A stretch of DNA of 64,000 nt from Climacium dendroides (lineage: Eukaryota > Streptophyta > Bryopsida > Hypnales > Climaciaceae), in contig OX467089.1 of assembly GCA_950106755.1 (NCBI GenBank), positions 5,086,501-5,150,500 on the forward strand. Reading direction: 5' to 3'. The position numbers were made by a program, and so were the translations under genes. Shown here one piece after another: positions 1 through 64,000 of the stretch. Each line of letters begins with the position of its first letter. Positions within the stretch are counted from its first letter, which is position 1. The notes beneath the pieces are model-generated. The model did no database searches. It was not told the origin of the DNA and saw only the letters and a program-made list of their open reading frames with translations.

Positions 1-659
1 TTACCATTTATGAAGTCTTTGACTTCATTGAATTTTTTTTTACAATTGAACCATGTTGAATCTATGTAATTAGTATCTGAAGTAAGTTAATAATATGTTG
101 GAAAGCTTAGTCACTTCATGGTACCAGAAGTTCAATTCTACCTATTGATTTTTTGAAATCAAACTAATTTTATAAAATAGATGGAACATTATTGCTATTG
201 GGGCTGCTAGTTAAATAAACTAAAATATTAATCTTTAAAACTATAAATTTTGCAAAATAGGGATTTGGGATGTGGGTTTCAATAGGTGTTTCTTTTGACC
301 TGTGCCCTATTTTCCTTTGTGTATACTTGCAGGGAAGTAAAGGGACTATATTAGGAAGGTCTATATATGAACCACTTTTTGTTCCATTGAAAGATGACAA
401 GCCATCCATCCAAGAAATGTTGAAGAGTTTCTTTGCCATTGTTGTTTGTTTGTGTCTTTTTCAAAACACATAGACAAATTCCATTGATAAAGGGAACAAG
501 TACTTGAAAACTTGAGAACAAAGTCAATTTATTTTAAGATTTTCACAATCTAAAGATTAGCTTGCCAAGTCATGACAAGGAGAATTAGAAAAGGAGCTAG
601 CAACCAAAAATGATAGTAAGCAGTGCAAATCAATGAGTTAGAGCATCTGCATAATAAGT
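1..659. other. AT-rich stretch without a recognisable gene
   Basis: Only short open frames without family resemblance are present. I see no splice-linked exons, repeats with clear ends, or RNA gene here. Confidence 0.5.
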
Positions 660-1349
660 GAATCCTTAAATGCTTGAGGGACCAAAATATGGTGTTGTAA
701 AACTTTGAAGTTAAAAAAACCAAATCAATTCTCTATTGATAGTATTTCATAAGTTTGGAAAGTTCTTGTTGAAATCTAGTGATGACTTCATAAATCCAAT
801 CTTGAAAATAAATGATAGTGATTTTTCTATTCAAGGTTTGGTACAAGGGTATCCATTGCAATGTTGACTTTTCATATTGTTGAGAACACTTGGAAATGAG
901 CTTCAAATATACTTGGAGGAAAACACACATTTAGAATTCATTTAAAATAATTGTAGATTACATTTTGAGAAGCCAAAAATTGATATGGGTCATGCATGTT
1001 TAGCCCTATATCCTCATATTTTCTACATCACCAACTTTTTAGATTTAACTTGTGAAAAGAGGATTGAAAGACTTCACATCGCTTTTATAGTTTTAACATA
1101 TCCATGGTCCATTCAAAGACTTCACATCACTTTTGCAATTTTAACATATCCATGGTCAAACATTATAATCTTTCATTCCATAAGTGATATTGTTATGTTT
1201 TCTTTTCCCATGCAATTTCTAATATGTTTAGTTTGAATTTGTACTGTTACAATTCAAGTACTTTGATAAAACTGATCAAAATGTTGTCATTTTGTTCAAG
1301 TTAGAGCAAATTCCAAAAAGCTCAAAACAGGCTTTTGGGCACTGAGGGG
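660..1349. repeat. Dispersed repeat R1, copy 1
   Basis: This segment aligns by eye with 3540-4110 and with 42921-43583. Shared landmarks are GATTTTTCTATTCAAG, a stretch around TGTGAAAAGA-GATTGAAAGACTTC, and the tail ACATTATAATCTTTCA. The right end reads ACTGAGGGG followed by TTCA, matching the better preserved end of copy 3 (CAGGGG followed by TTAA). A 48-bp internal duplication (1069 and 1117 both begin AGACTTCACATC) is private to this copy. It is non-coding and probably a MITE-like family. Confidence 0.6.
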
Positions 1350-1840
1350 TTCAGTTTATTGTTTTTCTCCCATCGAGAAACTGAACTGAACTTACACTCA
1401 CTAGCCTCCCGGCGATCCTTCAGCCAACTGCAGTGCCAGTGCGGATTAGGGTGGGTGTCAGGAAAAGGTGGGATCGTAAGGAAGGGAGGGGCTGGACCTA
1501 GCTTCAGCCCGGGCTTGGTTCGGGCAAGGGGCAGGTTGACTTGAAAAAAGGTCCAGCAGTCATCAGGCTCACCGAGGATCGACCGCTTTTCCCCCGTGAG
1601 CATCAGGGGGGAAAAATATGAGCTCCCTGTGGACATATTTGATCAGGTTTGCTTGCTTACATGAATTCTTGCTCGGATTCTAACTTGTACCCACTGACTA
1701 TGCGACCTAATCTACGGCCTGGATAACAACTCGGAGACATGCTGTTGACACTTCGCACGCGATCCGGAACTAACTGTGTGTTCGTTGTTGGATCATGGGT
1801 GCAGGTGAGGCGTGTCTCCTCCAGATTTGGCCACATTCCA
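1350..1840. other. GC-richer island, function unknown
   Basis: Base composition is clearly richer in G and C than the AT-rich DNA on both sides. Short open frames exist on both strands but none resembles a known family. A candidate ATG followed by a GT donor lies near 1796-1808. It could be a fragment of a gene's 5' end or part of a transposon; I cannot assign it. Confidence 0.3.
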
Positions 1841-3539
1841 TTGTATGCAAAACATTTTTCTAAACACTAAACCTCATTCTCTGCTTTGCACTTGATTCAT
1901 ATTTGAATTTCAAGTCACGTATTGGATATACATTGGTGTAAGGTTCGATTTGTAAAAGTTCGATATGTAAACGTTTTTCTGGCGCATACAAATCGTTCTT
2001 GTACACTTAGAAGGATTAAGTGCTATTTGCTTGATATTTCTTGTTATTTCTTGTGTTTCGTACTTAACCAAGAAAGCAAGTAGGAGTTGAATCGTGTCAC
2101 TTGTATCCTCTTGATCCATGCTATCGATCGATAGATGCTGTAAGTTACGACTGTATAAGTTTTTAGATTCTAGTCGCACTCTATAAATGGATTATGAACA
2201 TCCCAAAGTGATGTTACATGTTTTTCAATTAGTGATAATTAGCAAGATCACTCTCCCTATTGTAAACTAGCTTTATCTTTCACGAGAATTTGATCGATAA
2301 TGCAATAATTCCAAATCAGGTTCGATGTAGTAGAGATGTAAACATATTTGCGAGTATGATTTATGCATAATTTGTTTGCATTATTACCACCAATATTGCA
2401 ACTCTTTGTATAAACGTATCATTTCTGATAACGAAACTAATGGAATGATAACTTATAAGCATGCATTTTAAAGATACCTAATACGATATATGACTAGTAG
2501 GGTGCCCTCCCTCCCTCCCGGCAATGCACAGATCGTGTACAGATGAATAAATGCATGTAAAAATGAGTAGTGCTCGATATAATCTGATCAAGTATTGTTG
2601 GTACTTGAAATGTTAAATAGTACCTTGTATTGGGGTGTTAGAAAAACTATCGTGTTTTCTCTTTGTCTCTCTCTCTAATATTTTTTAGTAAAGATAGCCT
2701 TATATTTTAATATAAAGCCAAGACTTTTATTATCAAATATTTATTTTATTCTAAATTAATAATTAATAATATAAATAATTTATATCAACTATTTAAGAAC
2801 ATAACTATGGAATAAAGAATTATATTGTATTTAATAAGTACCTTAAATAATATATATATTTCACAACACTAATATACTTTAGGCCATTGCTACAACCAAA
2901 ATTAAAGTATAATTTGTTTTTTAATTTTTAATTTATAAATTTATAAAAAAAAAACTTTGGAATTTAATATCTTCCACGTATATATAGATAAAATTGATTT
3001 AAAACTTTTATTTTTTAAAAATTGATTTAAAAAGAATTTTTATGAATTGTCTACACTACTGCACTAAATAAAATTATACATAATACAATCATTTTTAATT
3101 ATGTACTCAAAATTTATGAAAATTGTTGGGCATTAAAACTACTCCTTGTACACATGTTTTGTAAAAAGTTTTAAATTTTAAAAGAAAATTCTATTCATAG
3201 TGAATTGTCCAAAATCACTATGTTATCCCAAGATGTTGGTGCTTTGGAAGTTAAAGAAGTGTAGTCAATGTAATTTTTTTTCTACATAAAATTACATTTA
3301 TTTACAAAAAAATGGACAACTACATCTTAACAAAAGTGGATGAAAATCCCTATTTAAAGTCTTTAATATATGTGATATTTATGTGATGAAAGTAGAAGTT
3401 TTATTCCTCAAACATTGTCCATGCGTGTGCATCTGTTCAACTGTAGACTACAATGAAAATCAGAAAATATGAAATTCATAATGCCACAAGCCACCCATTT
3501 ATATCCATTGTTGCTTACTTAATGACTATTTCTAATAGT
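1841..3539. other. AT-rich intergenic DNA, nothing recognised
   Basis: Long A/T runs with frequent stops in all frames. No gene, clear repeat boundary or RNA structure was seen. Confidence 0.5.
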
Positions 3540-4110
3540 TTTTGTTTTTGTTAAATCTTTGAAAATTCTAATTTTAGAATTAGAAATTTGATTTTGAAAA
3601 TAAATGATTGTGATTTCCAATTAAAAATTTAGTGCAGCAATGTTCATTTCAATTCATGATATTGTAGTGTTGGGGGTCTTTGGAAATAAGCCTCAATTAC
3701 ATTACATCTTAGAAGACAAATCACATTAGAAACGTATTTAAAAAGATTATAAAGTAAATTTTGAAAAACCATAAATTGATTGGGATTATGCAAGTCATGC
3801 CCTCTAACCTCATAATTTTTGGTGACCACTTTTATAGATTGCACATGTGAAAAAATGATTGGAAAACTTCAAATTGTTTTCACAATTGTAACACCTTCAT
3901 GATCTAACATTATAATCTTTCAATCCATAAGTCATATTGTTTATTTTAATTTTTCATTTGATTTCTAACATTTTGAGTTTGAATTTGTAGAATTTTACTT
4001 TTAAAAAAATTGATAAAAATCATAAAATTCATCAAAATCCTGGGTAAAATTCAATATGTAGCAAATTCCAAGAATCTAAAAAAAGACTGTAGGATATTTA
4101 GAATTTAACC
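3540..4110. repeat. Dispersed repeat R1, copy 2
   Basis: Aligns with copies at 660-1349 and 42921-43583, including the stretch on a white-space-like order GATTGTGATTT, TGCACATGTGAAAA, AACACCTTCATGAT and ACATTATAATCTTTCAATCC. The left end is diverged, so the start is approximate; the right end reads GAATTTAACCC. It is non-coding. Confidence 0.55.
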
Positions 4111-4415
4111 CATTAGAAGACATTTCAGGCCTCTATAGGGCCGTTTAAATCCTGTTCCCTCGCTGTTTTCTTTGCAGCAACGGAACAGCCAATTGTTAGG
4201 GGAAAAGAATTTAATTAAAAAATAATAATAATAATAATAATAATAATAAGTTCTTAGAATGCCAAAAAAAATTGAATTTAAAAAAAAATTCTAAAATGAT
4301 GTGGCAGGGTCTCGACTACATCAGCCTGCTGCGTTGTTACTACTACAGTGCACCGCAAAGAGTTCCCTGCCATGATAATTCACGGCCCTATAGAGGCCTG
4401 AAATGTCTTCTAATG
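4111..4415. mobile_element. MITE with 34-bp perfect terminal inverted repeats
   Basis: Positions 4111-4144 (starting CATTAGAAGACATTTCAGG) are the exact reverse complement of 4382-4415. The 305-bp unit has no coding capacity. No convincing target duplication is visible, so its superfamily is undetermined. The perfect arms suggest fairly recent activity. Confidence 0.7.
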
Positions 4416-5477
4416 CCTAAAGGACCATTGTTCCTTGGGAGGAAAAATGGAATTTCAGGCAAGTATATATGGTCTCAATTTTTATCCTAATGTTTTAAAA
4501 CATTTTTTAAGATAGAAAAATTAATTAGCTTCTTGGGAATATTATTTTTTTTTCAATCAGTGATTAGGAATAAAAATTATGCCCAAATAAGCTCAATACA
4601 GGGGAAAAAGTGCAACAAAAAAATTTTGAATTTGAATTTTTTATTTTTTATTTTTTCTCAGAGATTATATTTTTGTCTATATGGAAATCTTTGATTCATT
4701 CTATTTGGATTTGTTAAGAAAAAAGTATGGACAATCTTGTTTTGGGGGCAATTAGAGTATATTTTTGGAAAAATAACTTGTAGGATTCATTTCTAAATGC
4801 AATTTTTACAATTTTTTAAGAAAAATGTTATACATGGTTTAGTTTGCTTTCTAAAACAATCTCACCATTGGAATTAGTGCATTTTAAATATTTTAATTCT
4901 ATCTTAGAGATATTATCTTATACCTATTTCTAGTATTTAATAAATTTTTAAGGAATAAAAATTAAGTTTTTTGTATATTTTCTTCCTTAGACCGTCAACT
5001 CAATTTTCCACCATAAAAATTTAAAGCTTAAAATTGTGCAGTGCAAAAAATTAAAGTTAAGAAGGTTGAAAGTCACTACACTACTAGAAATTGCAAGTTT
5101 TATGACTGCGAAAATATGACTAAGGATGACTAGTGACTAGTTGCAGTCATATTTTGACCTTGTACTTTATGGGAGTATAGTATATGCTTGTTGGAAATGT
5201 CAAATACTTCATAGGGAACCATAGAAAATGTATTCGGGAACATGGAGTCATATTTGATAGTCATTTATTTTTTGAGTCATATTTTGCAGTTGTATCTCTA
5301 TAGTGATTACATTTTTTTGTTTTGGGCAACCCAAAGTAAATTTGGGAAAGGAAATTGTTGAAAAAGTGCCCAGTCATATTTTAGATTCAATTATATTTTT
5401 AGTCATATTTTTTAGGGCAGTCCTTAAAAAATATGGCCAATCCAAAAAAATATGGTCAAGACATTGTTTTAGGATGC

Positions 5478-5660
5478 TGAAATCTTAGCCGCTACTTTTC
5501 TAAAATTTTGAAACTCTAGCCACTACTTTTTTAGGGTTTTGAAAATCCTAGCCGCCATTTCTTTAGGGTTTTAGAAACCCTAGCTGCCACTTTTTTAAGA
5601 TTTTAGAAACCCTAGCCACCACTTCTTTTAAAGATTTGAAACTCTAGTCGCAACTTCTTT
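5478..5660. repeat. Minisatellite of about 31-32 bp with AAACCCTAG boxes
   Basis: Six diverged units contain TTTTAGAAACCCTAGCCGCC or close variants, spaced about 31-32 bp. It lies inside the CACTA element. The telobox-like AAACCCTAG is part of the unit; this is not a telomere. Confidence 0.6.
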
Positions 5661-6282
5661 AAACTCTTCTTCCTTGCCTTGTGTTGTTTTTTACCTTTTA
5701 ATTCTTGTTGCTTCTTCCTTCTTAGTTGTTGCTTTTTGTTGCTTTTTAGTTCATAGTTTAACTCTTGCTTTTTCTTGCTCTTTAGTTCATGCTTCTTATT
5801 TCTTGTTGCATCAAAAAAAATTCTTCTTCTTGCATCTTAACTCTTATTTCTTCTTGTTCTTTAGTTCATACTTCTTGTTCTTTAGTCCATACTTCTTGTT
5901 TCTTCTTGTTGCATCAAAACTCTTTCTTCTTGGCTTTTAGTTTTTGCTTTTAGTTTTCTTGTTGTTGTATTTTAACTTTCATTTTTTGTTATTTCTTGTT
6001 GTCTCTTAGTTGTAATTCCTTGTTGCATCTTAACTCTTGCTTGTTGTTATTTTTTAATACTAACTATTTTTCCCTTTTTTTTTCCCTTTATTATCATTGT
6101 TATTCTTCTTACTTTAAACTTGTACTACATATTTTGTATTGTTATAAGTTTTTGAAGGTTGAGTTTTATTGTTCATTCACGAAAAATTGACCTCCTATTT
6201 CTTTAATTGTATATATGCAGACATAAAAAGTTAGAACAAAGTTGTTGGAAGCTACTTACAACTCAATAGAACCATTTTCCAT

Positions 6283-6540
6283 TACGGTGAGGCATATTCC
6301 ACATCAACCAAACATATGACTCACCGTAGTCATATTCCATGTCATCAAAAAATGTGACTCACCATAGTCACATTCTACATCAACAAAAAATATGACTCAC
6401 CGTAATTATATTCTGTGTCATTAAAAAATATGACTCATCGTAATTATATTCTACATCACTGCAAAATATGACTCACCGTAGTTATATTCCATGTCATCAA
6501 AAAATATGACTCACTATAGTCATATTCCATGTAGGATTTT
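6283..6540. repeat. Subterminal array of about 38-bp repeats
   Basis: Roughly six to seven copies of a unit built around ATATGACTCACCGTAGTCAT. Each unit is itself a small inverted repeat (ATATGACT / AGTCATAT). The array lies close to the right end of the CACTA element, where transposase-binding repeats are normally found in this superfamily; that role is inferred. Confidence 0.65.
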
Positions 6541-7062
6541 TTCGTTTGCCTAGGCAACTCAAGAAAAAGTCAAGCCCCCCCTAGGATAGTCAAAGTATAC
6601 GCTATATTGGCATACTATGGCTAAATATGGGTATTTATATTCCTCAATCCATATGACTGCCAATATGACTGATGTTTGAAGCGACTGCTTTGAAACGACC
6701 GGAATTAGTTATATTCTGAGTCATCTATAGTGATTTCTACGTGAGTCATATTTTTTGATTTTACGACTTACTGCAGTCATATTTTGCAGTCATAAAATAT
6801 TGCTTTTGTTGTAGTGCTACATAATCTTATCCTGTAATGTGCTGAAAAACTTGTTTTTTCACTTTAAACGTAAATATCTTGCAATCTATGTGGTCAAAAT
6901 TTTTAAATTTTTTTCTACACATTTTTATACTAATGAGGTATAAGATCCTATGGTTAAATATGATTAAAAAAATTCAAATTTTTTTACTCTTTGTTATAGA
7001 AATGGCAATTCTTAGTGTGTTTTTTGCAGAAAAAAACCTTGTTCCTTTAGGGGTTAATTGTT

Positions 7063-8458
7063 CCTTTAGGAGTTAATACAAGTAGAAATCTTAATGCATA
7101 ATGGAGTGCAAAGACTTTGTTTTGTGGTATTGCTATATCAGATGTAGAAATTATGGATTTTATAAAATAAAAGATAATTTAATTAAAGATTTTAATTCAT
7201 AAAAACTTTGAAATTCCATAACTTTCACACCAAATTTTTATTGCAACCAAACAAAGTTCATGCACATGTCTTTGCAAGTAGTTTTCCAACGATATAAAGA
7301 ATGCAACCAGGGGACTTAAGGATTTTAAAATGTTAATGTGAAACAAAACAAAATAGGCCAAGAAAATAAAATCTAATTTAATATATCCATAGATTGAAGA
7401 TGATTTTGGTTTTTTAATCTTGTCATTATCTCACAATCTGTCCTATATTCATAGTGAATTAACCCATAGAGGACCAAGGAGCCCACTTTGGGCTTTTTGA
7501 GAACTTAGGAAGGCTCTATTGACTTTAAAATTTGGAATTTTTGCTTGAAATTTTTAGAATGGATGATCCTCATCATAATATATATAAAGCTTTGTTTCAT
7601 GTCATTTTGATAAATATTGCAAAAGTTAGAAAGTTTTTATTTCAATGTCAAATTGTGCAGCTAAAACTATATTCTGAATAATATAAGTTATTTTTTTGGA
7701 ATTATATAGATTGATAAATACTCAAAAAAATAGAACCATTCAATTTCGAATAATGAGGTAAAAAGTATAAAGAGTTTTATTTTGCGGGCAATGAAGGTAG
7801 AAAAACATACAAAGTCATCTTCTGCTCTCAATTTTTTTTAAATAAAAATAAAAATAAAAATACATTATATTAATTGTAAAATAGAACAATTTCACCATTG
7901 TGATTAATAATTCTCAATTTCTTGTAAAAGTTATTAGTATGTTAGTTTTTTCTTCCATTCAATATTGCCTTCCAATTTTTTAAAATATGAATATGAAAGT
8001 TTTGTTGGTTAAAATTATTTTTCACATGTTTACATCAACGTATTGACAAAATTCACAACTTATAGGGCCTATGAACTTTTTTTTCTAAAAATGTTGAAAG
8101 ACAAAACTTCATCTTTTGGAAGGGCTAGAAAAGTCTGCATTTTAAAATTTAAGTGCATTGAAATTGCAATTGCTGAGGATATTTGCTTTAAAATTTTAGG
8201 ATAATGTACTTGAGCAAGTTGAATAAAAGATTATATTGTTGGATTTGTTAAAAAATGATTATTGATGAAGAATTTGAACTTGTTTTGGAGATGAATATTT
8301 TGAAGCAATTTTGGCCCTCTAAACATGATTTTCCTTCAAGGATTAAGTATTACATCCTATAAAATTTAACAGGATCATGGAAGAGCAAAATATTTAATAA
8401 TTATAATCTTAGTTAATATGTGTAGCTACGAAATTTTTGAAATTTTGATCTATTTTTG
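7063..8458. other. AT-rich DNA, nothing recognised
   Basis: No coding region or repeat with clear boundaries. Position 7459 begins TTAACCCATAGAGGACCAAGG, weakly like an R1 end, but I could not find its partner. Confidence 0.4.
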
Positions 8459-9170
8459 GGGGGTGCGCTTAATTCTACTACAACAAACAACATGCAAAGA
8501 AGTGGTTTCTAATAAACTATAATTTTAACTTCAAATTTTGAGCATTGTTTACTAATGACTATAGGCTTCTACTCCCACTACTAGAAAATTTAGTTTTTTT
8601 TGTTGTTTTGGTTGCATTGATCCGGTCAAAATCTGACAAAAATTTGTTAAAATCAACAAATTTCAGTCAGATTTTGACCAGATCAATGCGACCAAAACAA
8701 CAAAAAAACTAAATTTTCTAGTAGTGTCTCAAAATTTCAAATTCAAATAAAATCTAGAATGATTTCTAAAAGAGGTTTAAAATGCACTAAAATGGCATGT
8801 TTTTTTTAACTCAAATATTTTTAGAGAACACATTTAGATGACCATTGCATCAATATTCAAATCAAAATGAGCTTTCAATAGAGAGTTATTTTTAGGATTT
8901 TTTTGTTCATTTTTTAGACAATTTTTTCTTATATAATATAGGGATGTGAAAATTATTTTTTAGTTCTACAGTGTATCTTTTTACTTCAAAAATTTGTAAC
9001 TAATTATTATTAACAAATAAAAATAAAAATAATTCAAAACATAAACTTTCAAAGTAGGAAAATCCATTCATATTTTTTCCATTTAATTTTATTTAAAATT
9101 CAAAAAGTATATAGGGGGGTCAAAGTTTTGTTTGCATGCTAACATCCCCCATAGGGAGAGTGCACCCCCC
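8459..9170. mobile_element. MITE-like repeat, relative of the element at 28342-28911
   Basis: Ends are GGGGGGTGCGCT and its near reverse complement AGTGCACCCCCC. The interior matches 28400-28860, sharing TTCTAATAAACTATAAT, TAATGGCATGTTTTTT-like and GTAACTAATTATTATTAACA segments. It contains a younger fold-back insertion at 8576-8726. It is non-coding. Confidence 0.5.
8576..8726. mobile_element. Short fold-back element with CACTA-type ends
   Basis: Starts CACTACTAGAAAATTTAG and ends with its reverse complement. The arms run about 60 bp with few mismatches around a short loop, so the whole unit is nearly one hairpin. Flanks are TCC and TCT, so a 3-bp duplication is only partly preserved. Confidence 0.65.
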
Positions 9171-11597
9171 AAGGATCTATTTGTGTAAAAAAGGACAATT
9201 GAATAGCCTATTTTTCATTATGGTATGACAATTAGCTAGATATGCTGTATAGAAAGCTAAAAGACATTAAAATAAATATGAAGCAGATTAATAGGCTAGG
9301 ATTTGGAATAGGTCAAATGGATAGTTGTGTATTTTATGATGAATAGTTGCATCCCTTCTATTTTTCTTGTTTTGAGACTATAAGTCTAAAAGTCAAGTTG
9401 TTTTCTCTTTCTCTCCAGTGTGTAGATGAGCACTAGTATTTAACTTGTCAAATTTTCAAGTGTTGTACTATTTGCCAAAAACCATTATTAATATAAAATA
9501 AGCATTATCAATTTGTCTTTGTGTGTCTATTGATTAAGTTGCCATCGTGAGTTTGCTGTTGTTAAATTATGTACTCAACCTAAGTCAATTTGTGCAAGTA
9601 AATTCTTATTTGAACGATTTGTCTATTGTTGAAATTAAGAAGAATTTCAAATTGTACGAGTTCAAATGTAAATCAATTTGCCGAGTGTGTTTTGTTGGCT
9701 CAAATATTGTGATAATACTTGTGAGAATCAACTTAGCTATCTATGCAGCTTCAAGAAGTGTCAAATGGATAATTGTGAACATTCAAAGTCTAGTGTCAAA
9801 TTGAGCAAATGAATGCTAGTTGGCTGAGTGAGTCTAATTGTTGAATTGTGAAGTTTCTCAAAAAGTGAGAGATTAATCGTTAAAGATTTTGCAGAAGTAA
9901 ATAAGTGATCTAATCATTATGAGTTTTTGATTACAAGTTGGTGAATGTTGCTAATATTAACTAATTGAGAAACAACTTGTTTAAAACTGCTCCATTGTAG
10001 AATTAAAATAATTTAGTTGAAGTTTGTTAGACGATGATAATTTAACTGTGTCAAGTGGTGAATGGATTATGTACTTAATTGGTATGTGTATAATATGCTT
10101 GTACTAATGTATGCACTTAGTAAGTTATGTTAAATTGATTATGCAAGTGAGCTTAAGGCTAATTGCAAATTGTAATTGTGGAGATTACTACGTGGATATG
10201 TGTATGTCTAACATAGTCAATTAGTATAAGGATTAGTAAACAAAATGAATTGTAAATTCATTGAGTACAAATTGTGAATGTAATGGTTTATATTAATTAA
10301 ACCAATTAGACGTTGTTGAATTAGTCTGATAAAGTATGTACCCATGGCCACTAGAATAAATAGTGTCTAATTGATTCCATCGGACCTAATCAAAGATAAA
10401 GACAATTTGATTTTGAAAAGCTAGAGCAAAGCATAATCCTTATGTGCTGTTAGATCATAATTCTTATGTGCTTTACATATAGAGAAATTTGATAGAAAAT
10501 ATAGATTTGATATTTATGTATAAATGTGGCAAATAGGCTAGTAATTGTAGCATGATGTAGATGGAGAGAGAACAAAAAGAGGAATTTATTAATCAAGGAA
10601 TTTGTCCCAAAAGGTTTATTGTATTTCAAAATATATAACTTGGCAAATGATTACATTGATAGAGCATGCATTAGACAATTTGATTACCCCAAGATAATTT
10701 GATTTGAATATTTGACACGAATCAACTATTAGGATAGGATTTTGATAACATCCATTGTGTCTATTATATATAGCATTGGTAATAGACTAAGATGATTTGA
10801 CATTGAGTGTGTGTTCTTTTATTATGTTCCCTACACTAAACCTTAAAACCAAGTAGATAAGTATCCAAAATAAAAAACAAGTGACCTTAGTCACAATATA
10901 GTGGATTTAGACCTTTCCTTAGGAATTACCCCCATATACTAGTTGTCTTGTGGTTTTGCCGAATTGACAAAATTTCCATTACAATATGCATGTATGAAAG
11001 TAGGCTTCGCATAATGTGTTTAATCACATTGTTAATGGTCCAGGATATAGGTTCATTTATGTATTTTTGTAATTTTTTTTTATTGCTATTGATGATGGGC
11101 CAATTGAAAACCCTTCCAATACTGACCCTACAGTATTGAAGTTTTACTATACAAATATTACTCATTTTCTACAAATTTCACAAATTTTTTTCATACATAA
11201 AAAACAATAATTAATGAATTATTTGTACTATTTTCAAAGTGTTACCTTGGAATTGATTAAGTCCTAGATCATTCATTGCATAAGATGAATTGACCAAACC
11301 TGAAGTGTTGACCAGACTATTTGACCACCTTTTAGAACACTATATAGGATTGGGACTTCATACATTGTGTTTGCATACATTGGTAAAGGATTGAAAACAA
11401 AATTCCAAATCCTTGGAAATAAGAGTGTTTTTGGATTACAAAACTAAAATCAGGTATTTTTAAATTTAAAGTATTATTCTATTTGAAAAGTGACTTTAGT
11501 CACATAAACAATAGATTGCATAAACCTTTTTCTACAAGAATCTTTATACTATTGTTTTCCTTGGTTTTGTGAACAAAGGCAAAACCTAGATTACATT
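9171..11597 (+). repeat. LTR-like DNA of old Ty3/gypsy element A
   Basis: Non-coding AT-rich sequence ending TTACA just before a primer-site-like motif. Positions 11170-11500 match 16660-16980, including ACTATATAGGAT-GGGACT, a plausible TATA region. The left boundary cannot be fixed from sequence alone. I read it as a long degraded LTR by position and by that match. Confidence 0.4.
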
Positions 11598-11618
11598 TTT
11601 GTCGCCGCTACCAAGAAA
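11598..11618 (+). promoter_or_regulatory. Degenerate primer-binding-site-like motif of element A
   Basis: TTTGTCGCCGCTACCAAGA resembles the better preserved TTTGGGCGCCGCTGTCGGGG at 40803-40822. Plant Ty3/gypsy elements often carry a TGGCGCCG-type primer site directly after the LTR. Confidence 0.4.
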
Positions 11619-13863
11619 AGGTCCTGGCTATCGGTGGCTAAAAGTGTAAAATAGAAAAAAGGAATTTTATTCCATTTTATTTAGGAATTTTTTTGAGAAT
11701 AATTTAAGAAAAACAAAATGTGTAATTTCCTTTTGAAGATCAAGATTCAAGAAGAATGACATGTGTTTTTCCTAATACTATTCTTGTAAACAAAATCCTA
11801 ACCAAAATTGATATATTCCTAGAATTGAGAATTGGAAATACCAATCATAGTTATTACAAATTTTTTGAAATAAGAATGAATTAAATGGGACTTGATCAAA
11901 AGATTACCCAAGAAATCATATACAAAGTTTTATCAGATATTTTTCCTAAGAAAGACATATTTGATAAATCTTCTTCTAGGATTCAAAATAATCAATCTAT
12001 AAAACTAAAACCAAAATTAGATTGTCATTCACTCATTCTACCCTAATTCCAAATAGAACAATTAGCCCAAATTTTAGAAGCGTATATTTTAAAGGTAAAA
12101 CTTATACCCTAGAAAAAGCATCAAATTCTAAGAGAACGAATTGTCATTAATTGGAAATAATAAAAGACTATTATTTTGGCCCATGTTTGTTTATGGCCTT
12201 GTACCAACTTTATAAAAACGCATATTATGGACAAGATTTTCAATTAAGTGGATTTATATTCAAGATAGGAAATTAAAACAAAGGAGAGAGGAATTACCTT
12301 TAGACATAAAAAGAATTATTTTTCACAAAATTTGGGAAAAATTTGAACCCAAAAAAGAATTTATAGTAAAATAAGGAGAATTACTCCTTGATTTTGTTTT
12401 ATTATATCTAATTAATCAATTTGAAAAATTACGTTCACAAACCAATTGTAAAGTGCCCCAAGCCTACATTGCTTGGACTGGCAAACAAATTTTAAATAAA
12501 ACTTACACATTCACTTATGGACCAATGAATCTAGTACAGACTCCTCTTATCCCAGACTTTATATGTAAGGACAAAGCAAATCCTTTAAACCCATCTTTTA
12601 GTTTGATTTGCCCAAGCAACTTTAACTACATTCGTTTGTGAGGCAATAACCCGTATTGATTGTCTTACCTAGAAACTACTACTATAAGAACCCAAGTATA
12701 ATCGAACCTTACAACTTGGCAAGTATTGGGAACCCATTACCACAAACTTAACAATTGAAATAATAGGTCCCTAGTGTTTCTTGGGTTTTGCTTTGAAAAT
12801 TTAAAATTTACTTTTATAGAAAGTAGAGATTATCAATCTATGGCCATCCTAAATGTCTAGTTTTGCTTTGAAAATTTAAAATTTACTTTTATAGAAAGTA
12901 GAGATTATCAATCTATGGCCATCCTAAATGTCTAGTTTTGCTTTGAAAATTTAAAATTTACTTTTATAGAAAGTAGAGATTATCAATCTATGGCCATCCT
13001 AAATGTCTGGTCATACCCATGATCGGCTATTAAAAGAGGCTATATAAAAATTACAAAGGGACAAGCAAGCCAAAAATAGGGAAAATAGGAGAAAAATCTC
13101 TATTTATATTCTTTCTTATTTATCACCCCCTAAACCACCACTAAGTCCTACTAATAGACAAAATTTAGAATCTTCTACAAAAATATTACAAGATTAAAAG
13201 TGTGAAATTTCCACATATAATCATTTTAACATTATAAAAAAGAAAATTGATCCACCAATTCATCCCAAAATTTTACATAAGTTAGCTTGTAAATTCAAAA
13301 AGGAAGAGACAAGCCAAATTGGCACCTCACAAGTTGAATTAGAAAATAAAATCTCAAGAATAAATTTGGGTGAAACATTTAGAAACCTAAATTATATATA
13401 TATATATATATATTTCTTGTTGTCTTTTCATTCAATTAGGATTTAAAATTAGGGTTTTGAATTAGAAAAACTTCAAAAATACCTCCCTTGTTGATTATTT
13501 ATTCTCTCAAACTAGAATGTTAGATTTTGAATTGACTAATAAAGATAATATTAGTGATTATTTGGCTAGAAAATTGGAACCCACAAGTTTTGAGTGTCAA
13601 AGAAAGAATAGAAAATTTCGTACATCCAATTAAAGACTTGGCAGAAAGTGTATTTTTTTATTCTAGTTCTGAACATGAATCAATAGGTACCCCACAAATA
13701 GAAATTTCTATTGGTTAAATTTCTTTTGATTTACTTTTTGAAGAAGATCCTTATATTTTAGACTATAATTCATCAGAAGAAGTAAACTTACTGGACCAAT
13801 TATTAAAAAACAAATTATCAAATCAATCCAAATTATTAATTATTAAAAGAAAACATACCTAAA
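11619..13863 (+). other. Internal leader of element A, no intact gene
   Basis: Lies between the primer-site-like motif and the degraded gag. Scattered open stretches are broken by many stops. It contains the 75-bp tandem array at 12786-13008 and a short (TA)n run near 13395. Confidence 0.35.
12786..13008. repeat. Three tandem 75-bp repeats
   Basis: Units begin TTTTGCTTTG at 12786, 12861 and 12936 and look identical by eye across nearly the whole 75 bp. Such homogeneity inside badly decayed DNA points to a recent local amplification, or to an assembly artefact. Confidence 0.85.
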
Positions 13864-14803
13864 ATGGTTCAACGCTCACTTGACTTGACCCCATTACCAC
13901 AAGATGGAGGACAAACTGGGACTGACCCAGACTATCATTTGGCAAGATTTTGAGTAGTTTATACTGCCAATATAATACCAGAACATACTTATTTAGCTAC
14001 TTTTCCAGAAACCTTAGTCGGATCTACCCAAGAATGGTTTCAAATTCATTCACCATTTGCAAATTGGGATGCCTTAAAAGGTGCTTTCTTAGCTAGATTC
14101 AAACTACTAGCTTTTATAGAAAGTATCCAAGAAAAGTTTAAGACTATTAGGGTGTTGCCAAGAAAAAGTGTAGACTCATATTATGGATGACTGGAGTATT
14201 TATTCTAACGCTAGTATAATCATAGCATACCTGATACCTATTTAACAAGTATTTTCTTAGGTGGATTGTATCCACCAGAATTCAAAATTTCAATTAAAAA
14301 AAAGAATCCAACTAATTTAAATACTATTTTGTAGTATGCCAAACGTTATGAGGAAGCTCGTATAAGTGAAGATCAATTAGGGACAATAGATCCCAACATT
14401 TACCCAAATCAATTTATATGTCCTAATTAGGCAATTCAAGCTAGAATGTACTCAGTCCCACAAATGAAAAGTTATCCTACAATCTAATCCGGTAATACAA
14501 CTTGTTACTAATCCTCCCTTTGAAACAAAATTAGACTTGGAAAGTCAAATCAACAAATTGGTAGAAGGGATGGATGATTTAAAAATCTAAGTAACCAATG
14601 CACCAATGAAAAGAAATAAACCTAGTAATTTATGAACAAATGTTTGGTATTCAAATTGCCAAGGACATGGCCATTTGACAACAGAATGTCCTACCCCTAA
14701 TGAGGGAAGAAATATGAATACTCTTAAACCTTGTTGTCAATATTGTGGTGGAACACACTTGACAACTGATTGTTGGTGTAGTATAGAAAAAATTACTTTT
14801 TAA
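13864..14803 (+). pseudogene. gag remnant of element A (capsid and first two zinc knuckles)
   Basis: From the ATG at 13864 the reading shows a retrotransposon Gag capsid with several in-frame stops (for example TGA in the 29th codon). A retained motif is TQEWFQIHSPFANWDALKGA. Near 14650-14780 two knuckles follow. One is damaged (its first cysteine is replaced), the second is of the form C-X2-C-X3-H-X4-C. Gag would package element RNA in cytoplasmic particles. The matching later knuckles lie at 17380-17490, beyond inserted DNA. Confidence 0.7.
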
Positions 14804-16990
14804 GTTATTTTTAGCTTTTTTATAAAAAAGTTATAGGAAAGTAATAGAAAAGTAGGAAAAAGTAGTAGAAAAATAGTAGAAAAACACTTTAAAATAAAAA
14901 GTAGAAAATAAAAAAAATAAAGTTAAAGTAAAAAGTAGTTAGACTTTTGTAGTGTGAATGGAGCTAGTTAGATGGATGGATGGATGAAAAGTATAAAAAT
15001 AAAAAATAAAAAGGGATGAATGGTGTGTGTGAACGAGGTCTCACCCCTTTCCAAGAGGTGTGGCACCTCGTTTTCAAAACTATAAATTGAGAAAAAAATA
15101 AAAACTCTATGGCATTGTAAGACCCTTTATTTCTTAATATATATTTATTATATTTTTTGTGCACTTGTTTTTATCATATATATTATTTTGGCAAAATAAT
15201 TGTATATGACTTTGTGAGTGTTATTTAAAGAGATTGTGTGTGGTAGTATCTGTATGTTATTTAGGGAGAGATCTGCAAGCCAATTGTAAATACACTGTGA
15301 GTGATTGGTGGTGTAAATTCTTATAACCATTATATTTTGGAGTTGAAACTTTATGAGAATGGAATGTTGGATACTTTGTTCGAAAACTAGACATGAGAGT
15401 TGCTGAGAGATCTGAGGGCCAAGAGTGGAATTTCTACCTTTTCTTTTGCGAAGATTTGAAAAATCTGAATTGTGAACGAGGAGGCTGAGAAGATCAAAAC
15501 AAAGATCACATGAGAAGAATTTGGTGCTGGGACTTGCAGCAACGGACAGGCTTTGGGCGAATTAGGGATTTGGAGTTTGCCGCAGCAGCATCGATCAGAG
15601 GAGAGCGCCAATTTGTCAATTCATGACCAGAGTCTGTTTGTACGAATTGCAACTTGATTAGTGCTTGTGATTCAAGCAGCTTGTGAGATCGGGTAGAGAT
15701 CAAAGAGAATTTTTGGCAGCAATCAAAGCGCCGACTATCCTGAGCGATTCATGAAATCCTGAAGAATTCATCGGAATTCAGTCGACTAGAGGTTGGGGTG
15801 GAGCATTGTGGTTAAGTAAGAAAGAATCAACCAGAAAAGTGGAGGGATTTGATCAATTTGAGAAGAAATCGTGACTTTGTGAGAGGCGCGGCAATTGGCA
15901 GCGCCCGACCGGCTAAAGAAGTTTCCAAAATTTCGTCAGAAATTCGACCGATTGGAGTGCTGGGATTGGTGGTGCTCCGGAGTTGAAGGCGAAGCTTGCA
16001 AGGCGCGTGGCGATTCAACATCGACGAACTTCGAAATTAGGGATTTCAAATCCCTGAATTGTTGCCCAGTCGTAACCAGATTCGGCACAGTCTGTGTGCA
16101 CACGGCCTTAGGATGCGGCAGCACGGCCGTAGGATACCCTCGCGCGGTCATAGGCCCCATCGCGCGGTAATAGGGCCTGTTTCCGTTCTTTTGGCCCCAA
16201 GTCCGTTCAAATTGATTTTTTTTAAAAAGTTTTTCATTTCTGAAGTTATTTCTGAAGTTATTTCTGAATGGTTTTAGGGCTGATTTGTACGACCTGACCT
16301 AAAACAAAATAAAAAAAAGGCTTAAATTTTTTGAACGGCCATTGGGCCGTATCCCTAGTTTGGACCTAGGTCATAGTATCAGGAAGACGGAATTAATAGA
16401 ATTAGTAATCTTTGTGATTGACAAATACTTTTGTGTGTTTTAGGAATGACTCACCCCGTGGGTTTGGACTTGTTGCCTTGAGACTTATTGCCCAATCTTA
16501 AAAGAAAGGAGAAAGCTCAAAGACCAAGAATCTGGTACTTTGTCCTAAACCTTTCATACTCCTGCATACTGAACTTGTTGCCTACTGTGACAGACTCGTG
16601 TAGGCATTTTGCACATAGATTCGAAAAGCTCAAAAAGAGCAATTACTGGACTTGTTGCCCCAACACATAAAAAATGTTAATTAATGAATTATTTGTATAC
16701 TTTAAAAGTATTATCTTGTATATATATATGATTAGGTCATAGGCTGCATCCATGTATAAGACGTGTTGCCTAGCCTGACGTGTTGCCCATGATGTGTTGC
16801 CTACCCTAGAATACTATATAGGATCGGGACTCTTAGATCATTGTGTATGCATTAGTGATAATGGACTGTCCACCAAATTGAGAGAACCTGGGAATAAGAA
16901 GAAAAAAAAAAGAAAAAGAATAGAGGTATAAGAATAAAGTTTCCAGGTATATTCCACAAAGTTAACTTACACATAACCTAAATCTACTTT
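14804..16990. mobile_element. Insertion splitting gag of element A
   Basis: This stretch separates zinc knuckles 1-2 from knuckles 3-4, which are joined by an Asn-rich linker in the related gag at 62.8-63.6 kb. It has no coding resemblance. It includes a GC-richer part (about 15900-16200) and a 3' part matching the LTR-like DNA at 11170-11500. It may be a solo LTR or truncated LTR element; exact ends and target duplication were not found. Confidence 0.4.
16660..16980 (+). repeat. LTR-like segment matching 11170-11500
   Basis: Shared landmarks are AATTAATGAATTATTTGTA, ACTATATAGGAT and GGGACT, in the same order. The ACTATATAGGA sequence could be a TATA-type promoter. The match supports both regions coming from one LTR family. 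Confidence 0.55.
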
Positions 16991-16994
16991 AAAA

Positions 16995-17546
16995 GTGACA
17001 TTAGATGCACCAACGATAGACTACGTTGGCTTATCCACGGATGAACCCCTATACCACTGGTACTTGACAAAAAAAATAAAAGTTAGTGAAAAAGTACCTC
17101 ACAGTTGGAATTTAGCCAACCTTAGACAAGAACTAAGGGAAACTAAACAAGTTATGCAAGTAGACTCTACTAAGCCCTTGATTAATAGGACAAATAATAA
17201 TAATAATAATAAACAACCTTTTACTAGACCTAATAATGATCCACTCTATAGACCTAATGACAATCGACCACATTGGGATGATACTTATAACAAACCACTA
17301 GTGTGGAATGGACCACCTTCCAACCCAAACACCTATATGTATGGACCACCTGAAAAGAATAAACACCTAGTGTGTTTTAGATGTGGTGAAATTGACCATT
17401 ATGTAAGTAATTGCCCCAACCCTAGGACAAAAGAGGGTTATACACTATGGTGTGGTAGGTGTCGACCAGGCCATGTGCCTGAAGATTGCACAACTCCACC
17501 TAGAAAATTTCCACCATCGGAAAGAGATTACCCTAAATCTAAATAA
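16995..17546 (+). pseudogene. gag remnant of element A (C-terminal zinc knuckles)
   Basis: An open reading of 183 codons with an Asn-rich linker (about residues 60-110) followed by two zinc knuckles: CFRCGEIDHYVSNC (C-X2-C-X4-H-X4-C) and CGRCRPGHVPEDC (one residue short). The first part does not look like Gag and may be read-in from inserted DNA. Knuckle order and linker match the related gag at 62.8-63.6 kb, so this is the downstream half of the gag begun at 13864. Confidence 0.65.
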
Positions 17547-18052
17547 GTTCAATTCCAAGAAGAAGGAAATACTAGGCCATCTAACCATGTTTCTCATTCT
17601 ATATTTGGAAAAAACTTTCACCTAGATGATGTCTTTAAGGCTACAAGAGCATCGAAGGCTAATTATAATCTAACAAGTAATCAAAGTACAAATAACACTA
17701 GAAATGAGCCAATAGGGCTACAACTAATGAAATCAACTTTCAATCCAACTACCATACCAGAAAAAGAAGTTATACGATTATACCACTAGTTGAAGTAATT
17801 CAAAATCCGCATCCAACTAAGGAAATAACGTAGAAGGAACGGCAAAAGAAATTATTAAAACAATTAGTTTATAATCAACCATAGATAATTATACCTGAAA
17901 AAGAAATAATACCATCAATTACATTACCTATTATTCCTCTTAATCATATTCTTAGCTTTTATCAAATCCCTGTAAAAAGGGTAAATGCCAAAATAAATGC
18001 TCAAAGTCTGTTAAAATGAAAAACTACTAGATCTATGAAATAAATAGCTGGA
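17547..18052 (+). other. Gag-protease linker of element A, degraded
   Basis: Runs between the last zinc knuckle and the protease. Frames are interrupted, but Pro/Ile/Glu-rich stretches remain, as is usual for this spacer. No separate gene is seen. Confidence 0.4.
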
Positions 18053-18794
18053 ATGGAACTCTATGATGTGGTTGCAAATTTAGATAAAATAGATAAAATT
18101 CAACCCCAAATCACTATGAAACAACTATTAGCCATATCTCTTAAGTGTTGTATTGAATTAAGCTTTTCTCGGATTAGAAAAAGAGCTAAATCCATGGAAA
18201 TTCATGAAGTTTCTAGAGATCTAGGAGCTCCAACAGTGGATGTTATAATTGACGGATTGTTAATTTGTGGAGTTCAGATTGACAACAATTCTAGTGTCAA
18301 TCTTATGAATTTTGAAATTATGGAAGAATTAGAATTGACTTCTATGACTTTAATTCCCATTATTTTAAGAATGGATGACCAAAGCGGAGTCAAACTATTG
18401 AGAATGTTATCCCAAATAGTTACAACTATTGGCAGAATAGACTATAAAGTTGATTATATAGTTTTCAAACTTATAGAGTCTATTTCCTCTTATCTTATTT
18501 TACTAGAAGGCCATGGTTATATTCAGCTAAAGTTAAGGATGGTTGGGGAAAAGGAACTTTAACTATTGGAAAAGGTAAGAATAAACTTCTTCTACCCCTT
18601 TATCCACCAACTTATAGAGGCAAACCCAAGATGAGGGAACTAGTGTCACCCTTGACAATTTGTCAAAAATGAGTAGTGATGCTGAAATAGAACCAACCCA
18701 AAAATTCATAAAAGAAATGACCTATAAAAGTATGGGATTAGGGAAATACTTTACTCCATTAGCCTATATTGATGATTTTGATGATGTCATCCTA
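18053..18794 (+). pseudogene. Retroviral-type aspartic protease of element A
   Basis: The 169-codon open frame to 18562 contains a retropepsin-like core: VDVIIDGLLICGVQIDNNSS followed by VNLM. The active-site D-[ST]-G is changed to D-N-N, so activity is unlikely. In intact elements this enzyme matures the Gag-Pol polyprotein. A second open piece (18660-18794) continues the protease-RT linker and stops where the chromovirus 5' LTR begins; the host reading resumes after 27092. Confidence 0.7.
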
Positions 18795-19103
18795 TGTTAC
18801 GACTCGGTCGTAACAGGTGGACAGTTAGTAGTCAGGGAAGTTAGCGTTGGTATGTCTTTGTGTTCATTTAAGCTCCGTGAAGGGAGCTTGTCCTTCACAT
18901 CTCATTTTGTCAATACCATCAATTGTTCCTACTTATTTCAACTATTGTATTTCGGATTATCAAGAAGATAGGGAATACTTGTGGTGAATTGTGTTGGTAG
19001 ATGGGTCTATAGATTGAATGGTTGCTTGAGTTAATTTGGCATTTCATACTTGTGAATTGGGGAGCATTGATAGTAATTCGATTTTGAATTGTAAGTCTTG
19101 ACA
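18795..19103 (+). repeat. 5' LTR of the nested chromovirus
   Basis: 309 bp, starting TGTTACGACTCGGTCG and ending GTCTTGACA. It differs from the 3' LTR at roughly 20 positions by eye, mostly transitions, indicating an old insertion. Confidence 0.9.
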
Positions 19104-22100
19104 TTATGAGACATCTTGATACTATCTGTGCTCCAGTTTGATTCTCTATTTTAATTCATTGGTGCTAAGCTTGCTTGTAGCAATTATGAAAACTGAGTGA
19201 AGATAGCCAGTGGACCCGGGTGTCCCAAAGTTCGAGTTCTTGGTTGTGGAAGGCAGTTGATTTCTCAAATTGAGAATTAGCTGTCAGAGAGCTTGGATGT
19301 CGTTAGAGGGAATTGGGGAGAGAACTGGGAAGAAGGTTAAGGTCAAGGAACCACGTCATGATGCTCATATATTTGTTGTGTAATGATTGTTGAAGGCCCA
19401 CGGCAGCGCGGAATGGTGGCAAGAAGTGTGCGATTCAGATCAGGACGAGCGCATTGGTGATGGAATACTGAGGGTTGTTGCATTTGTAATATGGACCGCA
19501 ACAAAGCATCCACGGGTGGAGGACCACCAAGAATGGAAGGTGCAAGATCAGAATGGGTTGCTTTTATACAACAACAAATTCAATCAGTATTCTAAGCGGC
19601 TATTCCATATCTGGTGCAACAAATCTCCGAATTAGTAGTTGTGCCTCTACTGCCTACGTCCCATACCCGGCCATTTACCGTGTGGTCATTGAAGGTGGTA
19701 GAGGCACAAGGAAGGAAACGGTAGCCTTGTCCCATACCCGGCCGTTTACCAAGTTCCCTCGAGTCAAGGCTAACTCACTGCCCAAAGGCGTGGGAGGGCC
19801 AAAGCCTTTCGCTAGCCTTGCTCTCTTGCATGATAAGCACGGAAAAATGAAGTGATCACCAACACAAGGGAGTGCACCCTCATGCCGGGTCAGGGTGAAC
19901 CCTCACACCTTCACTTCTCCACATGGAAAAAGAATCCTTGGAATTAAAAAGTCTTTTGTTTCCACCAAGCTTCCTTTTGCCTAAAACCAAACCATAACAC
20001 TTTGATTTGCGACTTTAGTCACTTATGCCCTCTATTTCATCCCAACCCTTAATTCTAGCGTGATTTGTACTGAAATTTTTAGTTCAACGTCCCTAAACTA
20101 AGAAAAGGTTAGTTTTTTTGGTGATTTTGTGTTTTTTGCACGATTTGAAGGGTCTAACTAAGACTAAGAAAGACAAAATCAGCACATGGAGTTGCTGAAA
20201 TTCATAGATGGAGACTACTATCTATAGAAAGTTGATTTTTGGTAGTTTTTGACGATTTACAAGAGTCCAAAGGCCTATTTTGGGGTAAAGAAATAGAAAA
20301 TAGCACATAAAATTGCTGAAATTCGAAGGTGAATAGTACTATGTGGTGAAAAACTAATTTTTTTGGGTGATTTTGTGGATTTGGGTAGTCCTAAGCATCT
20401 AATTTGGAGTATAGAAATAGAAAACAGCAGGTAGAAAGTCCTAAGAAGAGGAAACTAATTTTTTGGGGTGATTTTGAGGATTTAGATGATCCTAAGGGAC
20501 TTTTGAAGGAAAAAAAATGAAAAAACAGCAACCAACATCACTCCAAACAATTCCTTTTTGGGTGGGTTAGAAAATTACAAGCTAATGGATTACTACATGT
20601 AAACACAATAGCCATCCACCCCTTACCGTTCGGTGCACATCTTGGAAGTGAAATTCCACCTAGGAAACCCCGTGCCGGTTCCTAGATGGGCGACATCACC
20701 CGTTCACTTCCAATTTCCCTTAGGCTTCCGACCAACGAGAGTGTATAAGGTTCTTTTTTAAGAAATTTTAATGGTTATACACAGGGTTTGGACCACAAAA
20801 GCCGGATTTGATGAGGGTATGACGGGCAACCTGTAGTTCAACCTGCAACCACAAGCTCTCGGGGCTTTGGGGCATCACTCCCGCCACGTCCAATTTCAAA
20901 ACGACATACACGATCCCACCGGTCATTACTCCGGCCTCACCGTGATACAAAAACGTCTAATAAAGAATGCAACTAAATAACACTCAAGAGGGTCCCGTCC
21001 AACAATGGGGGATATTCCTCTTGGTGTTCATGTACATGTGAGTACATGAATTACATACAAGAACAACAACACCCACACAACACCCCCCACACATGCAATA
21101 AAACAAACAAATCAAAACAAAGAAAGAGAAAAAACACAATTGCTCCACATGCTCCAAACGTGTTCCAAGTACCTGCAAAATGCATCAATCTAACTTGTAC
21201 CACAAGTGAGAATCACACTCCCTCCTGGCAGACGCACCAAAAATGTGAGTGGATTTCACTGTGAAGCAAAATCCATCCACAAGATTGGGCCGTAAGGAGT
21301 GTATGGACCCCTAACTACCTAGCCTTCCAAGCAATGGCAATTCATCCTCAATTTAGTAGATTAACTTTAGTATGTGATTTTGCCCTAAAAATTACCATTA
21401 GGACACTCAATGTGACTCTAAGTAAGGTTCAAGTGAAAATTCCAATACTCAATCTCCCATAGCATCACATACACCCATTCACTCCACATACATTTGGTTC
21501 ATCACAAGTTTTATAATAATGTGCAATTAAAATTGCAATTATTTAACCACAATTGAGAAGGAAAAAACCCATCCAAACCTCCAATTGTTCCCCCTTTAGA
21601 GGCAGCGGACCAGCCTTCACAAAAACAGTCACTATTTCTTCACACTATCTCCAATTGGCTTGAGTTTTGACTTTTTGGAAAGCTGACTTGATTCTCCTTG
21701 TCCTCCCCAAAATTCAGCTCCATACCGTCCTTCAATCGTCCAAAGTGTCTCGCCAAAGTCGATGTTGTCCATTCGCCGCGGCAGTAGACCTCTCCTCACA
21801 AAAACGGTCGCCATTTCTTCAAATTTGCTTCAAATTGTATGAAAATTGTCTTCATGGAAAGCTAACTTGAATGCGCCCCTCCCCTACAATTTTTGGCCCC
21901 ATGAAAGCTACTATCCGGCCTTCGTAGCTCTTCAAAGATGGCAGTTTGGTGGAAGGCTCCGAAACCCTAACTCTCCTTCATGTTTTCTCTTCCAATTTCC
22001 CATCTAACCTTACACCACTCCTCTTTTCACCCATTTTACCTCCCAAGGTAAAAACTTACTCAACTAATTACTCTAACCTCAATCCCCACCCTAATGCTCT

Positions 22101-22689
22101 TCCATTTCTAACTTTCTTCTTCACAATTTCACATCCACACTCCAAAAACATGCACATCTCAAAAAAAACACAAGAGAGAGTGGAGAGAGAGAGCTCCTAA
22201 CCCTAATTCGACCTTTTCCCCCAACCAACTAACTAACTAACACTCCTAATCACTTTCATCCAAGTTAATTTACTGAAATTTCATTAAATCATTACTAATT
22301 GCCTAAATTAGAGTTTCTACCACAATGCTAGTTTTCTCATAGTAGTTTTAAGTTTGATAACTTCTTTTGTGCTTTTCATATTTCTTCTTTTTTGTTGGTT
22401 TTTGATTTATATTTAGATCCATTTTCAACTTCTAATCCTTGTTTTCAATTCCTTTTTGTATTTTTTATCTTTTTAAATATTTTTGGGTTGAAATTTTGAT
22501 CTAATTTCTTATCCTATGTACTAAAAGTCTTCTAACTAATGATTGTAGTTTGATCTAATGTACTAACACCTTTGAACTTCAAATCTTACACATAGTTTTT
22601 ATATTTTCAATGATCTTAAAGGTGAACCAATATTATGGTTCACACATAGCTTTGATTAGTATTTCGTAGCAAACCACAAACATACCGAT
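19104..22689 (+). other. Unusually long leader of the chromovirus
   Basis: About 3.6 kb separate the LTR from recognisable gag; leaders are usually a few hundred bases. It holds a short hairpin (GTGCCTCTAC at 19641, GTAGAGGCAC at 19698), duplicated CCCATACCCGGCC boxes near 19660 and 19732, and diverged tandem repeats at 20110-20530. No coding region is convincing. An unrecognised further insertion is likely. Confidence 0.45.
20110..20530. repeat. Diverged tandem repeats of about 115-130 bp
   Basis: About four units share AACTAATTTTTTGGGTGATTTTG, then a TTTGG-rich middle and AAATAGAAAACAGCA. Spacing is irregular. Non-coding. Confidence 0.5.
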
Positions 22690-23414
22690 TGGATGAGGAC
22701 AAAGTTGCATATGTTTTGTCGTATATGACTAGAGCTGCTCAAAGTTGGGCAATGTCAATCTTGTAGGCACTTGATGAGGGACGTCATCATGAGTTGTTGA
22801 TAAATTATAACGCTTTTTGAAAGGCGGTAATTTCCGTTTATGGGGAAGTTGATTGAAGGAGCAGTGTAGAGGATTGCCTTGGGAGAATTCACCAAACAGA
22901 ATTAGTGTCGACTTACATTTCGATGTTTAATGAGCATGCGGTGTAGGTTGATTGGAATGAGGCCAACTTAGTGGCACGGTTTCGAGGAGGGCTCAAAGAT
23001 GAGATTCTTCATTCCATTGCCACAGCAGAGCGGCAACCCCAAAAGCTTTACGATTGGATGGCGAAGGTGTCGAGGATCGATGAGCAATTGTGGTCTTAGT
23101 GCCAAAGTTGCCGCCCCTCAAGTTCTTCCAATTCATGAGATCACGTTGGACGATTCCAAGTAACTTTGAGAGCTTCGAGCACTTCGGAACCAATATCCAT
23201 AGAGATCGATGCTATTCAAGGAACCATGGCTTTAGTGAAGACGGCCACCGAGCATTTGGAATATCAAAACAAGGAAGATGTTGGGTTTGTAGAAAAAATT
23301 GGGCATATTCACTCAAAATGTCCAACGAACCCTTTGAAACCATTGTCACTATTAGCTATTGGGAAGGAAGAAATTGAAACAGAAGAGCCAGGAAAAGGCA
23401 AAGCCTGGGATTGA
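22690..23414 (+). pseudogene. Chromovirus gag remnant
   Basis: Capsid-like reading with motifs such as KVAYVLSYMTRAAQSWA and LVARFRGGLKDEILHSI, broken by several stops. Near 23280-23320 a zinc knuckle CWVC-RK-x-GHIHSKC can be read only if a one-base slip in the run of A residues is ignored. It would have formed the particle shell and bound element RNA. Confidence 0.7.
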
Positions 23415-23639
23415 GAATGTGGCCTTAGTACCTAAGCGTGCCTCAGACAGCAGCAACAACAATGTTGGGGCAGAGCAGGGGCAGAGATCATCAGGGTAAT
23501 TACGAACAAGTAGAAGTAGGACAGGCTCCAGTCCCTACACGGCAGGGAGGAACCTAGGGAGCGGTTTTGGTTTGGGAGGATTTGCGTAGGAAGAAGGGGT
23601 TGATTCCTTCATGGAGCCATCGTATTTGCAAGCGATGAC

Positions 23640-24110
23640 GGATCTAGAAGCCCATTTAACATTGGAAGCTCAAATTAATTTGGTACCCATTGTGACACTC
23701 TTAGATTCGGGCGTGACATGAGTTTTTATACATCTAAATTTTGCTAAAGAGTGTCAAGCAGAGATTCATCAAAAGAAGAGGCCAAGAGAGGTGAGAGTCA
23801 TTGATGGCAGAATGATCAATTCCGAGCTCATCATCCTGGAGGTTACCATTGATTTACAAATAGGGAATCATCAAGAGGTGTGTATGGCATATATTACTAA
23901 TACTGGGCGATACTTGTGCATCCTAGGCACACCATGGCTCATACGACATGATCTGAATATCCAATGGTCACAAAAGCAGGTACATTTTGATTCTTCATAT
24001 TACCTTCAAAATTGTTTGCCACCTTCGGAAGAGGTTCACGATGCTATGTTAGGCGACATGAAGGTCGGCCAAAAAATTTCATTTTTCCAATTAAAAAGAA
24101 ATGGAGTGTA
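23640..24110 (+). pseudogene. Chromovirus aspartic protease remnant
   Basis: The core LLDSGVT (active-site D-S-G retained) lies near 23700, followed immediately by a stop. The flap and C-terminal part are open from 23791, ending in the family motif ILGTPWLIRHDLNIQWS. The D-S-G keeps the catalytic residue, but the reading is interrupted. Confidence 0.75.
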
Positions 24111-24339
24111 GTCCATCAACATCAAATTTTTGTAACTCGCCAACCAAAGACAACCAAGTCGGAAACACTTTGAGTAGTTCCCTTGGAGGACAAGGGTCTC
24201 TACTGACCGCCCCAAGGCATGCTATGGTGTCTGCTGTAGCTTTCAGTTTGTCAACCAGGGATGTAGAGGTATATACGTTATTCATATCGGAGATGACCAG
24301 CAAGTCCAAAAGGGGATTTAATCCCAGCAAAATATAGAA

Positions 24340-25137
24340 ATTTACAAGAAGTGTTTAGTGAAGAGTCATCAAATGAGTTGCCCGATCACGGAGTTTTGGA
24401 CATGAAAATTGAATTTAAAGAAGGTCAAGAGTCCAAGAACATCGGTAGAGCTGGAGGAATTGTGAAGATATCTAGATGAAAACTTGGGTAAAGGGTGGAT
24501 TCAAAGGTCCAAGTCCCCGGTTTCAGCTCCGATCGTCTTTGTTCAGAAAAAGGATGGGTTGATCCAAGTATGCGTGGATTACCGGAATCTTAATAAGGTG
24601 ACAGTAAAAAATTGCTACCCTTTGCCATTAATTCCAGAACCCACGGACCGATTGGTGGGGGCCACCATCTTCACCAAATTGGATGTACAATAGGCCTATC
24701 ATTGGATACGGATGGTGGTAGGCCATGAATTCAAGATAGCCTTTAAGACCCGCTATGGGTTATTTATATACTTAGTAATGCCACTCGGGCTTATAAACAT
24801 GTCGGCTCAATTCCAGGCCCACATGTAGAATATTTTTGGAGATTTATTGGACATATCTGTGGTGATTTACTTGGATGACATTTTAATATTTTCAAAGAAT
24901 ATGGAAGAGCATCAACAAGTGGTAAGAGATGTTCTTTTACGACTTAAAAAATACGGTCTTTATGTTAATGCTTCTAAGTGTGAATTCCTCCATACGTCCG
25001 TAGAATTCTTGGGTATGGTGCTCTCCGCCCAAGGGTTGGAGATGTGTGGGGATAAGGTCCAAATTATTAAAGAATGGCCGGTTCCAAAGAATGTCAAGGA
25101 AGTTCAATCATTTTTGGGCTTCGCAAATTTTTATTGA
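24340..25137 (+). pseudogene. Chromovirus reverse transcriptase remnant
   Basis: Fingers motif [20 protein letters not shown] and the first catalytic block FTKLDVQ-x-AYHWIR are present with a stop inside the latter (TAG after LDVQ, near 24691). The palm motif VIYLDDILIF keeps the D-D pair near 24870. The thumb follows to QSFLGFANFY, then a stop. The reverse transcriptase would copy element RNA to cDNA; this copy cannot make the full enzyme. Confidence 0.85.
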
Positions 25138-25690
25138 TGTTTTATATGTAATTACTTCTGCTTACAGCCCTGACCCGGAAAGCTCAATCATTCCAATGGA
25201 CCCAACAAGCTAATGAGGCGTTCAAGGAACTCCGGGATTAGTTTTATCACGTACCAGTGTTATTGCATCCAAACTTCTAAAAGTCTTTTATTGTCAAGAC
25301 GGATGCGTCCAATACTGCAACAGGAGGAGTCCTATCGCAATATGGGGTTGATGGGCATCTTCATCTGTATGCGTATCATAGTTCCAAGATGTCTCCAACG
25401 GAACAGAATTATGACATCTACGACAAAGAACTTTTAAGTATTGTTCATGCATTCCAAGATTGGAGGGTCTATTTGGAGGGTTCCCCACATGAGATTCAGA
25501 TAATTTCTGACCACAAAAATTTGGAGTACTTTTTTACTACCAAATAGCTCAATCATCGACAAGCTCGGTGGTTGGAATTATTATCGGCTTTTCATTTTAC
25601 TATTCAACACCGACCAGGGGCAATGAATGCAAGAACTGACGCTCTTTTTAGGCAACCTGACGTTACTAAGAGGGAGGCACAACAACCAAG
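25138..25690 (+). pseudogene. Chromovirus RNase H remnant
   Basis: Ty3-type RNase H motifs are visible across frames: [34 protein letters not shown] and [10 protein letters not shown]. At least one frameshift and stops break the reading. The enzyme would remove RNA from the RNA-DNA hybrid during reverse transcription. Confidence 0.75.
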
Positions 25691-25799
25691 GCTGTTGTTA
25701 AAATTGGAAGCTTTAAAAACGTGCGAGCCAATTTGAATTGACAATTAGATTTTGGAGCAAGTTCGGCTTGCGATCAAAGAGGATTCATCACTTTAGCCA

Positions 25800-26270
25800 A
25801 TTATAGCATATTTTGAGAATAGAGTGGAGCAAGCCTCAATGGAAGTGCGATGGCAATTCCAAGTTTCATGAAGGTATGCTTTGGTTTCAAAATATGGTCG
25901 TTATTCCAGATGATGATGAACTTAGACAACAAATTTTAAGGTCAAGGCATGACGCCCCGACCGCGGGACACCAAGGTCGAGCAAAAACATTGGATTTAGT
26001 GGCCAGGGCATTTTATTGGCCAACGCATGTTTCTACATATGTTCACTACCAAGCAACAAGATGATTGGGTTGACTTAGTACCCATAGTCGAGTTTGCTTA
26101 TAACAACACTATTCACTCTACTACCGGTTTGTCCCCATTTTATGTAACGTACGATTATCATCCTTCAATGTCATTCATTGACTCTGTCTACATTAACAAT
26201 GCCGGCTGCGGAGGACTGGATTTGGTATTTGTAGGAAATTCATGAAGAGATAAAGACTATGATAAAAATT
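25800..26270 (+). pseudogene. Chromovirus integrase, catalytic core deleted
   Basis: The zinc-binding N-terminus is seen (RHDAPTAGHQGRAKTLDLV, first half of the HHCC finger). The reading then jumps, near 26055, from the finger to the post-catalytic motif VEFAYNNTIHSTTGLSPFYV. The D-D-E core of about 150 residues is absent, so integration by this copy is impossible without help. Confidence 0.8.
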
Positions 26271-26279
26271 GCAGGGGAT

Positions 26280-26770
26280 TATGTACGAAAGAGATATGAC
26301 AGTACTTTTCATCTGCATTAGATTTTTGAGGTTGGAGACAAAGTACTACTTCGGCATGACAATATTGCCACCATAGCTCCATCACGCAAATTAACATCAA
26401 AATACTTGGGACCGTTTCCAATTTTAGCAAAATTCTCTAACATCGTCTATCGTTTAAAATTACTAAGGACCCTACACATTCATGATATGTTTCATGTGTC
26501 TTTGCTCAAAAAATATCGTCGGGATATGATTCTTGGTCGGAAAAAAAAGCCCCGTCTCCCATTATAACTCCAGACTGAGGGTGATATTGAATGGAAGGTC
26601 GCTCAAGTATTAGACTCTAGATTGTTTGGACGCTGGAAAAAGCTGCAATATCTAATTTCATGGGCAAGCTATGGACTTGAATAAAACTCGTGGGAGCCTG
26701 CAAAACATTTACAAAATGCACCAGATGCGGTATGAGATTTTCACTATCAACATTCGTCTGCGCCGAACTT
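26280..26770 (+). pseudogene. Chromovirus integrase tail and chromodomain remnant
   Basis: A GPY-type tail (KLTSKYLGPFPILAKFSN) is followed by a chromodomain-like stretch with EWKVAQVLDSRLFGRWKK, YLISWASYGLE and NSWEPAKHLQNAP. These are the aromatic-cage-region motifs used by chromoviruses to target modified chromatin. Several stops interrupt it. Confidence 0.8.
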
Positions 26771-26783
26771 AAGAGGGGGGTAA
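26771..26783 (+). promoter_or_regulatory. Polypurine tract of the chromovirus
   Basis: AAGAGGGGGG followed by TAA sits directly before the 3' LTR. It would prime plus-strand DNA synthesis. Confidence 0.8.
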
Positions 26784-27092
26784 TGTTATGACTTGGTCGT
26801 AACAAATGGACGGTTAGTAGTCAGGGAAGTTAGCGTTGGTATGTCTTTGTGCTCATTTAAGCTCCATGAGGGGAGCTTGTCCCTCACATCTCATTTTGCC
26901 AATACCATCAATTGTTCCTACTTATTGCAACTATTGTATTTTGGATTATCATGAAGATAGGGAATACTTGTGGTGAATTGTGTTGGTAGATGGGTCTATA
27001 GATTGAATGGTTGCTTGAGTTAATTTGGCATTTCATGCTCGTGAATCGGGGAGCATTGATAGTATTTTGATTTTGAATTGTGAGTCTTGACA
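26784..27092 (+). repeat. 3' LTR of the nested chromovirus
   Basis: 309 bp, same length as the 5' LTR, starting TGTTATGACTTGG and ending GTCTTGACA, followed by the duplicated TCCTA. Confidence 0.9.
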
Positions 27093-28341
27093 TCCTAGCC
27101 TGGAAAAATTCTGAAGTAATGATCATAAATACCGATCAAAACTCAGAATTGGAATCAAAATCATAATCTGACACAAGAGAAATGGAGGATATGTTTGCCA
27201 ATAGTGATACTACTCATTTACAAAGAAAGGCTTTAAAAGAATCTTTATTAATTTTTTTGCAAGATATGAATTTGGAATCTTCAAGTATACCAAAAATTAT
27301 CAAAGTTTATTTAAAAATGACAAAAGTTGAGTTTAAATATTGGTTTAATTTTTTTTAAAGACATAAAAGTTCTTTTGCTTGGAGTTACGAAGATTTGAAA
27401 GGTGTTCCACCTGAAATTTGTGAGCATAAAATAATTTTAGAACTTGATGCCAAACCTGTAAAGCAAAGGCAGTATAGAATGAATCCAAAATATTCCTTAA
27501 TAGTTAAGGAAGAAATTGATAAACTATTAACTTCTAGCCTTATTTTTAAAGTTCTACATAGCGAATGGGTCTCACCAATTGTTATTGACTTATTGTGCCA
27601 AAAAAGAATAGCAAACTTCAAATTTGTCAAGATTATCAAATATTAAATAGTGTAACCAAGAAGGATTATTTTTCTTTGCCCTTTATAGATACACTATTAG
27701 ATAGGGTAGCAGGATATGAATGATATTCCTTTACGGATGGCTTTTCGGGCTTTAACCAAATACAAATTGGTTAAAACTATAGACTATTAATTGCTTTTAC
27801 TACAGATTGGGGAATCTATGCCCATACCCAAATGTTGTTTGGTCTATGCAATGTCTCTGCAACCTTTCAAAGATTAATGACTATAGCTTTTTAAATGTAC
27901 TTACAAAAGTTTATAGAAATTTTCCTAGATGATTTTTGTGTTTATAGCACAAAAAAAATATGTAGAATGTTTAGAAAAATGTTTTATCTAATGTGAGAAG
28001 TATGGAATTTCCATTAATGTTGCAAAATCACAATTTGCCGTACCTTTTGGCAAATTGATTGAACATATTATAAACAATCAAGGCATAATTGTTGATCTTG
28101 ATAAAGTTGTTGCAATTGTCCAATTGCCTAAATCTAACACTGTAACTGAAGTTAAGGCCTTTTTAGAACATGTAGGTTATTATAGAAAATATATTTATAA
28201 ATATGCTAACATAGTTGTACCTTTAACTAAATTGACAAAAAAGTCAAATGCTACATCTATTTGGATAGAAGCTTGTATTAAAGCTTTTGAAACCCTAAAA
28301 TATAAACTAACAACTACACCAATCTTAATCCACAGGGGGTA
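27093..28341 (+). pseudogene. Reverse transcriptase remnant of element A
   Basis: The host reading resumes after the chromovirus. RT landmarks in order: a block near 27395-27580 with PVKQRQYRMNPK and SEWVSPIV; DYFSLPFIDTLLDRVAG; MLFGLCNVSATFQRL; FLDDF (palm D-D); and the thumb ending in KAFLEHVGYYRKYI near 28190. Stops and frameshifts occur throughout. The reading ends near 28340 where a CACTA-ended MITE begins. It belongs with the gag and protease at 13.9-18.8 kb. Confidence 0.8.
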
Positions 28342-28911
28342 CACTACAAAGGAAGTTCATGGGTGAAGAGCGACCAAACCTTAACTACCCATTTCTACTT
28401 TTCCTAATTACTTTCTAATAAACTATAATTTCAACCTACAATTTTGAGCTTTCTTTAACAATTTCTATAGGTTTCTATTGCCAAAAATTTCAATCCCAAA
28501 TAACATGTGATATATTGTTTGGAAAGGATTGAAAAATGAACTAAAATGGCATGTTTTTCAACTAAAATATTTATAAAGATCACATAAAGATGACTATTGT
28601 ATCAATGTTTAGTCAAAATAAACTTCCAGTAGAAAGCTATTTTATAGAGTTTTTTTTTTATTTTTCAAATTTTTTTTCTCATATAATATAGGGGTGTGAA
28701 AGTTATTTTTAGCTTTACAATGTATCTTTTTTCTTCTAAATTTGTAACTAATTATTATTAACATAAAAAAATACCAATAACTCAAAATATAAACTTTCAA
28801 AGTAGAAAAACCTATTCACATATTTTTTTTAGAAAAAAATTAAAATTTTAGGATATAATATAGGGGTTCCAAAATTTGGTCACTCCCCACCCATGAACTT
28901 CCTTTGTAGTG
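28342..28911. mobile_element. Non-autonomous CACTA-ended MITE
   Basis: Begins CACTACAAAGGAAGTTCATG and ends with its reverse complement; the arms are about 37 bp with few mismatches. Interior matches 8500-9100. No convincing 3-bp duplication remains (GTA left, CAC right). It interrupts the RT remnant of element A. Confidence 0.7.
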
Positions 28912-30081
28912 CACTGTAGATAACCGACTAGGATGTAAAGACTGCCAATTTTTGGTGTTATTTTGGGGTAAAGTGAGGGCTTTTTGTAGTTAATTGTATA
29001 TTTTGCGGTCCAGTTTGGTAGTTTTTAGCTAGTTGTTTGATCCAAATTGTCAATTCCTCTATTGACTGGTCAGTTGTGGTGTGGAAGCACTCTTGGAAGA
29101 ATGTGAATCAACGTGAGACTTGTAGAAGTCTGAGTGCTAAAGATTTTGTATTAAGTAAAGGCAGGCAGTTTGAAGTAGAATTTTGAGTAGCCTAGTTAAA
29201 GAAGTTGAGTTGATATGGGGAAATTCTATTTGGAAAGATGATTAGAGCTTAAGTTGTTAAATCTAACTTTGATTGTGTATGAAAAATCAAATAGTGGAGA
29301 TGTTGAACTTTAATGCTAATTGTGTACCGGTGATTTGATCACCAATTTGGAAATTAAATTGGAAATATACTTTCGTACCGAATTGGTGTATTGCAGTTGA
29401 GTTGTTTTTGTGTGATGTGAAAATTGGATTTGAAGATTTAAATTGTAAAGATGAATTGATAGTTAAATGATGTTGATGGATGTTGTGAGGCCCAAGTTGG
29501 AAATTATATATGTCTCAGAGTTTGATTCAGTCCTAGTGGGATGAGTGCTGGCATATGTTGTTTGAATTGAGCCAAATTGGATGTGTATGTCATTGTAGTA
29601 TGATGGTTGAATGTCCAAATAGGGAGTGAATTGTGAAATCTGTATTGAGTACTAAATGAATGTTTCTAACGAATTGGATTGTAAGACTGTTGATTTTATA
29701 GCAATTGAGTTGAAAGTAGAATATTTAATTTCTAGCTGGTGAGATCTGAGGTTGTGGTTCCCATTTGGTAGACAAGGATTTAGAAATGAGAATCTAGTAC
29801 AAGTTGGAGATTGGAAGTACCTGATTGTACCTACCTGTATGGAGTTTCAAGCCCGATTTGGAGTTGCTGTATTTGGTTTGTTGTGCCAAGTTGGAGATCT
29901 GAAAGCGATTTAGAATAAAGGAAATTAAAGAAATAAAGAATAAAGAATTCCAAATGGGGATAAAAGTTATAAATATAGTAAAAGAAAAAAGATTAATTAA
30001 AAAATAATAATTTGGGAGATATTCTTCACCCTTGTGGCCTTTAAGAATGGAGTGACAAATTTTGGCAATTAGAATTACCGT
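28912..30081 (+). repeat. Left part of an LTR of element B, split by the young Ty3 element
   Basis: Non-coding DNA that continues at 40638 after removal of 30082-40637. The continuation ends CTACA directly before a TGGGCGCCGC-type primer site, which marks it as the 3' end of an LTR. The left start is not determined, and the first part may still belong to element A. Confidence 0.45.
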
Positions 30082-32192
30082 TGTCGCACTGTAAATGCGT
30101 ACATAGTGTAAAAAAGTGTGGTAATGTTTTATTTCTATTGATTTGGTTTTCACGAATATGAGGAAAATAATGACATCATCTTTAGTGGCTTCAAGGTGAC
30201 GCCTTCTTACGATGGCTTGAGTCATCTATATAAGATTAGGTTGCCATCTTAGAATTCCATCAAACTTGAAGTAGTTTTCTTCATTATTTGTTATAGATTC
30301 AGTATGTCGAATTGGAGGGTTTTTTCTGAGTCCCAAGATGAAATTGGAATTCTAGTTTTTTACCTCTAATAGGTGTACGTTGAGTTTTAGTTCTTCATTC
30401 CATATTTGGAGTGAATTTCTATAATAATTTTGTGTTTGTGAAGTAGTTGTAAGGAAATATTCAAATGGTTTGCCTTCTAGGTGAACTTGAAGTAAATTTC
30501 CTTCAAAGATAAAGATAAGGAGATAGTAGTGGGGCCAAATAAGTACTCAATTATTGTTAGAGGAGTTTTAAGAGTGAGTTAGAGGCGGACCCCACTTGTT
30601 TGTGTGGTTGAGAGTAGATAAGGCAGAGGAAAAGTTGGATAGGATTCATCTTCTCTCCCATTGTGAGTTTAGGGAAAGACCCGAATGTTTGGAGGGCCAT
30701 GGTGTTGTGTGTTTTTGGAATTTTGAAATGAAAATTGGTGGAGTTATGTATCATGGTGTCTTCTTTCTAAATTGATCTCACTTGCTTGATTTGGAGTTGT
30801 GAATCAAAAGTTGTGCTAGTTTGAGTGGAGGGAGGTTTGTTGCCTTCGAAATTAAGAGGCAGAGACTTCGACCGACCATAAAAGACGGACAGGTTCTTGG
30901 TTTGCATTGATATTTGGAGGAAGTGTAGGAAATTAAGTTAGCTTTCTAGGAAGATCTCACTCATTCTATTTGGAGCTTGTATGAGTGAGTTACGAGTGTA
31001 GAAGTGAAGGAGTGTCTGCTGCCTATCATTTCTAGAGGCCGAAACTTTGAGTGGCCATGAAAGGTGGACAGAGTGTTAATTTGATTTGAGTTTTGGAGAG
31101 GATGTGTAAAGTTTTGTTAGCTTTCTAAGAAGCTATCATTCGAAGTAATTGGAGCATTTATGAGTAAGTTGTGAGTGTAGGAGTGAAGGAGGGTCTGTTG
31201 CCCTCACTTGTAGAGGCCGAAACTTTGGATGACCATAGTTTTGGGTCAGAGTATTGGAATGAGTTGAGATTTGGAGGAAATGGAGAGAATTGTGTTAGCT
31301 TTCCAGAGAGTTATCATGCAACCCATTTGAAGTTGTGAAGCAACGGTGGTGATCATTCAAAGTTTAGCTTTGAAGATGAAGTTGGGGTAGAGATTTGAAG
31401 TTGGAGTTTGAGTGAAAATTTGAAGTTGAAGTTGAGGTGGAGCTTTGAGTGATGATTTGAAGTTGAAATTTGAAGACACAAAAATTGAAGACTCGTGTGT
31501 TGTGGCTTGTGGCTTGTTATTCCTAGCCGGATTTGGGGGCTCGTTGTCTTTCTATGGTTATTCCCAGCCGGTTTTGGAGGCTAGTTGCAATTTTCAATTT
31601 CAGCATTGTGAAACTGTTGCGAGCCGTGGTTATCCAGTAAGCGCTCCATTTTGTGTTTGTGGAGACTATTTGGGATTTAATCACCCACTTGGTTGCTCTT
31701 TTATGTTGTTCCCATTGGTGAAAGGCGCTTCCTGGTCACCATGGGTTTGAAAGTTTAGGGTCCCATCATCCGGACGGTCACTCGTGTTGGCTGTCCCGTT
31801 TTACCCGTCCGAGGCCGTGGGATCTTATCACCTTACCCTTACCCTTACCCTTATAGAGCCACCACAGGATAGGCCAACGGGGAGGAGTTTGAAGATTGAA
31901 GATTGAAGATTGAAGATTGATGATTCGACGACCGTATACGAGATTTGAAGACCAAGATTAGAGATTCACGAGAGACAACAAATTTTGTTGTTGTACAATA
32001 TCATTTTGTATTTGACTGGTGAATTTGTGGGTGACAAGTTCACTCACCTTCATCATTCTAGTTAGAAGACTGGGTTTGCAAGTGACAAGTCCACTTGCCT
32101 TTATTCTCCTATCATATTTTTATTCCTTAGCCATTTCTAGTTGCAGCCAGAATCTTCGTGATTTCCCAAGGCAAACCGCTCTCAACACGACA
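30082..32192 (+). repeat. 5' LTR of the young Ty3/gypsy element
   Basis: 2111 bp, with 5-bp inverted ends TGTCG and CGACA. It contains a TATA-like box, CCCTTA-type short repeats near 31838-31856 and four GAAGATT repeats near 31890-31920. A 101-codon open frame at 31445-31750 recurs unchanged in the 3' LTR; this simply follows LTR identity. Confidence 0.95.
30225..30234 (+). promoter_or_regulatory. TATA box of the 5' LTR
   Basis: TCTATATAAG, about 145 bp from the LTR start, is the best candidate promoter for the genomic transcript. The same sequence is in the 3' LTR at 38670-38679. Confidence 0.55.
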
Positions 32193-32215
32193 TTTGGTGC
32201 TTCCACTAAGAGAGC
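32193..32215 (+). promoter_or_regulatory. Likely primer-binding region
   Basis: TTTGGTGCTTCCACTAAGAG follows the LTR directly, the position of the tRNA primer site. I do not assign the tRNA. Confidence 0.5.
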
Positions 32216-32244
32216 TTTGGGGCAACTAGTTTGAGTTTAGGAAG

Positions 32245-34938
32245 ATGGAAGATACTAGTGGGGGTTCTGAGAGAACCCCAGCCAATATGGACACCATACT
32301 TGGTGCCTTGGCGATATTGATGGAACAGCATAGATCTCATTCTGGCGGTCAAGGTGCTACGAAAGCTCTAAAAGGTGTTGTTGACAAGATGGGAAGATTT
32401 GACGGAAAGGACATCACGAAGTTCTTGAGAGCCTATGTTTGTGAGATGGAGGTACATCAGGTTTCTCAAAACCAGATGATTCAAACCTTCAGTCTAGCTG
32501 TTGTACCTGAGATCCGGCCAAGGGTAGAAGAGATTCGAGGTGATGCAAACGCAATCCCATGGTTGTTGTTTGAGGAGAGATTGCGGGATGAGTATTTTGA
32601 TGAAGATGCGGACCGTATGACCAAGAGAGCATTTCTTGACTGGATTGAGTAGTGTCCAGGGAACAATATGGGCCCAAATGAGCTGTTTCGAGATTTTGAG
32701 AAGAAGTACAAGCAGCTACCTTTGGCAGAGAGACGTCTTCTTGATAGTAGGAAGACAGAGTTGTTTCTACAAGCAACTGATGATGCTTTAGGAGACAAAC
32801 TTCTTTTGCTTCTTGGAGATCGAGCTACTGAAGGAGGTTTTACCAATGATTGGAGGACAATTGAACAAGCAATTATCCTACTCACGAAACAACAGAAATT
32901 GAGATCGAGAAGCAAAGCTCCACAAGTGGGAGAAGAGCCTGCACCTACTACAAGGGCTCCTAAGAAATCATTTGCCCCTACACCTGCACCATCAACTTCA
33001 AAGACTGCCAAGACGGTTGAAGGAGATACTCTTGATGAGCTTATCAAGGGTATTCAAGATTTGAGGGTGGAGATGAGCGAGTTGAAGAAGTCACGAGGTA
33101 CTCAATCATCTGACAATACAAGAACATTTACAAGAAGATGTATTTGGTGTGATGAGGAGGAGAGCCACAGCCTTCGAGGTTGTAAACAATACGATGAGGC
33201 TCTTAAAGATGGCACAGTTGTCTTCAAAGATGGAAAAATACATGATGCATCTACAAATTTGCCTTTGAATACCAACTTTGGCAAAGGAGGGATGAAAAAG
33301 ATCGTAGAAGACAAAATGGGAAGATCCAATTTTTTAGGTGGAAAGGGTGCTACATCATTCCATGTAGAGGTTGTTCAACATGTAGTTGAGACTTCCCAAG
33401 CTCCATCTGTTGAAGTATTACGTAGAGGAGCTCAAGCCATTCGCAAGGTGACTGGTTGGGAAGATCCTGTTGATGCAAGTAGCATCAGAGTGTTTTTGGG
33501 TGAAGTACAAGGCCATAATAAAGACCATGATGTTCTTGTTGAAGAAAAACGAGGGCGGACTGTTGAAGATGATGATGTGGAGGAGCCAGCACTCAAAAGA
33601 AAACCACAAGGGATCAAAGAAGGTGAAAAGGGAGATGGTCCTGCTGCTCATACACGACAAAGGTCTGCGAAGTCACCTATTTTTGTTCATCCAGGAGATG
33701 AACCGCTTCCTAAGGAGAAGTGGGAAGATCCAAGCAATAGCAAAAAAGGAAAGGGCAAAGAAGATTCAAGCAAAGGCAAGGGCAAACCGCCGGCCTATAA
33801 ACTTCAATCAGACATTGAGTCTTCTATAGACATGAAAGGCATATTGGAGGAGAGAATCTTGGATGCCAAAATTGAATTTACATTGAGAGAGGCTCTTGGC
33901 ATTGCCAAGAAAGACTTTCATGAGCTGATTGTTGATGTCATCAAGAGAAAAAGACAAATGACAGCTGAAACAATCATGGTGGAAGCTTTAGACACTCGCA
34001 TCACCAAAGATGAGGAGACTGAGATTGGGGTGGCTTTTGCCTTGATATGTGATCCTCCAACTACAATGGAGAAGGTTGCAACTGAAATAGTTGAGATAGA
34101 CAAAGACAAGAGCATTGTAGAAGTAAATGCATGTCTATGTGATCTATCTGATGATGAAGAAGAAGAGATTTTGCACATGTTTACTGAAATGTGTGCAATT
34201 GACAAGAGAAACAATGGGTTTGAGGCTGATCATCTTTTGAAATGTGAAGATGTGACAAGAAAAGGATCAGTGGGGGTGAAAAGCTTAGAGGAAGAAGTTT
34301 GTTCTTCGAAGACTTTGGAAGAAGAGAGGAGAATGATGGATGAGGCAATCTCTAGGACTGAAAACAAAGAAGAGATTCAAATGGAGGCAAAATCTTATGA
34401 ATGTGCAATCATTCATATGGCGGAAGGAGAGCTCGAAAGGAGATTGGATTACATTCATCCATTTTGGGCTAGAGCCACTACAGAAACTCGTGTGAAGCTA
34501 GGAGAGTTGGATGATTACATTCTAGCTCTTGTGGATCATGGTTCAGAGATTAACATCATGTCTCGAAAGATTTACGAGATGGGCAAATGGCCAATTGATG
34601 TTAATCACGGTTGGGTGATGAGAGCTGCCAACAATGGAAGAGGAGAGTTGTATGGAGCATGCCCAGCTGTGCCAACAAGAATTGGAGATGTGGAAGTAGA
34701 ACAAAACTTCTTTGTACAAAATTATGGAGCTTATCCCATAATTTTAGGTCAGCCATACATTACAGCATCAAGAATGGAGACAAAGGTGTTGGATGATGGC
34801 TCCCATTATGCTCGAATTCGAAGTGGTGATGGAAAGAGATCAGTACAGTTTCTTACTGTAAGGCCTAACAATGAAAGGCATCGAGCTCAACTTAGAGAAG
34901 GACCTCTACCAACTTCTCTAGACTTTACGGATTTTTGA
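32245..34938 (+). CDS. Gag-protease polyprotein with one in-frame TAG
   Basis: Starts at the ATG at 32245, soon after the primer region. Residues 1-135 are the start of Gag; codon 136 is TAG (32650-32652), and the same frame continues to the TGA at 34936. Gag continues with a capsid-like helical region, then an unusual zinc knuckle CIWCDEEESHSLRGC (C-X2-C-X5-H-X4-C) near 33137, a long Lys/Glu-rich part, and a retropepsin near 34520-34830 with VDHGSEINIM (D-H-G-S rather than D-S/T-G-S) and YPIILGQPYI. Gag forms the particle, and the protease matures the products. The TAG is most simply TGG changed to TAG, as a tryptophan fits the context; readthrough is an alternative. Confidence 0.85.
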
Positions 34939-37900
34939 TGTGCACACGTGGAGAATGGGGATCTGCGAGTGCAAAAGGATCAAAGTCTTTTGAATTCCCC
35001 AATGTACATAGTGTTGGGAGTGGATTTCTGAGTATGAAGGAGTGTGGTTCTGTGAGCTTCACGGATGTGAAGGACCTAAACCCTATATGTAAAAGGGTTA
35101 CAAAAAAGATGGAGAAAAGATTAAAAAAGATGGAGGTGATTTTGGATGATGAGTACATATCTGGGATATTTGAAGAGGAAGGCTTTGCAGATGACTTATT
35201 ACAAGTTTTGCGAGCTTTATACATCGAGGAGGTAGAAATTGATGATAGTGATGTTGTGGTTGAAATTCACACACGATCACTACATGATGAGATATTGAAG
35301 ATAATATCAAGGATTGATAGGTTTCAGAGTTACGGGTTGAAACATGAAGCCATGGTGAATACCAAATACAAAACGGTGGCCAAGAAGGTTAAGCCAGTAG
35401 CAACTCAACTACCTTCTGATACGGACAAACATATCAGACAAGCAGAGAAGGAGCCAGGTCTTAGAGAATCAAGAAAAATTGGACACAAATTTACAGAGGA
35501 AACATTGGCAAATCTGAAGATAGGAAGAGATGACTTCTTGACTGAACCAGAGAGAAAGAGGTTCCAAGAAATGCTCTCCAAACACGGAAAAGCCTTTGCT
35601 TCTTCACCAGATGAGATTGGTTGTGTGCATCCAAGTGTAATTGCGCCAATGGTTATTTTTACCGTGCCACATGTGCCATGGGATTTGAAACCAATACCAG
35701 TACCACGGGCATTGCTTCCCAAACTGGTTGAACTTCTTAAAGAGAAGATGCGCATGGGTATCCTTGAACCTTCAATGGCTCCATATTCCAATCGTTGGTT
35801 CACAGTGCCAAAGAAATCCGGAGCATTGAGGTTCATTCAAGATATGCAACCGGCAAATAAGGTGACAATTAGGAACAAAGGTTCTGGGCCTATTGTTGAT
35901 GAAGTGGCAGAAGCATTTGCGGGACATGCCATTTACTCCATTGGAGATCTATATTCTGGTTATGATCAATTTCAATTAGCTGCTGAGAGCAAAGATTTGA
36001 CAACCATGAAGACTCCACTTGGATTGGTTAGAATGTGTACATTGCCTCAAGGTGCTACAAACTCTGTGGCACATATGCAAACTGCCATGAATCAAATCTT
36101 ACGAGATTTTGTACCTGAAAAGACTATACCTTTTGTGGATGATATCCCAATTAAAGATTGTGAGGAGATTGTCAGAGACTTGACTCTTCAAGATAATGGT
36201 TGCAGAACATTTGTCAGTAATCATATCAATGATGTAGACAAAATCTTGGGGAGACTTGAAGAGGTTGATTTGACTCTTTCTATAGAGAAGTCAAAATTCG
36301 GGGTTGATGAAATTTTGGTGGTTGGGCATTTGTGTGGATGGTATGGACGGAAACCAAATCCCGAAAAGGTTGATGCTATTGGAAAAATGAAAGCATGCAG
36401 CAATATTACCGAAGTAAGGAGGTTTCTTGGAGCTTGCGTCTTCTACCAAATTTGGATACCTCATTTTGCTCACATATCAGAGCCTCTTTACAAACTGTTG
36501 AGAAAGAAGAATAAGTTTGTATGGAAAGCTGAGCAAGATTTGGTAATGGAAGAGTTGAAGAAAGTTTTGAAGTCACCACCGGTTCTAAAACAAGTTGATT
36601 ATGAGAGTGGAAGACCGGTCATTGTGACTGTTGACACAAGTCCGATAGCCATTGGATGGGCTGTTGGACAAGATGATGCAGAAGGGAGGAGATTTGCCAT
36701 CCGTTTTGGAGCAAGGATCCTCACAGAGAGGCAAAGAGCTTATCCACAAGTGAAAAGAGAACTTTGGGGTGCGCTTACAGCGCTAAAGGCGGAGAGAAAT
36801 TACTTAATTGGAGCCAATGTTATTTTAGAAACTGATTGCTTACCCTTACTTGGCATGATAGCCAATTGTTCTTCACCGGATATTGCCATGCTTCGATGGA
36901 TAGCATACATCAAGTCTCTAAATCCAGTACTAATACACATTGCTGGGAAAGAGAATTCTATGGCGGACATGTTATCGAGAGCCAGATACTATCAAGAAGA
37001 AGAGATGATGGCTCATGAAGGAAGTGAAGACCTCTTTGATGGTGGCTATATTTTGGCTACAGAAGGAGAGAGTTCTACAGATGGAATCTTGCCATTCAAA
37101 GAAGAGTTATATGAAGGAAGGTTGAAAGAGATTGGACTCTATTTGAGTACTTTGAAGAGGCAAGAAGGATGGATGGACAAAACTTTTAAGGACATCAGAC
37201 ATCAGTCTTATGGATACCTTTTGCGAGAAGGATTCTTGTGGAAGAGGGCAAAAAGAGCTGATGAGATGCCATTGAGAGTAGTTGGTGACTCCGAGACCAA
37301 AACTAAAGTTCTTGAGGAATTTCATGATACACTTTGGGCTGGTCATAGAGGAGTTTGGGCGACATATACAAAGATCAAAGAACGCTATTGGTGGAAGGGA
37401 TTATACAAAGAAGTTGAAGAATTTATAGCCTCATGTGTTGTATGCCAATTACAATCCAAAATTCGGCATAGAGATGAGCTTCATCCTACATATCCTCCTT
37501 CCATTCATTTTCGATGGATGATTGATCTAGTTGCCATGCCGTCAGGCATATGGGGCATGAAGTATCTTGTTTTAGCAAGAGAAGAGCTTTCAAACTTTGT
37601 GGAAGGAAGGGCTCTTCGAACCAAAACAACGGAGAATGTCTGCCGTTTTATTCTTGAAGATATTTTTAGCCGATATGGAAGTATTGGTGCGATGAGAGCA
37701 GACAGAGGTGAATTGAATGCAACTGAAGCAAGGGAGTTTTTCAACAGATATGGTGTACGATTGAAGTTAACTACAGCTTATAATCCTGAGGCCAATGGTA
37801 AAATTGAAAGAGGACATCCTCCTATCATTCAAGCGTTGGTTAAAGCTTGTAGAGGAAGGCCTAATATTTGGCCTAAACTACTTCCATTTGCTCTATGGGC

Positions 37901-38516
37901 TGACAGAACCACACATAGTACTGTCACTGGATATATGCCTATAGAGCTCATGCATGGTCATAAGCCTATGTTGCCTGGAGAGGAGTCTATTCCTTCATGG
38001 ATATATCTATCATGGGAAGATGGTATCAGCATAGAGAGACTACTTGAACTTCGTATTCAACAACTTCAAAGGTTGCCTGAAGATCATCAAATAGCTTTGG
38101 AGAAGTTGAAAGTTGCTAGACTAAACAACAAGGAGAGATTTGACAGAACTCATCGATTGAGGACTGAGAAAATCAAAGAAGGAGATTGGGTACTTGTGTT
38201 TGATAGCACATTAGAGCATCAACACAGTACTGTGAGGAAATTTGCTCGACGTTGGTTTGGACCATATGTGGTAGTCACAGTTCATGATAATGCCACATAC
38301 TCACTGCGAGAGTTAGATGGAACTCCTCTGAGAATTCCTATTGCTGGCAAGCGTGTCAAAGTATTTCGGCGGAGAGATGGAGAGATTTACAATGAAGATT
38401 TGGATGATATTTTACCTTCAGCACAAACCCAAGAGATAGAAGAAAACAGAGATGAAAGCACAGAAGATGACCAAGAAGAGCCTACTTGGCACATATCGGA
38501 GGATGTGCAGGTTTAG
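34938..38516 (+). CDS. Pol: reverse transcriptase, RNase H, integrase
   Basis: The ATG at 34938 overlaps the TGA of the upstream frame (TGATG), so translation by reinitiation or a -1 shift is likely. The 1192-residue product has an N-terminal linker of about 190 residues, RT (GDLYSGYDQFQL and FVDD at about residues 399-402, a variant of Y-x-D-D), RNase H from about 564 (VTVDTSPIAIGWAVGQ), an HHCC finger at about 795-835 (ending CVVCQ), and the integrase core with D at MIDLVAMP (~860), D at RADRGEL (~921) and E at GKIERGH (~955). A GPYVV-type tail follows. All catalytic positions are kept, so the enzyme looks functional. No chromodomain is evident. Confidence 0.93.
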   Translation: MCTRGEWGSASAKGSKSFEFPNVHSVGSGFLSMKECGSVSFTDVKDLNPICKRVTKKMEKRLKKMEVILDDEYISGIFEEEGFADDLLQVLRALYIEEVEIDDSDVVVEIHTRSLHDEILKIISRIDRFQSYGLKHEAMVNTKYKTVAKKVKPVATQLPSDTDKHIRQAEKEPGLRESRKIGHKFTEETLANLKIGRDDFLTEPERKRFQEMLSKHGKAFASSPDEIGCVHPSVIAPMVIFTVPHVPWDLKPIPVPRALLPKLVELLKEKMRMGILEPSMAPYSNRWFTVPKKSGALRFIQDMQPANKVTIRNKGSGPIVDEVAEAFAGHAIYSIGDLYSGYDQFQLAAESKDLTTMKTPLGLVRMCTLPQGATNSVAHMQTAMNQILRDFVPEKTIPFVDDIPIKDCEEIVRDLTLQDNGCRTFVSNHINDVDKILGRLEEVDLTLSIEKSKFGVDEILVVGHLCGWYGRKPNPEKVDAIGKMKACSNITEVRRFLGACVFYQIWIPHFAHISEPLYKLLRKKNKFVWKAEQDLVMEELKKVLKSPPVLKQVDYESGRPVIVTVDTSPIAIGWAVGQDDAEGRRFAIRFGARILTERQRAYPQVKRELWGALTALKAERNYLIGANVILETDCLPLLGMIANCSSPDIAMLRWIAYIKSLNPVLIHIAGKENSMADMLSRARYYQEEEMMAHEGSEDLFDGGYILATEGESSTDGILPFKEELYEGRLKEIGLYLSTLKRQEGWMDKTFKDIRHQSYGYLLREGFLWKRAKRADEMPLRVVGDSETKTKVLEEFHDTLWAGHRGVWATYTKIKERYWWKGLYKEVEEFIASCVVCQLQSKIRHRDELHPTYPPSIHFRWMIDLVAMPSGIWGMKYLVLAREELSNFVEGRALRTKTTENVCRFILEDIFSRYGSIGAMRADRGELNATEAREFFNRYGVRLKLTTAYNPEANGKIERGHPPIIQALVKACRGRPNIWPKLLPFALWADRTTHSTVTGYMPIELMHGHKPMLPGEESIPSWIYLSWEDGISIERLLELRIQQLQRLPEDHQIALEKLKVARLNNKERFDRTHRLRTEKIKEGDWVLVFDSTLEHQHSTVRKFARRWFGPYVVVTVHDNATYSLRELDGTPLRIPIAGKRVKVFRRRDGEIYNEDLDDILPSAQTQEIEENRDESTEDDQEEPTWHISEDVQV

Positions 38517-38526
38517 AGGGGGTGAA
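38515..38526 (+). promoter_or_regulatory. Polypurine tract of the young element
   Basis: AGAGGGGGTGAA lies directly before TGTCG of the 3' LTR and would prime plus-strand synthesis. Confidence 0.8.
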
Positions 38527-40637
38527 TGTCGCACTGTAAATGCGTACATAGTGTAAAAAAGTGTGGTAATGTTTTATTTCTATTGATTTGGTTTTCACGA
38601 ATATGAGGAAAATAATGACATCATCTTTAGTGGCTTCAAGGTGACGCCTTCTTACGATGGCTTGAGTCATCTATATAAGATTAGGTTGCCATCTTAGAAT
38701 TCCATCAAACTTGAAGTAGTTTTCTTCATTATTTGTTATAGATTCAGTATGTCGAATTGGAGGGTTTTTTCTGAGTCCCAAGATGAAATTGGAATTCTAG
38801 TTTTTTACCTCTAATAGGTGTACGTTGAGTTTTAGTTCTTCATTCCATATTTGGAGTGAATTTCTATAATAATTTTGTGTTTGTGAAGTAGTTGTAAGGA
38901 AATATTCAAATGGTTTGCCTTCTAGGTGAACTTGAAGTAAATTTCCTTCAAAGATAAAGATAAGGAGATAGTAGTGGGGCCAAATAAGTACTCAATTATT
39001 GTTAGAGGAGTTTTAAGAGTGAGTTAGAGGCGGACCCCACTTGTTTGTGTGGTTGAGAGTAGATAAGGCAGAGGAAAAGTTGGATAGGATTCATCTTCTC
39101 TCCCATTGTGAGTTTAGGGAAAGACCCGAATGTTTGGAGGGCCATGGTGTTGTGTGTTTTTGGAATTTTGAAATGAAAATTGGTGGAGTTATGTATCATG
39201 GTGTCTTCTTTCTAAATTGATCTCACTTGCTTGATTTGGAGTTGTGAATCAAAAGTTGTGCTAGTTTGAGTGGAGGGAGGTTTGTTGCCTTCGAAATTAA
39301 GAGGCAGAGACTTCGACCGACCATAAAAGACGGACAGGTTCTTGGTTTGCATTGATATTTGGAGGAAGTGTAGGAAATTAAGTTAGCTTTCTAGGAAGAT
39401 CTCACTCATTCTATTTGGAGCTTGTATGAGTGAGTTACGAGTGTAGAAGTGAAGGAGTGTCTGCTGCCTATCATTTCTAGAGGCCGAAACTTTGAGTGGC
39501 CATGAAAGGTGGACAGAGTGTTAATTTGATTTGAGTTTTGGAGAGGATGTGTAAAGTTTTGTTAGCTTTCTAAGAAGCTATCATTCGAAGTAATTGGAGC
39601 ATTTATGAGTAAGTTGTGAGTGTAGGAGTGAAGGAGGGTCTGTTGCCCTCACTTGTAGAGGCCGAAACTTTGGATGACCATAGTTTTGGGTCAGAGTATT
39701 GGAATGAGTTGAGATTTGGAGGAAATGGAGAGAATTGTGTTAGCTTTCCAGAGAGTTATCATGCAACCCATTTGAAGTTGTGAAGCAACGGTGGTGATCA
39801 TTCAAAGTTTAGCTTTGAAGATGAAGTTGGGGTAGAGATTTGAAGTTGGAGTTTGAGTGAAAATTTGAAGTTGAAGTTGAGGTGGAGCTTTGAGTGATGA
39901 TTTGAAGTTGAAATTTGAAGACACAAAAATTGAAGACTCGTGTGTTGTGGCTTGTGGCTTGTTATTCCTAGCCGGATTTGGGGGCTCGTTGTCTTTCTAT
40001 GGTTATTCCCAGCCGGTTTTGGAGGCTAGTTGCAATTTTCAATTTCAGCATTGTGAAACTGTTGCGAGCCGTGGTTATCCAGTAAGCGCTCCATTTTGTG
40101 TTTGTGGAGACTATTTGGGATTTAATCACCCACTTGGTTGCTCTTTTATGTTGTTCCCATTGGTGAAAGGCGCTTCCTGGTCACCATGGGTTTGAAAGTT
40201 TAGGGTCCCATCATCCGGACGGTCACTCGTGTTGGCTGTCCCGTTTTACCCGTCCGAGGCCGTGGGATCTTATCACCTTACCCTTACCCTTACCCTTATA
40301 GAGCCACCACAGGATAGGCCAACGGGGAGGAGTTTGAAGATTGAAGATTGAAGATTGAAGATTGATGATTCGACGACCGTATACGAGATTTGAAGACCAA
40401 GATTAGAGATTCACGAGAGACAACAAATTTTGTTGTTGTACAATATCATTTTGTATTTGACTGGTGAATTTGTGGGTGACAAGTTCACTCACCTTCATCA
40501 TTCTAGTTAGAAGACTGGGTTTGCAAGTGACAAGTCCACTTGCCTTTATTCTCCTATCATATTTTTATTCCTTAGCCATTTCTAGTTGCAGCCAAAATCT
40601 TCGTGATTTCCCAAGGCAAACCGCTCTCAACACGACA
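38527..40637 (+). repeat. 3' LTR of the young Ty3/gypsy element
   Basis: 2111 bp, equal in length to the 5' LTR, with a constant offset of 8445 and one difference noticed. TATA-like TCTATATAAG at 38670-38679. Confidence 0.95.
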
Positions 40638-40802
40638 CCGTGAGGATAACAATTGCATGTGGTTATGAAATTTCATTTACAAATCTTGGTTGCAATGACC
40701 TACTAGGTATAAATTTAGAGTCAAATCCTATTTAATCGGCCTCCTTGGAACAAACTTATACTAGTTGGATAATTCCTAAATAGGTTCCAACATTCTTCTA
40801 CA
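40638..40802 (+). repeat. Right end of the LTR of element B
   Basis: Continues 28912-30081 across the young element. It contains GGTATAAATTTAG near 40705, a plausible TATA box, and ends TTCTACA directly before the primer site. Confidence 0.55.
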
Positions 40803-40804
40803 TT

Positions 40805-40823
40805 TGGGCGCCGCTGTCGGGGA
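40805..40823 (+). promoter_or_regulatory. Primer-binding site of element B
   Basis: TGGGCGCCGCTGTCGGGGA directly follows the LTR end and resembles the TGGCGCCG-type site common in plant Ty3/gypsy elements. The degenerate counterpart of element A is at 11598-11618. Confidence 0.65.
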
Positions 40824-40894
40824 GGCAAAATGATAGGTTAATTTATCATTTCCTTTTAAGTTTGGTTAAGAATATATAGATATGTTGCTCGGTA

Positions 40895-41047
40895 ATGAGC
40901 AGTTTATCTATAAATTCTGAAACTAGCAAAAATGCTAGAGACGAGAGAGCAAGAAAACATGCCGTTGATAAAAAGCAAAAATTTGATTCAAATATAAATT
41001 TAGAACGTGCCTCACCTAGTTGGAGGAATCCTTATCAGTATGGAGAA
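40895..41047 (+). pseudogene. N-terminal piece of element B gag, cut by the 21-kb insertion
   Basis: A charged, Asn/Lys/Arg-rich reading starts shortly after the primer site and ends at the 9-bp sequence TATGGAGAA (41039-41047). The same nine bases at 62145-62153 open the continuation in the same frame. It is interrupted by foreign DNA rather than by point mutation here. Confidence 0.65.
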
Positions 41048-41105
41048 GGGGAATGCTGGTATGCGAGCGGGGGGCTGTGAGCGGCAAGCTGGAAGCGGGC
41101 ATTAG
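41048..41105 (+). repeat. Left terminal inverted repeat of the 21-kb element
   Basis: The part GCTGGTATGCGAGCG matches the right end at 13 of 15 positions. GAGCGG and AAGCGG motifs follow. Confidence 0.5.
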
Positions 41106-41139
41106 TGAGCAAGGAGTGGTAATATTGGAAGAAAAAAGA

Positions 41140-41420
41140 ATGGGTTTAAGAAAAAAGTAGGATTAAAAAAATGAGATAGTGGATGAAAGAAGGAATGAAA
41201 GCGGATTTGAAAAATGGATGAAAAAGTAGATGACAATGGATGAATGTAGTTGGATTTTTGGATGAAAGTGGATGAAAGTGGATGAATGTAGTTGGATTTT
41301 GGATGAACATGGATGAGAAATGGATGAAAGTTATTGGGATTTTGGATGAATGTGGATGAAAAAGTGGGTGAGTGTGATTGAAAATTTGGATGAAAGTATA
41401 TAATAAAATAGATGAAAATC
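41140..41420. repeat. GGATGAA-type minisatellite
   Basis: Many irregular copies of GGATGAAAGTGGATGAATG and shorter variants fill this stretch, just inside the left terminus. Confidence 0.7.
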
Positions 41421-42920
41421 AGTCAAGGTTAAAGACATTCCCATTGTTGAATTTAACTTGGTGTTTTTTATACTACAAGGCCATAGTCCATAGTATTATA
41501 GGATCCTATCACCGTGGGAATGTTTAACCCCTAAAGGTTCTTAACTATGTTTTTATCAAAACCACTTCAGAATTGCCATTTCTACTACAAGTACCAAATT
41601 TCAACATTAAATGAATGAATTATGAATTTTCAAAGTGTTGTGTTGGAACCAATAATTCAAAGCTAACAATATTGCTTCATAACTTTTGCACTTTCAAAAG
41701 TTTTAAATCTCTCCTAATAGATAGAAATAACAAATGTTGACATTTTATACATTGTTTGTAATATAAATTTTTTGAACTTCTCTCTTAATCATTAAAATCT
41801 TTGAAATTTCTACTTCCCTTTTTCCAATAGATAGTCAAGATATTTTTTCAATTTTCTGTATTATCTCAAATTTGATAAGAAAGGAGGGTTTATATTGTTT
41901 CTAAATGAAAATAAACAAAATTGGTATGTACCATTATATATCACATGTGATAAGTATAGAAAACATTGCACCACATAGACTCCATGGAAGAAAAATTTGT
42001 ATGACTTCTTGAAAGTATGATTCTTTGACTTTGGTAGATACTCCCTCTATTCCACTAAAAAACTCCAAAATTTTTTAGGAATTAATTGTATTTTCAGTCT
42101 TAGTACCAATGATACATGCATTCAAAACCCAATAATCCATCCTCTAGATCTATGCAAAATCTTTAGCTTAGGCACCATCATTTAGACACCTAAAATCCAT
42201 GAGAAAAGTATTATATTCGAGCATAGTCCATGAATGTTGCCAACTCATCATTTTTGATGATTTAAAGGTTGGTGGCAACAATGAGATTTTAGAAATATTT
42301 AAAATATCTACAACAAGGAAACCTAACCCACTTCATGAATGGTCAATTTCCAAAATGTTGACAATAATGGGATTCCTGATATTCCCTTCCTATCCAGAAT
42401 ACCTACAACAAGGAAATTTGGCTTATAGCTAGATTGCAAGTTCGTCTTTGGAATTTAGTGCTAGTTTCGATAGAAGAAACCTGGTCCACATCCAAATTGC
42501 TAGTCCACATTCTAAATTTGTTGCTTAGTATTGAAGTAGATTAGGAATTTATGATTTAGATATAGAAATTGGATTGCAAGAGATCATGTTTTAGTTAAGG
42601 AATGTTGGCCTTAGAGCACAATGTTGCAGTTGTGGAGCAAAAATTTAGCTTACTATATCACATCCTAGTAAGCAAATCTTCATAGCGCCCAAGTAATCAT
42701 TGTTGTTTACAGAAGCAACAAGTACAAGGTGGGCCTTTTGTGGGCAAGGCCAAGCTTGCTAGGAGAAGAATGCTCCTTGATAGCTTAACTTGCTTACTCA
42801 ATGATTGAAATCAACAAATGAACTTTTTAGTGGTACATGAATTGTATGTAATTTAGAGTTGTTTAATGGGACAAAGGGAGTAATACATATGAAAATTTTA
42901 CACTTCCACTATTTAGTTAT
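41421..42920. other. AT-rich DNA inside the 21-kb element, no gene
   Basis: Short open frames only. Inverted ACATTCCCA / TGGGAATGT motifs bound about 41430-41530, possibly a small MITE. Position 41531 begins TTAACCCCTAAAGG, like an R1-type end, but no partner was assigned. Confidence 0.4.
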
Positions 42921-43583
42921 TTAACCCCTAAATGTCCAAGGCACCAAATTTTGGTGTCGACAATATTTTGAAGTTAAATAAAACCTATCAAAGTTTTCAT
43001 TTTTAGTAGTTTCTATTTTCAAAAAAATTCTTTTGAAGTCTAATTTTAGCATCAAAAATCTAATTTTGAAAATGATTATTTATGATTTTTCTATTCAAGA
43101 TTTTGGACAAGGGGGCCATTTGCAATCTTGACTTTCCATAGTGTTGAGGGCTTTTGAAAGTGAGCTCAAATATGCTAGAATTTGAAGAAAAAATCACATT
43201 AGAAATTCATTTAAACAAAATATAGAGTAGACTTTGAAAAGTCATAAATTGATTAAGATTTTGCATGTTAGGCCCTTTATCCTCATTTTTTTTGTGACCA
43301 ACCTTTTAGATTTGACATGTGAAAAGAAGATTGAAAGACTTCAAATCACTTTTGCAATTGTAACACCCTCATGATCAAACATTATAATCTTTCAATCCAT
43401 AAGTGATATGGTTGTGTTTTCTCTTAACATGTCTTAACATGCTATCTCTAACATGTTAACTTTAGAGATTGTACAGTTACAATTCCAAAAAATTGATACA
43501 AACTTATCAAAATGTTGGCTTTTTGTTCAATTTAGAGCAAATTTCTAGAAGCTCAAAAAAGGCCTTGGGAATTCAGGGGTTAA
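42921..43583. repeat. Dispersed repeat R1, copy 3, with TTAA flanks
   Basis: Best preserved copy. It starts TTAACCCCTAAATGTCCAAG and ends with the near reverse complement, CTTGGGAATTCAGGGGTTAA. TTAA flanks CCCC...GGGG on both sides, as expected of a piggyBac-type TTAA duplication. Interior aligns with 660-1349 and 3540-4110. Non-coding. Confidence 0.65.
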
Positions 43584-44338
43584 ACACAATATAGCTATAA
43601 AACATTCCCCAAAGACTTAGTTTCCATCTCTAGTTTGAGAAGTTCAACGAACTGAACCATGAAGTCATTACTCATGCCTTCAGTAAAAGAATAAGCTTTT
43701 CTTAACCACTTGCAAATTGCTTGAGTTCAAGATTTAGCAAAGACAGATAAGTTGAAAGGCTTGCAATGGAGAAACCAGAGGTCCTAGGTTCCCTCCTAAA
43801 TCCTATATTCTTCTTTCACAAATGAACCATTCCAAGTTGGTCAAGGAATGTATGACTCACAAATACAACGCCTACAAAATAGAACAAAACGGTCAAAAAC
43901 AACAGAACTCACCCTGCAAAAACAAAACAAAAGATAGTACTAGAATCCGAAGCAAGTCTAATCACTGTGCCACTGAACATTTCATCATATCCACTGGCTC
44001 ATATGCAGAAAGTAGACATTCCACGTTACAAGCACTGCTTGTGCTACACAAGCTATTACTCCACCCCCAATTGAATGGTCGGCGATTTCAAAGCTTTAAA
44101 GCACAACCAACTATAATATCTCAAGGCACTTCGCCAATCTTTTAGTATATGCGTGTACTTCGCCAATCGAGTTCCTCGCATAAGCAGCAACCATCCAGAG
44201 AACGCCACGGCATGATGAAATCAATGGAAATTGAGGCCATTGACTCTCACAAGCTGAGAGACTGATGTGTTGGACATTTGAATGTTGTAGCACTTGCAAT
44301 TTGAACTCCAAACCAAATTATAATTCATGACCGAGAAG
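43584..44338. other. Non-coding DNA downstream of the minus-strand genes
   Basis: Probably holds the 3' untranslated region of the minus-strand gene ending at 44339. Open frames here have no family resemblance. Confidence 0.4.
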
Positions 44339-46304
44339 TTACCAGTACTCATCGCCAAGGCCACCATGGAGAAAGTGGAACTCGGTTGCATACGGCACCC
44401 CCACGCTGTAGAGAGCAAAAAAGATGGCCACGGAAAGGCCAAACACAAGAAAGAGCCTGTAAGGATGGAGACCCTCGTTTAATAAAAGATAGGACTCCAT
44501 TGCGTCATCGTCGTTGTTTTCAGCTACTTCTTTAACATGAAGATTCACTTGCACCATCGGGCAAGTGAGGAGGCCAAAGATCACACCCACTGCTGTTGCT
44601 CCCAGATGAGTCCTGCAAATGCGCAACCACAGTCGAAAATAAAAAAATAATCAGAGAACAGCCATTGAGGATCACAAAACCAGTAGCTAATTGCAAGTGC
44701 CTCTACCTCAAATTGAAATGCATAATTTCCATGTCTTTTTTCACATGATCCCAAGTACAATCTTCAATATGATCCTCATGGATTGAAAATTTTAAAACTC
44801 CATTCGACAATCATAAATTGTCATAAAAACTACAACCACACGTCAATTCTTCTCAGCAATTTCATTGTATAGAATGATGGGCTCCAACATGCTACTGTGT
44901 CTCATTTTCATCGGGCAAAAGAACCTTCCAATTTTCAGAACACTGATTAGTCTCTCCCCTTCAGCGGATATGGACACAAAAAGCGGGTGAGAGTACGGAA
45001 CTTCTAGGACAGGCAATGCTAAGCGTTAATATGAAAGATCTAGGAACGTGCTCCGGCCATACCTAGTTCATATTCCATGACAAACGTTCATCTACAAACA
45101 TCGTCACACATTGTAGACCTTGAAACCTAATGCTTTGGAGTAAGCTTCATACGAGTAGTTCAGAATTAGATTTCACTAAGTTAAAGGGAAAATTGGAGAA
45201 CGGAACTAACCAAAGGTCCACGTGCAGACACTGAAGCAAACATCGACTAAAAATCTGCTTGACAGCATCGTCATCGTTTGTTGGAAGTTGAGCTTCCACA
45301 TAAAGTCTCCAGAACTTCGCCTGCAAATAAACCTTTGTAAGTCTCATCTAATCTCCACTTTTTCTAAAACAAGTAGCTGCAAGTGCTCTTCCAAGAGTTC
45401 ATGCGAGTACTTCTAAAGTCCAATCTCTGATAATGTTTGCTGCTGAACAATCTCCTCAAATAATTGCTTATTGAATCGCAGACTTTGGACATGACAGGTG
45501 CATGGTAAAATATGTAGAACTGTACCGATGTTAGGAATCTGGAAAGCAACTCCTCGTAAATTGGAGCAGCATCACCAATCGCCTTTGTCTGCTCAGATAC
45601 ACCATTCGAGTTGTTACGACCAAAACCTCATCAAATCAAAAAAAATGCGCGAATTACCTCTCGAATACATTATAAATCACGAACAAATGCTCGTCAAATC
45701 CGGCCAGGAGTGGGATGCAATGGCACAATCGTTGGGTCTTAGCTGCGTGCACACTCTGAATTTAGCCCACTACAAAGCCCAAAAAACGGCCAAACGGCAC
45801 AGCTCACCAGTCACTCAAATTCATAGCAATGTTCAAATCTCTTACCTGAGCTTCGCTACAAAGTCCATTCAAGGCCTCCAAATCGTACGGGTTTGCTTCA
45901 AGAGCCTCCCGAGCACGACGCTCCTACCCTAACCAGAAGCAAAAACACCAGATCATGAACCAAACTGATTACCCATACCTCCAGCTTACTCAGTAGTTTT
46001 GCTCAAATAAAATCCGCACAAAATTCATAAAAATTCACAAAATCTCCAATCTGTTCCACATTCAAATAACAGTTTCTTGAAAATTAAAAGCTGTACAAAA
46101 TAAAGACCTTTGAGCGCCACTCAAACTAGAACCAAAAGCAACCACAAAAAATACACAAACCAACTTATCACCACAATTATTATACACCTCCAGCTCATTC
46201 AGTACTTCTGCGACTCAAAAATCCTCACAAAATTCAGCAGCTTGACAGAGAAACTAAGCCCTCGCACATTAAAATCAGAAACTGCAACTCACATTTTTTG
46301 ACAT
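44339..46304 (-). CDS. CstF77/Rna14-like N-terminal fragment fused to a two-helix membrane tail
   Basis: Predicted exons, read on the minus strand: 46304-46293, 45923-45846, 45588-45526, 45320-45211, 44612-44339. All have GT-AG borders and sum to 537 nt (178 residues). Exons 2-4 match the first HAT repeats of cleavage-stimulation factor CstF77: EALEANPYDLEAL, then APIYEELLSRF, then AKFWRLYVEAQLP and AVKQIFSRCLLQCLHVDLW. The real factor scaffolds mRNA 3'-end processing and is over 700 residues, so this is a truncated piece. The last exon instead codes two hydrophobic segments (ATAVGVIFGLLTC and LFLVFGLSVAIFFALYSVGV) of unknown origin. The start is uncertain: the same frame is open upstream to a TAG at 46512. 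Likely a captured, chimeric gene fragment. Confidence 0.6.
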
Positions 46305-46511
46305 GTAAGTCGCGCTGTTCGACACGATAGAAGCTCCTCCGCTCGGCGCCAAGGACGTAAGCTGCCCTTCATCCGCCGGAGGCACAAAGACAGCTGCAGT
46401 TCCATCTGCGTTGTGAATCCCGTTGCCATCGCGAACCTTCGTTCCCTTGTCCGAAGATGACGAAGAAGAAGAGGAGCTCGAGTTCCTTTGCAGAAGACTT
46501 CCCAGACCATC
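46293..46511 (-). other. In-frame open segment linking the two minus-strand genes
   Basis: Directly after the TAG that ends the alveolin-like reading, the same frame stays open for 73 codons (Ser-rich, then a Gly/Ala/Pro-rich part) up to the GT donor of the CstF77-like gene. Composition looks coding. Either the TAG is a mutation in one 8-exon chimeric gene, or this is 5' leader. Confidence 0.45.
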
Positions 46512-48054
46512 CTAATGGCGGTGCTTGTGACCGTGCGTGATGAGGTTGAAATCACCGGGGTTGACAAACTCTCCAACAGGCGCCTCGTAGTAGCTGCAGA
46601 GCAAGCACACAATCCACAATCAAGCGAAAGCACTTTTAACATCGAATGCAAAAACAGTGGTCCACGAAACCATTTCAGTCACTAATTTGAAGCTCAAATC
46701 CATACCAGTCATAGTTTTTAGGAGAAATTCTATACACTTCAACGTCACTTTGAATGAAACACGTCGTTCTGATGAATGACCATGAACAGCAGAGTTCCAA
46801 AAGCTTGTTGTCAGAGTGTACTGAATACTTACTTCCCAGTGGGAACCTCCACCATGCGCGTGACCGGAACCTCCCTCACAACAGGCACCACAACCCGCTC
46901 CTCCACATCCTCCGTGATGACCCGCGGCACCTGTAAGAAAATCCAATTACATTGGAAACTCTAGTTAAAATGGCAACTTATACAATCCAACTTATTAAAT
47001 CCACATTTCTCCAAATTATCCACATTAAGGAATAATGGCTTTGGGCATCACATTGGGGGCAATCAAATGTTTGCCTTACCTGTTCGATTCTGGGCACATC
47101 AACGTATTCCACTTCCGGGACCATATCCGTCACTTCCCGCTCCTCTTCCACCACGCGGTACACAATCTCCATCCTCGTCTTGGGCACTTGACGCACCACT
47201 GGCACGCGGTCAATCCTCTCGATCTCGTCGTAGATGATTCTCATCTTGGGGACAACGATGATGCGCTCCTCGTGATGCACCTCCTTCACGAAGTCCGTTT
47301 TCTCCACGGTCTTCATCTCCGGGTAGCGCTGAATGACTTGCACCCGAGTCTTGAATTCCTTGGGCTGCAATTAATTAATCAAAGCGAGCTATGGTCAGAA
47401 CCGTACCAGCATTGGGATAATAGCTTGGCATGTTCTCAATGTATGTAATGCGAACCTTATTCATTACAGTGGCGGGTTTATTTGGAACTGGGAATGTAGC
47501 TTCAGCCACCCTATTGAAACCTTAGATCTATACCATTCCCATTTTAAAGTTCTAAGCACTCGACAACACATCAATGTTCTGAAATACGCCATTCAGTAGT
47601 GGTCATGAAATTTTCAGAGCACCTCAAAATCACAACTTTGGCGCTCTGATACACAGCATTCTAAGGATTGTTACCATAATATCGAACCAAGGTCCCAACC
47701 AGGGCAAGCTAGACCTATTTTGCGAGGGACAGTGGGACTTACGAGGTCTCGGATATTGGGGTTGGGGCAATAGGCTTCGCCTTCGTGAGTGACAAGGGTG
47801 CGGGTTCGCAACTTGGCCATTTCCTCATCAGTGTGGCCCAGCATTCCGCCATAGTGATTGTGGTGGTCGTGATCCAAGAGACCTCTGTCTGCAACAGAGA
47901 TGTTATCGCCGTTGTTGAAGGGAGCTACTTTTGGATGATCGACCCGACCAGTGGCTGCTGCTTTGGCAGCATCCGCTGCTCGGCCTACAGGACTCTTGCC
48001 TTCCAGGAGCCCTTCCTCGGCACCCAAAGTTGCACGCTCAGTTGCAGTAGCCAT
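46512..48054 (-). CDS. VPV-repeat (alveolin/IMC-like) cytoskeletal protein
   Basis: Four exons on the minus strand: 48054-47743, 47364-47080, 46930-46833, 46593-46512. Phases agree and give 258 residues. Residues 1-104 are Ala/Gly/His-rich with GLLDHDHHNHYGGMLGHTDE. Residues about 105-232 are charged repeats with Val-Pro motifs, such as IDRVPVVRQVPKTRMEIVYR and ERVVVPVVREVPVTRMVEVP, typical of alveolin/inner-membrane-complex or articulin-like cortical proteins. The tail is His-rich. In alveolates such proteins support the cell cortex; a role in a plant, perhaps in flagellate sperm, is inference. The start is the first ATG of an open exon about 670 bp from the divergent plus-strand gene. Confidence 0.6.
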
Positions 48055-48726
48055 AATTTATACTTCGCCTTACTCTGCACAACACCTGCAGCGCAAGAAC
48101 CCGGTCAAATTACAACATTTAGCCTCAAAGACCTTTTGGAAGGCTTCGCATTATAACAAGTCGCCACAACTACAGAAGTAGGAACAGGTGGTTACAACGA
48201 CACGGTTCTTACAATATTCTCATACTGATGATGTATTAGATAAGAGTCTAATACAGCTTCCTCCCATGCCTCCGACACGACTACGACAGGTGAAGCAGCT
48301 GCAGGAGACGACCCTAGCGAAGGCGTAGAAGATGCTGGCGCGGGCGCTGCTGGTGCTGGAGACCCCGCGTGCTGGTGCTGGAGACCTATTACGATCATGG
48401 CCAGCACCTCTTCACTCAATCAGTCACCAAAAATTCGCGAGTCAGGGTTCGAATTTGAAATGCAGCAATCGAGTAGACACCACAAATCGTGCTCCACAAA
48501 CGCTGAAATGTTGAGATGGGACGTGGGACAGACTTCATCCATTTTCAGGTAACCCTAACCTCATGCAACGATTACGGCTTCACTTACACTTGCTCTGCCG
48601 CCCTTCCCCACCGCTTTCTTCTTCTCTTGCACCGACTCTACTTCGGCCATCGAAATTCAATTGCGGACTGCCGTGTACATACTCCAAATTTCTCGAATAG
48701 GGCTAGTTGTGGATATTTTCCTGAAG
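48055..48726. promoter_or_regulatory. Divergent intergenic region, possible two-way promoter
   Basis: It separates the minus-strand alveolin-like gene from the plus-strand ParB-methyltransferase-like gene. It is richer in G and C than its surroundings, with short open frames that do not resemble proteins. Promoter function is inferred from position only. Confidence 0.35.
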
Positions 48727-51700
48727 ATGGCGGAGAGGGTCCTGAGGTCGAGGAGCGCACAACGAGGGGAAACTTCCGGCGGTGAAGCGAAGAAGACTGC
48801 TTCCAGCGTGCTAGCAAAGGGGGAAACTTCCGGCGGTGAAGCGGAGAAGACTGCTCCCAGCGTGCTATCAGAGGTAAGTGGGATCGATGATGCGCAAAGT
48901 CTACTGCCGTGAGGATACAGTCTCGGGACCGAGAGGGCTCTCTCGGAGAGTTGGGCACGAACAACCATGTCTTCTAAAAAGTATGTGGGTTCAATATTGC
49001 GCGAAGTCCGCTGCCCTGAGGATACCGTCTCAGGACCGAGAGGGCTCTCTCGGGGAGTCGGGCACGGACAACCTTGTCTCGTAAAAAGTTCTTGGGTTCA
49101 ATATTGCGCAAAGTTTGCTGCCTTGAGGTTACCGTCTCGGGACCGAGAGGGCTCTCTCGGGGAGTCAGGCACGGACAACCTTGTCTCTTGAAATGTCCTT
49201 CTCAGAATATAAAGAACCTTCGATAGAGCTACATGATTGGTTTCGGTGCATTGGGATATAGTAACAAATTCTTTTTAAACTTCTAGTTTGGAAATGCTCA
49301 AAGGTAGGAGACAGTAAAGTATCCTCTTGGTCCAGAGAGGGCTCTCTCTAGGGGTCTGCCTCAACAGACACTCTCTTCTGCATCTGTCTATGAGATGTGA
49401 GGTCTTAGATGAGAGCCTTGTCATAGCGTCAAATGCAGCACAATATTGCTGATCGGAGCTTCATATACAACATAAAAAAAATTAGTTCTCAATCTGATTT
49501 CAGTCCATGCGTAAACACTAATGACCATCCAATACCGTCTCGGGACCGAGAGGCCTTTCTCGGGAGGCCTAGTTTCGGAGAATGTGTCTTGTTTGATTAA
49601 TGTTGAAGATTCTAGCTAAGGTGGAGCTTTGAAGGTACTGAAAGCTTGTGTTGCGAACGTCATTGGAGCTTCACTAGATGTTTATGGATTTATTTGGATC
49701 ATTATGTAGAGCTTGAAAAGTGATTATTGTTAGTTTGAAGCCTTGATATGTGCAAAGGATAGTGTCCTTTGAAAAACCCCTCGGGCCCGAGAGGCCTCAT
49801 TCGGAGAAGACTATTTGAAACACCTGATATTTGCATTTGTCCAAGATAATCACAAATAGGCCAATGATTTGTTTTGGATTGTGTTGTAGGTTGAAGCTCT
49901 AGTGGCTGAGGAACATCCAGTAGTACTTATTGAGGTGGTACCTGAAGCAATGGTGCATGATGGACGCCCCAAAGACTTAGAAGTAATGCCAATTTCTCAC
50001 CAAGTGTCTGGATCTATATTACAAGAGGGTAGTCTCCAACCGGAGATTATTTCCGATGATGAGTTAGAGGACTATGAGATTCAAGGAGTGCCCAAGGATG
50101 CAATGGAAGATGACATCAGGCGGTCCCAAAAGCTTGACACTGTGTCCATCCTTCATGGATTGAGATTGACGTCTAATGATACTTCTCGGATGAAAATTCC
50201 TTTATGTAGATTGGTTCCGATGCCAATGGTGCGACCTACTCTTGTTTGTGACTTGACTTTGCTGGAAAATCAATTCAGTGGAGGATACGAGGAAGGAGCT
50301 AGAGTCTTCTATGTTTCTATATCAAACGAAGATGGCCAGAGTGGTGTTTTCACACCTGCCGAGAAGGACGAGTGGGGACCAATTTGGAATGAAATCAACC
50401 ATGATTTCAACACTTACCTCATGTCACAGACAGCATTGCGACATTTGGTGGATCACAAGTTTTACGTATGCGATGGAAATCATAGAAGAATTGCATGGAT
50501 GAATCACATTATGCGATTGCATGCAACAGAGAAAATATGGCACATCTCTATGGATTCAATCGTTTTAGACACACGGAATCGAATTGGTTTGACGATGCAG
50601 GCTATGCATGATATTAACATGTGAGTGTTCCATTCTCCACTATGCTTGCATTTTTATGATGTACTAAAATTCTATGAATTGTAATATGATATAATATGAT
50701 TTCTTTCCCATGGTGTGACAGGCAAATAGAGAGTTGTCATGTGAAGACCAATCTCGTACACACGTTATATCGAGTTTAGAAGTATGGTGTCATGGACATT
50801 GAGAAGTTTAAAGAACTTCTATCACCGGAAGATGTAAACACCTGTTTGATGGTTACCCGGTCTAAATGGTACTCTATGTCCCTCGAAGTCTTCACATCAT
50901 TCATTTTCAAGGTATTACTTCCACCATGTTTTTGTAATGATTTCAAGTGTTTTTATATGAATTTTTATATGTCGATATAAAAATGTTTATGTTTATGTTC
51001 TTTTCGTGTCTATTTGCAATTTTGTAGCAAGACATATCTGCAACAGCCGATATTGCTGTTCGTAAATACAAAGAGAACACTCCTTGTGAAGAGGTGATGT
51101 CAGATGGTGTTGCAACCGCAATGAGGAGCTCTATCAAAGATTCCACCAAGAAGTTTTATAAAAAAATGTCAAAGATGGTGGCTGTTGCTAATCCGGCTCT
51201 GGGAAAAGACTGGCTTCTTGAGGTATGCCTAAACCATCATTGATCAAATCTGCTCATATCTTCATACATGATGTATATTGAGTTCTAATTCTCATGCATT
51301 GCATTCTTGCAGATCCAAAGGCATTGGAATCTTTTTGCAACTCCAGAATTAACCTTAGAAAAATTACAAATGATAGCCACAGCCTCTACAAGTGCGGAAA
51401 ACAAGATTAAGTGGCTCAAGTGGATGAATGCATCTGGTCCTACTAGAGAGGCCCGACGCTTTCCTTCTCGTCCTATCAATGAAGAAAAATTAATGATATT
51501 TTTGGCAAAGGCTTGTTGGTATGCTGGGGTAAGTTTTCTTTTGATAAATTTTTAATTATATTTTATTTCAATATCCTTCAATTATATTAGTATGATTGTG
51601 TATAACGTACAGGAATGACCTAAAATTGATGTCTAACTTTGTATTTAGATGGAAGAGGCATCATGCGAGATGTTCGACAATATTGTTCAATCTGACAATA

Positions 51701-54293
51701 TTCCAATCAACATGTCCGTTCCTACCGAGCCAGAATCATTGATGGAGTATATTGAAGGTTGGAGAATGAAACTTTGGGAGACAGCTTACACAGGTGTTTT
51801 CAAGGGAGGAGATACTTTTAAAAAATCCGATAATTTCAAAGAGTTCAAAGGGGCTATGCTCGCTGTCAAGCGCTTGATATATAGGTTTGAAAACTTGCCA
51901 TTTTACTTACTTATGTTTTGAGGCTGATGTTATGGATTACATGCACATCTAGATGAACTAGTTAGTAGGACGTCAAATTGTAGCTTAACCAATGTAGCTT
52001 TCATTGTTTAATGTAGTTTTTGTCTTTCATATTCTTGGAATAATTATGTTGGAATCTCTATGGACTTTATATACTATTTTATTTAGGTAATTGATTTTGA
52101 ATTTAATATGAATAGGTATTTCAAGTTTGAGTTGTACGCCAAGAAAGCTATCGAGAAGAAGGATTTGCCACCTTTTCTTACAACATGGTTAGATAGATCA
52201 TCATCGGATTGTATGTTCTCGGCTTATCAGCTACGGAATTGGACGACTCCACATCTCCAAGCTTGCCCATGGTACTTGGAATGCAATATAGGATGTACTC
52301 CTGCTGAAGAAGAAGCTCTCTTCAAGACATTGACAGAGAATGCTATTACAGAGCCGGAGTTCGATGAATTTGCTGGATTAGACCCGGAGGCCAAAGCCAA
52401 AGCTATAATCAGACGAGAAGTAGCTGACAAGAAAAAAGTGGATCGATTGGAGGAGACAAAGAAGCGGATGGAAGAGAACAAGAAGAAGCGCTTGGCCAAG
52501 AAGGTTGATAGAGAAGAGGAGAAGTCCAAGAAAAAAGGCACAAAACAAAAGGCAGAAGAGTCGGTGCATGAACCAGCAACAAGTGGCATTGGAATGAAAG
52601 ATACTTCATCCGGATTTTCCCTCACACAGGATCTTTTAGTACATGGTCTGACAACAACCATTCAAAATTTCGGCCCTATACCTGATATTGACGAGTGCAT
52701 TCTCAACTTATCGGTGGAGAGTCTCCCGAGTGATAATAAGGCCTTTGATTTGGTCTTGACATTCTTAGACATGGTAAGTTTCTATTTCGTATACTTTTAA
52801 TATTGTGTTCTAATTTGTTGTCAAGTAGTTTCCAAATTCAATTAGAATTCAAATGTGCTTTATTACATATTATTTTAGTTTCTTATTTATTTGGAACTAA
52901 CGATATTTAAACATTAATGTCTTCTACAGCATTCTAGTGATAAGGATAGATATTTTGATGGTATGTTAAACACGAAGCAGGCGGTGGACCTCATCATCGT
53001 GGATGTCCCCGAAGGCCTTCATGTTCCAACCGTTTCAGCTCCGCCGAGCCCTATTCCAAAATGGAATGAGTTCAAAAAAGATTCATTGGTTCCTATTTTC
53101 GACTTTGCTCAGGAATATCTCCATGACAAGGGGGGCCTTCTTATCATGTATCCAACAGCTTCTGTTCGTCACAGAAGTTTTCTTCTTGGTTGTTGTGAAA
53201 CCTACAGATTTAGAATAATCATGACATGGTTAGGGATGAATCATCTGCATTTGACATCGCCAGCCGATCCAAAGAAGACAGTATGATTAATCCTAACCTC
53301 ATATTTTATTTCCTTTAATTTACAATTGATTTGCATTTGTGCTACTTTCTAACTTCTGAATTTTTGCAGACGATGCAATTTTCTATCTCTCTTCTTGTGA
53401 GGGAATCTGGGCCAAAGACTGATATTGATTTTCCATTCCAACATGTTCCTTCCCATGAAGAGGTAGGTGTCAATATTGCTCGTAATGACATCTTGCAAAA
53501 CTTTTGCAACCGCGATGATGTAACCATGAATGGAGACATTCCGTGGCGAGGTCCTCGGGAAAAATCTCGACACTTCATGCAAATGCTTATAGAAGGGCTA
53601 TCACAACCAGGCGACGTTGTTGTGGATTGCGCAGCAGCTACAGGTAATTCCTTCTTTGAATTTAGTAATTGTGGGACTCTTATGTAATTTGAAATGTGTT
53701 CATACTATATTTTTCTTATCTGTGTTTGGTTCATTTCAGGTTCAATTATTCAAGCATGTCGTGCAACTCGACGACATATACTAGCCTTTGAGGAGGATAA
53801 ATTGATATTTGATGCCCTCATTGCACCTGTCGTGCGCAAAACTATGGTACCTCCCAAACCAGCCCAATCAAATCCTTCAACATTTGACGTGGATGAAGAA
53901 GTGGTTGTTCCTGATCGTATCGTGAAGACAACCCGATTCAGTAAGTAAGTCTATCTTGCTATTGATGCATTTTTTGTTATATAATCAATTTGGGAATTTT
54001 TGTCTAATTTTCTATTTCTTTGGATTTAAAGGCAAGCCCAAGAAGTGAGGAACTTCCAGCATGTGCCTTTTTTTGGAAGACCAGGATTTTTTCCAAGTCC
54101 TCCCAAATCTTTTCACCTACCCGTGTATGCTGAGGCGTTGTCACGAGACTTTGTGGCAATGGATCCAAATCCAACTTCACGAGCATGTTCAGTGCAACCT
54201 CGAGCTTTAGAATTTATAGATGATTATGCAATAGAGACAGATTTGGATTCATCGGCTACAGAGGATAGTTCAACGTCGAATAGCTCTATTTGA
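48727..54293 (+). CDS. ParB-like / DNA-methyltransferase-like fusion gene, 11 exons, one nonsense codon
   Basis: Exons: 48727-48873, 49890-50620, 50722-50911, 51028-51222, 51313-51528, 51649-51884, 52116-52773, 52930-53280, 53370-53643, 53740-53944, 54032-54293. All junctions are GT-AG, phases agree, and the sum is 3465 nt (1154 codons plus stop). Residues about 155-295 look like a ParB/sulfiredoxin fold, with VCDGNHRRIAWMNH near 242. About 667-720 is a Lys/Glu coiled coil. About 790-1030 is a beta-class amino-methyltransferase-like domain: a motif IV position reading VDVPEG instead of D/S-P-P-Y/W, then motif I-like VVVDCAAATGS. The altered motifs suggest binding without catalysis. An in-frame TAG at 50777-50779 (codon 312) would truncate it. 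ParB-methyltransferase fusions are known from bacteria and phages. Exon 1 is the least certain. Confidence 0.65.
48885..49200. repeat. Three tandem 107-bp repeats with palindromic cores
   Basis: The cores lie at 48922, 49029 and 49136, spaced exactly 107 bp. Each contains CTCGGGACCGAG (CTCAGG in copy 2) overlapping CCGAGAGGGCTCTCTCGG. They sit in the first intron of the ParB-methyltransferase-like gene, just past the exon 1 donor. Confidence 0.85.
49310..49810. repeat. Further single copies of the palindromic motif
   Basis: Diverged or partial copies occur near 49330 (CAGAGAGGGCTCTCTCTAGG), 49539 (CTCGGGACCGAGAGGC) and 49780 (CTCGGGCCCGAGAGGC), in the same intron as the 107-bp array. Confidence 0.7.
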
Positions 54294-56251
54294 TGTATTG
54301 TATACACTACATCACTATTATTGTGTGCTTAGCATTGACCTCATGATGTTGTCTTCATTTTTTTGGTCATTGATGCTTTGATTACTTTCAATGTCGAACT
54401 CGGATTCTACATTTTTGAAATGGAGGCATTATTTATACATATAATTGCACTAGTATAGAGAATTTTTATACATTTTGTTCAACTCTATATCATATATAAG
54501 GCCTATTAGTACTCTGTGTTCATATGAAATACTTGTATTACTCAAAATTCTCAATTTGTCATGGGGCTTCTCGTGTCTAATGATATTTCAATGATGTATT
54601 ATTCAAACTTAATGACCTACAATTAGATTGGTCTGAAAGGTTTTCTCCATTGCATTCAATTTGTAAACACCTAATGAAACCAAGTTAATTATTGGGGATA
54701 GGGCGTATGCCCCCTCCCCTCCCAGATGCCTCTCGGCACCGAGAGGTTCCTCGGGGCACCTCCAATATGCGACATGAGCGGGACCATGATGAGCACCAAT
54801 CAGGGTTCCCGAACTCAAATAAAAAAAAATTGGAGACAGGGCGTATGCCCCCCTCCCGTCCTAGATGCCTCTCGGCACCGAGAGGTTCCTCGGGGCACCC
54901 CCAGTATGCGACACGAGCAGGACCACGACGAATACCAACGTAGGGTTCACAAGAATGATATAAAAATTCATGTTTGGACATTACCTGGGAGTTTCGGATT
55001 GAAGGTGTACGATTGGATCTCTTTGTTTGGGTCTCTTAGTTTGGGGTCGCACGATTAGGTCTTGTAGTTGGGAGGGTTGGATTTCTAGTTCGGAACGAAC
55101 TTGTGTGGTGTTCTAGGTTGGACATGTGGAGGTATATTATTTTACATTTTCAGAATTATCGTGTTCTTGAATTAAATTGGTGAATCTTAGTTGTACTTCA
55201 AGGCTTATGTGAATTGTAAAATTGAATTCGGTATTTGGAATTATTGTTGGAATAGAATACATCTAACTATAATCATTAGGCAGGAACTACTGCTTCATTG
55301 TAAGTGTATGATCCCCTACAACGATGGTATAGTTCCTAGTCTTCATGTATTTTGGAATTTTCCTGTTGCAACTGGAAGACATGTTATATGTTTCCTATTA
55401 ATAAGTGCTTTGTGATTTTTGGTCGTCTTACTCTCCATATTCTTTCTGAAGTGGATTTATGATTTTAATGCCATTGCCCTATTAGCTTTAAAGTGGCGGT
55501 GTTTGTGGGCATTTAATAAACTTCTTCTCCAAGTTTGTTAACACTTGTGCTCAATATAAATTCCCATTGCCACATGGTGAGCAAGTTATCAATAACAAAA
55601 AATTGTGCTAGGTAATATTTTCGTACAGGACATTATCAATTCAAACGTCTAGCATCCATCACTGGACATTGCGATCTACTAGACACTACAATCTAACTGA
55701 CACTGTATACTTCCAGACACAATCTGCCGTGATGATTGAAACCCTGATCTCGTTGAATGTATGAGCACCACATTACCAAACTCCTGAACTCAGCTCCCTT
55801 ACTCATATTGCACCGGCTTCTTCATCGTACCTGTTCTCATAATCATTGGTGGTTCTTGTCCTTCTTTTCGTCAGTCATTAAAGCCAATGACCGTCATGAT
55901 TGTTGCCGTTGATACACAAATCTAGTCTAAAATATTAAATGGTTGATTCTCATTGAAATGAAATATTGTACTTTTAATGTTAGTTATTGCTGAGAACGCC
56001 AAGTGAACATCTCTTAATCTTGCATTCTATTTTTGTATATTTGCACGGATTTCATTTATTACAACTCTAGCGGTCCTCCCTACATTCTCAACGGATTTAC
56101 GTATTTTAGAGGGTGTTTCGGTTAATACCAAAGCAACTGAAGCAGTGACACTCAGGTTCACTGAGTTCCTTGTCGTATGATTATTGTAGCTCGTGCGGTA
56201 TGCGATTGATGCAGTTTTGTGCTTCAGAAGTAGAGTGCATGAAGCGTCTAA
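54294..56251. other. Spacer between the two plus-strand genes
   Basis: AT-rich DNA with no coding resemblance, except the GC-rich palindromic repeat at 54697-54960. It probably includes the 3' end of the methyltransferase-like gene and the promoter of the transposase gene. Confidence 0.4.
54697..54960. repeat. Two 138-bp direct repeats with the palindromic core
   Basis: GGGCGTATGC occurs at 54701 and 54839. Each unit carries the perfect hairpin CCTCTCGGCACCGAGAGG followed by TTCCTCGGGGCACC. The core is related to the one in the 107-bp array. Confidence 0.8.
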
Positions 56252-56473
56252 ATGGAATACAATCAAATGGCAACTGTTAGGGCAAATGGACAAGGGGTTC
56301 CAATTTCTTTTCCGATTGGTGATTTGGGATACGCTGTTGTGAGTTCCCTTCGACTAAGTGCTCGCTTTCTTCTTACTGAAAACTCGTTGGATATTGATGA
56401 GGAAGTTTTTGATAGTTCAAGTGGTGAACTCACGCATACTATAGGTCAAGAGCCGATTGTCTCTTCCCACTGA
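56252..56473 (+). CDS. Possible N-terminal part of the transposase gene
   Basis: A 73-codon open frame beginning MEYNQMATVRANGQG and containing LGYAVVSSLRLSARFLL. It is in a different frame from the long transposase reading that opens at 56428, so an indel, a small unseen intron or a separate leader peptide would be needed to join them. I do not recognise it. Confidence 0.25.
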   Translation: MEYNQMATVRANGQGVPISFPIGDLGYAVVSSLRLSARFLLTENSLDIDEEVFDSSSGELTHTIGQEPIVSSH

Positions 56474-56526
56474 GGCAGTGGCATCTGCATCCGGGTAGGT
56501 ATTTAGCATATGGCTTATCCAAATCC

Positions 56527-59500
56527 ATGGTTGGAGCACCAACTCCAGAAGGTACCACTAGAATATCTAGCACTAATACTTTTGAAACAGCGTTGCTTAA
56601 CACTATAAAGATCGAGCCAAGTGTTGAGGTCATTACCATTGATAGTGATGATTCTGATGGTTCGTCGCCACTCTATAAAGTTCTACGACCAACTCTGCCT
56701 TTAGGAGTTCATGGGGCATCCTCATCTATCTCGCCTACTCCAGTCTTAGGGACACCATCCTCAACTTCTCGTGGATCCTCTATTATTTCATGTCTACAGA
56801 AGTTGTGCTACACCAAAGGTTCTAGGAATCCGTTTAAGAAGGTCGACTGGAACTCAATTAGAGTCTGTGTAGTCCAATTTGTTCCACCTTTGTTCAATGG
56901 TGATGTGATATTTGAATTACCACCCGCCGGAGATGTTTCGGGAATTAACAGTCATGCTAAGCTTCTCACTGGAATGGAGAAACGCTACGATGGTCACGTT
57001 TGGACAAATCTTCATACGACAAATATAAAGAATGCAGACAGTCTGACATTTCGGTTGGCATCTTGCGTGGGCCACCTACGATGCGACAACCCGAGTTGTG
57101 ACTACCTAACTCGAAAGCACCGTGTAGCTCTTATCAACGAGACTGAATGGGATGGTTGTTCTCCTGCTCCATTTGAGGTTTGTGCCATTCCTCCTATTGG
57201 TTCCACTATCACATGCAAGATTTGTGCGACTGCTCCATCGTGTATTGGTAGTTGTCTTGCGAAAATATATTATGTAGTTGGGTCACAGGACATGACTCGG
57301 GCTTGTGTTCATTTCGGTATTCACAATTACCCTGTGAAAGATGGAGACTGCCGGGACTCCAAGGAGAGAACTCGGTCCTTGATATCAGACCAAGTTGAGC
57401 GGAACCCCTCTGGAACAAATTCCGCTATTGTCTTAGAGGCTAGCAAGGAGTTCCTTGGAGAGATGCTACTTCGAGCTGAAGGAGCTACACCTACCCCATT
57501 CGGATTACAAGAATTAATGCCTGTTTTGGAGAAATGCAAATTCATGAGTTCCCCAAGTATTCGCAATGAAGTTAGTACATTCAAGTACTTCCGCCGCTTT
57601 GGAGTCATGGACAGCATCACAAAGCTTCGTGGCTGCAGCAATTGGGCTTTTGTACAAGAGAACAAATTCCCTGGACAGGGATTTGACTCTGACAAAGTCT
57701 TCGTGTTCAAAATGTCAGAGGTTGGCCTTGGAAGTGACGTAGACTTGGTATCACGTATGCAACCTGGTGGTGACCTTGAGGACGCATGGATCATGTTTGA
57801 TCATGTTAGGCGAGTGAAGCTCTGGACTACAATTGCGTGTCATGTTTATGACACGACCTATTGCTGAGTTATGACTATTGCGGTTTGCGATATGCAATCA
57901 GAAGATGTAGTTGCCCAATGCGACTTCTGGAAAAACTTAAACGTCGTGATGGGTAGACATGGAAACACCTTGCCCTATTTTAAAGGCTTCATGGCTGATT
58001 CGGCACAAGCAAACTGGAATGCGGTGCGCATTGTTTACGGAAGTGGTGACCCAACAGAGCCCATGCCCAATCGAGAACGTACATGTTTATTTCATTGGAC
58101 TCAGTCAATGGAGAAACACACGAAAGCAGACATTCGCAGTGACCTTCAAGATCAACATCGAAAGTTGTGCAAACAATATAAGGATGCAAATTCCTTAGCA
58201 CAGGCAGAGATTAGGTTTCATGCAATTCGAACGTGGTGGCATTCATCTGGAGCCACAACCGAAGAGGGGCTTCGCCGTTTGGAGTTGTGGTTAGCATTTT
58301 GGCACTTCCGGTATAGACAATGGGAAGCATTCATGGACACTGTAAGATTCTTAATCATCCTATCCTTCATTTGTTTGTTTTGCCAAGCTAGGATTCAGAT
58401 TTTGGGGTTATCTTACATTATTGCTATTCATTTCTTCCATGAATGCTTCCTGTCTTCAATTATTGAAGTACTTCATGTAATAACCCTGCCCTGTAGACGT
58501 TAAATCAAGGAAAGAGTGGTACTCTTTATTTGTAATAGCTTTAATCCATGCTCTACAAAACAGGGACTCACTGAAGATGAACTCGGGCTTGTTCCTACTT
58601 GCAACCTCGCGGAGACCGTACATAACAAATGGTTGCAACAATTTGGAAAACGTGGCTCTGATTTGTATGTCGCCACTGTGGATGACTATGTTCGGGCGTT
58701 CATGCAAATGGTTAGATATTACCAGTTTCTAAAAGGTGAGAAGCCGGGAATTGATTCAAGAAAAGAAGAACTCTTGCTTCGTGTAGCACAGAGATATGCC
58801 CAACGTACCGGTAATCCGAAAGGACTGAATGATGCCATGGCATCTGTACCACGTGTTCAAGAGTATTGCACTAGGAAGCCCCATTTGGAAGGCGAGGAAG
58901 TTTTTGGATCTGAGAAGCGAATGCCCAATCTTCCACCTGGTTCTGAATATGATTCACATCGTCCCAACAAAGTGAATTTCTCTCGACCCCGTGTTGGAAC
59001 AAGGGCCACCCCTGCACCCACATCGGTCATTTCCTTGGATCGGATTTCTGAAGAATCATGGCCTGTGACGCATGAAGATTATCCGGATTTGTTGGAATCA
59101 CCTAAGACAAGGTCAATTCCTTCAACTGAGGTGGCCTCCCATGTGAGGACTGTTCAAAAAACAGTTTGTGATGAGTCTGAATGGCATATTGCCCGCTTGC
59201 CTAAGACGTCTTCAAAGGCATGTTTTGCATTGCAGGCCATTACGCGAAAAAAGTGTGTTGCAAAGATAGTGCAAGGCAATAGGGGAACAACTGCACCTAC
59301 ATATACTGGCAGCATGGACAACTATAAGAAAAATAGGATTGAGAGAATGCAATTCTTTTTCTGCAATGATGATATATCGCGGTGCGTCAAAGGTTCTCGA
59401 CGAAAATGGGTTTTATCAAAACCGGAAGTACCAGACATATGGCCGGTGCAAGTTGGAACCAATCTTACGCCCAAAGAGATCCTAGATCTTCAAAATGCAG

Positions 59501-60030
59501 GATTCTGTCTTCCGCAGCGTCTTGAAATTTCCCCTCGTAGGCTATTTGGAAATCATGATCTGCCACTTGATGTTTTGGGACTTCAAGTTGTAGAGTCACC
59601 TGCAGAGCACCCTAGTACACGGTCAGGAAAGAAGATTCGGAGGAATCCAAAAGCACCTACAACAAAGCAAGCAAACAATTGCGCCTCCGCACTTACAATG
59701 AAAGCAGTGGTTCGTGAAGTTACTATGGTACCGCATCCAGGCTTCGGATGCATCATTGCCTTGGACTCAGGTACACCGCCTGCCATTGAACGTTACATGA
59801 TCACTGTAACTGCATTCCCTGAATGCACTTGCCCTTATTTCAAGGAGATGGCAACAAAGGCTCTAGGAAAAAGAGGGCAATGGGCTAATTGCAAGCACTT
59901 GTACTTTTTGTTCACTGGAGTTTGCCAATTGGATGCAGAAGTAGATCTTTTTATTCATGCTCCAAGCTTTAGCTTTAACGAAGTGAAATGCATACTTCAG
60001 AGTGGTATCTTGAAGCTTAAATCCAATTAG
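56527..60030 (+). CDS. Mutator-like transposase with zinc cluster and SWIM finger, one nonsense codon
   Basis: Exons 56527-58341 and 58564-60030 are joined in phase; the open frame extends upstream to 56428, so the true start is unclear. About 1093 residues. Residues 30-40 hold a SUMO-interaction-like VEVITIDSDDSD. A WRKY/GCM/FLYWCH-type zinc cluster follows (CVGHLRCDNPSCDYL ~178; CKICATAPSCIGSC ~230; CVHFGIHNYP ~262). The DDE-type core has IACHVYDTTYC (~434), FMADSAQANWNAV (~487) and CLFHWTQ (~520). A SWIM finger near 1026-1050 has CTCP and, 19 residues on, CKH. This order is that of Mutator-like transposases, which cut and paste DNA and make 9-11 bp duplications. Codon 447 is TGA (57865-57867), consistent with CGA changed to TGA. 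The large first exon is single-copy in appearance. Transposase identity is well supported; exact subfamily is not. Confidence 0.75.
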
Positions 60031-60390
60031 TATACATTTCTACTTCTTGCCGGTTGGTGCTAGCATATTGTAGTGTAGCTTTGGATGATGTGCTCCAAAC
60101 TTGTTTCATGTAAGAATTGTAGTGAGACTAAAAGGGCCACTACTTCATTTCAATTGTCATTTGTCCATTGCACCTTGCACTATCATGCATTCGTGCATGA
60201 TTGCCCATCCACGCTCTCTAGTATGATTTGTATATATATCTGGATATAAAATATTCATAGAGGGTTGTTTAGATTGTTATTGATAATTGCAACAAAATAA
60301 AATGGCCTTCCCTCGTCCCAATCCACTAAAAATGACCTTGCCTGAATTCCCTTTTCACAATGAATGGAGTAGGACAACGGCAAACTTCTA
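60031..60390. other. 3' flank of the transposase gene
   Basis: AT-rich, with AATAAA near 60296 as a possible polyadenylation signal. No gene. Confidence 0.4.
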
Positions 60391-60464
60391 AATGCATAAG
60401 GTGACCACCTCTAAGGTTCCTCTCGGTACTGAGAGGTAACCTAGAGGTGGTCACCTTATGCATT
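60391..60464. repeat. 74-bp near-perfect palindrome
   Basis: Arms 60391-60427 and 60428-60464 match at 33 of 37 positions by eye, and the first 23 bases are exact (AATGCATAAGGTGACCACCT onward). The centre reads CCTCTCGGTACTGAGAGG, a version of the same core as in the 107-bp and 138-bp arrays. Confidence 0.85.
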
Positions 60465-62091
60465 CAAAATTCTGCAACATTTATCTAAACTTGCTATGGT
60501 TGTAAACCCATTTTTTATTAGCACTATCTCATGCTAGCATTGGTAGAAGTTAGCTTCCCTTGCAATACATATGAGTACTAATTATTGATGACATGATTGC
60601 AAACATAATTGAAATGCATTATTATCAATAGGAAGTTTGGCAACATGCTAATGCCTTTTATATGATAAATTGGTAAAGTGGTCGCGCATGGATGAACTTA
60701 ATTAATCATTTTTACCCTATCACATGGAAATGATAGCCTAATTCCAAGCCTTCTAACTATGGTTGTTCAATAGTTTAAGTTAAATTGTTCACCTGACCAT
60801 ACATTTAACAATACAATAAGCAGATGTCCATCCAGCAAAAGAAAGTTACCCTAAACCCTAAATATAATCCTCCTAAAAAATTTAACAGATATTCTATAAA
60901 CAGGCCATGAAGGCAATCATAAATACCCTAAACCTTGAACCCTCACCCTAGAAGTATGCCTTTCTTTCACCTTTAAAGGAGCAGTTCTACTAGTTCACAG
61001 TCTGAGGTCCACAATTACATTGAGATCTTAAAACCACAGCTATAGGGGCACACCTAAACCCTAAAACCGTGGTGAAAGGTTATATTATGTGGCTTGATAC
61101 CACGGTTATAGGTTCACACCCAAATAATTTTTTTGGTGTAGATTTCGGGTCTCCTGTCTTGGATCCACGGTGATAGGTCCATTTTCATGGTCATGGGGGC
61201 ATGAATATAAAGTCATCATGTTCTACTTTGTAAAACTTTGGAAGGCCAATCCTTGAAGAAAACAAACTCCTTTCTCCCTCCCATGCCGTTGATCTGGATA
61301 TGGATAGGGATACTATACACAGACAAATACGATCCGGATACGAGAATCAAGATATAGTTCAAATACAATACAAATATAGTACGGTACAGATATGAGATAC
61401 GGAATATAGTTCAAATGCAATATAAATACAATACAATGTAGATACAAAATATGAGGTACGGATACGGATATATCCCATATCAAATGTTACCCCTAGCCCC
61501 ACCTGAAAATTAGAGAAGGGGGGGAGAGGGGGAAACGAGAAATTTAATATACCAAAAATTTGAGCTTATTGCCTTATTGGTGGGAGGTAGAAGAATTCAA
61601 TTTCATTTTTTTTTTGGGAGTGGATAGTGAGACATTCTCACTATCCACTCGAAAGATAGGCCACTAAGCTTTGGCACCTAAACCAATAAATTGATATAGC
61701 ATTAAAAGACCAATCCCCTACACAAATTGGTTTGTCATAATCCCACCGTAGAGGTGTCCAATGTCATTGTTGAAGTTACTCACCAACAATAACAAATAAT
61801 TCTTCTAAGTTCAATCAATATAACCCTTCCCTCCATGTGGTCAATGGTCATAAAATATTTTCACACATATTCAAATATTAGTCCACCCTAAACTTTTGAG
61901 GTTAGACTTTTTAAATCCCCAAATTTTTAGACTAGATTTTTTATTACCCCCAAAGTATGTTGATTTATGGAAAAAAGGCCCAAAACTTATAGTCGACTTT
62001 TGAAAGTAAACACCCAAATTTAACAAAATAAATAAATAAATAAATACCCTAAAACTGCACCAAATTACAGAAAAAGGCTCTAAATCCATGC
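60465..62091. other. Right subterminal region of the 21-kb element
   Basis: No gene. It has AAACCCTAAA-type short motifs near 60850-61060, degenerate GATACGGATA/CAAATACAATA repeats at about 61290-61490, and the hairpin at 61618-61650. Confidence 0.4.
61618..61650. repeat. Perfect 14-bp stem hairpin
   Basis: GAGTGGATAGTGAG, loop ACATT, then the exact reverse complement CTCACTATCCACTC. Confidence 0.8.
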
Positions 62092-62144
62092 TCCATGCTC
62101 CAATTCCACGCTCTTGCTCTACGCTCGTATACTAGCTTCGTTGG
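62092..62144 (-). repeat. Right terminal inverted repeat of the 21-kb element
   Basis: Read inward on the minus strand it contains GCTAGTATACGAGCG followed by GAGCG-rich DNA, mirroring the left end at 41055. Confidence 0.5.
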
Positions 62145-63196
62145 TATGGAGAATTCTTTCGGTCAAGGCCATTTGCTAGCCAAATAGAAGAAAAAAACAG
62201 TTTTAGAGAAAACCAAGTAGAGAATGAACAAAACCAAATCAAATTAGAAAACCAGAATACTGTCCGAGTAAGTGAGGAAGTCTAAGGTCCTAATAATACA
62301 AATTATCCGAATTGGATTCCAGATGCTTCCTCACCAGAAGGCTCTCAAAAAGGGCAAAGTGAGTAGGAGTATTTAGAATACAAATTGGAATATTAATAAT
62401 AATTAGCCTAGGAATAAGGTTTTACCATTAATAGATTCTCCACTAGGTTCTTTCCAAGGTAGGACTAGCCCTATAGAATTGTCAAAAAAACAACCAAATT
62501 CGGTTGGAAGTCCCACTGGGAGTCTGGGTAGGAAAAGAGTAGAAATTACCGTAGAGCTACGTAATAAGGAAGAGTTAAAAACAATTTGTTAATAATTTAA
62601 ATTTAGAAAGATTTTCATATCCTAGTGAATCCTCCCAAGAGAGTGATTCATCCGAGTCAAGTATTAGAGGCCAATTTGGAGAGGAAATATTTACCTCGGA
62701 AGTCATGGCAGTTCCTGCCCTAATTCCAATTGTAATGCAGCCTGGTGATGAAGCAGACCGGCTGTATTCGTTAGTACCATTTCCAAATTGGAATCCTATA
62801 TGTTTCTACAGGAATAGATGTAGCCACAATTAAACCAATTGTGAAAGATTCCAATGCAACATTAGAAGCTCAGACAGTTGAGATATCAAAACAATTAGGA
62901 AATTTGCAAGTAAATATGGCCAAATCGTCGAAAAAGAAGGGTCAACCAAATAATGACCGCGCTCATATTTGGTGTACAAATTGTAGAGAACATGGGCATA
63001 TGTTGCCTGATTGTCCCTCCCCACCTAATCAATCCATGAAATGTCAATTTTGTGGTGGTAAGCATGAGACGGTGTCATGTACAAACCTACAGGCTAGTTT
63101 ATTAAATCATGCTAATAATAAAAATAAAAATAGCCAAGTATATCAAGTAGATGCAAAACCAAATAATAATCAAAATTGGGATAACAATTCAAATTG

Positions 63197-63237
<41 letters not shown>

Positions 63238-63641
63238 GGCATTGAAGGCGAAATTTTAATCCTAATTACAATAAAGGCCAAAATTATAATGCAAATCCAA
63301 ATTATGTCAACCCAAATTTTAGTCCAAATAACTTTAATAATGGGGGATTTATTAATAATCCTAACCAAGGAGTAGCTCAGATACCCACAAGCAATAACCA
63401 AAGTTGGTCACAAATGCCATTTGGGAATGTTAATCAAGGTCCACCAACTTATGGTGGACAAATGCCAAATTGGGGGCAGAAGAAAGGAGTCATATGTTAT
63501 AATTGTAGGCAACCGGCACATTACAAATCAGAATGTCCTAATGTTAAGGTGAGTGAGCCTTACGTACCTTTATGTGGAAATTGTGGCCAAGGTGGCTATA
63601 CAGCCACAAAATGTAATGGCCCACGCACTCGGGGGGTGTAG
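62145..63641 (+). pseudogene. Remainder of element B gag with four zinc knuckles
   Basis: It resumes the gag frame at TATGGAGAA. An Asn/Gln/Glu-rich stretch meets stops (first TAA near 62281). Near 62706 comes MAVPALIPIVMQPGDEADRL, but most of the capsid is missing. From 62841 to 63641, four knuckles are readable: CTNCREHGHMLPDC, CQFCGGKHETVSC, CYNCRQPAHYKSEC and CGNCGQGGYTATKC (His replaced by Tyr). An Asn-rich linker encoded by an AAT repeat separates knuckles 2 and 3, and a stop at 63243 breaks the frame. The layout equals that of element A's split gag. Confidence 0.75.
63197..63238. repeat. AAT trinucleotide microsatellite
   Basis: About 13 AAT units, coding poly-Asn in the gag frame. 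Confidence 0.9.
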
Positions 63642-64000
63642 TCATCGGGTGGATTAGCAAACTATGAGCGAAAAAATGATAGGGTATTTTTTATTCATTT
63701 GGGCTAAAAATTATAAAAGAGTTTAGAGTACTATAGGGTATAGAATATGGCATTGGATGTCTTTAAAGTACTATAGGGTATGGAATAATAGGCCCCATTA
63801 GAAAATGCAGTAGTACTAAAATAGCCCCCTTTATATTAAATTCTTTGGCCAAATGTCTGAAATTGCTTATTGTACTATAGGAAATATACATCTTAGTTCA
63901 TGTAAGACTCTCGGATTCCTACAGTGATTTAACTATTCTTACAACTAAGTGTTATACATTGTACATGGATACATAATTTAGGGTCTGACTACTGTAAGTT
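63642..64000. other. Downstream region of element B, no gene recognised
   Basis: Protease-RT sequence would be expected here but no family motif is seen. ACTATAGGGTATAGAATATGG and ACTATAGGGTATGGAATA, near 63731 and 63771, form a short direct repeat. Confidence 0.4.

What the first reader, a model, noticed from the sequence alone, without database searches (positions are those of the whole stretch)
41039..62153. A giant (~21 kb) Mutator-like element carrying host-like genes
TATGGAGAA directly flanks both ends, the interrupted gag continues in the same frame on the far side, and the inner ends share an imperfect inverted repeat. A Mutator-like transposase lies inside. A 9-bp duplication is the family norm. 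The cargo (alveolin-like, CstF77-like and ParB-methyltransferase-like genes) makes this far larger and richer than ordinary elements of the family, and Pack-MULE-like.
Basis: partly seen in the sequence, partly recalled or inferred. Interest (0 to 1): 0.92.

Follow-up and report, generated by a model that had tools for sequence, protein, structure and literature searches.

The report
Giant gene-carrying Mutator-like jumping element
A 21,096-base stretch of DNA bounded by a 10-base direct repeat interrupts a retrotransposon gene; it is likely one very large Mutator-type jumping element, because it encodes a (now broken) relative of Mutator-type transposases, and it also carries an unbroken four-exon reading frame, a piece of an RNA-processing gene and a probable DNA-methyltransferase gene.

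The parts
41038..41047 (+). left copy of the 10-bp direct repeat GTATGGAGAA (probable target-site duplication)
   Evidence: only two copies in the window
62144..62153 (+). right copy of the 10-bp direct repeat
41048..62143 (.). the putative Mutator-like element, 21,096 bp
   Evidence: boundaries from direct repeat, inverted repeat and gag frame
41053..41069 (+). left arm of the short imperfect inverted repeat (element bases 6-22)
   Evidence: 14 of 17 matches in register with the right arm
62122..62138 (-). right arm of the short imperfect inverted repeat
41180..41394 (+). left subterminal array: 11 exact copies of TGGATGAA, strongest phasing at about 10.7 bp
   Evidence: no such array at the right end
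45211..45923 (-). CstF77 gene fragment: exons 45923-45846, 45588-45526, 45320-45211 with both introns (GT-AG)
46512..48054 (-). four-exon reading frame of 258 codons, no lesion ('alveolin-like' is a recalled label): exons 48054-47743, 47364-47080, 46930-46833, 46593-46512
   Evidence: no family match
49890..54293 (+). methyltransferase-like gene, ten exons found (first exon not identified), phase-consistent, one premature stop at 50777
   Evidence: N6_N4_Mtase E 5.1e-5 below cut-off, phrog_3008 DNA methyltransferase E 2.1e-6
56252..60030 (+). Mutator-superfamily transposase gene, one intron after about 58340; frameshift near 56470, stop at 57865-57867
40895..41047 (+). left part of the interrupted gag reading frame of the host retrotransposon
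62154..63638 (+). right part of the interrupted, otherwise decayed gag frame, with zinc-knuckle-like motifs (recalled)

Best explanation
The stretch 41048-62143 is likely a single giant Mutator-like (MULE) DNA transposon that inserted into the gag gene of an LTR retrotransposon and made a 10-bp target-site duplication. In this reading its own Mutator-type transposase (shown as a homologue; now carrying a frameshift and a stop) would have recognised the short inverted ends and moved the whole 21 kb by cut and paste (inferred). Before that jump the element would have acquired genomic DNA of the host at the DNA level, since the CstF77 fragment still has its introns (fragment and introns shown; acquisition inferred). 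The methyltransferase-like gene, on the same strand as the transposase, would be either a second captured gene or an accessory gene of the element (undecided). With its transposase broken this copy is predicted to be immobile unless a relative supplies the enzyme.
Confidence: 0.7

Rival explanations
1. A smaller Mutator-like element with the transposase is nested inside a larger segment, or two elements bracket host DNA; the outer ends then belong to a different or composite mobile unit.
For: The two end regions differ beyond the first 22-60 bases; the cargo lies in blocks of different base composition, 0.49-0.51 G+C at 47-49 kb against 0.32-0.34 at 41-44 kb; a dispersed repeat related to two others in the window lies at 42923-43581.
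Against: A scan for inner direct repeats with inverted ends around the transposase gave at best 12 of 20 terminal matches with an 8-bp repeat, low-complexity or A+T-rich, found over a far larger search area than the outer pair.
Confidence: 0.15
2. A known-type large MULE with accessory genes (as in the Arabidopsis VANDAL elements): the methyltransferase-like gene is an old resident of the element, and only CstF77 and its neighbours are recent captures or later insertions.
For: Transposase and methyltransferase-like gene lie on one strand, next to each other, and are lightly damaged to a similar degree (two lesions and one); extra reading frames are known in MULEs (PMC6446971, passages); a subterminal repeat array is present.
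Against: No relative of the methyltransferase-like gene was found (0 of 2626 candidates; but that query's length excluded single-exon predictions), so residence in related elements is untested.
Confidence: 0.35
3. No transposition of the 21 kb: host DNA was inserted into gag by break repair, or the assembly is misjoined, and the repeat and inverted ends are chance.
For: Only one copy seen; imperfect ends; 9-bp repeats are common in control areas (816 of 2000).
Against: Repeat, in-register inverted repeat, open gag frame and a transposase of the fitting superfamily coincide.
Confidence: 0.1

Closest known systems
Mutator-like elements (MULE superfamily) of plants and other eukaryotes
   Same: DDE transposase with IS256/Mutator-type fold match, zinc-binding domain before and SWIM-like motif after the catalytic part; direct repeat of 8-11 bp; imperfect or absent inverted repeats and extra genes are known (PMC6446971, passages)
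   Different: transposase reaches no Pfam family (best chance-level match E 0.011 among 32 members); 21 kb long
Pack-MULEs
   Same: carries a multi-exon fragment of a host-type gene with introns, between transposon ends
   Different: keeps a transposase gene, holds a complete-looking four-exon frame, and is 21 kb; PMC6431247 says none of those reported by Jiang et al. 2004 exceeded 7 kb (passages)
VANDAL / Hiun MULEs and Kaonashi (ULP1) MULEs of Arabidopsis
   Same: MULEs with accessory genes beside the transposase; VANDALs have anti-silencing proteins (PMC10398659, search listing only; PMC13317346, passages)
   Different: accessory gene here is methyltransferase-like; cargo also includes CstF77 exons
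IS256-family bacterial transposons (ISCth4)
   Different: eukaryotic, intron-containing gene, other domains added, 7-8 % identity in the fold alignment
Giant cargo-carrying transposons of eukaryotes such as fungal Starships (recalled, not searched)
   Same: one mobile unit with many genes
   Different: Starships use a tyrosine recombinase (recalled), this a DDE transposase; much smaller

Membership tests
Mutator-like element (MULE) | Mutator-type DDE transposase | tested here: met
Mutator-like element (MULE) | target-site duplication of 8-11 bp | tested here: met
   10-bp direct repeat; that it is a duplication is inferred, no empty site seen
Mutator-like element (MULE) | long terminal inverted repeats (not required: non-TIR MULEs exist) | tested here: not met
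   only 14 of 17 bases in register, outer 5 unmatched; it would be of the short-TIR or non-TIR sort
Mutator-like element (MULE) | several copies with the same ends and different duplications | not tested
   own-genome search unanswered 23 of 23 times (last)
Pack-MULE | fragments of host genes between the ends | tested here: met
   CstF77 fragment with introns; the parent gene in the host was not seen
Pack-MULE | non-autonomous, without transposase gene | tested here: not met
   transposase gene inside, though broken
hAT transposon | 8-bp duplication and hAT fold | tested here: inconclusive
DNA N4/N6 methyltransferase (cargo gene) | cofactor-binding part of the family | tested here: inconclusive
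   N6_N4_Mtase 23.8 bits, cut-off 26.7; phrog_3008 E 2.1e-6
DNA N4/N6 methyltransferase (cargo gene) | catalytic [DNS]PP[YFW] motif | tested here: not met
   the place where I would expect it reads DVPE (by eye)
ParB-like domain (cargo gene) | match to ParB models | tested here: inconclusive
   Pfam none at E up to 10; phrog_1033 E 0.23 over 26 residues; fold model unusable, pLDDT 28.5
Alveolin (cargo gene) | match to alveolin family models | tested here: not met
   no Pfam family at E up to 10 for the spliced protein

The most novel reading that the evidence does not exclude
A plant Mutator-like transposon that moves as a 21-kb gene island: it carries whole intron-containing host genes and its own DNA-methyltransferase-like gene, which would mark or shield the element's DNA against silencing, with the left-end octamer array as the binding platform; in effect a DDE-transposase counterpart of the giant cargo transposons of fungi.
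Probability: 0.12. Interest if true: 0.85.

Novelty: new variant of a known kind. Interest (0 to 1): 0.55.

Why it matters
If confirmed, it raises the size of DNA that a cut-and-paste Mutator-type element can carry in one piece to about 21 kb and shows capture of a complete multi-exon reading frame beside the transposase, where a review notes no Pack-MULE above 7 kb in the first survey and calls capture of full-length genes exceptionally rare (PMC6431247, passages). It also points to a transposase family, with 74 relatives found here, that Pfam does not recognise and that routine annotation would therefore miss, and to a methyltransferase-like gene riding on a DNA transposon.

Tried and rejected
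Own-genome search for other copies and the empty site: 23 requests, none answered; two waits of about 5 minutes did not help.

Empty site in related gag proteins: right gag flank, 0 of 792 candidates. Relatives of the methyltransferase-like gene: 0 of 2626 candidates, but the 923-residue query excludes short single-exon predictions, so this is no evidence of absence. Collections: transposase alignment in viral contigs, 130 stretches matched a pattern, none a relative; in prokaryote genome contigs, 181 stretches, 1 relative, L001, a 4.1-kb contig in a cyanobacterial genome assembly from an uncultured isolate, which I take for eukaryotic contamination because it has an intron; methyltransferase first exon and the 'alveolin' exon in viral contigs, none; transposase in plasmids, none. 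ParB fold by structure prediction: unusable. Rfam and tRNA scans of the window: none. A nested inner element around the transposase: no convincing ends. hAT was considered and set behind Mutator on the fold scores. No family was excluded by its absence from the fold list.

Not in print: eight paper searches showed no paper describing this element or a MULE with a ParB-methyltransferase gene (0 papers held its four terms); the listings are partial and the library is open-access only.

Full report
What was claimed. A 21-kb Mutator-like element with host-like genes lies at 41039-62153, flanked by TATGGAGAA, inside a gag gene.

The ends. TATGGAGAA is present at both places and nowhere else in the window. 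The identity goes one base further out: GTATGGAGAA, 41038-41047 and 62144-62153. This matters, because with a 10-bp repeat the inner ends line up without a gap: bases 6-22 match at 14 of 17 positions, whereas with 9 bp one end needs a shift by one. The outermost five bases do not match. Controls: 7 of 4983 random 80-base pairs of the window align as well as the two ends; of 2000 random area pairs of 300 x 300 bp, 816 contain a 9-bp direct repeat, 3 of them with an in-register inverted repeat as good and 5 with a local alignment as good. A weaker test was not striking: 20 of 400 areas reach 11 or more of 20 terminal matches beside a 9-10 bp repeat, and the real ends give 12. The best reverse-complement partner of the left end in the window is the right end, but an unrelated stretch near 38501 scores the same in direct orientation. 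The element so defined is 21,096 bp (41048-62143).

The interrupted gene. The left reading frame (40895-41047) continues in the same frame at 62154, where it is open for 43 codons; the other two frames are open for 10 and 7. Downstream the frame is decayed, with stops and an out-of-frame stretch; zinc-knuckle-like motifs follow in the same frame (recalled; Pfam gave none at E <= 0.001 for the piece 62775-63242). No related gag was found that could show the empty site (0 of 792 candidates). That it is gag is therefore the reading of the sequence, not a database result. An LTR retrotransposon with near-identical repeats (30082-32192 and 38527-40637, 99.95 %) lies just left of it.

The cargo on the minus strand. 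A CstF77 fragment has three exons (45923-45846, 45588-45526, 45320-45211) and both introns with GT-AG ends; the spliced 84 residues match human CSTF3 residues 19-101 of 717 at E 1.4e-19, and Pfam's Suf domain matched 40 residues (E 2.7e-6). No further part of that protein was seen in the minus-strand frames of 41001-49500. Introns mean capture of genomic DNA, not of a retrocopy (inference). Beside it, 48054-46512 reads as four exons with GT-AG introns and 258 codons without a lesion.

The cargo on the plus strand. Ten exons from 49890 to 54293 join in phase through nine introns, all GT-AG, to 1,104 amino-acid positions with a single premature stop at 50777; the first exon was not identified. 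The last third resembles DNA methyltransferases: Pfam N6_N4_Mtase 23.8 bits, E 5.1e-5, below the cut-off of 26.7; PHROG 3008 E 2.1e-6; PDB best DpnA at E 0.064. The usual catalytic motif is not evident (DVPE in its place, by eye), so activity is doubtful. ParB: no Pfam match, PHROG 1033 at E 0.23 over 26 residues.

Subterminal repeats. The left end has 11 exact TGGATGAA in 41180-41394, of 17 on this strand in the whole window; their spacing is best described by a period near 10.7 bp (resultant 0.82, best of 26 periods tried). Tandem duplication could give the same. The right end has no such array. Arabidopsis VANDALs have sequence-specific anti-silencing proteins (PMC10398659, search listing), which makes the array worth testing.

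Interpretation. The simplest account is one large Mutator-like element with its own transposase and captured genomic DNA. The steps shown are: the end structure, the frame continuity, the transposase homology, the cargo genes. The steps inferred are: that the repeat is a duplication, that the 21 kb moved in one event, that this transposase moved it, and that the cargo came from the host genome. Later nested insertions that enlarged the element are not excluded.

Known kinds. MULEs have 8-11 bp duplications, sometimes no inverted repeats and sometimes extra genes (PMC6446971, passages). Pack-MULEs carry gene fragments; a review says that none in the first survey exceeded 7 kb, that transposition efficiency drops beyond 6 kb and that full-length gene capture is exceptionally rare (PMC6431247, passages). 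MULEs with resident captured domains exist, such as Kaonashi (PMC13317346, passages; PMC2528002, passages). So this is a new variant, by size, by cargo and by an unrecognised transposase family, not a new kind.

Limits. The host is unknown; introns, the LTR elements and relatives in the databases suggest a plant, and L001 comes from an environmental assembly, but no call names the host. The decisive genome search did not complete (23 requests).

Noticed in passing
30082-40637: An LTR retrotransposon with 2111-bp repeats that are 99.95 % identical, flanked by CCGT on both sides, inserted just left of the interrupted element; a very young insertion.
   Followed up: partly
41180-41394: Eleven exact TGGATGAA octamers, spaced close to multiples of one helical turn, only at the left end of the element.
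   Followed up: partly
61618-61650: A perfect 15-bp hairpin with a 3-base loop near the right end of the element.
   Followed up: no
661-1351, 3528-4085, 42923-43581: Three copies of a dispersed repeat, about 64-72 % identical, one of them inside the element near its left end.
   Followed up: partly
44342-44650: A minus-strand reading frame of 103 residues with two hydrophobic stretches, possibly a further captured fragment; only weak Pfam matches (best E 0.023).
   Followed up: partly
L001:1-4101: A contig filed in a cyanobacterial genome assembly encodes an intron-containing relative of the transposase (46 %), so it is probably eukaryotic contamination.
   Followed up: partly
8576-8726: A near-palindrome of about 150 bp (90.8 % self-complementary in the self-comparison).
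   Followed up: no
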